Assembly: GCA_004335835.1 (NCBI GenBank)
Contig: RWJK01001498.1
Span: 1,442 to 65,441 of the forward strand
Direction of reading: 5' to 3'
DNA from: Scenedesmus sp. ARA3
Taxonomy: Eukaryota; Chlorophyta; Chlorophyceae; Sphaeropleales; Scenedesmaceae
DNA length: 64,000 bases
Of this stretch, positions 1-64,000 are shown piece after piece (within the stretch, counting starts at the first letter, position 1; every line of letters starts with the position of its first letter). The notes under the pieces were generated by a model, which did no database searches, was not told the origin of the DNA, and saw nothing but the letters and a program-made list of their open reading frames with translations. Made by a program: the position numbers and the translations under genes.

Positions 1-60
<60 letters not shown>
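1..60. repeat. GT dinucleotide microsatellite
   Basis: The first 60 bases are an uninterrupted run of GT units. The run touches the window edge, so its full length is unknown. It is a simple-sequence repeat with no coding meaning. Confidence 0.99.
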
Positions 61-62
<2 letters not shown>

Positions 63-3000
63 CGTACGCGTGCCTCATGGCATCATGTCTGCTGTGGGCG
101 GTGTGCTGTTGTGCTGGATGGGGCCAGCAGGGGTCTAGCCACTAACTGGCCATGACTCTACAGCGGCCTGCTGCGGCATTGCTATGGCACCTCTGAAGTA
201 CTGCATATGTCTGCTGCAGCTGCAAGCGGAATGTTGGAATGCTGGTGTATGCAACGATGCAGTGCTACTTACTCACTCATGCCGACAGTGTGAAGGCTTT
301 GGGGCGTGTGACGGCTCAAACAACCCAATGTTATTTCCTTGCCCTTGTGTCGTTTGGCGGTGACGTTGACAGCTGTATAACACTTGACCAGGCTTACTGC
401 GGCGTTCGTAAGCGTGTGCAGTGTGTGTTATACCTCTTGGCTGGCAGGCTGGCTGGCTGGCTGCACTGCTTGTGCTGCGGCATTATTCGGGCGCGTGGTG
501 CAAAACGTGCCACCTGCTACATATCCTTGCACACCCTTGGTGTTGCTTCCATGCAACACGCCGCCACTACCGTGTACTGGGCATCGCCTTAATGCCTTAT
601 TTTACTCTATTGCGTGGAGGGGGCGGGGCATCTGGTGTGTGGGCGTAGCAGGATGGCTGGGCTTCTGTTGACACATCTGCAGCAGGCTCTGCGCTGCTCT
701 GCATATGCTGCTCTGGTGATGCTGCATATGCTGCTCTGGAGATGCTGCCTGCCTGCCTGCCTGCCTGGGCTGCTGCTCAATCAGCACAGCAGCTGCAGAC
801 TGCCGGCTAGCTCGTTTTGCTTGTATATACTCTGGTGTCCTGGCGACCGCTGTACACTCTGCAGCTGAGCACACAGGGCATGTCGACTGGGCTAACATGT
901 CATCGTAGAGATGAAGCATGAACAGAGCTGGAGTCGCTGCTGTGTGGTATGGTGCCTAACTTGTGGGTGAGGCAACAGAGGAGGTGCGCTGGCAGTGGGA
1001 CGCACGCAGTGAGCTGTCTGCTGTGTACTGCACTGCGAGGGGTGGGAGCCCCTGGCGCTGCTGCTGTAAACCAACCATGCGGCTGTGTACAGGCTGTCGG
1101 TCCGGGGCGTGGCTGTGCGATATGTGGTGGGGTTGAAATCGCCTCGTGTGGATCTGCTGCGCATGACATGCTTCAGGTGCTGTGTTGCGTGCCAGCCTTG
1201 TGTTGCCTGCAAGCTGTGGCCTCGCCACCTGCAGCTCCCTTTGGGTGGAGTTTCCTGCAAGTTTCCTGCAAGTGACGTCACTTGCGACGAGCCTACGCTG
1301 TGCGCATGTGTGTACTGCCTGTGTGCAGCCGCAGCTGCTGCCCCATGCAAGTTTGGTTGTGGTGGTGTGGGAGGTTTGCAATGAGCTGCTGCTGCTGCTG
1401 CTTGTCATTGCCGAATGCCATGACGCCCAGCGGCCCAGCTGCAACTTGTACAACATGTCATTCGCTGGAGTGTACTTGACGCGGAGGGTGCTGACTAACA
1501 TTGGGTCATTTGATGAGGGGTTCATGCAGCATGCGCTGGCACCGTTTGAGGCATGCTGTGTGGTGACTGGGACGACTCTGGCGAGCGAATGTGCTGGCCC
1601 ATCCGCTTGCGCAGCAGCAGCTGGGTGCGCGGTGTAATCTTTGTGCTTGCTTGCCAAACCTGTGTGTCGCCTGCATCATACTATGCTTTGTTCACGGACC
1701 GTACCGCTACACCAGTGTACTGCTGGTGATTTGATACTGCCTAGCTGACTCAGCTGCTTGCCCGCTGTGCGGCTGTCGGGAATGGCACGTTCGGCTTGAG
1801 GGATTGACCCTGCTGTGAGGGATGTGTGGGCTGTGGGAATGGCTTGTTGGGGTTTGAGGGACCAACATTGCTGGGAAGGATGGTGGACAGGCTTGCATGG
1901 GCAGCAGAGGTGTGGGGGCTGCAAGTGCGTGGCACTGAGGATGCAAAGAAAGCGCGACTTGCGTGAAGAACGTGTGAGCCTGCTGCTCATCAGCCACCAG
2001 GTCACATGGCAGCTCATGGGGTTGTTGCGGGTTGATCGGGTGCTGGCCTGCTGTTGGGTGTTGTGCCGCCAGCACTGCTCCCTCTGCTGCTCAGCTGTGC
2101 AATGTTGAGCCTTATGTGACTGCAATCATGTAGCACAGGGCAGATGGTGGCGGTATTATTTCATCAACGTGTGTGCTGCCCTCAGCGATTTGTGCGGGTG
2201 TATCTTTGCGACAGCCATACACACGCAGACATGTGTGATTGGGGTGCGCGCAGGAAACAGTGATGCTCTGTGGTTGCATGGGCATGGGCTGGGCTTGGTT
2301 GCTGGTGTGTATCTATCTCAGATACTTGCCGTTTGGCGAGGTATGTTGGCTGGCTGAATGGCTTGAAAGAGTGCGTGTTGCGCATTGGCTTGAAACCTTC
2401 CAGCAGCAGCACAGTTGCTGCTCGCGTGGTGACTTTGCGGCTGCATGTGTCTTCAACGCGATGCGTGCATTACTACTTCAGTACACCACTGCAGTACATT
2501 GCCACTGCAGTACATTATGACTGCGGCACATTACCACCAGTACATTACCACCGCAAGTGTGGCGACCTTCACGCAACGTTCTGGTTTCACTGCATGCAAC
2601 GTGTGTGCAGTAGACCCAGCGGCATGCGCTCACACAACACACTCAGGATACCCTGTTTGTGCTGCTTGTTGAGCTTTACTCATTCTGGCATGTGCTGTCG
2701 ACTCCAACACCTTATTTCATATAGTGAGAGGTGTGCTGCTGTGCGTGCTGCAGAGCAGTCTGATTTCACATGCGTGTGTGCTGCCTGCGCATTTCTTCAT
2801 GCAGTGTGCATGTTGTGCCTCAGCACCCAGGCTAATGTATGTGCACATGAGCCCCCAGACCATAGATGCTGAGGCTGCATATGGTGGCCTGACCATCATG
2901 TTCACCATTTAATTCAAAGTTAACAGTGCTACGTCCTGCCCTTTCACGCAAAAGGGAAGGCAGGCCAACTGCTGCTTTGTGCCTCCTGTGGCTGGGTGTA

Positions 3001-4005
3001 CGCCTGGTTTGCTGTTGACGTAGATTCTGCGTGTTGTCTTTGTGGAGATGCAGGCAGGTTGCAGGCCAACTGCAAGCCAGGGGAAAGTTGCTGGTGGTGA
3101 GGCAGGCGGGACAACAGAGCCAGGTTATTTTTAGGCTTATGGCTCTTTAGTCTGTTTGGTTGACGGATGAGTGTGCAGTGATGCACCAGATGAGCACGAT
3201 GCTGGCGCAACCTCCGTGCCGTGTGTTGCAGACTGCTCACCCGTATTGACATGGGTGGTTTTTGAGTTGACCATGATGCTGCACATGTCTTTGACCACCT
3301 CACCACTTTGTTGCTTGTCGGCCACTTGCGCTGCATTGTGGGCAGGATGCTGCAGCTGCAGCATTTGTGGGACGTGCTGCTTGTGCGTTGTGTCACACAC
3401 TGCACACTGCATCGTCAGCTGGGAATCAGGGCTGAGGTTGCCGCTTCCATTGTGGGTTTGAGGATGGGTTTGTTCTCACACTTGCAGGACCTGCTGGTCT
3501 ATGTAACCGCTGTATCAAAGAACCCTGCTGTCTCTTGGATCTGCTATTGGCAGGGTGGACAGTTGCTGTTGTGCACAGTGGGGAAAGCTTCACGATTTTA
3601 AGCAATGGCGCGGCACATCTCCTGGCACGTAATTGGCGTGAGCCCAAGTAACAGCACGAAAACAAACATTGTGATCGAGCTAAGGTGGAGCTCAGGTGGA
3701 GCGCACACCAACAACCAGCGTCACTGACGTCAGGCACATTGCCAAGCCCTAAACCAGATGCACAGCTGCATGCGCGTATGCTCTCAAGAGCTAAGCTAGG
3801 GGCACTGGGATGATACAGTCTGGTTTTCGTGAGGTGTTACGCTTACGATTGCATGCTGGTGCCTGGCAAGCAACAAGCAGCACAAAAATTGACACAGGAA
3901 CAGTACCTACATTCACCCCAGCACAGCTACTTGAGCCGCAGAGGTGGCACGTTTACTGACTCCTGAAGTATAGTCTCTTAATTTTAAGCGATCAACCGCA
4001 TCAGG
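61..4005 (+). other. T/G-rich noncoding region upstream of EMC5
   Basis: No exon chain could be built here. The many short open frames lack conserved motifs and phase-compatible partners. The plus strand is rich in T and G, the composition seen in introns and 3' flanks of plus-strand genes elsewhere in this window. It therefore probably holds the long 3' untranslated region or introns of a plus-strand gene lying mostly outside the window, followed by the EMC5 promoter at roughly 3650-4005. That reading is inference. Confidence 0.45.
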
Positions 4006-4949
4006 ATGAAGATCGGGAACGCAGCAACGTTCGTAGGCTTAGTCGTGCTGCTGCGGTGTGCTTGGGCGGTTTCGCAATGTAAGGGCCTATTTATGCCTAT
4101 ATAAAGCCCTTATACATCATACAGATGTTGCCTGACACGTCGTGGGCTTCTCTTTTGCAGACAGGGACATGCTGAAGCTTACACAGCAAGAGTTCACTGG
4201 CCTGCCTCAACACTTGCAGCTGGAACTGCTGATAGGAACAGCGTTATGTTTGATAGGTGAGCAACTTGTGCTCAGGGTGCTGTCTGGGCCTGCTGGCCTG
4301 CGCTGCAATGGACAACATGAAACTTGCTGCAGCTTGTGCATGTCACTGCTGCTGCTTGGATCTCTGCTTAATTGCATGTCTGATGTTAATTTGCCTTATT
4401 CCCTGGTACGCTCTGCAGGTGGATTTATCATTTCAGGCGGTGTCAAGCCCATCGTCATCAGCAGAGGCGCACCGTGAGTGGCCATGCAGCAGCACCAGCA
4501 GCAGCACCAGGCAGGCTGTACAGCGCAGCAAGGCAGCAGTACAACAGCGCTGTTTCATGGCAGGTGCATCTTTCCGGCGTGCGATGTCTGAGTTCAGGGG
4601 CTGGTCTATAGCCAAGTCAGCTTCACTGGCTCTGCCGTGCATCTTCCAGTGTTGCAGTGTGGCTGCTGCGTGCCACAAACACAGGATGCTGATCGCACAG
4701 CAGGGTGCCAAGCAGCAGGGCAGACTCAGAAACGCTGCTCATGAACAAGCAGCAAATCAATGCTTGCCTATAATCTAGCAGCAGTACGGTGTGTGGTGCC
4801 TTGGCAACCAGGCCTAACCCCTTCTGTATCTGTGCTGCTGCGGTGTGGCTGCTTGCAGGAGCGTGGACACTGGCAGCAGCCGGGCAGGATTCATCCAAGT
4901 GAACCACAGAGGCAAGGCGCTGCCGCTGCCGCCGTTTGTCACTAGTTGA
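4006..4949 (+). CDS. EMC5: ER membrane protein complex subunit 5 (EMC5/MMGT family)
   Basis: Four exons, 4006-4078, 4161-4256, 4419-4473 and 4859-4949, join in phase (1,1,2) into a 104-residue protein. EMC5 is a small subunit of the ER membrane protein complex, which inserts tail-anchored and multipass proteins into the ER membrane; animal homologues are also annotated as membrane magnesium transporters (MMGT). The first exon encodes a hydrophobic segment (residues 8-24). It is followed by the family block QYRDMLKLTQQEF, a second hydrophobic segment (about 48-65), and the C-terminal signature NHRGKALP, matching plant NHRGR. Length is typical for the family (about 105). All introns are GT-AG. 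The first ATG of the chain is used. The exons are too short to appear as one reading frame, so frame-based gene finding would miss this gene. Identification rests on motif recognition without a database search. Confidence 0.93.
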
Positions 4950-5803
4950 TGCGGCAGTAGATTGGGCGTGACATCGCAGCATAGCAGCAGAGGAACGGCA
5001 TAGCAGTAGGCAGCATGCCGAGCTGGATGTTGAGCAGCGCTGCGCATGACACGCTTACAGAAGATGTGGCGTGTGTGGCGGCCAGGCAGCGCTCAGTCTG
5101 TGCCTCGCCTGTGGTAATCGCCAGCAAGCAGAGCATGCAATGCATCAGAGGGTCACCCTGACCTACGGTAGGTTGCGCTTATCATGCGCTCTGTCAAGAG
5201 CTAGCTCCAGCGCTGTGGTGGTGTCGCGCTGCTCAGTGCGCATGTTGAGGGGCTGGCCTGGCAGCAGTTGGCCCACTCAGTTTGGAATGCCGTGTTCGGT
5301 GGTGAACAAGCAAGCTGCCGCAGCTTTGTGCCTACTCTACATGTCATGTTCCAGCAGGGTTGTGTGTTGCTTGTGGTGTTCAGCTGTTCAGGCATGCTGT
5401 GCATCAATTGTAGGACACCTGGCAGGGACACGGGGCGTGAGGTGTGGGACCCAAAACGCGTGCTGCTTCACTGCTGTGGCCTGTGTACAATTTGGTACAC
5501 GTTGCGCTGTGTTGGGAGATGACGTTGTGCCATATGTGTGCTGGGTACGGCGCCAGGCGGCACCGGCAAATATATGTTGGAAGCTTGTGCACAGCACGCT
5601 GTTGTGCTGCATCACGTTGCTGTTGGCAGTTCCTGCTGCTTGCACACTATGTATTGCGTGTAGCGTAGCGTTTGCAGTCATCCTGTTGGTCCAGCAGCGT
5701 CACCAACAGGTTCATTGCTGTGGCTTTCCAGCAGCCATGGTGGCCTTTCGGGGGACCACTTCTTGCCATGTGAGTACGCATTATGTTGCATCATGCTTAT
5801 GCT

Positions 5804-5808
5804 TGTAA
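5804..5808 (+). terminator. Candidate TGTAA poly(A) signal of EMC5
   Basis: TGTAA is the established near-upstream poly(A) element of chlorophyte algae. This copy is 855 bp past the EMC5 stop codon in T/G-rich sequence. A pentamer occurs often by chance, so 3'-end reads would be needed to confirm it. Confidence 0.35.
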
Positions 5809-5954
5809 TGCAATCGGCAACTTTCTTTATGTGGCTTGTCAGTGCTGGCCTGTTGCATCACCGCCACACTGGCAAACGCGTAACTGCTGTCTCAAGCTCA
5901 GCACCCTCGCCCCTGGTAACGATTACTTAAGAATGTCTTGTCATAAGCATAATT

Positions 5955-5959
5955 TTACA
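5955..5959 (-). terminator. Candidate TGTAA poly(A) signal of the lumen-protein gene
   Basis: TTACA on the plus strand, TGTAA on the minus strand, 103 bp past the stop codon of the gene ending at 6062. Its spacing from the EMC5 signal fits two convergent transcripts. Confidence 0.35.
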
Positions 5960-6061
5960 TCATAGCCATACCAACGCCCACACCGGGGCAGCAGGACTTC
6001 CTGTAGATCAAAAAGATATTACCCGTTCACACATGCTCAGTGAGTGCAGTGCGCCGCTGCT

Positions 6062-7915
6062 CTACCGGATGGAAGAGGCTGCTGCCAGCTCGTCGCAGTC
6101 GCCAGTGATCTCGCAATCCGCCAGCGCCTGCGCGTCAGGCGCGCCGCCGATCAGGCCGCTGCCCTGCCCTGGCAGCATCTTGCCTGGGAAGCCGCTCGCC
6201 TGCAGCAGCAGCAGCAGAACCGAGTCGATGTCGGCACACGCAACAGCAGCAAACCGCAAGAGCAGAACGGACAGCAGTCAACAGGCAAGGCGGCCAGCAC
6301 TTTGCGTAGCCACACAAAGCCTGAGACGCCGCCTAAGGCGGCTTGCCAGCCCTGATTCACCTGTGCAACAACCTGCATGCACCGAACCCCACCTACAGAA
6401 CCCTGGCCACTGACTGAACCCCCCGCACCTTGAACCCTGTGAGCTTCAGCGGCCCCAGCTCGTACTGCTCCAGCGGCACAAACAGCTTGAAGGACACCTT
6501 GCTCACGCCAGGCGCAATCTCATCGATGTATGCGATGCGGATGTTCTCGGTCTGCATGCAGAGATAGATACAGAGGGAGAGGCCAACAGCAGGAGTGGAG
6601 TTGAGCAGAAAAGGCGGCAGGGAAGGCAAATTATCTGCAGCTTGCAGGCCGTAGAGCAGCAGCGGCGTGTGGTGACAGCAAATGAGGCTGTGAGGCCAGG
6701 TTGTGGGTGCAGTGTGACAGCTGGCAGGCTAGCTGCTGTGCGTAACAGTTGGGCTGCCAAGTGATGCGTTGTGCGCGGCAGGATGCAGTTGTGGAGGCAG
6801 GTTGTCTTGCTGCTGCGCGGTCGCAAACGGCGCTGCTGCTGCACGGTCTGCGGGCTGCACACTGTCCTGCTGCTGCGTTGACTGGCAGCGCACTGTGCTG
6901 TTGTCATTGCGTGCTGCTCACATCATCTATTGCGGCCTCCCCGTTGGTGTCGTACACCCTTCCAAACACGTCTGCGTTGTACAGCGGCTTCTTGGTGGGG
7001 TTGTTTGCTGCTGCTGTGATGTCCAGGCAGGCCGCTTTCTGGGAGCCTCCGGAAAATGTGACGCCACCAACTGTGGACACGCCAGCTGCGATGTGCAACA
7101 CATAACACAACATTAACGGCAGCATGCTGCTGTTACTTGTAACACTACTAGTGTTGGTATGCATACTAGCATTATTGTACACTCTTGAACAGCTAGGCAG
7201 CAGGCGGATTGCCATGATGCATACACTGCTGCTCGGTCAACAGCACGCAGGGCTGCGCTCGCAGCAGACTGCCGCGTCCACCCAAGCAGGACATACGTTA
7301 GCATGCGGATGCAACACGGTGTATCATTGGCAGCTGCAGTTGGCCGGCCACAGCAGCAGATGAAATGCAACCACCGCAGTGCAGCATGCCTGTGCTAACT
7401 GACGTGGACCGCTGTGCCTGCTTGTTGCATGCTGATCACCACATCGCGTGCAACGTAAGCATTCATACCTGCGCAATCCACCCTGCTGACGACTATGTCT
7501 TCAAGTTTGACTGAGACAGGGCCAAAGGCATGTGCTGACGGCGCCAGCAAGAGCGCCACCGCTGCTGCTGCTGACACCACCCGTTGTGCCACTGTTGCAG
7601 CTCCATCTGCCAACACAGTGGAAGCAGGACAGATGGGCATGCTATACTTAGTTTGTTATAGCGACCAAGGGCGCATGTAGCCCGAAAAATTGAGCACATG
7701 AACGCGCTACAGCTCTGCAGGTACATGTGGTGTGTTGTCCTGCTGCACCTACCAATGCTGGAAGCAGTGCCAGTGGAGGAAGATGCGGCAGCAACTGTCA
7801 ATGACTGTCGCTTTGACTTGACCAAGCATGTAGGTGCGATAAGAGAGTGACGGAACGGTGCAGCATTGGCCTTTGCCGTGCTGCCACGGACTTCGATGCG
7901 ATGCAGTGTGGCCAT
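6062..7915 (-). CDS. Predicted thylakoid-lumen protein of unknown function
   Basis: Five exons (7915-7753, 7606-7469, 7085-6922, 6551-6429, 6199-6062) join in phases 1,1,0,0 to give 241 residues. Residues 1-54 are rich in Ser, Ala, Thr and basic residues like a chloroplast transit peptide. Residues 64-81 form an alanine/leucine segment ending in AHA, a typical thylakoid processing site, so the mature protein would start at Phe82 in the lumen. Only one Arg (63) precedes the hydrophobic core, which favours Sec over Tat export. The mature part holds the blocks NADVFGRVYDTNGEAA, ENIRIAYIDEIAPG and GFPGKMLPGQGSGL and several cysteines (VDC, KAAC, CEITGDCD). It resembles conserved green-lineage lumen proteins but I cannot name the family. 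Two introns have GTGCGG or GTGAGC donors. The start is the first ATG of exon 1; an upstream in-frame TTG is ignored. Confidence 0.85.
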
Positions 7916-8343
7916 GGCGTGTGATGTGTCGTGGATCTCAGCCAAACCTATATCATGTCAGTTGATTGAACATCAAATTGTTGTTGCGAGCAGTTCACGC
8001 GCTGAAGACGTGCTGGGATGACAAGGGTTTGGCAGGATTGTGTCTTTGCTTGATGAAGTTCAAATCAATCATCAGTCCAGGATGTCTAGAATTCGTGACC
8101 CTTTCCTAATTTAAGCTGTCTCATTCACCTGAGCCGAGGTCATCTTATCAGCAGAGATACATGTACTGCATCACACGCTCCTCGCTCTGTTGAGCAACCC
8201 GAAACCCAACACATGATTTAAGTTCATCCTACACTTGTATGCTGATGTGCTGGCAGCGAGCACCTCGTGCTTAATAGCGGCGGAGCTGTGAAAGCCAGTC
8301 AGGCTGTTGCTGTCACAGGCACTGCTGACCCCAACCAGCAGCG
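7916..8343. promoter_or_regulatory. 428-bp divergent promoter region
   Basis: This gap separates the start codon of the minus-strand lumen-protein gene from the first supported exon of the plus-strand FAM194-thioredoxin gene. It must hold both promoters unless the latter has an earlier exon. I see no TATA box at a useful distance and no clear coding segment. Confidence 0.5.
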
Positions 8344-11109
8344 ATGCAACTGGACACATTAAGCTCAGACGGGGATGGTACCATTCTGTAAGCCATTAGA
8401 CGCTATACAGCAGACATTGTCCGCACACAGCAGCGGTCTGCAGATGATGCTGACACCAGGGGTGTTCAACCTGATGCAGCTACCCCTCTGGCAGGACAGC
8501 AGTAACCGTGTGCAAGAGTGCATCTGGCTTCTTCCACACATTCATTGCTGACTGTGCTGACAGTGATGTCTTCCAGGTGAATTGAGGCTGTGGTACTTTC
8601 CAGCCGGCACGGCGATAGTGGGCCGCAGCTGCCGCAGCATGTGGTGTGTTACATGCTAGCCTGACGCTTGGCATGGGTTTCTGCAGCAGCTGCGTGCTGG
8701 CACTGCAGCATTCATGACACCACACTATTCACATGGCAGGGTTTGGCATGCAGGTGCTCTGCTGCTTCGACACGGATGGAGTTGGCAGCGTCAACTATGC
8801 ACAGGGAGGCAACCCATGGTGCGCACTCTTCATGCTCTAGCAGCCCCGCCAGCAGCAGCAGCAGCAGCAGCGCACCTTAACTTCGGCACAGCTATGCAGT
8901 GCTGCACATCAGCTGTACCAGCGCTGTGCGTCAGGGGCTGCAGAAGTACGAGCAGCAACAGCAGAGAGTCATCAGCACCATTGAGCCTTCGGTGTGCCGC
9001 AACATGCTGGAAGCTTTGTTGCTGTCGCCGCTGCTGGTGCTGCTGCTGCAGGCTTGTCACCACCAAAGCAGGCTGGATGCTGTGCAGCAAAGAAGGCAGA
9101 ATTGAGCAGCGCGGCAGTTGGCCCCGCACAGCCAACGAGCCGATTATGTGAGTACAGTGCGGATGCTGTGCACGTAAGCAACAGGCAGCCAAGCAGCCGC
9201 TGTTTCAAACAGAGCCCGAAGAGTGTGCGCGCCGAACGTCACGCAGTTAAACAGGCAGCGCAGGCATCACAGGAGCAGCAGCATGTCATTGTTGAGGCCT
9301 ACCGAGTGCACAGACCACGTGGGCGTGGCAACGGGAGAAATGAAATGCTATCTTCATCACTATTGGCGATGGGTGTACACCTGATGGATGGCTTGATGAC
9401 GCAGACCACTGTAAGGCTGGTGAGTCAACCTGCTTCATGCAGATACAAAGTTTGCATGCACCCGAGCTAGACAGGCGGATCTTCTCACACTGCTGGCTTG
9501 AAATGCAACCAATGCTTCAACTGCAATTCCTCTGTACCGTCTGGCCTGCACAGCTTGCTGGACCAAGTTGCTGCTGCTGAGGCCGCCCCTTCCTGTTGTA
9601 GTAAATGTGCAGTTTTTCTGTGCCCTTGATCAGTCCTCAATGACCTATGACCTTCTGAAAACATAAAAACTTGAACACCGCTGGCCCGCGGCAATGCGCT
9701 GCATGTTGCCATTCTTTATAATAAGAGACCTATTAAGCTGGTGGTGGTGGGGCATGGGTGGGTGGTCATGTCATGTGGTGCTGTGTCACACTGTGGGCTC
9801 CTGCTGGCTGAAAGCTGCTGGCTGGCGCTGCAGCCTGCTGCCGCTGTTTTGATTTGGCATGTCAAAAACTCACTGGCAACTCGTGCTAGCGCCATAGCCA
9901 TTGACTTTGACAAGACATCATGGCAAGCAGGCAGTGCTGAATGTGTAGCAGTACTTATCAGCAGTAGACAATTACATTGATTTGATTTGCGCCAGTTGAT
10001 TGTAACTCACTTGTCAAGCCACCCAGTTGTCATGCCAAACGCTTGCAGCCTGGGTCCAACCATGTCAGCCAGCAACTCTAGTCTGCTGCTGCCGCTGCTC
10101 CTGCACACTCCTGATGTGCAGCTGCCAAGTCACGCCGGAGCTCACAGTTACATTTGTGGACCAGCAACACATACAAGCAGCCTTCAGCTGTGCAGATGTT
10201 GACAGGCTGGTTCAGGTGGGGCTGTCGAGGCATGCTGTTCCCTGAGCTGCACACGCACCCAGAAGCAGCAGCAGCAGCAGCAGGGTTGCTTGCTCGGCTG
10301 CCCTCAGCCATCAGTGTATGCTGCTATCGCATCCAGGGCTGGCGCTTCAGCGCAACTTACGCCTGTGATGCTGTGTCCTCATGATCCTGCTTACCTTTGG
10401 CTGCTGCGCACCAGGTGGGCGAGTACCTGCGCCGCTCTGAGGGCATCGCTGCACTAGGCACGGATGCGCAGGGCAGGCTGCAGCTGGACATCCCTGCCAT
10501 CAGGCAGCGCATCAGCACAGTGGGCAGCCTGTACACTCCCCCAGGGCCACATCACAGCGTGACACCGCAGCCTGGGCTAAGTGAGGCTGCTTTTGCCGCG
10601 CTCTGGCAGATGGTTAGGCAGCCGGACAATCTTTATTCCGCAACACTTGCTGTGCTGGGTGGCTTTGAGGGTGAGGGGTGGGTTGTATGTGTGCAGCTGC
10701 TGAGTGCGGCTGGCCAGCAAGGATGAGTGATCAACGCAAGGGGCATGCCATGAGCAATGCCATGAGCTGCGGCAGCTCTCAGGCTGCTGTCAAGTCAAGC
10801 ACCATATCGGGAAACCAGCTGCACTTGCTGGGCATTATTCCGGTGCAAATTGTCAGTGGGCTCAGCCGGCTTGTTGCTGCTGCAACAGCAATCGCTGCAG
10901 CATCTTGCTTACTAGTGCTTGTACTTTCACTTGCAGGAAACTTGCGCAGCATAGTCAGCAAGATGGATCCTGCAAGCGAGCTGCGAGCTACCATCAGCGC
11001 ACTAGACAAGGGTCAGGCGCGCATTGCTGGCTTGACCACACTGAAGCACACATACGGCAGCCGCAGCAGCAGCAGGAGCAGCAGCAGGCCTGGCAGCAGT
11101 GCGCCAGCG

Positions 11110-11158
<49 letters not shown>

Positions 11159-12072
11159 CTGACACAGCAGATGCTGAGCAGGATGCTCCTTATGGCAGCC
11201 CTGTGCTGACGCCTGCGCAGCAGAAGCTGGCGGCAAAGCTCAAGGGCAGAGGTGGCTAAGCCCAACTATACTATCAGGTGTGTGTCGCCCGGATGTCACT
11301 TACGCCAGATAAGTTGTTCTCTGCTGCGGCTCTGCACAGCAACTGCAAAGCAGCAGAGGTTGCTCAACCAGCTAAAGTGTGCCGGCATTGCAGTGGCTGC
11401 CTATGCGATGGCGCTGGCTAACCCGATGAGTCAGGCAGGATGCTACCATGCTGAAGTCACACCCTGCCAACTTTGATTCATGCTGCATGTATGGCTGCTG
11501 CTGGCCACTGCTAATGATCTTGTCTGCGCCTGCAGGCGTAAGAAGCTGCCGCTGCTCAGCGTTGCCCAGCTGGATGCTCTGCTGGGCCCTGCGGGGCCGC
11601 AAGACGTGCTCATTGCAGTGTGTGTGCTGGCTAGCTGGAACCCAGTCTGCACGAAGCTGGAGCACTACCAGCTGCAGGCCGCGGCCTATGAGCTGCAGCA
11701 GCAGGCGGCAGCAGCCAAGCATGTGCACGGAGGAGGTGGCGGGGCATTGCAGCATGGCAGCAGTCGTGATGGCAGCGGCAGCAGCTGCAGCAGCAGTGTT
11801 GCTCTTGGTGCGGATGCTGCGTACGTACAGGTGACGAGTGGACATGCTTTCAGTTCATTTGGGCGTATGTGAAGTGCCAAGGTTGGGATACAACCAGCGC
11901 ATACGTGACAGATCACGGCCAGCAGGCATCGTGTTGGGAATGATGCTTCAGCAACGTGCATTCAGTGCATGCCAACAGCCTGCTGGCAGAGGTTGCACAA
12001 CCTCACAGCAGCGTATGAACACAGCCAGGGGCTTGTGTAGCATCCAGTTCTACAGTGACTGCCTCGCCTCAC

Positions 12073-12116
<44 letters not shown>

Positions 12117-12389
12117 GCGCAGATGTACAAAGTGGACGGCTCCGAGAGCCGTGAGCTGCAGCAGCGCTACGGCTTCCGCTCCATCCCCATGTTCCTGCTC
12201 TTCTACGGAGGCCGCCTGGTCAGCGCAGGCAACAGCATGCGCAGCGCCGATGAGTTCCTGGCAGCGGCAGCAGCGGGGCTGGCGGCTGGGCGGCGGCGCA
12301 ATTTTCTGCCGGAGGGCTTTAGGTTTGGCGCTGGCGGCGACAATGCGATGCTGGACAGCATCACCAAGGACATGTCGCTGCTGGGATGA
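8344..12389 (+). CDS. FAM194/ERICH6-like protein with C-terminal thioredoxin-like domain
   Basis: Ten exons join in phase: 8344-8387, 8495-8576, 8754-8818, 9052-9147, 10122-10215, 10415-10670, 10937-11251, 11340-11358 (19-nt microexon), 11536-11830 and 12123-12389, giving 510 residues. Residues 1-140 follow the FAM194 pattern known from ERICH6 proteins: VLCCFDTDGVGSVNYAQGG, then WLVTTKAGWMLCSKEGRIEQ, then TVTFVDQQHIQAAFSC. Residues about 213-320 are low complexity, with a polyalanine run encoded by GCA repeats. Residues 325-500 resemble a thioredoxin fold: VLIAVCVLASWNPVC in place of the WCGPC active site, then SIPMFLLFYGG with the cis-proline at 444. The first active-site Cys is Asn359, so disulfide exchange is unlikely and a binding role is more plausible. 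FAM194 proteins occur mainly in ciliated organisms; an axonemal role is inference. A CAG just upstream of the first ATG could be an acceptor, so a further 5' exon is possible. Domain naming is from memory of the family profile. Confidence 0.8.
12074..12122 (+). repeat. CTG repeat forming the last intron's 3' splice site
   Basis: About 14 CTG/TGC units run almost to the acceptor CAG before exon 10 of the FAM194-thioredoxin gene. The repeat supplies the pyrimidine tract. It also creates long spurious leucine or alanine frames. Confidence 0.9.
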
Positions 12390-14076
12390 GCGCTGTTGCG
12401 AAGCGTGTTGATCGATGCGGTTGGTAGCTGCGTGCCATGGCATGTGTCAACGGCAGAAGAGTCTTGCACTTGTTGACATGCAGGCGGCATATGCTCTGCT
12501 GCCCAGGACGCTCCAGCGTATAGTTCCATGGTAATGTGTACTATTGCCTCTACCTCACACCGCCGCGGCGCCAAACGGGATCACTTCTTGGCAGCTACCT
12601 GGAGAACTGGACCTGTGGGGCGCCACTGACGTCGAGTTGTTACGTAACGGTATACCCAGCAGTACCAGCTCATGTAAATATGTTACATCTGAGCCGTGTG
12701 CCACACCATCAAGAAATACTGAGGGTGCGCCAACTCATCCACTGTCACAACTTCACCAGGCCCCCAATGCCGCTCGAAGCAGATGCATCATGCTGGAAAA
12801 CATTTACATCTTCATAGGCAATCAAGCATCTCTGACAGTTGCGTCAACATGACGTCATGCACCGTGCTGCGCTGAAGCTGCAGGCTGCAACATCAATGCT
12901 TGACAGCACACCTATTTCATCTCCACACCAGTAGCGGCGCCAATAAATCGGTCTGTTGGTTGTGTCATGCAGCCAAACATGTAACACAAATGCACCGCCA
13001 TGCATGACGCAACTACATGCAGAGCGCCATTTATGTACAAGCCTGTGCCATGTTCAATAATTGCGAGCGCAACTTGCATGCCGACATACGCTTCCTTTGC
13101 CTCAAAGGTGGTACAGCATGGTGCAGCATACATCAATATCGTCTTCGCTTCGATGAGGTGATCCGGTAAGGTGAAGCAGGCCAAAGATGCGCTGACTCAA
13201 AGCACTGCACAGCTGCCCTGGCAGCGCATCCAGACCAGCACCGTTCCTGCTGCCCTTAGGGCCAGGACACCAGCTGTGCCACAGCACATGTGCATACCAC
13301 ACTAACTACATGTCGCATGTATCACAGACAGTAATGCTGCTGGCATTGGCAAGCCTGCTGCATGTGCACTGCATCAAAAAGATGACGCCGGCTGTGAGCT
13401 GCGCTTGCACTGCTTGTTGTGGCGCATGCAAGTATTGTGGCAGCACGGTATGGCACCAAACGACAGGGTGGCCAGCAAATGCATTTCACAGGTGTGCCAA
13501 GTGTCAAGCTTTTGGCAAAGCCACAGACCAAAGATGCACCCAAGGAGCCTGATCCCAAAAGGCTGGGAACAATGGCAGGTGTCGCCGGTTGCGGCACGTT
13601 GAAACAGCAGCATGGCAGAGCGAGAGTGGTTGGCAACAGCCAGCCTCCAGCTACACGGGGCCACTGCTGCTGTGGAAAGGCTGCCAGGCAGGCAAACACA
13701 TGTACACAATGTACGCTGCCCAAAACGAGGGCACAGAGATAACAGCTGTACCTGTTGTGAATGACTGCAGCTGCAGAGCATCATCAACAGCAAGTGGAGC
13801 AAAGCAGGACACGGAGGTGATAACCAGGTGCTTCACCAAACCGTTTCTAAGGCAACGCCACTGAGGAACATGGCAGCACAGCAACCCCTTATTTGCCGTA
13901 CTGTTTCAGTTTCAACAGCAAGAAGAACAGTGCACCTGCTGCTTCCCACGTACAACGTATGCTGATCCTGTGGCACCACCATCACAGGCACATGTGCACA
14001 AGGTTGATCAGACCAACAGCAGTAGAGCAATACTGCCAAACACTCGCACACCCTGTCCTACATGTCATTCCAGCTG
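12390..14076. other. Convergent 3' flanks of the FAM194-thioredoxin and ankyrin genes
   Basis: From about 12700 onwards the plus strand is A/C-rich, as expected for the 3' flank of the minus-strand ankyrin gene. No exon chain is supported. The minus-strand frame near 12912-13184 has hydrophobic stretches but no recognised motif. Poly(A) candidates are TGTAA at 12673-12677 (+) and TTACA at 12683-12687 and 12804-12808 (-). Confidence 0.5.
12673..12687. terminator. Near-palindromic bidirectional TGTAA/TTACA element
   Basis: A 15-bp block reads TGTAA, five bases, TTACA, so the chlorophyte poly(A) pentamer faces both ways. It lies 284 bp past the FAM194-thioredoxin stop and about 1.4 kb past the ankyrin stop. 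It could end both convergent transcripts; this is inference from motif and position. Confidence 0.35.
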
Positions 14077-14983
14077 CTACTGTGCATCCATACTTGCACC
14101 GCATGCTGCTGTGTCCGCTGCTGGTGCTGCTGCCGGTGCTGCTGCTGCCGCTGGCGCTGTGCCACCGACGCCAAGTGCTGCTGCTGCAGCAGCTACCAGC
14201 GCCCGCACCACCTCCTGATTGTCTGACTCTCCTGCAGGCGTCTTGCCGCTGCTGTTGAGCACGCTGGGTGCCGCGCCCGCCGCCAGCAGCTGCTGCACGA
14301 CTGCCAAGTGCCCGCCGCGCGCTGCGTTGTGCAGTGCTGTGTCTCCATCGCTGTCCTGCAAGCTGACACTGCCTGGGCCTGAATTTGCCAGCAGCATCTG
14401 CACAATGCCTGCATAACCCCCTGCAGCTGCATCATGCAGAGGCGTTGTGCCGTCCTCTGGGTTGACCGCATCTGCTTTGGCACCCTCCTGCAGCAGTAGC
14501 TCAGCACACTGCTGATGCCCGTACAGGCACGCGAGGTGCAGCGCTGTGTCTCCGTCAGGGCCAGGGGTGTTGACGTCATACTGCGTGTCTTTCAGCTCTT
14601 GGATGTTGGTGGTTAGCTGGTCCATGCTGCCTTCCTCACATGCAGCAAAGATGTTGACCAGCAGGCCACCAGAGGGGTCTGCCCACTCATCTTCCTCCTC
14701 ATCGCCTTCTATGTGCAGGTTTCCGATGTGTGCCAGCTGCTCCTGCAGCCACTGCATATGCAAAAACGGCGATGGAGGCAAGGGAGTGATGCAACATGGC
14801 ACAAGAGGTCGATCATAGCTGTGCTGCTGCTGCTGCCCCTGCTGCTGCTGTTGCTGCAGGACTGTCTGCTTGCTGAAGTGCTGCATGTTGTTGAATACGC
14901 CGTTTTACCTGGTACTGCTCTTCGTCTAGGCCCTCGCCATCGCTCTCCTGGTCGGAAGCATGTGGGTCATCGCTCAATGCCAT
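14077..14983 (-). CDS. Small ankyrin-repeat protein
   Basis: Two exons, 14983-14909 and 14751-14077, join at phase 0 into 249 residues. The N-terminus is acidic (DQESDGEGLDEEQYQ, then GDEEEDEW at 41-48). Ankyrin repeats follow: a degenerate one near 57-87, then clear repeats opening with GDTALHLACLYGH (about 92), GTTPLHDAAAGGY (126) and GDTALHNAARGGH (161), and a shortened one (SSGKTPAGE, about 192). The tail from 212 is alanine/proline rich and ends in MDAQ. There is no signal peptide or membrane segment, so it is probably a soluble nuclear or cytosolic adaptor. Plant and algal homologues of similar size are usually annotated only as ankyrin-repeat proteins. The intron is GT-AG and includes a CTG/CAG tract. 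The start is the first ATG of exon 1. The partner is unknown. Confidence 0.9.
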
Positions 14984-17758
14984 ACTCTGCTCGGGCTGGC
15001 GCTCTGTCTCCAGCGGTCAACACCTGTTCTTTCGTTCTTAATCGCTTGCTGAGCTTCTGAAGCACGCGGTTGTGGAGGGGTTGAGTTGCACAACAGGCAG
15101 CCAAACTCAGCAAGGTAGGCTGCCAAAGCCAACACAGGAGCGTACACAAAGGTCAAAGGAAAACAGAAGAACAGAGACAGAGAAAAGAAGCAGGCTGTGA
15201 AGCACCAAGGCTACTGATAATCAGCAGCAGCAACAGCACCGGCAGAACCACATCAGCCAGTGACAGCTAACAGTGACGATTTGACGTGTCATATGACACA
15301 GTCAGCTAGGTGCCCATCAGGCACGTCTTGGGCAGCAATTGCTGAGCTTGTCCAAGCGCCGTGGGTAAACAAGTCTGGTAACAGGGCATGCCAGAAAGGC
15401 CGCCAGCTGCCATGTGTTGCAGCCAGCTATTCAAGCTGTTCAACAGTCAAACAGCAACAGCTGCACCAACAGAGCCTGCACACCAAAGGAGTTCAGTGAA
15501 TGGCAAGTTGATACTGCCCAGTTGACATCCTAGTACGTTCCTGCAAGCCGCCATAAAGCGACGATGGCAGCCAGAGACTGCAAGTCCTGCTGCTGTTTGG
15601 GCAAGACACTGCGCGTAGATTGTCGTCTCTGCGACACATTCAAATCATGTGGCTGAAATCAGTGCACTCACATAAAAGACAGTCCAAACCACTGATGCCA
15701 TGCAGGCTGGCAAGGCACACCTGCATCAGTACTATTCAGCGTGCACATAATGCACAGAAGCACAATCATCACACCAGCCACGTACTTCAAAGCAACTCCA
15801 AACAATGTGTCAACAACTGATTCAGCGAGTGCCGCCGACAAATTTTCTAGGGAAGTGCAGAACACAAACACCAGCGTGCAGCAGTGTGAAGAAGCTCCAG
15901 CACTGCTGGCATGGCATGTTGCGCAGAAGGGTACAGCAAAATCGACTGCAGGCGTCAAGCAGCACAAGCTTGCCACCAACAAATCCTGCAAGCCACTAGC
16001 ACAAAGGATACAGCCACGCAGGCAGTGCAGTACATCGTACAGCCCCCTCATGTTTTGTGCTGCTACTAATTCACGCAACAGGCAGGGTAGTCCGACAGCA
16101 GCTGTGCCCCGTAAACAGCTAGCAGCAGCGTCGCAGACATGCAGTCCGCTGGCATGTCGTGTCCTTTGTCATGCTGACACGGCACAGGCGGCATGCACAA
16201 ACCACCAGTTGAACTAGCCTCCAAAACAGCAGGCAGGCACGATACGTTGCACTGCATTGAATGGCCGCTCAGTTGGCACAAACCGTGAAACCAGTAGAAA
16301 AGCGGACGTTTGGAGCTGAACCTTGCAGTCAGGCCAAAACTTTGATGCACGCCCCAATCAAGCTTTGCCCAGCATTGCAGGACATTCCGGCACCCCAACA
16401 CTCTACGCCTGGGTGGCACATCACCTGGTGAACCTCAAGCCATTGATAGCCACTGTACTGCACGTCATTTTCACGTCATTTCCACAGCTACTAACAACTC
16501 GGACAGCTGGCAACTGTCTCTGCATACGCCAATCAGCTCATCACATGTACGAACGGCTGCACGTCAGTGTTGCTGACATCAACAGTCTGCCACAATGCAG
16601 CCGCTAGGAGCCTGCACCGCACGGCAACTTTCAGATGCGCAGACCACATGCACAACATGGTCCGCCAGCAAAATCACTGCTGCCGCCAGTACACTCCTGA
16701 TGCATGTTGCATAAGCATGACAACATGCATGGTCAGGCAGCTTTGAGGGTGTCATGCAACCTGCACACATCCATACATGCTGCTGCTGGCAGTTTCATTT
16801 CCTCATCATGTCAAAGAACACTGATTGTTACTCAGCATAACCATCACAGCAAGCAACACTGGGTATTGGCTGTGTCATTGCTTCATCAATTGTGCAGCAT
16901 CACCTAGCGCATACGTTGCTCTGGCAAGGCACACATCCAGCACACTACTGCACGCTACTGCACACTGGAATCATGCAACACAGCAAACTCTGCAAAACTC
17001 CATGTTAACAGCTTCATGCACATGCCAGCTGTGCACACATGCCACCAGCAGAATCAACCACAAGACGCATACCATGGCCATCCTTGCGTCAAACTGCACA
17101 ACCACCCACACATCTCAGATATGCATCCTCCACCAACCCTGCAACCTCTGCAGACCCCCAACATCGCAGTGAGCGCCAGCTGATCAAGCAGCTGTTTCAA
17201 ACAGGCAACAAGGCCCGTTCACATCACGCCCAGAGCAAAGCACCATTGCGAGAATGTCCCTACCAGGCAGCAGCAACCTGTGATAACTGCTGGAACAGGC
17301 GCCCCAAGCGCATTGCAGTACTGCGGCACAGCGCGCAGGCCGTGGCATTCCACGAAATCCTGAAAGCAAACCCCGCACCACCATAGCCCCCACGGAGAGC
17401 AGGCGCAGAGTCCCAAACAACCGGATTGGTGCTCAGCATTGCAATGGTTATGACATTATACCACCACAAGCACGTGTAGCCGGCTCTTCACTGCAAATAC
17501 AGGAGTTGCCGCGTCCACTGCATCACCACCACACAACAGCCTGCATGCCCTAAGCAAGCTGCATGGTGCTGGAAAGTGCCCACCAATGGCTGCTTGGATG
17601 CAGCCAGCACCGCAACAAATGATATGACAGCAGCCACGGTGCAACGACCGCGTTGGACTGTCAATGCGCGCTGCATTCATTGCTCCTCCTTTTGGAAGCC
17701 GGGAGGTTGCAGCAGCATCAAAGACACCCCAGGAATCACCATCTGTCAGGTCACCCGG
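14984..17758 (-). other. A/C-rich noncoding stretch downstream of the GDPD gene
   Basis: This stretch lies between the 3' array of the GDPD gene and the ankyrin start codon, both on the minus strand. Its composition (A/C on the plus strand) marks it as minus-strand transcribed 3' flank or intron. Proximal sequence near 14984-15300 should hold the ankyrin promoter. One minus-strand segment near 15700-15890 is open, has splice-like borders and encodes a hydrophobic stretch, but I could not extend it into a gene. Confidence 0.45.
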
Positions 17759-18490
17759 TGTTGTGACATAACCCACAGCACAGCGGACAGTAGACAGGTT
17801 GCACTGTCGATCCACACTTCCTTGCTTCCCCCCTGGCAGCCACTCATGCCGTGGCCACATCACGGAGCAGCTCCAGTAACGGTGCTTGCAATCCATTGGT
17901 GTGACATAAAACTAACAGCACAGTGGACGGTCAGGCTGCACCGTCGACCTGCACTCAACGCTGCTGCTCCTGGGCGCCATGCAGCACGTGGCAGCAGGAA
18001 CGACACCATTTTCAATGCTGTGACGTAATGCACAGTGCAGTGGACAATGTCCAGGTTGCACTGTCAAACTGCACTGTGCATTACGTCACAGCAGTGTCGT
18101 TTCCTGCTGCCACCTGGAGCCAAGTGGGCCGAATATTGCGACATTGAGCAGAGCTATAATTTGTTGAGCGTGTGCCGCATTCAGCGCGCCTGCTCCTGCA
18201 AATAAGGCGGCCCGTTGCAGCAGGGCAGCGACTGCAGGAAGCAGCACCATGCCAAACGCTGTCACACAACACCACATTAGATGGTTCACCCGTGCTGCAC
18301 TCAGCGCCCCTGCTCCTGGCATCCAGGTAGCCCGTGGCTGTAGCGCAGCGACTCCAGGAAGCAGCACCAAGCCAAACATAGTGACAACCAGCCGGACTGG
18401 GTGGCTGGTCCGTGCTGCACTCAACGCTCCTGGATTTGTTGTCAACCCGTGCTGCACTCAGCGCTCCTGGAGTCGTAACCCGTGCTGCAC
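17759..18490 (-). repeat. Tandem array of degenerate copies of the GDPD 3' end
   Basis: Reading on the minus strand from the GDPD stop at 18491, partial copies of the last coding 30-90 bp and adjoining 3' flank recur near 18448-18477, 18411-18440, 18290-18375, 18171-18232 and 17946-18000. A second unit, with a TGTGACATAA-like core and a TGCACTGTC-like end, recurs near 18017-18074, 17895-17953 and 17759-17816. The copies have diverged by substitutions and small indels, so they are old tandem duplications and not an assembly stutter. None keeps a long reading frame. Confidence 0.8.
17989..18112. repeat. Long inverted repeat (hairpin) in the GDPD 3' flank
   Basis: The 25-bp arms 18017-18041 and 18068-18092 are perfect reverse complements around a 26-base loop. 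An outer arm pair (17989-18006 and 18094-18112) is also complementary apart from one bulge, giving a stem of more than 40 bp with a 10-base bulge on one side. A transcript from the minus strand would fold into a strong hairpin. Confidence 0.85.
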
Positions 18491-20435
18491 TCAGCGCGCC
18501 TGCTCCTGGGAATCAGGCAGCCCGTGGCAGTAGGACAGCGACTCCAGGAAGCAGCAGCGCACAGGGATGCCCTCGGCCGCGTACAGCTGCGACCACTGGC
18601 GCCAGCGCCGGCTGCCAAACTCGCCGAAGCACTTGGAGTAGAAGTGCGGGAAGGCGATGAGCGCGAGGAAGCCGAGGTGGGGGTTTCGAGCCCCGGGGTG
18701 ATCAATTTCAAGCCGGTCTGCGTAGGGCTTGTGCTCCCTGCGGGGTCAGGCAGTGGTGCGGTGGGCGTGGGCAGGCCGGCAGAACTGGTCAGTCAGTGTG
18801 CGTTGATGACGTAGTGTGCTTGATCAGTTGGGGTGCGTATGCTGCATGCAGGTTGAACTGCCGCGCCTTCAGACAGCTCGCTAGCAGCTTGCTGCAGGCG
18901 CCACACCTGACAGGTCAACACAAGCAGACAAACCTAATGCACACTTCCCCTTGCAGGCGTGCTCCTGCCATGCAACGCCTACACCACTCACAACATGCAA
19001 CCGCATCCTAAGGGCATATCTAAGCAATAACTTGGACACCACAGAACAGACAAGCCTAGTGTGTTGGGCCGTGGTTGCTTACTTGAGCAGCTGCAGCAGC
19101 AGCATCCTGCCGCCGTCAGTGACAACCTTCTTCACTTCCACAATCAGCGGCCGCCTGCAGCCTGCTGCCCTGAATGCAGCCATGAACTCCCGCAGCGTAG
19201 GGGCATGCAGGCCCTGGCGGCCAGCTATGTGCAGCGTGCGCAACTGCGCGGCTGTCACATCCTGCAAAAAGGCAGAATGCAGCCACAACACGATGTGAAC
19301 ACCTCAGCACAGCCTTGACAGCCTGCGGCAACAGTAGGCTGTTGGTTTGATACTGGCAAGATGCAGGATTTGGCAACAGGTGTGTTGCTGCTGCCTCTGG
19401 CACGATGCAGCATGAGCACTTGCACCTGACATAAGTTGCAGGCGAATGCTGCGTTTGCAGCAGCAGCAGCAGCATCCACCTCCACCTGCCCTTCCCTCTG
19501 CTGCACAACGTTCTCAACATGCCAGGGGTACACATACAACAGCACACCAGCTGCCTCGCATGTTGCGAGACAGCAAGGCAGCATCATGCAGGCTGGCTGA
19601 CAACTGGTGATGATCTCCAACCACCAATGCACCACAATCACAGTCGTGCAGCGCCTACCTTGACTTGTACTGATGTTGGCGGCGGCTTGATGCCATGCTG
19701 CGCCAGCTGCTGGTATGCTGCAATGTTTGGGCCGGTGTTGGGGAAGGCCCGCAGCAGGTCAAAGTCATGCAGCACCACCAGCTCGCCATCAGCCGTTTCC
19801 TGCAAGCACAAGTGTAACAACAGCAGCAGCAGCAGCAGCCGCGGGTGAATGACATGCAGCGCTGCAAGCGTGCCAGCTGTCGCCTGCTGCAGCATGCATT
19901 GCTGCGCATGCAGCTGCATGCATGCAGAGAAGCAGCTAAGCTGCTGGGAACACTGAGTGATTGGCCACTTGACATGTTTGAGCAGAGCTGAAGCCTGCAT
20001 AAGTAACTGCTGGCGCAGATAGCGCTGCTGCTAAGCACCAAATGCAAGCCGGTGGTGAGAGCAGCTCGTAGCTGACAAGCACTGCCGCAATGTGCAGCTT
20101 GTAGGCCTCCAGCAAAGTAGTGCAAGTCTTTGACTGACCTGTATGTCCACCTCAAAGTAGTGCAAGTCTTTGACTGGCCCATGTGGGCCATTATCCTCCT
20201 CTACTAACGCCTGCATTGCCTCGATCGTGTTCTCACAATGTGACCCTGCAGCAAAAGATCTCGGGTTATGGGCCACACGCAGGCACTGAGCTTCTGCTGG
20301 CAAAGGTGATCTGCATGGCTGCTGCTATGAATAACGCTAGTGCTGCTGCACTCCCTGCAGGCCGCCAGGTCATGCAAAAAGCTTGTAATCAGCAGTGGAA
20401 GCTGCCTGCATTGTGACTGCTGATGATGAAAGTGT

Positions 20436-20478
<43 letters not shown>

Positions 20479-21215
20479 GGCAGCTGTGTTATCGGAGTCG
20501 TAATAGCTGGCACGTATAAATGGCTACTTCCCCTGCTGCTGCCGCTGCTACTGCATGCAATGCCCAGCCAACGCACCGTCATAGCCGTGTGCGCCTGCCC
20601 TGTGCCCTCTGATGTACTCGACACGCTGCGCGGCTTCAAACCAGCACCACAGCTGCAGGCAGCCCAGCAGCAGCGCGAGCAGCAGCACCATGCTGCAGCT
20701 GAGCAAGTGGCTTGCCAGCAGCACGCCACCCACTGCCGCCAGCACCTCCCTGCAGCAAAAGTGATTTGTGAAGGACATTGCCATGTCAGAGGCAGTGCCA
20801 GGTTGCATGTACACGGTGCTTTTGATGGCCAGGTGGCTGTTTCGTGTGAGCATCTGCTGCTTGCGTGGTGTTGTTCTGTGGCTGAGTGGTGCATTGCTGC
20901 TGGCTGGCATTGTACTGTACTGTACTGCCGCTTGCACATCACACGAGCACACCAGCAGTCCTTGCAGTTGATATTCATGCAGCTGGGCGCAGCTAGCCAT
21001 GCAGCTGCTGCAGAGCCGGAACAGACGCTGCTTGCAGGAACTTGCCTTTTGAACAGCGCCAAGCTGCGAAGCACCATGAGCTGAAACATGATGCCCATGC
21101 CCAGTATCCGCACTGGCCTGTAGTGGTGCTGAATGCCTGTTAGGTACAGGTGCAGTGGCGGGGCCAGCGCGGGTGCTGCTGCCGCTGCTTCTGCAGCTGC
21201 TTCTGCCGCTGTCAT
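18491..21215 (-). CDS. Glycerophosphodiester phosphodiesterase, membrane anchored
   Basis: Six exons (21215-21046, 20749-20577, 20245-20139, 19799-19659, 19261-19083, 18737-18491) join in phases 2,1,0,0,2 into 338 residues. GDPD enzymes hydrolyse glycerophosphodiesters to glycerol 3-phosphate and an alcohol, using a metal ion and a TIM-barrel fold. Visible motifs: GHRAG with the catalytic His-Arg (106-107), ENTIEAM (119-125), the metal-binding pair in FEVDIQ (Glu146, Asp148), and VVLHDFD with the second His (161), then PLIVEVKK. Two hydrophobic segments (about 36-54 and 66-94) precede the domain and suggest membrane anchoring. The C-terminal region is shorter than in bacterial GDPDs. Intron 1 has a GC-AG border with the donor consensus AAG|GCAAGT; using it restores phase. 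A nearby in-frame VAHNPR read from the intron is coincidental. Phospholipid turnover or phosphate recycling is the likely role. Confidence 0.9.
20110..20166 (-). repeat. Direct duplication across the donor of GDPD exon 3
   Basis: About 24 bp from the end of exon 3 (encoding the VKDLHYF region) recur immediately inside the intron, beginning a few bases after the GT donor at 20138-20137. This is a short form of the exon-end duplications seen in other genes here. Confidence 0.75.
20441..20476 (+). repeat. CTG repeat in GDPD intron 2
   Basis: Twelve TGC/CTG units on the plus strand (CAG on the coding strand) lie inside intron 2. They create spurious cysteine, leucine or glutamine runs in several frames and are not coding. 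Confidence 0.9.
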
Positions 21216-22647
21216 GGCACAGCTGCTACCTGCTGCTGTTGCTGCTGCTTGCAGGAGGCAATGGCAGCTGTTACACCGTGCTAGTTTGACTGTTCATGCG
21301 TTTGCTGATGTAGCTCTACTGAGCTACTGTGCACCCTGTGCAGGGAACAGCAGCAACAACACCAGCAGCAGCAGTGTGGCAGGGTGCAAATGGCAGCCAA
21401 AGACAACCTCTACGGGTATGGAGAGCAGCCAGCTGCAAAGAGACATCCACGCGTTCATGCACAGCGAAACCAAAAAGCAAGAAGCAAGGATACAATGGCA
21501 CAGCAAGTGCATGGCTTGGATGATGGTAACATCACTGGGCTTCAGAGGCAGCAGACGCGGGTAATGAGCCTTGCTGGCAACGAGCACGCACCTAACACGG
21601 CCGTGAGGTAACGTCCAGAATGATGAACATGTATAGCAAGCGTGGCCGCTGTGATTCCAGCAGGCGTGGGCCCGTTTAGCAGCAAACTTGTCCTGGGCAC
21701 TGTGTGTGGCACGTGGTCACAAGATGTAAAGGCAAATAGTATCCACGATTGCCAGTCTCAAGATCGGTGCAGCCACAGCGCACGAAGTCCGTCACAAGCG
21801 GCCCACGCAAAGCCGACCAAACAAGCCGGACAAGTTGACAATCACAGTGCGGCGAGAACATAGAGGTTCGTATCAGAAATTCTGATTAACATCATGTTTG
21901 AATAAGTTTCATCTGAATTCTGATGTTGGAAGTCACTAGCTGCCTCATAACCTAACTTTGGAGTCCCTGCTTGCCGGTAAAGGATTCTGTCGCCCCAGAT
22001 AGGGGATGAATCAAATCAGGATCAAGTTCACCAACACAGTGAACATGCGTCGTGCGAAGCTTTTGAAGAACTCGCTGTAGACTCTGCGTTGGCCTGCTTA
22101 TATAGTGCACCTGGCTACGGATGCCGCAGTAACGGCACTTTTGCACCCGTAAAAAGATCGTGAACGCCTTGTGGCGTCAATGGTAGAAGCACTCTGAGGG
22201 TGGAATGTACACTGGATCATGGTCCAGTCAACTCTGGCTGACTACTCCTGCTTCATCTGTCCGCACCGCATGGTTGCATGTTGTCTGCCATACACCGAAC
22301 CCCGTGCGTGCTGTCCATACTCCAGCCGTATTATCTGTTTGATCGCAGCTGGGTGGGCAGTGCAACGGCCGAGCACCAGCTCTGCGCGAAGCAGGCCCCA
22401 TTCGCAGGTGGGAAGTCATGAAAAAGGTGCTAGCGAGTCAAAAGCCTGCAGTGTGACTGTTGGACCTGAGAGAGTCCTCCGTGCTGCCGTAATACTGCTG
22501 CTGTCGGTGCTCACTGACGGTGCCGGGAGCTTAGCTAAGCTTCATGTTGAACAGCAGGCAACAGCACACAACACGTCTGATACTCACGTTCACGCTCAAC
22601 ACCTTTGCAGGACAGCCGCAGGTGCCTGAGTAGGCAGACTCACTACC
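21216..22647. promoter_or_regulatory. Divergent promoter region, GDPD and aquaporin
   Basis: This 1.4-kb gap lies between two divergent start codons and holds no supported exon. A locally AT-richer part contains two related palindromes, ATCAGAAATTCTGAT at 21872-21886 and a near-palindrome around CTGAATTC at 21910-21925, which could be operator-like sites. No TATA box is assigned. Confidence 0.45.
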
Positions 22648-26871
<4,224 letters not shown>

Positions 26872-26889
<18 letters not shown>

Positions 26890-26916
26890 GCACCTAGTGC
26901 TGCCCAAGCTGTTCTA
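26872..26916 (+). repeat. Duplicated stop-codon segment of the aquaporin gene
   Basis: The last 15 coding bases (encoding LPKLF) and most of the stop codon recur 28 bp downstream, ending in TAG where the gene has TGA. It is a small example of 3'-end tandem duplication. Confidence 0.8.
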
Positions 26917-28508
26917 GGAACCTACTGTTGCTGCTTGAACAGCTGCATTGTGCAATGGGTCAACGGCAAGTGCTGGTTCTGGTTCTGATTCTTGTGCACC
27001 GCGTGGTGGAGTAAAGCACCCTGATTGATGGACTGAGTGCTGATGGTGGCAGCTGCATTTGTGTGCATACTGAATAGCATTTGCTGCTCTGGTTGTGTGG
27101 GGTGATCTTGCAGCTGTATGGGGTGCTGCATCATACATATGAGGAGAAGCGACAAAAGGAATGTGGTACAACCTGCATGAGCATGAGTGTCCGGCAGACT
27201 CTTCTGTGCACAGCAAGCACAGGCAATGTTGTTGGTGTCTTGAGGCTTTGCGCAGCTGAAATGTATATCACAGCAGCATGCCAGCAGCACTACATTGAGT
27301 GGTGCACAAACAATCCAGGCGATTCTCCATGTGTGCACAGCATGTGCATGTGTTGGTGGTGACATGTACATGCGTAAGTTGCTGTAGCTGTACATGTACA
27401 ACGCAGCGCAGCAGGTGATTTAGGAGTGGACTGCATCCAAAAGGCTTGAAGCAGTGTTGTTAAATGCTGGAGCCAGTCGTACTTATGCCTGCTGCTGAGC
27501 ACAACAGCATCATTACAGGGCAGCAGGTCTGTTTCGTGCATGGTTTCAGCATGCCTTGCTGCGAGGGCTGTACAGCAAGTCATGTGAGGTTTTGTGGTGT
27601 ATGCAGCGGCAGATGATGGCGACAGCAGCAAGTTGCAGCCAGTCGTCACCATCCGCAGATCTCCAGCTGCTGTACAGTAAGCCACATGTGGCTTTGGCAC
27701 CCGTAGCCTTTGCCCTCCATTTTTGTGCTTATCACAGCAAGGATCCTTTGCACTGAAGCACTTTAGCAAGTTCCATGTTCATACGGTGCAGGCTTATCTT
27801 ACATGCCATGATGCGCACCATACTAAAATGCCTTTGACTAGCTTACTGCTGTATTTAGTTGGTGGTTGCATGCTTGGCGTAGTTGTATCTGCCAGATGGG
27901 TGTATCATCTGCTGAGCCAGTATATTTGAGGTTTGCATACTTCAATGTTCGTTTTAACCATTAGTTCCAGGTCTCAGTCCACATGTGCATCAACGGGCCT
28001 ACGTCAAGGCTTGGCCTGGGGGCAGTGAAGGCTGTAGCAACCTGGTGACATTGACTTGCTGATGCAAGAGGCTGACAGCACACAGGAATCCTGTGAAGGA
28101 AAATACACGACAAACAATGGCTTTTGCCACACCTTGGGAGGCTGTGATAAGTGGACCGTTCGTTGGGCATCGATTACTGTGTGTGTACCGCAGACCGTGT
28201 GTGCTGCCGCCGCCTCGTTGAAGCTGTGGTGTGATTAAGATATCATGGTACTAAAATGAAAAATATTGTTCACACCATTGTTTGCGTTCTGCCTTCAGCG
28301 CCATAAAACCCGCCCCGGCTAGTATCATCTTCCCGCCAACGTTTAGTCGGGCGTCTGTCGCAGCCTGGCCATTGCTGGTGCCTGCGACAGGCCACCATTC
28401 ATGCTTCACAATTCATCAAACGTCATCAAGTTTTCCCACGCACTTCGCGCCTCCTTTTTAAGCCACGCCCCTTAAGCTTACAATCTCACCAACGCCAATC
28501 ATCGTAAA
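26890..28508 (+). other. Aquaporin 3' flank and septin-1 promoter
   Basis: T/G-rich 3' flank runs to about 28200. A short AT-richer stretch near 28230-28290 and the CDS-proximal part to 28508 probably form the promoter and 5' untranslated region of the first septin gene. No exon is supported. Confidence 0.5.
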
Positions 28509-31500
28509 ATGGCCCCAGCAACAGCTGAAAAGAAAAAAGGCGGAAGCCTGTTGTTCTCGTTCGGCCGCAACAAGGCAGAGAAAGCCAAGGCCGGTGAGTA
28601 TCTGCGGCTGCCTACGCCAGCTGGCCACGCAGCACACCCAGCACGCACTCACCACTTACGTATCGCGCTGCTTTTCTCTTTAACTTTACAGCGTCGGTCA
28701 CAACCAAGCCCAGCGACAAGCCGGTGAAGGGCTCCTCCATCGTGAGCAAGGCGAGCAGCAACAGCAGCAGCGCTGCTACATCCAGCCCAAAGGCAGCAGT
28801 GCCTAAGGTCTTATCAAACGGCGTGCCAATGGGTTCAAGCAGCCCGGTCTCTCCCGCTGCAGTCAGCAAGCGCAGGCTGGCGCCAGCCGAGCCAGCGCAC
28901 GAGGCTCCCACTGCGATGAACCTGCGCAGGGACGACGCAGCAGCAGCGTGGCAGTCCAGGCCTCGCATGCCCAGCAGGCTGATGGACACCTACGTCAACT
29001 TTATGGTGCTGGGTGCGTGGCGCTGCTTTGCTCGACGGGAAGCTGGACAGTTACTGGCAAGCTGCCGATCAGAAGCACACAGCGTTGGGATCTTGCATGC
29101 ACGTAACAACGATGGTCGATCGCAATCATGACATATTCTTCGAATCTATAGACGCTGCACATATATATGATTCGAAATGACGCAGTCAATGCCTGCGCCA
29201 TGCAATGTTTGACCGGAGCTGCTGCTGTCTCTGCTGCTGCTGCCGTTGCGCCACTGCCTGCTGCCTGTCCGTCCTGCAGGCGAGAGCGGCCTGGGCAAGA
29301 CCACCTTCATCCAGAACCTGACCAGCAGCTTCCGTGTGGTCAACGGCGGGCGCGTGCAGGACGGCAGCTGCACCACGCTCAGTCAGTTCCAGGCCGACCC
29401 TGACAGCCTGCGCACAGTGCTGGAGCCCATGGACATCCCAGAGTCCAGCAGGCGGCTCATGATCTCCATCCAGGTGGGTGATGCTTGTGAAAACTATTTA
29501 GAAAATGGTGAAACCAGTGAACGATATGCGGATGAGTGCGTGGCAGGATGCTGAATGCGTTTGAAAGCTGCCAGGGGGTGCAGTCATTGGCAATAAGTGC
29601 TGCCAGCTTGCAGGACAGCAGGCAGCAGCAGCTGGCAGCAGCAGTGGCAGCAGCAGTGCTAGGACTGACAGCAGCTGATCTTTCACTGCTGCAGTGATAG
29701 CACAGGATACGCATGCTACTGCACTATGCAGTGGTCGGGCAGCCTGCGCTGTCATTGTGAACCATAGCTTAGCAGGCAGAAGGCCTGCCACAAGTAATAT
29801 GTTTCGTCTCTACTTTGCATGCAGTCTAGCAGCATGCATTCTGCTGATGTTTTGTGTTGTATCAGCTGTTCAGCTTGCTGTTCAACAGCCTGCTCATTGT
29901 CACCTTAAACACCACCTGGCCAGCACCACAGCTGTGCTGCAGCCTGTAGCTGCAGCAACAGCCTTCAAAGCATTGCATCTGTCTGTCTGTCTGCTTCAAG
30001 CGCCAACAAACAGCCCGCAGCGCTGCACAACCCTGCCGCTACACTACTCCTGACCCTCCCGCCTCCACCTGCTGCCCCCGCCAAATAACATGTCACATAA
30101 CAGGACATGCCCGGCTGGGGTGACGACATCAACCTCATGCGCTACATGCGCATCATCACCGGCTTCCTGCTGGAGCAGCGCGCCAAGGACTACGAGAAAC
30201 TCGCCGGCGGCCGCGCCCTCGACAAGACCGCGATGTGCGGCCAGCTGCAGCACTCCATCACGGCCTGCCTGTACTTCATCCCGCCGCACCGCACCAAGAA
30301 GATCGACCTCATCCTCATGGCAGCAATCAGCCAGCTGGTGACCATCATCCCGGTCATCGGCAAGTCAGACTCCATGACGGAGGCAGAGCTCAACGCCTAC
30401 CGCGCAGAGGTCCTCGCCATGCTCTCCGCTCCCAACAAGTTTGTGGCGGCCCGCAACCTGCCGCAGCTGGAGGTGTCCCTCTTCAGCTTTGCCGAGTCCA
30501 TCCTCACAGACCTTGGCATGTCCCAGAGCCAGCTGCCGATCGCTGTCGTCACCAGCCGCGACGCCGAGCCCTGCGATGATGCAGCCTTCCTGGAGAGCCT
30601 GGGTCTAGCAGATGTGCAGAACCCCGTGCAGCCCGTGCGCCACTACCGCTGGGGCGCGTGCTACCCGCTGAACCGCGGCCACAGCGACCTCATCGTGCTG
30701 AAGCGGCTGCTGCTGGGCGACCGCGTGGAGAGCCTGTATGCCATGCTGGACGACTCCTACGCGCGCTACATGACCTTCTGCAACGCATTCGAGGACAGCG
30801 GCAAGCAGCTGCAGATGGTGGTGCAGGACGCATGCCAGGTGCGCGTGGTGATGTGGAACATGTGGGGGGTGTATGTATGTATGACCAGGCAAACTCACTC
30901 CTAGGGTTGGCAGGTCAGCGATGTGTTAGGGATAGCAGGGAAGGCCGCAGCATTGGCAGCCACTGGCGGTGTAGCCCGTTGAGCATTTGCAGCGGTGATG
31001 TGGTGGGCAGGTGAAGTGCTGGCAGGGGGCTGTATGCTTTGTATTGCTGACGTGCAGCCTGGTAGGCTGCTTGCTGTGTTGCTGTTGACGTAGCGTGTCG
31101 CTGCAGGCTATCATGTTGCAGCCTGGTAGGCTGCTTGCTGTGTTGCTGTTGATGTAGCGTGGTTGCTCGGCTCTGCTGCTGCTGCTGCCGGTGGTGGCTG
31201 TAGCACTTCGGCCAAATAGTCACCATCCAAGCTGCCAGCAGCCCACGCTTTGGCAGCCAGAGCCCTAGCCGCCATAGCTCACAGGTTCGTTAGATGACAT
31301 GTTTTTGCAGGTTTTGTGGCTCAAAAAACCCTTGGAAGGCAACTGGAGGTGCTGCAGAGGCAGGCAGGCTGGAGCAGTGCCTGCCTGGCCGTCTGCATGC
31401 ACTGTCCAAGCACTCTGTGCTGCGGCTGCTGCACTGCCTGTCACAAGCATCGCCATGCTGCATCATGTGCTTTGCTCACTGTGCCTGCACCTGCTTGCAG

Positions 31501-32055
31501 TTGGCGCACACACATGCCTGGCCAAGCTGCATGCGCTGTCCAAGCACACTGTGCTGCGGCTGCACTGCTTGTCACAAGCATCGCCATGCTGCATCATGCC
31601 ATGCTGCATCATGCCATCATGTGCTTTTCTTACTGTGCCTGCACCTGCCTTGCAGCTGCTGCGTTGTTTCCTCACACCTTCACTGCCATGCCGCAACCCC
31701 CATGACATCACGCATACCGCATCCTTGCAAACACCACTGCATTTGCAGCATAGCAGCTGCACTTGCTGCATAAGTAGCAAAGTGGTTAACCCCGCCCCTG
31801 CTCTCCTGCCGCTGCCCTACTCAGACCATCCCATTCTCCCACTAAATTAATTTTATATTCAAACTACTACTACTACTACTTCCGCAGGTCGGCGGGCCCC
31901 ACCTGGAGTACGATGACTACGCAAAGGCCAAGGTGGCGTTGGACAGCGCCAAGGCCGCCATGTCCACGCTGTCCGAGGAGAACCGCATCCTGGCGGAGCG
32001 CCTGGCAGCAGCAGAGCGGGAGAAGAAGGCCCTGCTGGAGCGCATGAGGGCCTAA
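28509..32055 (+). CDS. Septin GTPase, paralogue 1
   Basis: Five exons (28509-28593, 28692-29012, 29280-29473, 30104-30838, 31888-32055; phases 1,1,0,0) give 500 residues. Septins are GTP-binding proteins that polymerise into membrane-associated filaments; green algae are among the few non-opisthokont holders. Residues 1-110 are a basic, Ser-rich extension (MAPATAEKKKGG start). A short helix-like segment (about 112-132) precedes the P-loop GESGLGKTT (136-144). Switch II is DMPGWGDD (201-208; canonical DTPGxGD). The base-recognition G4 site reads GKSD (286-289) where septins normally have AKAD. The septin unique element includes YPLNRGHSDLIVLKRLLLGD. Exon 5 (446-500) encodes a charged heptad region (AKAAMSTLSEENRILAERL) able to form a coiled coil. 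A paralogue lies 3 kb downstream on the same strand. Confidence 0.95.
31050..31160 (+). repeat. Tandem duplication in septin-1 intron 4 (a)
   Basis: A block of about 55 bp (beginning GCAGCCTGGTAGGCTGC) occurs twice in direct order. It is intronic and not exon derived as far as I can see. Confidence 0.8.
31370..31660 (+). repeat. Tandem duplication in septin-1 intron 4 (b)
   Basis: A unit of about 130-150 bp that begins near CTGCATGCACTGTCCAAGC and ends in an acceptor-like CACCTGCTTGCAG occurs twice. Each copy ends with a plausible 3' splice site, but the true acceptor for exon 5 is at 31887. Confidence 0.75.
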
Positions 32056-32130
32056 GACCTGAGGGCTTAACGGCATGAGGGCCTAGAGCCTAACGGCTTG
32101 GGAGCTGAGGGCCTAAGGGCCTAAGAAGGC
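32041..32130 (+). repeat. Repeated septin-1 stop-codon segment
   Basis: The final coding bases GCATGAGGGCCTAA are followed by several degenerate repeats of GAGGGCCTAA and CTAACGG type over about 75 bp, so the stop-codon region is tandemly echoed in the 3' flank. Confidence 0.75.
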
Positions 32131-35048
32131 CCAGCGGCGGGGGAGGTTCTGCCCGCAATGAGGTCGGAGGGTTTTGAGCGGCTTGCCGGAGGCAGGAGCG
32201 GCTTGCTGCGGGAGGGTTTGCTGCAGGGTTTGTTGCCTGGTGAGGGCTCTGGCGTCGGCGCAGCGCAGGCTTGCAGGAATGTGCTGGCGGAGGCTTGCAG
32301 GAAAGATGCCAGCGGAGGCTTGCAGGAAAGGTGCTGGTGGTGGAGGCTTGCAGGGAAGCTGGCGCAGAGCTTGAATATGCTGTGCTTGGAGAAATGTGGC
32401 CTGCATGGCTGTAGCTATTCCTGTGAATAGTTTGATTGGCTGGGGCTGTGTTGTGTTTGTACAGAGGGCCTGCCTGTGCGGGCCTGCGGCGTGTGTTCAG
32501 CCTTGTACATACATGTGCTGCTGCTGGCACTTATCCTTAAGAGAGACATTGCATCAGGCTGCTTAAGCACAATGTTTGCGACGGTGCACACAACGTACGC
32601 CGCCGCGCTGCCTGTTGTGATGTGCTGCTGCTGTGACAACGGCTAGGCTGAGTTACTGCGCTGGACGTCTCTGTTGGCTGGGCAAGAACTGTCACTGTTC
32701 TATGTATAGATTCAACTGCTTCAGGTCCTGGCAGCTGCAAAAGCTTCTGCTGATTGTTGGCGCCTTGGCCAACAACGGTGAAAACACATGGGAGGCGGCT
32801 GCGGAAGCCTGCTCACCAAATGCACTTGCAAAGCTTGGGACGTTCCTGATGCAGTTCACAATGTTATGTGGCCGTTCACAGCCAATCAGCTGTCTGCTTG
32901 GTTGCGTGTGCGGTCACATGGGGGTAGGGGTTGGTGGGTTGGCTGAAAAACTTGAGAATTTCTTATTTGTTGTTGCAACATCAGCGCTTGTGAATACATG
33001 GCTTGGCAGCACGTGCGTGCTTGTTGCAGGATGGTGGATGAATGTAGGAGACCTGCGTGACTCTGGTTGGTAGGCCTGATCACAGGCTGTTGCAGCAGCA
33101 GATGTGCCTTCCTTCACCCGCATGCACTTGATTTGCTCTCAGAACATTGTTACCGCGGCTCTGCTACATGCAGGCTGCACGCATTTATGTATACCTACGT
33201 ACAGCTGTACAGATGGACAGGGTTGGGACATGGTCGGCTTGTTGCGGCGCTGCTGTACATATGCCAGCGTCCACAGCATACACCATGGCACTTAGCTGCC
33301 AGCATGCATCCACATGTGAATCAATCACCACCAGCTTGAACATGACATGTTTAAAGGGCAGCTGTGCTGCGCTGCTTGCGGTGCGACAGCAGCCGACAAT
33401 CTCTGCAGCACGCACAGTGCGCTTGCAGCTGTGGTGGGCAGTGGTGTGGTGTGTGACACACAGGCCTGATTGCCTGAAATGTGTGGGACCTAACATGGCA
33501 GCTGGCAGCATGCTGCGGTGCTCAGGTTTAGCAGCAAAATGAGTTTAGGGCTAAGGGAGTGCTGTGCATGTGATGTTGCAGCCCTGGGCGGAAGCTGCTG
33601 GCAGGTGCTCCCTGAAAAGAGTCCCAGCTGCCGGCTGCAGGGCACTGCAACTGTGCTGTGATGTGCATATTTGGTGTCTACTCAAGAATCTGGCCACTTC
33701 TATCTTTGCTGTTGATGCTTGTGGCGTACATGGCTATCTAGTGTGTGTGGTGCAGGCATAAGGTGCTGAGGAAGCAGCTTTCTGTGATCAAGCAGCAACC
33801 CTGCTGCTGCTTTGAATGGAAGACAGGTGATGTTGATCGCGATGATGACGATGATGATGTCAAAGCTGATCGAAAGAGGATGGCTGTGCTTTGACGGTGA
33901 ACGAAGCAGGCTGCTTTCATCATGACATAGGTCTATGGTTTGTGCATCGTTGGCAACAGTGTTGTACAGTATGCCATGCTGCCTGGTGTCCTGCTGTGTG
34001 CCTGCCTGCCAGCAGATGCAACTCAAAAAGTGCATTGCTGATGTACGGCTGCCAGCTGCATGCCAGGGACTTCATCTGTACTAAGCTGGTTTGTGGATAG
34101 CAATTCCTAACCAGGTGCGCTTGCAGGCTTGAACCACCTGCTTGTGACATGTGTACATGTGGCTGTCAGGTGATTATGGATGCAAGGGTGGACAGTGATG
34201 CTTGGTTGGACTGGGCCTTTGGGAATAAGAGGTTATGTAACATGTTCAATAAGACACTCCGTGCACTTGCGGCTCTGCTTGTGCCATGCTGCTGCGTCTG
34301 CAGCATGCATATGCTCAGTACATAATGCTAGCAGCGCTGCAGCCGTGCATGCTACTGAGCAGCTCACAAGCTGGCATGTTCCTGCCGTGCACTGCATGTG
34401 GCATATACATTGGCTGGCATGTGTTGCTAACCGATGCTGCAGCTCAGTGTTAACACCACAACAGAGCGATCCAGGAAATATGTTATGTGTTTGAGACAAC
34501 GTTGTCTTGAATTGAATTGATTGTGCAAGCTGCAACCCCTGGCAGGCAACAGGCCTGTCCCTAGGGAGGGTTGCTCCGTAAATAATAATAATAATAGTCT
34601 TCTTGTAAGCCATACCTTGTCATCGGCATCGGCAACCGCGCCCGGGTTGCGGCTGTGCATTGTGCCACCGTCGTACGATGGCAGCCAACACAACACAGGA
34701 GCATCAAGGCTGCTCATACCCCAAATGCAGTGCTGGCACAAGCGATTTTTCCAATTGCAGAGGGCACCGTGACTGGCCACTCAGGTGAGTCGTGCAATGT
34801 AATTGTCCCCCAGGAGGTGTCCCGTATGCTGTCAAGCATGTGAGTTTATCCTTTTATTAATTTTCATGGTATTCTACAACAGTTTCCCATCAGCACCATC
34901 GCTCAGCGGCTGCCTAGCAGCGGCGCCGGGTTCACGCGCTGCGCAAGACATGCCGCTCTTTGTAAAGCCCGTGGCTTCAACGCACACAGTTTTGAATACT
35001 TCTTTTTATTCAACCAGAGCGTAATTTAATACAGAACAACCTGCTCAA
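32056..35048 (+). other. Septin-1 3' flank and septin-2 promoter
   Basis: About 2.6 kb of T/G-rich sequence without exons follows septin 1. A TGTAA at 34604-34608 is a possible poly(A) signal. A short direct repeat around 32270-32350 (GGAGGCTTGCAGG units) is present. AT-richer sequence near 34850-35040 precedes the septin-2 start codon. Confidence 0.5.
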
Positions 35049-37445
35049 ATGGCTGCACAGGGCGCAAGTCCTCGCGACGGCAGCCAAAGGCCACCAGTGC
35101 CCCAGGCAGCGTACCAACTTGCTAAGGACGATGCACTAGCAGCATGGCAGGCCAAGCCACGCGTTCAGAGCCGCTGGCTGGACACTTATGTCAACTACAT
35201 GGTGCTCGGTACGCACGGTTTCACCTGCGCCAGACGTTCATCTCTCTTTGGATAATAGCACAGTATTACAGAATCTTCTGGTTTCACATCGACTTTGTTG
35301 CGGAAGAGTTGCTGATGGCGTCGAAGGACTCCCATCGCTGATGGCGCCAAATGATGCGCTGAGCAGCACGCTGAATCAGCAGCTGCAACAAGCAACTTGA
35401 TACGGTAAACACGCATTTGTATGCGACGTGCAGGCGAGAGCGGTCTGGGGAAGACGACCTTCATCAACAACCTGATCAGCAGCTATGCAGTCAGCACCCC
35501 TGCCCGCATCCAAGACAGCAACACCACTACTCTCAGCCAGTTCCAGGGTGATTCGGAGAGCCTGCGCACAGTGCTGGAGCCAATGATGGTGCCGGAGTGC
35601 AGCCGCAGGGTGATCATCTCCATTCAGGTGGGCAGGAAGGGGCATCCAGCATGGCCGCGGCAGCAGCATGGCTGCGGCAGCAGCAGCAGCAGCCGCAGCA
35701 GCAGCAGTGGCAGCAGCAGCAGCAGTGGCAGCAGCCGCATTCGTGCAGGTGACTGCAGCGGCAACAAATGCTGCAGCAGTCATAGCAGTGGGTAGGTGTC
35801 AGGACGAGGGTGCCAGGCAAGCTGTGAATAGCAGTAGCCACAGGCAGCAGCCAATGCTGCAACGGCTGTGGCAGACGCCGGAAGCTCTCTGGTCTGGTGC
35901 CAGGTGGCGAGCAAGCTGGGATTAGCAGCATGATCTGCATAGTCAATTGTGTTGCCAATGTCTGCCTGTATGTGCTTGCAGGATATGCCCGGCTGGGGCG
36001 AAGACGTGAACCTCATGCGCTACCTGCAGCTAACGGTTTACTACCACCCTGCTGCTGCGTAGCTGCTGCTGCTCCTGACCCTCCCGCCACCACCTGCCGC
36101 CGCCGCCACAATAACATGTCATGTATCAGGACATGCCCGGCTGGGGCGACGACGTGAACCTCACGCGCTACTTGCGTGCCGTTGCATCCTTCCTGCTGGA
36201 GCAGCGCATAAAGGACTACGAGAAGCTCGACGGCGGCTGCAACTTTGATCCCACCACTATGTGTGGCCAGCTGCCGCACTCCATCACGGCCTGCCTGTAC
36301 TTCCTGCCGCCGCACCGCACCAAGAAGATCGACCTGGTGCTCATGGCAGCAGTCAGCCAGCTGGTGCCGATCATCCCGGTCATCGCAAAAGCCGACTGCA
36401 TGACCGACCGCGAGCTGGCAACCTACCGCAACGAGGTGCAGGGCATGCTGCAGTCCCCAAACAAGTACACAAGCGGCCGCAACATGCCGCAGCTCGATGT
36501 ATTCACCTTCCAGTTCTCGCAGGCCATCATTGAGGGCTTGGCTATGCGCAGCCTGCCGCTGGCAGTTTCCTGCAGCCGCGATGTCGAGCCCTGCGACGAC
36601 CCGGCTTTCCTGCAAAGCATGGGACTGGAGGGGCTGGAGAAGCCAGTGCAGCCGGTGCGGCACTACAAGTGGGGCGCAGTGTACCCTCTGAACCGCGGCC
36701 ACAGTGACTTGATCGTGCTCAAGCGGCTGCTGCTGGGAGACAGGGTGGACAGCTTGTATGCGATGCTCGATGAGAGCTACAGCCGCTACGTGGCATTCTG
36801 CGGGCTGTATGAGGAGAACGACAGACAGCTGCAGCTCATCCTGCAGGATGCGTGCCAGGTGAGCTGACAATGCAGGCAGTAACCTGAAGCAGCTGCCACA
36901 GCAGCCGCAGCATAATGTCGGCACAGGAGCATGACAAGCGGCCCGTAAATGAACGCAAGGTATAGCTGTAGTTCGCCTGCGTGCCGAAAATCTGGCTGCA
37001 ACACTGCCTTTTTCTGCGATCATGCATAACGCCGTGGCACCTTGCGCCTGCCACGCACTGCCCGCTGACTCATCCTCTGGCCTGCAACATCTCACAACAT
37101 CCCGTGACATCATGCAACATCCTGCTGTTGGCCCTGCTGATGTCAAGTTCACACCTGGCATGCACTGCACGCCAAATCACTCTCATCTGCTGGCCTGCAA
37201 CCATCCTGCTGCTGCTGGCCCTGCAGGTGGGCGTGCCGTACCTGGAGTACGACAACAGCGTCAAGGCGCGCACCGCGCTGAGCAGCGCCAAATCAGCAAT
37301 GACCATCCTGACAGAGGAGAACCGCATGCTGGCGGAGCGCCTGGCGGAAGTGGAGGCGGAGAAGGCAGAGATTGTGGAGACGCTGCGCAGGAAGCACGGC
37401 GGGCGCAGCGTCACCAGCAGCGGCGCAGGCGTGGCCAGCTGCTGA
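35049..37445 (+). CDS. Septin GTPase, paralogue 2
   Basis: Four exons (35049-35208, 35434-35627, 36130-36858, 37227-37445; phases 1,0,0) give 433 residues. Exon 2 has exactly the length (194 nt) and phases of septin-1 exon 3, showing tandem gene duplication. The N-terminal extension is short (about 20 residues). P-loop GESGLGKTT is at 54-62, switch II DMPGWGDD at 119-126, and G4 is the canonical AKAD (204-207), unlike its neighbour. It is followed by YPLNRGHSDLIVLKRLLLGD in the septin unique element. Exon 4 encodes a charged heptad segment (KSAMTILTEENRMLAERL) and a basic tail ending VASC. Both paralogues probably co-assemble or are expressed differently; this is inference. The start is the first ATG after the upstream flank. 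Confidence 0.95.
35668..35735 (+). repeat. GCA/CAG repeat in septin-2 intron 2
   Basis: Interrupted GCA triplets in the intron give spurious alanine, serine or glutamine runs in each frame. They are not part of the CDS. Confidence 0.85.
35972..36030 (+). repeat. Pseudo-exon copy of septin-2 exon 3
   Basis: An acceptor (CTTGCAG, ending 35981) and the first 40 or so bases of exon 3 (DMPGWGEDVNLMRYL) are duplicated about 150 bp upstream of the functional exon. The copy runs into an in-frame stop within about 25 codons, so it cannot replace exon 3. Confidence 0.85.
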
Positions 37446-39110
37446 AACAGCAGCAGCAGCAGCAGCAGCAGCAGTAATGTGGGCGTGCCTGGCTGCTGAG
37501 GCGGAAGCAGCAGCAGCAGTGGTTACAAGGGTGTGCACAGCTGCTGAGAGGGCAGCAGCAGCAGGGACGTGGACAATGCTCCGCTGCTGCGGGAGCCGCC
37601 TTGGTGCAACCATCTGCAGTCGCTCTGCAGCTTCTGTTGTACCATCGCTGAAGCGCATGTCTGGGTGGGTGCCAGGTGTGAGGGGTTGGGCGGGGGGCTA
37701 CGAGTTGATTTACATTGGTTCGCTGTGTAGTGTCTGCACAATATTGCATCAGCCAAGAGCATTGTATGGACTTTGATGAAAGTGCGACACCAATAAGAAA
37801 CTCACGGAGTTGCACTGTGAACTGCATCCAGAAAAATGAGGAGATTACATGACACTTCATCTGCATCATGCATGGTAGGTAGCTGCATATGGGGGCATAT
37901 GGCTGCTGACAGGCATACAGCTCATGACTTGGTTCTGGGTGTTGACATGTTCTAGAATGCGCCTGGCAGGCACTTATGTGCAAGCAGCTGTTTCAAGCTG
38001 CTATTTAATGACAGCTTAAGTTCATCGTTCCAGTGCAGGTGGCAGCAGCGGGCGGTTGGTCAGTCACGGGGCCTCATGGGGCCTCAGAGGCTCTTGACGC
38101 CACAGCACACCCTCAACAGGGTGACGGCATGTTCTGCAATGAGTGTGGGCTGTGAACAGGTTGGATTGTTTTTTGTGTGTGTGCTTGCGCTGCGCACGTA
38201 CCTTTGCATTCTGCAGAGGGCTGTGCAGCTTGCTTGCATACCTTGCTTGGGTGCATGTGGTTCTGCAATCGGCTGTTGAAGTCTTTTACCTTGGAGATTG
38301 TCTATTCAGTTTGTGTAAACAAATGTCAGCACCACATAACTTGGTCTGCCGGTGTGCAGCAGGGCACAGGCTGAAGCAGTGGGCTAGCCTATGCCAGCCA
38401 TGTAGTCGAGGTTTCTGCACAGCTGGTCACGCACTGGCTGAAAGCCTAGTCCGAACCGCCAGGGTGCTGCATTCACACTGCAATAAATATGTCACGCATG
38501 CCATTGCTGTTACAAGCAGATCTTAGTACAGCTCTGCATGTTCATCATATTGTACTGCTGTCGCTGGAAAAGGCGGTTTCGCATTTGCAGGATTTGTACC
38601 GCTGAGTGCATCCATGATTCTCTGGCAAGGCTGAAGATGGGACCACCGTCATTGCCACAGTTTTCTCGTCCACTGTCACGCAAGAAGTTTGTGCGGCCTA
38701 TGACAAGCGCCTGGCAGTCGATGCAGCAGTGCAACGAAAGATCTCAGTAAGAGGTCTGCCTTCGAAGTCACTGCCTGTCCCGGTTGTGCCAGCCTGGCAG
38801 GTCACACAGCTGTGACGACACAAGAAGGCAGCTGGCGCAAAACATCGAAACGATACATTCACGATCTGTGTCAGAGAGAACGGGCGGTTGTGTGCTGTGA
38901 CCGAAGTTCAGGGCGCAAAGGTTTGAACAACCCTGGGGCTTGGTTAGACCTTGAGTGCCATCACACAGAAACCGCCTTGCGGCGATTACATATAGAAATT
39001 TGAATATGATGGATGTCTTTGTTTATTAAAACCGTGGTTTGCAGCCATATCTGCCCCACAGCTCACGATATTCCCTGGCAACACATTTTGCTGTCCGTGC
39101 AAGAGCGAGT
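37446..39110 (+). other. Septin-2 3' flank and TLC-gene promoter
   Basis: The stop codon is followed directly by a CAG repeat (37448-37475). T/G-rich sequence continues to about 38550 with a TGTAA at 38314-38318 as a candidate poly(A) signal. The region 38750-39110 is less skewed and probably carries the promoter of the TLC-domain gene. No exon is supported. Confidence 0.5.
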
Positions 39111-40149
39111 ATGTCTTTCCAGAGCTTCCGAGATGATCCGCATGCCTACAAAACTGCCAGGTTAATTGGCTTGCTAGGTATGAGCACAGGCTGTGCCCCT
39201 TGTGCAGGCAGGCAGTATGGCACAATATGGCAGTAAAAGCAGCTCCAACGGCTGTGACCATGTGGCCCAACGATTCTTGCTGAGCCATGAACCTTGAATG
39301 CATATGTCATAGACCGGCTGTTGGTAGTCAAAGGCTGCTAGTCTCGCCTGCTGCTTCTCACCACTCATTGTTGATGCTCCTGCTCTGCTGCTGTTGCTGC
39401 AGGGTTAGCATGGGCATCTCTGGAGCTGATTTCATATGTGGTCATCAGGCCATTCTTCCTGCAGCTGCTGGAGAACAACCCAAAGCTTGCAGGACAGAAA
39501 AAGAAGCAGGAGGCGACAGCCACACAGATGATGCCTCGTGTGGTATGCTTTGTGCACAACATCATTCAGGTGCGGGTCACAGGGCCTGCAGCAGCAGCAC
39601 AGCACTGGATGCTTCCACCCTCACAGCCGGCCACCAGCCACTTTAAGCAACAGTTTAGACTGGCATGCTTGCAGTTGGTTTGACCAACTTAGCATGTGAT
39701 TGGCGCCATGCCAATATAGAGCAGCAGCAATGCTGCCGAGACACACTCCCGCGTGCAACGTGCTCGTCACAGCAACCAGCGCATTGTGTGTGGGGCTAGT
39801 GAACTCCTGCAGCAGCTGAGAAGATGTATCTTAGCATGCACCATGTGTGCACAATCGGGACACATGGCATGCAGCAGCAGCAATGGCAGCAGTACAGGTG
39901 GCTGCAACACATGCCACCCGGCGCTGCCACTCCCCAGGAGCAGTAGCACTAGCCAGTGCAGCACAGCTTCCAGGTAGCAACACACCTGCAGGACGGCGAT
40001 CCTGCAACGTGCGAGACCAGCTACACAAGCAGTTGAACCAGCAGCATCCTGTACCTCACACTCACTCTCACTTGCAGGCACAGCTGCTGCGGTGCACTGA
40101 CACAGCTGTGTGCACTGCCATCTCTTCCCTGCTGCTGCTGCTGCTACTC

Positions 40150-40186
<37 letters not shown>

Positions 40187-41138
40187 AGATCCCGCTGGGC
40201 TTGTTCATCCTGCTGGACCCTTTCTACAACCGCAACGCCATCTGGGCGCGTGACGACTTCTCCACGCTGGTCATGGCCATCTCAGCCGGCTACTTCTTAT
40301 ACGACACGCTGGAGTGCATGTACCGCATAAAGCACGAGGGCTGGGACTTCCTGCTGCATGGCGTCTTCTGCCTCATGGTCTACAGCTTCCTGACGCACAC
40401 TGGCTACCTGCACTTCTACGGTGAGGGGCGGGCTGCTGCTGATGCAGTGAGCGGAGTAGAGGCAGCAAAGAGCTACACGTACGTGTATGCATACACGACA
40501 GGTATGGAACATGTGCTTGTGAGCATGACTTTCTTTTGGGTATCTGCGCTGGGGGGTTGGGTGGCTTTGCAAAAGCACGCCCAAGACATGCATGATGTTA
40601 GACATGCGATTGTGCAGTGGCGGCGCCAAGGCACCTCGTAGAGCGTCGAGCAGCGATTCGGTGTGTGCTGTGCACATGTGCGATGTTCACTCCTTGGCAC
40701 ACCTGCATGCTCTTTTGGGATGCTGCTGGCAGCTGCTCACTCGCTCTGCCTTGGTGTCCTGCAGGCGCCGGCTTCCTGATGTGGGAGCTCAGCACTCCCT
40801 TCATGCACTTCCGCTGGTTCCTGTACAAGATAGGCAAGGATACCACAAAACTTTACGCATACAACGCCCTGGGAGGCATGGCTGTGTTCTTCCTGTGCCG
40901 CATCCTGTGGGGGAACTTCCTGAGTATCATGTTCTGGGTTGATTCGGTGCGCGTGCTGGCAACGCCAGCAGGTGCTGCGCTGCCCATGTCAGCGATCTGG
41001 GTGTACCGGCTGTCTACTCTGGTGATGAATGGGCTGAATGCGTGGTGGTTCAGCAAGATGATGAAGATCCTGCTGGAGACGGTGCGGGGCAGCAGCAGTA
41101 GCAGTACAGCAAAGGCGGTGACAGCCAAGGCGCAGTAG
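39111..41138 (+). CDS. TLC-domain multipass membrane protein
   Basis: Four exons (39111-39177, 39403-39569, 40189-40420, 40765-41138; phases 1,0,1) give 279 residues. The TLC (TRAM-LAG1-CLN8) domain is a six- to seven-helix fold of lipid-sensing or lipid-handling membrane proteins of the ER and other membranes. Visible features: TM1 around GLAWASLELISYVV; a loop rich in Lys and Gln; RVVCFVHNIIQ, the usual His-containing start of the domain; SAGYFLYDTLECM; DFLLHGVFCLMVYS with the conserved His; WELSTPFMHFRW, the family's ELSTP motif; then two further helices and a Ser/Ala-rich tail ending KAQ. ELSTP with an upstream DxL.H is characteristic of TMEM56/TLCD4-like members, not ceramide synthases. 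Intron 2 ends in CTG repeats abutting the acceptor. Substrate unknown. Confidence 0.88.
40150..40188 (+). repeat. CTG repeat abutting the acceptor of TLC exon 3
   Basis: About twelve CTG/TGC units end in the acceptor CAG at 40188 and replace a conventional pyrimidine tract. Confidence 0.9.
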
Positions 41139-42001
41139 GGTTGTGAGTTGCTGTCCTCGACTGCAGCTGCGTCCTTCACAGTGGAATTTATTAGAAATGG
41201 CACTTGAGCAGATGGTAGGGGTTGTTTGGTGTCACCTGGGTTCTGCTGGAGGTTTTGTGCTGTTAACTGTTGTCCTTAAAAGCTAAGTCTGCTGGACTCG
41301 GCTGTTTGCACAGGCCATGGCTTGGATTTTGAACACCTGTTTGGAGGAGTGACCCTGGTCTCGAGCTGACTAAATTTTCAGCCTAGCCTGCTATGTTGCG
41401 TGCGTGACGATGGCTAAATGCCTCTCACTGCCGTATGTTGCACTGTCAGCATACATAGCACCGTACCCCCTGGACAGCGACTCCAGCCTGGACATGGTGT
41501 GTTGTCACGCACGCGTGCCCGCACTGCGTCGTCAACAGCGTGTGCAGTGCAAATGGCAAATGCATTGTTGTTGCTGGCTTGACTGTTGGTTCTGGGGGAA
41601 CTCCTTGTGCTGCTCCTTGCTGGCTCTGCTGGCCCTGCAACTGAACTTCTGCCAGTGTTTAGACGAGGCTTTGTTGTACTTGTGTGCACTGTGCTGCATG
41701 GCGAGCGGTTATAGCGGCCTGCGCCCTTGTGCTGGAGTTCATTTAGGTCTCCATTGCGCGTGGAGTACGTTGCTGCGGCTTCCTTGTCAAGCACGAGCAG
41801 TACATGGTACTTCTGCAGCAGTTGCTGTTGCACAACCCTAGGGTTGAGCTGTGTTTGAAGCAACCAGTTTGGCGCCAACTTGCGGCAGCAGCACTCCAAT
41901 TTACCTGGGTGACTGTTCATTGCAACGTTCATCTTCGTCGATCCTTGTTGAGCAACTGTCAAGCTCCAGGTACCATTTTTATACTCCAGGCTGCTCTTGT
42001 G
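41139..42001 (+). other. TLC 3' flank and BTB-gene promoter
   Basis: T/G-rich flank of the TLC gene, then the region before the BTB start codon. A plus-strand frame open from 41804 is continuous with the BTB start codon, so an N-terminal extension of 66 residues is possible but shows no conserved features. Confidence 0.45.
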
Positions 42002-43734
42002 ATGGCAGGCCTCGAAGGGTTCTATGGCAGGGAAAATCTGGCGGACTTAGACGTAGTCATTGTGCAGGCCAACACCATGGCATGTGACAAAAGCAGCAGA
42101 CGCAAGCGATCGCGCGCGGAAGAGCTGGTGCTGCCTGGGCACCGGTTAGCAGTGTGTGCTGCAAGCGAAGTGCTAAGCGCCCAGGTGAATAACTTGGAGC
42201 AGCACGAAGGATGCAGAACAGCCCAGATGGTTGCCGAGCGTAATCTGCAACGTGCTGTCTCTGCTGCCCTTCCTGCTTTGTCCAGATTCTCAACTGGAGC
42301 GCAGCAGCTCCCAGCAAGCAGCGCCAGAGAATCAACATAGAAGTGCCTGCAGGGCAGCTGGAGGTTGGCCGGCTGCTGCTGGGATGCATGTACCAGCAGC
42401 AACCAGACCTGCGCAGCACAGAGCAGCAGGCCACCCTGCTGCAGCTGCTGGTGCTTGCAGACAAGTATGCAGTGCCAGGAGCAGTTGCTGCGGTCAACAG
42501 GGCCTTCAAGGAGACACCAGTTGAGCAGCTGCTGTGGGAGACAGTAGTGGCTGTGTACGAGCTGCCCGCTGTCTACGCTGACAACGCAGCGTTCGCGGAC
42601 GTGTATGCAGCAGCAGCAGATGTGCTGCAGCACACACTGGGCGACCTGGAGCTGGTGTTTGCAGACCAGTCAGATCGGCAAGGCAGCAAGCAGCAGCTGC
42701 TATATGACCTGCCGCATGCTGGGCTCCTGCAGCTGCTGCGCGATGAGCGCACACGTGTGGCATCGGAAAACACAGCAGCGCATGCACTGCTCGAGTGGTC
42801 GGAAGACAAGGACATCAGCCCGGAGCACTTGAAGCAGCTGATGAGCGCTCTAGTACCAGAACAACCCAGCTGATGAACAGCAACAGGTTTTGCAATGCCA
42901 GTGCAGAACTGCAACTGCCTAGCCCTGCAGTTCAGCAACGTAATGGTTCTGCTGCTTGGCAGGAAGTTTGCGACCTATGCTGCCGTCTTACCTCTGAACC
43001 TGTGGGCCCACCCTGCCTGCTTGCAGGCGAGTCTGGTGCGGATGCCTCGGTGCAGCCACCTGTACATCACAACCGTGCTCCTGCAGCACCCTGAGGACGT
43101 TGTCGAGGCTGTTGGCCTGGGCCACCTGCTAAATGCAGCCGCATGCAGCGCAGCAGGCAGCCAGCTGGTCGAGGAAATTGACAGCAGCCCCACGCGCCGC
43201 GAGTACCCAGGCTGGTTCCTGCCGGCGCGGCCGGCCTCCAGCATGCAGCAGCTGGTCAACGACTGGCACGTGAAGCTGCAGGATGTAAAGGTGATGTTTG
43301 AGCAGAGAGTTGCAGAAAACAGGTGTGAAGAGCTGCAGAGCAAAGTCTACACATGGCAGGGCAGCAGCTGCTACGTGGCCCCGGAAGCTGAGGAGGACCA
43401 AGAGCCTGCAAGCAGCAGCCAAGAACGCACAGCATCAGCCAAAAATGTCACGCTCGGCTGCTATGTGTACCTGACTGCTTACAAGCAACAGCTCTGCAAA
43501 ATAGACTGTAGGTGTCTGCTCCTGAGAGCAGGCTCCAGACGTGCTGCTGACGCCGTTGACAACTGCAGGATTGAGGCTTACTTTGGGCAGAACAGGAACT
43601 GGGGTGTGACGACCTTTGTGTTCAATGGCGGGACCACAGCATGGCAGGAGGCTAAGCAGCAGCTGCGAGCTGCTCACGCTGTGCATGCTGACGGCTGCCT
43701 GCACATACAGGTGATAGTCACAGGGATGGCGTGA
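42002..43734 (+). CDS. BTB/POZ-domain protein
   Basis: Three exons (42002-42184, 42286-42852, 43027-43734, all phase 0) give 485 residues. BTB domains mediate dimerisation and often bind cullin-3 as substrate adaptors. Residues 1-62 give the first half of the domain: LADLDVVIVQ, an insertion of basic residues (SSRRKRSRAEE), then LPGHRLAVCAASEVL. The second half follows: INIEVPAGQLEVGRLLLGCMY and LLQLLVLADKYAVPGAVAAV. A BACK-like helical region follows (TPVEQLLWETVVAVYELP to about 250). The C-terminal 230 residues hold LVRMPRCSHLYI and end in a domain with LGCYVYLTAYKQQLC and NRNWGVTTFVFNGG that I do not recognise. Exon 2 is taken to end at a GTACCA donor; reading through would stop 20 bases later. 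CAND1, which recycles cullin ligases, is the next gene, but the pairing may be chance. Confidence 0.85.
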
Positions 43735-45294
43735 GCTGCTGCTGCGAGGCAGAGCTGCTGGCCAGCTGGGCCCATGCCGTTGGTAACTCGTCTGTGCTGC
43801 ATGGCGCACCTGCACCAGACAAGGCTTTGAGGCCACCTGTTACACGTGTCTGTGCGCACAGCAGCATGCTTTTTCGTTACCAAAGGGGACCCATCTCACT
43901 GGCTGGTCACACAGCAGCAGGCTTGTGGATTCCCTGTTACACAGGCTGACACCTTGGTTGAATGGGCAGATATCCAGTCGTGTTGCACACGTTACAGGGC
44001 GAGCAGGTGTCACCTGTTGTGGAAAGGGTGTGTGCTACAGCAGCTCAGCAGCTGATGCATCTGCATGCCAGTTTTGTGTTTGCACACAGCAAGCGGCTGG
44101 CTGAGTGCCGGTGCTGTGAAAGGTGCGACAAGCTGGTTCCGTGCGCCGCAATGCGCACATGCCTGTTTTGTCTGGTTATGAGGAGTGTACTGCTTGATTC
44201 GCTTGCGTTGTTGCTGTGTATGGCGGGAAGATGGCTGGGTGCTGATATGCCCAGGTCCAAAATCAATACTGGTGTTGGGAATTGCATACGTGGTGGTTGT
44301 CAGCATCAACGCGGCTCAGCGGTGGGATCACCTTTGCATTGTGCTTTGACTGCATGGTTGTTCAGCAAGTTGGTGACAATTGCGCTGAACACATTGTGGG
44401 GCAGCAGCATCGGCAGAAGTGGCTGTATAAAGAGTTGCAGCGTGCATGGCTGTGTGGACAGGGCATGCTTCTCTCGAACACACGTACACACTGTGGGACT
44501 TGTTTTCTGGGGAGACTACCAGGGATGGTCTCTGACATGTGTGTTGTTCCAACCACGTGCCAGCATCATGCTGTAGGCTACAGTTGTTGCACAACCGTTG
44601 GCTTTTACACCATCTGGTAAAATAGCCGTCATGCCTCTGATAACCACCACTGATAACCACCATGGACCATCCGAACCATGAACTGCAAGGCAGCTGCAAT
44701 GCCTACGAGATGCTGCCACAGGCTAGGCTACACTCCGCCCTGCAGCTGTGTAGGTGTAGTTATACCCCGGTATTCACAGGGGGCGGTGGGGGCTGCACTG
44801 ACACAAAGCATTCAGCAACGTAGCATGCACCAACGCCTCAATCAATGCATGCTCATGCTGTCGGCCGAGGTGGCGTAGCTATAGGGGCGCGGTGCAGTCT
44901 GCTTGGCTGCTGGCTCACAGCTGTGCGCACCGTCACTGTCGCTGGGCAGCTGACGCAACAACACATGCTTGCGCCTGCACATGCCATTGTCAGGCGTGCG
45001 CGGCTGCACAAACGCAGCATCAACAGCAACACTTGCACGGCTCGACAACCAACTCCTCAGTAATCGGGCCCTCGGGGCCAGACATCAGCATGATGCTGCA
45101 GATCTCTGCAGGTGGTTGGAAACCATGAGATGCCCCAAATGCACACCCTCATCCTGAGCACACTACCTGCCAGCAATCTGCCTTGTGCCCAGCTAGGCAG
45201 CGGCAACAGCAGCAGCATCGGCACATGCGGGCTATCCCTGGTGTACCTTCTAGCCCCACATCATCTGCATCCTGTCAGTAACCACTTTCATAGT
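43735..45294. other. Convergent 3' flanks of the BTB gene and CAND1
   Basis: The plus strand is T/G-rich to about 44600 and A/C-rich after about 44880, so the composition switches where the two convergent transcripts should end. Open frames on both strands lack motifs. No TGTAA was found on the plus strand here. Confidence 0.45.
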
Positions 45295-45940
45295 CACAGC
45301 TCCAATGCCTCGCCCTCCACCTCCTGCAGCTCCGCCTGCGACGCAAGGAACTTGTCTTGCAGCGACGCAGCCATTGCTGCGCTCGAGTAAAGTGATGCCA
45401 CTTGCTCTGACCGTTACTGACAGCTGTCACTTACAGCTCCATGGCCTCGCCCTCTGCCTCCTGCCGCTCCGCCTGTGCTGCCAGGAACTTCTCCCGCAGC
45501 GGCCCGCTCATCACGGTGCGCTTCAGAAAGCCGCAAAGCGCTGCGTGCTGTCAGTTCGAACTGTTACTTACAGCTCCATTGCCTCGCCCTCTGCCTCCTG
45601 CCGCTCTGCCTGTGCCGCCAGGAACTTCTCCCGCAGCGGTCCACTCATCATGGTGCGCTTCAGGAAGCCTCACAGCGCTGCGAGCTGTCAGTTTGAACTG
45701 TCACTTACAGCTCCATGGCCTCGCCCTCTGCCTCCTGCCGCTCCGCCTGTGCTGCCAGGAACTGCAGCGCTCCGGCCACTGCTGCGCTCCAGACAGCCCC
45801 CAAGCACTGCGACACGTTCGTTCTACAACTTCTGCTTACAGCTCCATCGCCTCGCCCTCTGCCTCCTGCCGCTCCGCCTGCGCAGCCAGGAACTTCTCCC
45901 GCAGCGGTCCGCTCATGACTGTGCGCTTCAGGAAGCCTCA
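45295..45940 (-). repeat. Tandem array of copies of the CAND1 last-exon end
   Basis: Five partial copies of the end of CAND1 exon 24 lie downstream of the functional stop: about 45835-45940, 45704-45765 (truncated), 45561-45669, 45428-45535 and a degenerate one at 45295-45360. The period is near 137 bp. Each keeps the codons for AAQAERQEAEGEAMEL or a variant, the stop and about 30 bp of flank. The copies are 85-98% alike by eye, with substitutions, so they are tandem duplications of unequal age. Confidence 0.92.
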
Positions 45941-45972
45941 CAGCGCTGCGAGCTGTCAGTTTGAACTGTTAC

Positions 45973-48900
45973 TTACAGCTCCATTGCCTCGCCTTCTGCC
46001 TCCTGCCGCTCCGCCTGTGCCGCCAGGAACTTCTCCCGCAGCGGTCCGCTCATAACGGTGCGCTTCAGGAAGCCTGTGAAGGGGGCGCTGGCCTCACTGC
46101 CTGGCAGGCGGTTGAGCGCGTCCACGGCGCGCAGGCAGCTGCGCAGCAGCTCCTCGTGGCGGTCAACCTGCGCGGACCACATGTTTGACCAATTGACTTT
46201 GACAGACTTGAACCTGGGCTGCAAGAATAGTGCTGATGGTGAGTTGAGAAACAGATGACGCGTGTGCTGAGGATGCTGAGTTCAAGCAGGACTAGCAGCT
46301 GCAAAGTCTTGAGGCAATGTTGTTGTCTTGTTGTTGTCATGCAGCAGGCGCCTGTGTGCATTCCTGCAGGCACCCGCTGCTCTGCTTGCAGCATCTGCAC
46401 TGTATTGAAACACATCCGTCCCAGCAAGTCAAATCCACTTCTGCTGCAGCCGGTTGCCATGCAAGTCAACCAGCAGCTGCACCACAACCCGCCCTATCGC
46501 GGACACATCAAAACTTTCCGTTTACATCACAGTCATGCAACAAGTGTAATCAATGTGGCTGCCGCCGCACCTCCTGCTTGACTGCGTCGCTCTTGAGCTT
46601 TGCGGTGAGCGTCTTCTCAAGCGGCTCCACCAGCTTGTCCAGCTGGCTCAGCACAGCAGGGCCGCCGCCTGCAGCACAGTGCAGCAACGGTACAGCACAA
46701 GGATTTAAGTGATTGTGTTGGCCTCAAGGCTTGTGCGGCTGGCTCAGCACAGCAGGGCCGCCGCCTGCAGAGTGGGCAACAGCAGTGCAGCACACGAATG
46801 CAATGAACACAGTCACATTGGCTGTCACGGTTTGCCCAGCTGGCTCAGCACAGCGGGGCCGCCACCTGTAGCATGAATATAACACGAATTATGACAAACA
46901 AGAAAGGCAATTTGATATACTTGGAGGCTGTTGCCAGCCCGTTCAGCTGCTGCTGCTGCTTCTGCATGCCTGAGCATGACACAGGACACGCCAAAACTCA
47001 ACAGCCACTGCAACAACCACAACCTCAGGTTCACATATCCACCAGGTCTGACACGCTTCACGCACAACTATGCAGGCAGCTGCTCTTATCCAACCCCACC
47101 TGGGCTTGCTGCCAGCTTGACCAGCATCAGGTGTGCAGGCGCCTTCACATCCTGGTGGTCCTTCAGCCCACTCTCCAACGCTGCCAAAAAGTCCGGCTGC
47201 TGCTGCAGCACGTGTGGCAGCGCCGTGAGCAGGATGTCGAGGCACTCGAAGGCAGCCTTGCGCAGCTCCAGGCCGTCGTCGATGCGGTGCTTGAAGGGGC
47301 CCAGGTCAACCGTGCGGATCTGCATGTTTGACCAGAGTTTGACCGGGTGAGGAAGGGGCAGGGAAAAAGAATGCAGGGCACATGGCAAGCCAGGTGCAGC
47401 ATAGAAGCCAACCAACCAGCAGCAATTTGAGCTGATGACGGATTTCAGATGGACAGGCAGCAGCTGGCACACCACAGAGACAGTAGTTTCACCACGCACC
47501 ATCTCTGGCTTGATTGCTGTCTGGTCGTACAGCAGAGGCAGCAGCTGCTCCAGCCCAGCAGCCACCAGGCCCGGCTTGTGGTGCACCACAGCAGACAGCG
47601 CCACCACTGCCGCCTTGCGCACGTGCCGGTCTGGGTCCTTCATCAGCATGAGGAAGTCCAGCAGGCAGTCCTGCAGGAGAAAAGTAACAGTGTTATAACA
47701 CATTCAAACGCAGATCCAGGCACTTGTGATGTTATCATCTGTAAGCGGCATGGCAACACTGATGTTGATACCTGCATGTGGCATGACACACAGAAGCAGC
47801 GAGCACCTGTCCTGGTTGCAGCAAAACATGGTGGCACACATATGATGATGTGTTGCACTGCACTTTGTGCTGCACAGTTATTGCGCCTCACCTTGAGCAG
47901 GTCATCCACTGGGCGGCGCTTGTCCACCACTATGTACTTGACAGCACCAAACTAACGGTGCAGCTGCAAAAAAAGTAATCGCGGATGCAGGCGTCCCAAT
48001 GTTCTGCACGCACCTTGAGCAGGTCATCCACTGGGTGTGGCTTGTCCACCACCATGTACTTGACAGCGCCAACCACCACGCAGCGCGTGTGCTCGCTGTC
48101 ACTCGACAGCCCTGCAGCAGGCAGCGCAGCAAGCACGTACACGCAGTCAAGCGTCAAGCCGCAACAGCAGCACCCACGCAACGGCAGCTGTCTGTGCGGG
48201 CATGTGCGCAGGCATAAGAACATATCTGTCAGGCACAGCAGCACATACATACAACAGCAAGCGTCCACACATTGAATGGCAGCAGCAGCATACAACAGCG
48301 CGGCTCCACACCTGTGCGCAGCCGCGCCAGCACCTCTGAGGGGTGCAGCAGCGCCAGCCGCCCCAGGCACTCCGCCACCACGTTCCTGCACTCCTCCTCT
48401 GCCCTGCTGCAGGACACCAGCAGGTCCAGCACCTGCTGCACTTGCGCTGCAGGAGAGCACAAAAGAGCAGCAACACAGCAGCAGCGAGCAGACATGAGCC
48501 AGACAGCATGTGATGTGTGCACCAACAGTTTTGAGACGCCTGCTGTGCATGCATGGCGTGGCTGCGAGGCAGCATGTGGCAGTTGACATGCAAGGAACAG
48601 CAGGCACACGACATGCAAGGAACAGCAGACACACAACAGGCATGTATTGCTATCCTGCTTGCATGCATTCATATGCAATCCCTTCGTCAACAACACACTA
48701 CACGTACAAATAGATGAAAGCTACTGCCCCTCACACACCTTCTGTGAAGCCTGCCCGCGTGTCTGCTGCCTTGCGTGCACTGACGGTGGTCACCACCTCG
48801 TTCAGCGCCTGCAGGAAACAGCAGCAGCCAAAGAGACAGCACGTGAGTCACAAGGGTCAAACATGATCACACCGCCCACGCCTATCTGAACGTCTGAACA

Positions 48901-51900
48901 TACATGAAGCACTGCAGTGGCGGCACAAACGTGTAAAGGCAACATCCTGCCCAACATCAACAGTGCCCTGCTCTGTACATACAGGTGTAGTGGCCTGAAT
49001 AGGTCGAAGTGGCGCAATACTTGCAGCTGCCAGCCCCGCGCTGACCAGTCAACGCACCTGCAACAGCAGGTACTGCTGCTTGCTCTGCCCGCTAGCGCCC
49101 TCAATGCTCTGCAGCAGCGCCGGCAGGAAGCGCCCCAGGTTGCCACATGCCACGCCACCCAGAGCCAAGCTTGCTGCTGCTCTGATGTCCTCATTCTCAG
49201 AGCTGAGGGAGGCGTTGACTGCTGACTCAACGTTAGGCGCTGATGAGAGGTCTGTGCGACGGCCGATCTCTCCTAGGCACAGCAGCGCTAGGCGCTGGGA
49301 GGCTGCAAGACAAGGCACATCAGCAGGCAGACAGAGGGTAGGTTACTACATGCCAAAGCAACAGGCGGGCAGGTACACGAGTGGGTGTGCTGCAATCTAT
49401 CCTTGGCACAGACAGCAGCAGAACCTCCGCCATACACACAGCAAACAGCAGCCACCTGTTCCTTCCATTGACTGCAGCTGCATGCATAGCCCACAACCAC
49501 CACCAAATTCACCCACCTTGGTCTGCTGACTTGAGCATCTGCAGCAGCTGCTTCACGGTTGCATCCACCTGCGCCTGCCCAGCCGGCACCACCAGCACCG
49601 CACAGCACTGCGCCACGCTGTGCTGGGCCTGCCGTGCGCTGCCGTCTGTGCTGCCGCCGCCGTCCCGCCTGCCCCTGCCCTCATCGAGCAGTGCTGACAG
49701 TAGTGCTTCTGTCATGGCTGCTGGGGAGCCTGTTCCTGCAAGGGCCGGGAACAGCGCCTGCAGCTCCGCCAGCGCTGCACCCTGCACGCGTTACATGCAG
49801 CACAATAACGACGGTCAAACGACGGTCAAACGCGGTTGGTGGAAGAGTAAGAGAACGCTATACAGGTTGATTGGCATGGGCAAAACAAACATGCCATTGC
49901 TTTATTACAAAACTGCATGCATTCAAATGGCACGTGCACAGAACCTGAGCTGCAGACTCGGGCAGCGCATCAACACTGCTCCAACCAACAGCATCCTCGC
50001 TTCACAAACTTGCATCCTTCACGCCTGCCACGCGACCATGCTGCCTCACCACATCAAAACTTGTCTCACCTGCAGCAGCGGGCTGCGCACCAGCACCAGC
50101 CCTGCCGGCAGCACCCGCTCCACTACACAGGTGCATACGCTCACATAATAGATCATGCTCAATGTAGCATCTGCAGACCGCTAGCGCACCAGCACTGCTC
50201 GCACAGAGTGCATTCTCGCCGCCTCAGATTTGCTTTTATCTGCACGCTTGCCAAACCATATCAGAACTTTTCTCACCTGCAGCAGCGGGCTGCGCACCAG
50301 CACCAGCCCAGCAGGCAGCACCCGCTCCCATACACAGGTGCATACGTTCACAAAATGGATCATGCCCTCATTGCAGCATCTGCAAATCGCCAGCGCATCA
50401 GCACTGCTCACACAGGGTGCATCCGTGTTGGCCTCAAAAATGCTTTCATCCCGCACGCCTGCACGCAACCACGCTGCCCCAACCAAACCCTAACATACAT
50501 TTCACCCTCACCTGCAGCAGCGGGCTGCGCACCAGCACCAGCCCAGCAGGCAGCATCCGCACTGCTCCAACAAAGCACCAAGAGTACCAGCACGCCACCA
50601 CGCTACCCCAGTATACATAAGCCAGTCGCGCTCACCTGCAGCAGCGGGCTGCGCACCAGCACCAGGACAGCAGGCCGCACCCGCTCCACCACACAGGTGC
50701 ATACGCTCACGAAATGGTTCATGCCCCCATGTACCATCTGCAGGTTGCCAGCGCATCAGCACTGCTCCCAAAGGCGGCCGCGTCAGGTTTGCTTTCGTTT
50801 TGCACGCTGCCCGCGCCAAACCATAACATATAATTTCTCACCTGCAGCAGCGGGCTGCGCACCAGCACCAGCCCAGCAGGCAGCACCCGCTCCACGACCT
50901 GCTGCGCCACTGCCGGCTGCTGCCGCAGCAGCGTCACCGCCAGCTTTAGGCTCAGCGCCGCAATCGACAGGTCAGCGTCACTGATGAGGCTTGATGACTC
51001 AGCCAGCAGCGCGCTGGTGCCTGCAGGATCCAGGGATGGGCCGTATTTGGCTACCAAGGCTTCTAAAGCTGCCAATGCTGCTTGGCGCAGCAGGCGGTTG
51101 GCCTTTCGCAGGAAGCTGGTGAGCTCAGCCTGTTGGTGAGATTGGTGAGGTATAATATGCGGCAAGCAAACGAGAGGGTGAGTGAAATGGTCCTGTGGAG
51201 TTGCAGGTGTGGCAAGCGGCATCACACGGTGCCTGCAAGGCAGCAAAAATGGCCAGTGATGTGGTGCAAGGGTTGATGAGCGCTGCTTGGGAGATTCCGG
51301 CTGTTCCCAGCACCCACCCAGCACCGTGCAATTCTCTTGATATGCTGCCAGCTGTGATGCTGCACCACCAGGCTATCATTGAAGAGCTGTAGATGCATGG
51401 GACAAACAGCTTGAACTGTTGTTGTACAAACAAACAAGGTTGCAAGCAGGCACCAACTAACAATCACCGGCTCCAGTGCGCTGTCCAGCCCCAGCTCCAG
51501 CTGCAACTGCGTGCTCAACTTCAAACCTGATCCACTCACAGCCTCACAAACTCCCTATCTTGTGGTGCCAGCTGCAGTACTGTGGCTGTGCCACCAGGCT
51601 GTTCCCAGCCTGTATGAATGCAAAGTGTTGCGTTCGCTGTGTGAAACCAACTGTGAAGAAAGCCGCACTCACAATGACCGGCTCCAGTGCGCCGTCCAGC
51701 CCCAGCTCCAGCTGAGACTGGGCCAGGATGGCAAAGCCCTTCACAGCGGGCAGCCGGGTGATCTCGTTGCGCAGCCGCTCCAACAGCAGCTTCAGCACAC
51801 CAGGCACCTGCAGCAGACGATGTGATGCTGAACATGAATCATGGTGGCGATAGTGGAGTGATATCATTGTCTGGGTCGCTGACAACCACTTGCTTGTTTG

Positions 51901-54900
51901 CAATTGTCGCTGACAACCACTTGCTTGTTTACAATTGACAAGCAGCAGCTTCAGCATGCCAGCGACCTGCAGCACACGATGATTGTTAATTTGTGATGAT
52001 GGTTACGAGGGTGATCTTGCTGCGCAGAAGCACCAGCAGCAGCTTCAGCACACCAGGCACTTGCTCCTCCTGTTGCGCTGACTCAGCCAACCCACCTCAG
52101 CTGACAGCAGGTCCCCGAAGGTTGCAACCACATGAGCCATGCACAGGATGGCACACTCCTTGACCTCCCGATCTTGTCTGCACGCTCAAGCCCCTAACTA
52201 AATGTAATGTATGCTGCCTTGACACGCACCTCAGCTGACAGCAGGTCCCCGCAGGCTGCCACCAAATGGGACATGCACAAAATAGCACACTCCGTGACCG
52301 CCTGGTTCTCTCTGCACATTCGAGCCCATGCCTAACTATGAAGCATGCCGGCTCAGCCAACCCACCTCAGCTGACAGCAGGTCCCCGCAAGTTGCCACCA
52401 AATGGGCCATGCACAGGATTGCACAATCCTTGACCTCCTGGCCTTCTCTGCCGCCTCGAGCCCAGAATATAGCTACAAATGAAGAATGCTGCCTCAGCCA
52501 ACGCACCTCAGCTGACAGCAGGTCCCCGCAGGTTGCCACCAGATGAGCCATGCACAAAATTGCACACTCCTTGACCTCCTGGTCCTGGTCCTGTGCTGCC
52601 AGCCGCCCATTGATGCAGGAGAACATGCCAGCCACAACAGGCGCCAGCTCGGGGGCTGTTGGGGCGGCCGGGTTGGGCCGGATGACTGACACCATCTGCT
52701 CACACACCCGCAGCGCCTCGGCGGCGACCTGCAAACATGTACAGACATGTACACATGATTTCAGCTCACGCGCAGCTGCGCTGTTTAAGCTTCAATAGGG
52801 TGAGTGTTGAACAGTGCTCTGACAAAAAGGGTGCCGAGGACGCGCTTCAACACACCTATCCAGTTCTTATGTGAGGCACTGCTAAACAGCGCAACCAATC
52901 CACCTTGTAGTAGCGCTCCCCCACTGCCGCAAGCATGTAAATCATTCAGTAACTGACACGGTAGCACACGTTATTCTATGTCCCGGCAGCTGTACAAGCG
53001 CTGCTGTGTGCAGGCGCCTACCTTGTAGTAGCGCTCCCTCACTGCCGCAAACACGCCGCTGCGCAGCTGTACTTGCACCAGCTGTCAGGCGCTGCAGCAG
53101 GTGTGTGCAGCCTCGCTCAAACCCTCAACCCTTACCTTGTAGTAGCGCTCCCCGACTGCCGCAAACACGCCGCTGCTGAGCTGTGCAACGTGCTGCTGGA
53201 ACACTGGGGGCGCGTTGCTCTCCATGGCAGCCCGCAGGAATGTGAGCGCCTCGATTTTGAGGCTGCTGCTGCTGGCTGACTTGTCCTTGCAGGCCAGCAG
53301 GATGCCTGCGGCAGAGAATGTAGGGACAGCAACCATGCGCGGCAGTGTTGCAGCGGGAAACAGAGTCAAACATAACCTCTACAGCAGCTTAGAGGCTGCT
53401 GCTGCTGGCCGACTTGTCCTTGCAGGCCAGCAGGATGCCTGCAAGAGAAGAAAGTAGGGACAGCAGCCACGCGCAACAGCATTTTGATGGGAAGCACAAC
53501 GAAACAGAATGGCATGAATGGCATTGAAGCACCATACTATTCATGCTGTAACGTTGCTCCAGCCTACAGACGCAGCCGTGCGGAATGCCAGCACTGGATA
53601 CACTTTTAGAATTTATGTTTCAAGAGGACATACAGCCAGTGATATCAGGCAACTGCTGGTTCACCAAGCTTAATGAATGCTGCAGTCCTCCCTCCCCAAG
53701 AGCAAGTGCAGCATGTACTTGGAGGCGCAAATTGCAGTCAGTTGAGTCAGCAACTACTCGCATTGCGAGTTGTGGCCGGCTCAGCGACTGCAAACGGTGC
53801 CTCCCAAGTACATGCTGCCCTTGCTCTCCCATAAACACCGCTTAGTTCACTGCTATCCCAATATCGTATTGACGATTGTTGTACACACCTGGCACCAGCA
53901 TGCCCACATGGTCGGGCACACTGCCTGTATGGCACACTCCTCCTGCAACTTTGTAATCAACAGTAACATGAAACTAACACCCACCTGGCACCAGCATGCC
54001 CACATGGTCGGCCACACTACCCGGCAGCAACCCAACCAGTGAGCGCAACACGGTGGACATGCCCATGCGCGGAAGGACGAATGGACATAAGTACCATGGT
54101 AGACATCACCAAGATGACATAACAAGATGACAGCGTCATCAAACCCGTACTCACTTGCAACACCTTAACAATGACAAGATGGCATTATTGTCTCATCCAC
54201 AGGATCCTGTGGATGAAACAATGATGCCTCCTTGTCTTTGATGAGCTGCCGCAATATAGTATGGGCTTGATGACGCTGATCATGTTGGTCATACAGCCAC
54301 CCTACCTGGCACCAGAGCATGCCCACAGTCACATTGCCCGGCAGCACCCAACCAGCGTGCCAGCACCGTAAACATGCCCATGCGCAATTCGAAAACAGAA
54401 TAAGGTAGCATGGCAATGATGGCCAAGATGACACACCAAGATGACCAGGGTGGTTGTATGACCAAAATAACCAGCGTCATCAACCCCATACTCACTTGCA
54501 ACACCTCATCGTAACAAGATGACACAATGACGCCATTGTCGCACCTAGTTATTGATCAAGTGTCACAAGTCAGTAAGGGCTTGACGGCGCTGGTTACCTT
54601 GGTCATACCACCACCCTACCTGGCACCAGAGCATGCCCGCATGGACGGCCACACCTGGAAGCACGCCACCGGCGTGCACACAGCACAGTGCCCATTGAAG
54701 TCCGCTTCCACACAAGATCAACAACAACAATCGACACGATGAATGCGCGGCACCCACCTGGCACCAGCAAGCCCACGTGGTCGGCCACACTGCCTGGCAG
54801 TACACCAACCAGTGTGCGCAGCACGGTGAACATGCCCATGCGCGTCTTGAAGATTCAAAAACAACAACCATGCATCGAGCATCCACGCTGCATGGATGCT

Positions 54901-57159
54901 GCAGCTTTGTGTGAAATGCTGCAACCCACTCACAACATGAAACAACCTGGCAAAATAACACCCACCTGGCACCAGCATGCCCACATGGTCGGCCACGCTG
55001 CCCGGCAGCACACCAACCAGTGTGCGCAGCACAGTGAACATGCCCATTCGAGTCTTGGGTGACTTATCGGCCAGCTGCCTTGCTGCTGCCTTGAGCATGG
55101 GGCCCACGTCGCGCAGCAGCAGCTGCAGCGGGCTGGCAGGGTCGGTGGCATCATAGCGACCCGACACGATGCCAACCTGCAGCAATGACAGGTAAAAAGG
55201 CTCACAAAGAGTGCGTCCACGTGTCACAACAGCTGTCACAACAGCTGTAGCGACGGCCAGTGCAGTTGTCACTTTGATGATCTGACCGCAGGGCCGGCAG
55301 TTACCGGGTCTGACATCATCGTCTAAGAAGCCCTTCGGCGGCAGCGGCAACAATGAGGCGCAGGAATCGATCCACGCGTCTACGGCTTGCTGTGGCAAGG
55401 GCAGCTGTGAAGCCCGTCAAACCTGAGTGCACGGCAGCCAACCTGCAGGAGGAGTGCGCAACACAACAGCTGCTGCAAATAGCCGCCCTGACAAAACTGC
55501 ACCACGAGACTTGCCCCAGCAGGTCGCAGTAGAGGCAAACGCGCTCCCAACAGAAACAGCAACGTCCGCTCCCCCCATGCACAGCTACGAAGCTGCAGCG
55601 CCTCACCTGCCGCAGCAGGTCGCAGTAGGCTGCAAATACGTCCGCCTTTACGTTCTCCTCGCGCTCCCGGAAGCGCGCCACCAGCTCCCCAGCTGCCTTG
55701 CTGTAGATGTCTGCCAGCTGGTCGGGGTAGGCGTGCACCAGCGCCGACAGCAGCTTGGCAGCAGCCCTGCAGCATGGCCATCAAAGCAAAGATACCTAGA
55801 GGACATAGACAGTATGAGCGGTGTGCAGAACGAACAGTGCACCAGCTCTGACAGCAACTTGGCCGCAGCCCTGCAGCACAGCCAACACAGCATGGGGACT
55901 TGAGAAGTGCAGCAAGTGCAGGCTGTGCAATTACAGAAGTGCACCAGCGCTGACAGCAGCTTGGCAGCAGCCCTGCAGCACAGTGGACACAGCAGGTGGA
56001 ACTGAGGCGGACACAGCATGGGCACTGTGCGAATCGAGCAGTGCACCAGCGCTGACAGCAGCTTGGCAGCAGCCCTGCAGCATAGCCAACATAGCACGAG
56101 GACTTGAGAAGTGCAGCAAGTGCAGGCTGTGCAGGAGCACAGCCCAGAGCAGACAGCAGCTTGGCGCCAGCCCTGCAGGTAACACAGCATAAGGACTTGG
56201 GAAGTGCAGCAAGTGACATGGTGCAATGCAAAAAGGCACTCGGCAGCGCAACAGCAGCGCAACAGGGTCAGCCGTAACAAAAGCATTAATGTGCACGCAT
56301 TTCTCAGTCATCCAGTGTTGTGCAGCTGCCGCAGAGGAGTGTCTGCGCGGGCTTTACCCTCACCTGCGCACTTTCCAGCTCATGTCCTCGTCATCGCTGT
56401 ACTCTTCTTCGCTGCCATCATCATCGTCTTCGCTGCCGCCCTCACCACCATCCTCATCCATGTCGTCAGCAGCTGCAGCAGCACACAGGGAGGCAGTACA
56501 AGGCAGGCAGTACACGACAAGTGTTGTGAATTCAGGTGAGAAGTCGCTGCTGCCCTCACCACCATCCTCATCCATGTCATCAGCAGCTGCAGCAGCACAC
56601 AGGGGGAAGGGGGCGTTCAAGGCAGGCAGTGCACATGAGTTAAGGTGTGTGTGGTGCTTTGCCGCCATCCTCATCCATGTCATCAGCAGCTGCAGCAGCA
56701 GGAGGGAAGGCAGGCAGTACACCAGACAGGCAGCGCAGAAGAAAGTGCGTAAGGCAGGCGATGCGCAAGACACGCATTACATATGGCAGACAGTCCGTAA
56801 GGGAGGCAGTATGTGAGGCGGGCAGTACTCAAGGAAGGCAGTACATTGACAGCAGCTCAGCGCAGGCTTATTAGGTTTTCAGAGTTTCATTCATGGGTTC
56901 ATGGTTCATCAGCTTCACTGTGTAACCTTGACAGACGAACCGCGTGCTCACCGTAGTTGGGGTCGTACTTGATGTAGCGCAGCGCCTCCGCCAGCAGCTG
57001 CTCCAGGAAGGGCCGCGCATCAGCAGGCGAGCGCGACACAAAGCTCTCCAGCGCCTGGCCAGCAGCAGAAGCAGCAGCAGCAGCAGCACGGTCAGTGAAG
57101 ATGCAAATTAGTGAGCTCAGGAGGCCTAAAGGTACGATAACACCAGTGTCACCAAATGC

Positions 57160-57191
<32 letters not shown>

Positions 57192-60100
57192 AAGGATGCT
57201 GCTGCAGCAGGCAGACTCGCTGCGCCCCAGATTTTTGGGCTTGCCAGCAACCACCCGCAAATTGAAAACATTGCTAACACTGTGCGCAATCCTCGATGAG
57301 CCATGACGTACTGCTGCAGTTGAGCCCTCTTCAACCCTGCACATGTACCTGCAGCGCATACTCGCGCAGCTCCTCATCTCCTTCTGCTGCCTGCTGAACA
57401 CACACACTTCACAGCCATGTATGTTACATTTAGGCCTCAGGCAACACCCCTGACTGCAGATACAAAAAGCCCTTTCCCGCACCTGCAGCGCATACTCGCG
57501 CAGCTCATCATCACCCTCCGCTGCCTTCTGGCCGTACTGCACCATCAGCGGCACCGCCTGGGTCAGGTGACGGCCAAACCTGCGGGCACACAGGCGGCAG
57601 CGGGGACACAACGGTTTGCACAGCTGGACAGGCATGCGGCCTTCTATCCGCACTGTATCATACGCGGCACCGCTTCGGTCAGGTGGCGGCCAAACCTGCA
57701 AGGCAAAGGGTGCAGGCGTGCTCGGGGACACAAGGTTTGCACAGCTGGACAGTTGCGCGGCCTACAGTGCCAGCGCCTGACACCATGCTTTCAGGTGCTA
57801 AGCTGTCGATGTGTTTGTCCTGCAAACCGAGGACATGCCATGCACTGCTACGTGACACACACAGCACCTTGCAAGGCCAGCAGCCAGCCCTGCACTTTGC
57901 ACAATCATATGTTTGCACCGGCAACACGCACCTGTAGCCCACTGCCTTGCTGAGCGCGCCCACACACAACAACTGCCCACTAACGACACCTGCCAACTCA
58001 GCAGTCGGCTCTACACACCATGATGTCCTAACCACGCTTACCTGTATCCCACTGCCTTGCTGAGTGCCCCCACTCCCTGCACATAGCTGCGTGCTGTGTC
58101 GGGCTTGAGGGCGCCTCCCTTCAGCTGGCCCAGCTTGTGCTGAGCCACTGCATCCAGCTGCGCATCAGACAGGCATGGAGACAGCGCACCTGCTTGCACG
58201 CAGCAGCAGCAGCAGCAGCAGCAGCACATGTTAGGTGCAATGGCAGCCAGCTAGCTTGTGCTGAGCAACTGCATCCAGCTGCGCATCCGACAAGCACGGC
58301 GACAGCGCACCTGCAGCAGCCGCCGCCGCCGCAGCAGCAGCAGCGCATGTTAGATTGGACAAACGGACACAACACAGTTTCCAACGTTAGTAGCGCTACA
58401 GCTGCCGCATGCCACACGTATGCAGCGCAGCGCACGCTTGCAGATGCCCTGCCTGCTGTCACTCCCTGAACACTACTACCACGTTTCCTACATCAGCATG
58501 CTAACTGATGCTGCATGCCCACCTATGCAGTCCAGCGCGCGCTTGCGGATGCCCTGCCTGCTGTTGCTGCCTGAACACGATAACCGCTATATGCACACCC
58601 AATCAGCCAACTGCTGCAACCTGTGCGCACCTATGCAGTGCAACGCGCGCTTGCGGATGCCCTGCCTGCTGTCGTCCAGGTATGGCTGCAGCAGCTGCAC
58701 GATGGTGGCGTGCTGCTCCGGCAGCAGGTGCCCAAACTTGGCCACCACGTCAGTCAGGATGTCCAGGCTGTCCGTGAGCACCTCAAAGTTGTCCTGACAG
58801 CAGCAGAGCGCATGCAGGAGATACACAAAACATATCCGTTGAGAGCCACTGATCGCTTGAGTCAGTAGTAGTACCAGTCTAAAGTTTTTGACGAGTGTTT
58901 AAACAGGCCGCAATACAGCAGCCTCTGCTGGTTTGTGGGTACAAACAGAATCAACTCATGCAACTGTTGGCAGCGGCTTCCGACCCTGCCAGCACCCGCT
59001 CACCTTGTGCATCACTCCATCCAGCATGCAGCTGCAAATCAGCGGCTGTGGAGGCAGGGTGAATGGCTGTGGAGGTAGGGTGAAGTACAGCAGAACCCAC
59101 CAGCCAGTGGGCGTCGATTGACTGACTTTCTCACTGTCACCAGACTGATACTTCCAAGCGCCACCCCCTCACCTTCTGCGTCACACCGTCCAGCATGCGG
59201 CTGCAGATCAGCGCAGCAGCAGGGTGCGCCAGGCTGCCGCCCGCCACCTCGATCACTGTCTTCAGGCCAATGCTCGCAATGTCCCTGCTGCTGCTGTCCT
59301 TCTTGGAGGGAGCCGCCACCTTTTCGCAGAGGCCTTTGACTAGCTCCATCACGCGCGCCTCACCAACCTTGCGCACCAACACGCCGAGGCTGCGGCAGGC
59401 AGCAGGCAGCAGCAGCGGCAGCAGCAGGGATATGCATTTCCAGGATTGCCTATTTCGTAGTACCAAAGAAGAGTAGATCAAACACGGCGAAGAGACGACG
59501 CTGGTGTCCAACATGTATTGCCGCCACAAATGCATGCATTACTTGTGTCATGGCTGCAGTGATATTTGCACCAAACAAGACGCTGCGAATGAGCATCAGC
59601 AGCAGCTCAGCAGCAGCTGCTGTCATGACAAGCTAACTACTACTGCACCAGGACAGCTGCGAGGCGCACCACTTGACCGTCAGCCCCAGACATGCTTTGC
59701 AGTCCCTACAGTTGTATGGGTTTACATTTCACATGCACCATCACCACCCCTCAGCCGCACCACTTGACCGCCAGGCCTGAGATGTCGCCGCTCTGGTCCT
59801 CCAGCTGCACTGCCACCACATTGCACAGCTTGCGCTCCAGCTCAGGGTCCACCTACACATGACAAAATAACAAGCAACATAACAGCACAAGGTGCCAGCA
59901 ATGACGTCAACACATGTCTAATGAAGCGTCAAATGAATCGGCAACACGAGGGAAGGCTACTTTTGATGTGATCTTTCAAGTGAAATGCCTTCATTGGCGC
60001 TATTGCAAGGCGATGCACGGGGTTGTGCAATTCTCAGCTCCATGCAGCAGCACCAGAGAACTCTCGTGCGCTCCCTGCTGCTGGCGCGGCCACCCTGGGA

Positions 60101-60933
60101 GTGACAGCTTACAGCAGCAAGAGCATATGTCTCGTGATGCCTGCTGCCTGCACGCTGCTGCGCTGCTCACTGCACGCCTGTAAGGCTGCTGATAGCTCTG
60201 CTGCTGCTGCTGCTGCCTAGCTGCTGCTGGATGCTGCTGGTCACCTGGAAGGTGTCTTTGCTGAGCTCATTGAGCAGGTCAGAGGTGGCCATGTAACGGA
60301 AGTCCTTGTCCTTGGAGGCCACCTGCAGCAGCAGCAGCAGCCCAGCCAGTGCCTCCTGTTACATTTGCTGGTTCATAGGCAGGCTTGCTGTATGGCATGC
60401 TGAGACTGCTTGCCGCACCTGTGCATGTTCATGATCAGTTCCAAGCATTCAACTCGTGAGTGCGACTGTCAGGCAGGGAGTAGCAGTACAACAAAATGCG
60501 CACGATGCCATACCATGTGCAAGGATCGTGTCCATGCTGTGCAGCTGCAGACTTGCAATAATTGCACCCCATTGAACCTTGAAGCGACCCAGCAACTGAG
60601 ATGCTTTCTGACATAACCACGAACTAACAACTGAGATGCTTTCTGACATCAAAAGTCAAGTACATGATGCTGCATGTGGCGGGTGCTGCTGCCATGGACG
60701 CTGCTGCTGCCACGTCTTGCTGTTGCAGCAGCATGGCAAGCCTGGCACAACCTAAATGAACCAATCAAAAAACATTGCACATGCAGAGTATGACCGCTGT
60801 CACGGGGGTGTAGCTCTGGGTGTCCCGAGCCACCAGAAACAACTGCTGGATCCTCAGGCGGGGCAGTCTACAGACACCATGAACGTGCGCTGCTGACCTT
60901 CTCCAGGATCACGTTGATCGCTGCCGCCGACAT
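45973..60933 (-). CDS. CAND1: CAND1, cullin-associated NEDD8-dissociated protein
   Basis: Twenty-four exons, all phase-compatible, give 1241 residues, the family's length: 60933-60898, 60322-60245, 59852-59761, 59389-59173, 58793-58631, 58189-58042, 57579-57483, 57054-56952, 56472-56364, 55766-55607, 55176-54966, 53305-53136, 52728-52507, 51807-51673, 51129-50842, 49781-49517, 49302-49058, 48808-48739, 48446-48312, 48111-48014, 47670-47500, 47319-47100, 46668-46571, 46167-45973. CAND1 is a HEAT-repeat solenoid that wraps unneddylated cullin-RBX1 and exchanges F-box and other adaptors. Hallmarks in order: KDKDFRYMATSDLLNELSKD (N-terminus), DIASIGLKTV, GALSKAVGYRFG, the acidic DEDGGEGGSEDDDDGS loop before DDEDMSWKVRR, FREREENVKADVFAAY, LKIEALTFLRAAM, AAVGERYYKV, AQDQDQEVKECAI, RNEITRLPAVKGFA, FLRKANRLLRQAAL, LALLCLGEIGRR, RNVVAECLGRLAL, VDLGPFKHRIDDGLELRKAA and the C-terminal RHEELLRSCLRAVDALNRL. 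The protein looks intact. Introns hold about 35 partial copies of flanking exon ends. Confidence 0.97.
46732..46872 (-). repeat. Echoes of the 5' end of CAND1 exon 23
   Basis: Two partial copies (46732-46770 and 46836-46872) of the acceptor plus the first 25-30 bases of exon 23 (GGGPAVLSQL region) lie in the upstream intron. Confidence 0.85.
47888..47952 (-). repeat. Echo of the 3' end of CAND1 exon 20
   Basis: One copy of the last 55-60 bases of exon 20 (VKYMVVDKPHPVDDLLK region) with its GTGAG donor lies in the downstream intron, about 90% alike by eye. Confidence 0.88.
50064..50690 (-). repeat. Four echoes of the 3' end of CAND1 exon 15
   Basis: Copies near 50631-50690, 50507-50560, 50271-50329 and 50064-50124 repeat the last 45-55 bases of exon 15 (VLPAGLVLVRSPLLQ) with an intact GTGAG donor. 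Parts of the intervening intron are also repeated, so the units are tandem duplications of exon end plus intron. Confidence 0.92.
51459..52068 (-). repeat. Echoes of both ends of CAND1 exon 14
   Basis: One copy of the exon's 3' end lies at 51459-51512 downstream. Two copies of its 5' end lie at 51939-51972 and 52033-52062 upstream. A separate 35-bp direct repeat (GCTGACAACCACTTGCTTG type) sits at 51870-51940. The functional exon is 51807-51673. Confidence 0.82.
52091..52450 (-). repeat. Three echoes of the 3' end of CAND1 exon 13
   Basis: Copies at about 52361-52450, 52226-52312 and 52091-52180 repeat the last 80-90 bases of exon 13 (EVKECAILCMAHLVATCGD region) with the donor, at a spacing near 135 bp. 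Confidence 0.92.
52900..53442 (-). repeat. Echoes of both ends of CAND1 exon 12
   Basis: The 5' end with acceptor is copied at 53381-53442 upstream. The 3' end with donor (AAVGERYYK region) is copied at 53018-53075 and 52900-52938 downstream. The functional exon is 53305-53136. Confidence 0.9.
53886..54850 (-). repeat. Five echoes of the 3' end of CAND1 exon 11
   Basis: Copies at about 54757-54850, 54610-54695, 54296-54385, 53986-54075 and 53886-53935 repeat up to 90 bases of the exon end (MGMFTVLRTLVGVLPGSVAD region) with a GTGGGT-type donor. Divergence differs between copies, so they arose at different times. They fill much of the 1.66-kb intron. Confidence 0.92.
55503..56182 (-). repeat. 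Echoes of both ends of CAND1 exon 10
   Basis: Four copies of the acceptor plus the first 35-45 coding bases (AAAKLLSALVH region) lie at about 55838-55882, 55936-55982, 56037-56085 and 56137-56182, upstream. One copy of the 3' end lies at 55503-55545, downstream. The functional exon is 55766-55607. Confidence 0.92.
56547..56702 (-). repeat. Two echoes of the 5' end of CAND1 exon 9
   Basis: Copies at 56547-56600 and 56658-56702 repeat the CTG-rich acceptor and the first codons (ADDMDEDGGEG) of the acidic-loop exon. Confidence 0.88.
57347..57700 (-). repeat. Echoes of both ends of CAND1 exon 7
   Basis: The 5' end is copied at 57650-57700 and the 3' end (GDEELREYALQ-like) at 57347-57400. The functional exon is 57579-57483. 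A CTG tract at 57163-57192 lies further into the downstream intron. Confidence 0.88.
57925..58318 (-). repeat. Echoes of both ends of CAND1 exon 6
   Basis: The 5' end with acceptor (ALSPCLSDAQLDAVAQHKL region) is copied at 58249-58318. The 3' end with donor (GALSKAVGYR) is copied at 57925-57975. The functional exon is 58189-58042. Confidence 0.9.
58416..59690 (-). repeat. Echoes of the 3' ends of CAND1 exons 5, 4 and 3
   Basis: Exon 5's end (RQGIRKRALHCIG region) is copied at 58520-58567 and 58416-58460. Exon 4's end is copied at 58999-59045. A short copy of exon 3's end lies at about 59660-59690. Each sits in the intron just downstream of its source exon. Confidence 0.85.
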
Positions 60934-61389
60934 TTTGAGGAGCCGATTGGTGTCTGTGCTACGCCTGGCTGTTCCCTTTCAGCACATGAATTCGCCCGAG
61001 GCCCAGTCTCTGGCCTCTGTCGGGCTCAGCTGCCACAAGTTCGTCTCAGACGTCTTTGAAACGTCACAACTGTCTTTAAAGTGTGGCAAAAAACGTTGAT
61101 CCTGTCCTGTATTTGAATTAGCGAGCGTACGCAAGAGCACGGACGCGCTCAATTGATCACAAACCTAATGGATGTCTTTCCCACTGCCTTCAAACCCCTT
61201 GATTCTCTTCAATGAGCGTCGCCAAGGCATCGGGTAGGCATTCGCGGCACTTCGACACCTCAAACCCTTGCGCAACAGGCAACGCAACATTGCTATAAAT
61301 AAAATTCTTACTTCCTTTGATGGTTTTGTCCCTGGTCCGACGCAGCTGTACAGTACTGCTCTTGGCCCCACCTGGTCACTAGTAGTGGC
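60934..61389. promoter_or_regulatory. Divergent CAND1/RBCX promoter region
   Basis: The two start codons are 456 bp apart and point away from each other, so both promoters lie here. No coding exon is supported; a plus-strand frame open across 60914-61099 overlaps CAND1 exon 1 in antisense and has no motif. Confidence 0.55.
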
Positions 61390-63561
61390 ATGATTGCCGC
61401 ACGTTGTTCCGTGGTGCCTTGCCATAGACCTACTGCATGCCTTAACTGTCATCCATGCACTCACCCAGCGAGCTACAGCAGCAGCACAAGCAGGAGACCA
61501 AGTGGCTTCACCCTTCAAGCTGTCGCACGCACTGCTTACAGGTCTGGCCCACCTCAATGCCACAGACAGCATTGTATAGGCGTCAGGGCCAGTCGGGCCA
61601 CATGCATAATGTGCTGGTGCTGGCGTCATCAATAGCAGCAGCATTTACTTGTTCAAGCAGGTACTGCAGTGTGGCCAGTGCCGCACTGGGCCTGCTGCAC
61701 GTGTTGCCCTCAGCCATCCTTCAGTTAGCAGCTTGCATGCCAGCGCACATCTTATCTGTGGCAAGATATGCTGGAAGTATCATGCACAGCTCGCACTAGC
61801 CAGCAGCAGCAGCGACAGCAGCAGCAACAGCAGCAGCAACACGCAGCTCACCCGACTGCTGCCCGCTGCCGCTGCTGCAGCTACGAGACGCAGCGCCTGC
61901 TGAAGACGCTGCTCACGCGCCAAGCTGTCAAGACAGTGCTTAACTACCTGAGCGAAACAAATGGCGAGCTGCACTTTTTCCTGCATAACTATCTGTCAGA
62001 GCACCCGCTGCCACTCGCAGGTGTGGGCAATACAGCAGTGGCCTACACACAGCGTCACATGCGTTATGCTGAATGATTCGCAGCAGATGCCTAGTTGACA
62101 AGGCTGTTAGCCGTGTACTTTAAGCACGTGCTTTCTACTGCTGCTTGGTTTGCTTGCAGGATGGACTGATGCAGATGCCTGGCTAGTGGATCTGGCCAGC
62201 AGCTCCTTCAGCCAAATCTGGCAGCTGTGACGTACCTGCACACCGCATCAGCATTGCATGTCTGCATGCACTGTCCTGCTGGTCGCTTGACTTCATCTGC
62301 TTGTATTCTGTTACAAATCTGTGCTGCTGGCATTGCAGGAGAGACTGATGCAGATGCCTGGCTGGTGGAGCTGGCCAGCAGCCCCTTTTCAGCATGTCTA
62401 CCACACCTGCATACCGCATCAGCAACACTGCAGGCGTGCAGCCTGCATGCATTGCCCTGCTGGGCTCGTGACCTATTTTGCTTGAGTTGTGCTGCGATCT
62501 GCTTGCATTGCAGGGGAAACTGATGCAGATGCCTGGCTAGTGGAGCTGGCCAGCAGCCCTTACACTACTGTCAGCGACCCGCGGCGCAGCAGCGTGCCGA
62601 CGGTTGCAGCCAAAGCAGTTGTGATGCAGGGCGAGCGTGCGGTCAGCCCCAGGTGCGTGCCACGAGGGTCATGCTGCACATGCTGACCATGTTGGTGGTG
62701 CTGTGCAGCCGAACAATGGTTGAGATGCGGCTGATCCCGGAATCATGAGGAGAAGGCGGAAGCAGCTGTCTGTACTCCAGCATAGCGCGTCTGCTGAGCT
62801 TCACATGCCTGCCAGCTTCATCATTTTGCTGCAGCCCATGCCGCTGTGCCTGCTCTGCCGCAGGGACGTGGCTGACCGCATCAGGGGCCTGCGTGAGCAC
62901 AATGCTCAACAATTGCGCCACATTGCTGCTGAAGCTAATTGATTAGTGCTCCCGTGCCGCTGTGCCTGCTCTGCTGCAGGGACGTGGCGGACCGCATCAA
63001 GGGCCTGTCTCAGCATATTGCTCAAGAACTGCGCCATGTGGCTGCTGAACCCAACACGATGATGCACCCATGCCGCTGTGCCACATCACTCTGCTGCAGG
63101 GACGTGGCGGACGGCATCATGGGCCTGCTTGAGCACAATGCTCAAGAACTGCGCCATGTTGCTGCTGAACCCAACACAATGATGCACCCGTGCCGCTGTG
63201 CCGCATTATTCTGCTGCAGGGACGTTGCGGACCGCATCATGGGCCTGCGTGAGCACAATGCTCAAGAACTGCGCCATGTCGCTGCTGAACCCAACACAAT
63301 GATGCACCCGTGCCGCTGTGCCGCATTATTCTGCTGCAGGGACGTTGCGGACCGCATCATGGGCCTGCGTGAGCACAATGCTCAAGAACTGCGCCATGTC
63401 GCTGCTGAACCCAACACAATGATGCACCCGTGCCGCTGTGCCGCATTATTCTGCTGCAGGGACGTTGCGGACCGCATCATGGGGCTGCGTGAGCACATCG
63501 CGCAGGAGATGCAGGAGGAGCTGGGGGCCATACACGGCGCCAACAGCGACGTCAACCGCAG
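61390..63561 (+). CDS. RBCX: RbcX, Rubisco assembly chaperone, chloroplast precursor (3' end unresolved)
   Basis: Four exons (61390-61541, 61881-62020, 62514-62652, 63460-63561; phases 2,1,2) give 178 residues and exit in phase 2 towards a last exon I could not fix. RbcX is a helical homodimer that binds the RbcL C-terminus and helps the Rubisco large subunits assemble in the chloroplast stroma. Residues 1-50 are Ser/Arg/Thr rich with few acids (MIAARCSVVPCHRPT start), a plausible transit peptide. The core follows: TQRLLKTLLTRQAVKTVLNYL, then ETNGELHFFLHNYLSEHPLP, ETDADAWLVELASSPYTTV, MGLREHIAQEMQEELGAI and NSDVNRR. This matches the family order (YQAVRVVxxQLxETNPxxxxWLxxF; REHLAEE). Introns 2 and 3 contain extra copies of the starts of exons 3 and 4; the last copy of each is taken as functional because only it extends to a proper donor. 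Confidence 0.9.
62160..62400 (+). repeat. Two extra 5' copies of RBCX exon 3
   Basis: Copies starting at 62161 and about 62340 repeat the acceptor and about 45-60 bases of exon 3 (TDADAWLVELASS). The first has Asp for Glu and soon reaches a stop. The second loses similarity after SSPF. Surrounding intron sequence is also repeated. Confidence 0.9.
62850..63459 (+). repeat. Five extra 5' copies of RBCX exon 4 (120-bp units)
   Basis: Copies begin at 62864, 62980, 63100, 63220 and 63340, each after a perfect CTGCAG or CCGCAG acceptor, with the functional copy at 63460. The last units are almost identical over 120 bp. As 120 is a multiple of three and no stop intervenes, all the later units read in one open frame, giving repeats of RDVADRIMGLREHNAQELRH. 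Confidence 0.95.
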
Positions 63562-64000
63562 GTGGGCAGGGAAGGCATCAAATATGTTGCTGCAAGACAT
63601 TACCATTATTGCTACCATTCTTATTGTGGGCGCATCATGCTACCCTGATGCATAGCCAGATGACGCAGAAAAGGAAAACGCAGGAGGAGCTGCGCGCCAT
63701 ATATGGCACCAGCGGTGACGTGAGCCGCAGGTGGGCTGCCGCAGCGCTGTTGACAGAGACTTTGCATTGTACATGTAAGCAATGGACCGAAGCGGGCGTC
63801 AAAATGATGTTTTCCACTGGGATCAAAGGTTTATGACACGCTGCGTGTGTGCCAACAGGGCCTGCCAGGCATCATACCTGCTGCTGCCAGGCACCTTCAG
63901 TGTGCATACATGCAGCATATGCTGCTGGTGCATGCAGGTCTCATGGTCAGCCAGTTTGAGGGCTGCTTGTTAGGAAGAGCACAATGCGCTGCTTGACTGC
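63562..64000 (+). other. RBCX intron and possible terminal exon
   Basis: A partial copy of the 3' end of exon 4 (EELRAIYGTSGDVSRR) with its GTGGGC donor lies at about 63681-63735. A possible last exon begins after the acceptor at 63858 (RACQASYLLL, stop at 63971-63973); another after the acceptor near 63938 is in a different phase. Neither is convincing. Confidence 0.4.

Follow-up and report, generated by a model that had tools for sequence, protein, structure and literature searches.

Exon ends in this alga are accompanied by partial copies of themselves, which sit in the adjoining introns, often in arrays, and mostly retain the splice signal of the exon end from which they derive. We refer to these copies as echoes. 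The phenomenon is real and extends beyond CAND1, the gene at which a preliminary description had placed it; there is good support for the arrays themselves, for their polarity and for the association with intron length. As the best explanation, which we consider probable, we propose tandem duplication of segments that straddle exon-intron junctions, followed by maintenance of the exon stubs and of the splice consensus.

Echoes of exon ends in CAND1

The analyzed window is a stretch of 64,000 nucleotides, positions 1442-65441 of contig C1116, from a genome assembly of 87.27 Mb in 1567 contigs. It contains a CAND1 gene of 24 coding exons encoding 1241 residues (45973..60933), which lies on the minus strand, a correction to the preliminary description; its exon model was read from translations and then fixed with GT-AG introns. 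The CAND1 protein is 96-98% identical to two UniRef entries from Tetradesmus obliquus, both of which contain extra residues, and 94% identical to that of Scenedesmus sp. NREL 46B-D3; the source is thus either T. obliquus itself or one of its very close relatives. The self-alignment of the locus that had been called for (BLAST, window positions 44000-61000) yielded 58 pairs, 51 direct and seven inverted, and 15 of the 21 local tandem families in the whole window fall within 45.2-59.2 kb, i.e. at CAND1.

Using each CAND1 exon as a query (E ≤ 1e-4, within 1600 nt), we detected 39 echoes, matching the approximately 40 copies initially reported. They comprise 27 copies of 3' ends and 12 copies of 5' starts, located in the neighboring intron or, in the case of exon 24, in the 3' flank, and no further echoes of CAND1 exons emerged when the search was widened to 9000 nt on each side. 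At E ≤ 0.01 there were 46 matches, 39 of which came within 2 nt of an exon end; all 39 showed the polarity previously noted, with copies of 3' ends downstream and copies of 5' starts upstream, and the remaining seven were short partial or exon-to-exon matches. Exons 4-7, 9-15, 20, 23 and 24 have echoes, which accounts for 14 of the 15 exons on the original list; exon 3, the fifteenth, gave no echo at E ≤ 0.01 when used as a query. Echoes differ from their exons by 0-23%, and tandem repeats with TRF periods of 102-137 coincide with exons 10, 13 and 24.

All echoes lie on the minus strand, like the gene. Exon 4 has one echo of its 3' end (59004..59044; 85% over 41 nt, donor GTGAGC) and exon 5 has two (58523-58564 and 58419-58460, spanning 58419..58564; 95% and 90%). 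Exons 6 and 7 are echoed on both sides, exon 6 by copies of its 5' start (58253..58310; 91%, acceptor CTGCAG) and 3' end (57932..57963; 91%, donor GTGCGT), exon 7 by copies of its 5' start (57636..57695; 82%, acceptor TTGCAG) and 3' end (57349..57396), the latter with a peptide that forms a 14-residue insert in T. obliquus protein P0002. Two echoes of the 5' start of exon 9 (56544..56689; 95% and 93%) and four of the 5' start of exon 10 (55837..56172; 86-97%, CTGCAG in all) follow, along with a short, weak echo of the exon 10 3' end (55512..55532; 21 nt, E 1.7e-4).

The 1660-nt intron 11 accommodates five echoes of the exon 11 3' end (53889..54849; 77-95%). Exon 12 has one echo of its 5' start (53389..53438; 96%, acceptor TTGCAG) and two of its 3' end (52904..53070; 92% and 94%), and exon 13 has three of its 3' end (52096..52441; TRF period 136), the first of which is reached by read-through in T. 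obliquus protein P0001. The echo of the exon 14 5' start has lost its acceptor AG (52009..52060; 88%), and the 3' end of the same exon recurs once (51462..51509; 92%, donor GTTAGT). Further along, we located four echoes of the exon 15 3' end (50070..50692; 93-100%), one of the exon 20 3' end (47892..47950; 92%, donor GTGAGG), two of the exon 23 5' start (46729..46863; 94% each) and five of the end of exon 24 in the 3' flank (45296..45938; 84-95%, TRF period 137), four of which include the whole stop codon.

Echoes in other genes and loci

Two chaperonin genes were also modeled, both with T. obliquus proteins. CCT1 (locus L041, protein P0121) has 12 exons, the last one cut by an N run; CCT5 (locus L043, protein P0241) has 13 exons once one echo, counted as an exon in the database protein, is removed. 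At E ≤ 1e-4, CCT1 contains 38 and CCT5 27 echoes, giving 104 for the three genes together. An exon end is reached by 91 of the 104, none with the wrong polarity, and the other 13 reach neither end and are situated on the side of the nearer end; copies of 3' ends are all downstream and copies of 5' starts all upstream, and no match was discarded for overlapping an exon. Counting both sides of the 49 exons in the three genes, arrays are found at 26 3' ends and 23 5' starts.

A genome search with the PF00118 chaperonin profile gave 86 exon-level rows, of which 85 were analyzed, one lone contig being left out. Partial matches recur beside a full exon in this set, amounting to twelve repeats: six agree with the longer match at its C-terminal end alone and are found downstream; a single one, situated upstream, agrees at the N-terminal end alone; two more, likewise upstream, coincide at both ends (echo versus echo); and three, located downstream, coincide at neither end within four positions. 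An HSP70 search likewise returned five repeated N-terminal-end matches, all upstream (counted by eye). Ten of 11 chaperonin loci harbor 3-11 tandem families each, 69 in total, the eleventh (C837) having none, and nine arbitrarily chosen 10-kb regions, which are unannotated so that their families are not tied to exons, hold 25 (0-7 each). The smallest period was 80-160 bp in 79 of these 94 tandem families. In nine further chaperonin loci (CCT5, C1032, not among them), where splice sites were placed by score and frame, blind to echoes, seven loci gave 65 echo matches, none on the wrong side; 17 are at placed 3' ends, nine at placed 5' starts and 39 elsewhere, and C837 and C1552 had no echo match.

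Echo peptides also appear in four T. obliquus database proteins. In addition to the exon 13 read-through in P0001 and the CAND1 exon-7 insert in P0002, P0123, a second CCT1 form under the same locus tag as P0121, has nine additional residues that match an exon-10 echo, and P0241 includes a 15-residue exon-11 echo of CCT5. The inserts of P0002, P0123 and P0241 are absent from the aligned orthologues, and some of the echo-bearing entries are likely gene-prediction errors; these three are the only records that suggest a use of echoes.

Array shape and intron length

Spacing between neighboring copies in the three genes ranges from 90 to 382 nt (n = 104, median 130.5), 79 of the 104 values falling between 80 and 160 nt, and the exon stubs measure 21-103 nt (median 53.5), close to the 25-100 nt first estimated. 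The inner edge can be common to the copies of one array, as in CCT1 exon 10, where it falls at nt 65-67 in all five 3' copies; such shared edges fit one starting duplication and subsequent growth of the array. The tandem copies hold the stub and the junction and, in some families, intron flank, and the intron part can still be aligned in the families of CAND1 exons 13, 15 and 24, so that the unit corresponds to an ordinary tandem duplication. The arrays of exons 13 and 15 had no match elsewhere in the 87-Mb genome, in a search that passes over very common words and covered these two arrays.

Arrays occupy 14339 of the 27283 intron nt in the three genes (53%), distributed as 4986/11235 in CAND1, 5553/8331 in CCT1 and 3800/7717 in CCT5. 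Median length is 622 nt for the 33 array-bearing introns, versus 263 nt for the 13 introns that lack an array (p = 2.5e-6); with the arrays removed, the median of the former shrinks to 236 nt, near the array-free value. This residual length argues for intron growth by arrays, as had been proposed, though longer introns also offer more room. In the passages of PMC5966456 at hand, mean introns measure 462 bp in T. obliquus compared to 230-302 bp in four other green algae (R. subcapitata, M. neglectum, C. zofingiensis and C. reinhardtii), and the larger T. obliquus genome is ascribed to non-coding DNA; these passages name no mechanism.

Splice sites and coding content of the echoes

The echo search uses exon sequence only and thus does not select for donors. 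Among the 3' echoes of the three genes, 44 of 46 retain GT, and among the 5' echoes 35 of 40 retain AG, CAND1 exon 24 being left out and echoes that end short of the junction not being counted; these numbers substantiate the usable splice dinucleotides of the preliminary description. G at +5 is kept in 40 of the 46 3' echoes. Differences from the exon at these 46 donors amount to 0-4% at positions -6 to -1, 2-4% at GT, 26% at +3, 39% at +4, 13% at +5 and 50% at +6. Among 17 echoes from the nine other loci, GT and a purine at +3 are present in 17/17 and G at +5 in 13/17, with differences of 35% at +4, 24% at +5 and 71% at +6; position +5 is less clearly favored there than in the three genes (24% versus 13% different), which counts against maintenance.

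Median donor scores are 9.8 for echoes, 10.2 for real sites and -2.8 for other intronic GTs; the corresponding acceptor medians are 9.1, 10.6 and -1.3 for background. The lowest tenth of real donors is exceeded by 76% of echo donors, as opposed to 5% of the background. Introns therefore do appear to be loaded with potential decoy splice sites, as had been surmised, their scores being close to the real ones.

We also compared the stubs with their flanks and with their exons. In 28 CAND1 echo-echo pairs, the stubs are 0.79-1.00 identical, and identity in the adjoining 50 nt of intron is at most 0.70 in 21 pairs; unrelated introns, serving as a null, show a median of 0.60 and an upper 5% of 0.66-0.70. 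Distinct exon-echo differences are nonsynonymous in 163 of 401 cases (41%; three genes). The base-matched expectation would be 70% for freely drifting echoes and 54% with silent drift in the exon as well; the latter, weaker bound, against which p = 1.6e-7, replaced the assumption that all echo changes are neutral, and the P values are optimistic since copies in an array share history. Gapped echoes were included in the final codon and donor counts, and CAND1 exon 24 was omitted from them because, ending as it does at the stop codon, it shifted the outcome in favor of constraint. The 3' echoes resemble the exon most over its final 12 nt (2.9% different, versus about 10% at 24-47 nt). A simulation of search bias gave 6-11% in the last 12 nt for true divergences of 8-15%, and search bias is thus an account of only part of this gradient.

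Several observations point the other way. Two 5' echoes of CCT1 exon 5 have lost the acceptor AG and end in GG, yet are 95% identical to the exon, and five CCT1 3' echoes that do not extend to the junction still show 81-95% identity; both count against maintenance. In addition, echo peptides of this sequence and of the database T. obliquus proteins differ at 4 of 63 residues (by eye), which would be compatible with free drift.

Any contribution of echoes to protein appears limited. The offset from the real junction is a multiple of three in 17 of 46 3' echoes and 9 of 40 5' echoes, and read-through to the echo donor meets a stop in 41 of 46 cases; most echoes therefore cannot add useful protein, and frame-preserving read-through was rejected as an explanation. 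YAG occurs at the inner stub edge at 2.08 per position versus 1.31 (31 echoes), a mild excess only, so most 3' echoes are not complete exons. Echo use, if any, would mostly spoil the transcript. Taken together, simple neutral decay of the echoes fits poorly. The substitution pattern, unlike that of free decay, and the near-real splice scores give a hint of constraint, in line with the initial suggestion, and maintenance of splice-site strength and coding content may be regarded as supported but not proven.

Placement relative to splice junctions

In simulations, random duplications of such size leave 35-64% of the detectable families wholly within introns. The intron-only test covered CAND1 and CCT1. 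CAND1 has 19 exon-end families and no clear intron-only family; two of its 66 pairs lie outside exons and echoes, in introns 11 and 15, and exon-end arrays are present in these introns. For CCT1, we count about two intron-only families versus 17 end-families, as judged from 11 of 69 pairs that are for the most part short low-complexity matches.

Much of the anchoring at junctions follows from geometry and selection: a duplication whose edge falls within an exon can persist only when it includes the junction and the outermost end remains usable. The scarcity of intron-only families may perhaps reflect old arrays of which only the maintained stubs are still visible. Mutation aimed at junctions is unproved as its cause, as near-random flanks would hide equally old intron-only families. 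The splicing-linked origin raised in the preliminary description may be one possible reading; the recurrent tandem duplication across splice junctions that it also put forward is supported by the tandem geometry of the arrays.

Alternative explanations

The echoes might instead stem from neutral duplications of about 120 bp that occur anywhere and are filtered by survivorship; exons being conserved, copies of exon sequence would diverge half as fast as pairs of intron copies. We give this explanation a limited chance. It accounts for polarity by geometry alone, the flanks are still alignable in several families (exons 9, 10, 13, 15 and 24), and the echo peptides show no slow change relative to database proteins. 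However, it predicts the simulated share of intron-only families, in place of none clear beside 19 in CAND1 and about two beside 17 in CCT1, and it does not anticipate the gap between stub and flank identity in 21 of the 28 pairs, the retention of consensus donor positions but not of +4 and +6, or a nonsynonymous share of 41% instead of 54-70%. Repeated overwriting of echoes by the exon, with gene conversion tracts ending at the diverged flanks, would explain why some stubs show no difference over 52-68 nt next to clearly diverged flanks (CAND1 exon 15, CCT1 exon 8). We nevertheless regard it as improbable, given that conversion alone should leave about 70% nonsynonymous differences (reasoned, not computed) instead of the 41% observed, and that a tract cannot retain +5 yet skip +4.

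Still less probable, in our view, is that echoes are mainly cassette mini-exons adding short in-frame protein repeats. The inserts in P0002 (+14 residues), P0123 (+9) and P0241 (+15) would conform to this idea, but aligned orthologues do without them and the database inserts may be gene-prediction errors. Moreover, the inner stub edge lacks a consistent acceptor, and we rejected well-formed cassette exons as a general description of echoes on this ground. An assembly artefact or a dispersed intron-creating transposon (introner) is very hard to credit, although the assembly is fragmented into 1567 contigs. Echo peptides in other T. obliquus records speak against an artefact, which we reject as unlikely on this basis, and the 0-23% divergence of the copies shows codon and splice-site structure. 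The arrays of exons 13 and 15, the two tested, are not dispersed; for them, an introner or other dispersed repeat was rejected, as they occur in their own place only.

Comparison with known systems

Intronic minisatellites form head-to-tail arrays of imperfect units, as do the echo arrays, with TRF periods that identify such repeats at exons 10, 13 and 24. Unlike intronic minisatellites, the position of which is independent of splice junctions, nearly all arrays found in CAND1 and CCT1 include both an exon end and a splice site. Gao and Lynch in 2009 reportedly described internal gene duplication together with intron creation, in which duplicates include splice sites, as echoes do; those duplications are said to be larger and internal, whereas echoes are partial exon ends left in introns. 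Duplicated, mutually exclusive exons are complete copies with both acceptor and donor, whereas echoes are stubs with one splice site.

Closest among the known systems is the gain of an intron through tandem duplication over an intron-exon boundary, which likewise moves splice signals to new positions (PMC4974935). There, one event creates one new intron, whereas echoes affect about half of the exon ends in three genes, often stand in multi-copy arrays and leave the reading frame of the gene unchanged. Fill-in of staggered breaks by CST/Pol alpha-primase is likewise a route to short head-to-tail duplications (PMC8355091); the passages at hand concern short insertions (<100 bp) and describe no link to splice junctions, whereas echo spacing is at least 90. 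Introners also multiply intron-associated sequence, as reported mainly for fast-evolving lineages such as green algae, but according to the sections seen they form dispersed families (PMC9860276), whereas the two tested echo arrays, those of exons 13 and 15, reside solely next to the exon from which they derive, with no near-identical elements scattered across other genes. In the excerpts of open-licence literature consulted, we found no description of exon-end arrays; the portions seen of PMC8780407, a gene-structure study of a related alga, make no mention of them, and the word "intron" occurs 0 times in two genome papers on these algae (PMC12571836 and PMC5255914).

A model for echo formation and its implications

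Based on the tandem geometry, we suggest that segments of about 90-160 bp across an exon-intron junction would be duplicated head to tail, repeatedly, at about half of the exon ends in the three genes and at numerous ends elsewhere in other loci. Splicing would go on using the outermost exon end, such that the intron lengthens and a stub with its splice site is left inside, and further rounds could build the arrays of up to six copies that we observe. Afterwards, the intron part of the unit would decay, with stub and splice consensus being kept better than free decay allows. The copies might then act as full-strength decoy or occasional alternative splice sites, and most likely purifying selection would preserve at least some of them through a part in splicing. 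The outcome would be the observed long introns, whose median is about 620 nt with arrays, against about 260 nt for introns without.

More tentatively, and going by sequence features, echo arrays could form a genome-wide, selected layer of decoys. Use of an echo would lead to an early stop and a degradable transcript, introns would function as adjustable brakes on expression, and intron length would be set by the number of decoys per exon end; we view this extension as possible but doubtful.

Gene predictors appear to be misled by echoes, as three T. obliquus proteins with echo inserts illustrate. If the arrays are genome-wide, intron growth in this alga would become countable event by event. 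They would also provide a natural experiment on splice-site choice, as the spliceosome must pick the outermost of many duplicated exon ends.

Exon-end copies at and beyond CAND1

At the 3' end of CAND1, a donor-like motif, GTAAGT, spans the stop codon (CTG TAA GT; window 45971-45976, minus strand). Given that the stop codon lies inside this motif and that the copies in the 3' flank derive from that same exon end, CAND1 may contain a 3' UTR intron. Intron 11 of the gene additionally holds three imperfect palindromes of ~130-170 bp (window 53699-53827, 54123-54287 and 54447-54617), and a sequence search with 54100-54620 returned no matches except within or adjoining this intron.

A tandem array of 5.4 copies of a 120-bp unit occupies window 62827-63736. 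For the open reading frame spanning it, the match to the SKP1 dimerisation domain is fragmentary and reaches E 1.4e-9 only in sum, with no single stretch passing. The array is possibly an exon-end array of a SKP1-like gene nearby. Other reading frames in the window encode ankyrin-repeat (14077-14886, minus strand), septin (30107-30904, plus strand) and TLC-domain (39847-40641, plus strand) sequences.

Database annotation and chaperonin genes

Three T. obliquus database proteins, CAND1 (P0002), a second CCT1 form (P0123) and CCT5 (P0241), carry echo-derived inserts, that is, inserts derived from such exon-end copies, which the aligned orthologues lack; the T. obliquus annotations may hold further false or alternative exons of this type. 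At the CCT1 locus (C1492:1500-11499), the exon-intron arrays are crossed by open frames of 704-929 codons, which by our estimate are longer than chance would allow at this base composition. The chaperonin gene at C837:15500-21000, in which no tandem families were found, represents a natural control for why certain genes escape them.
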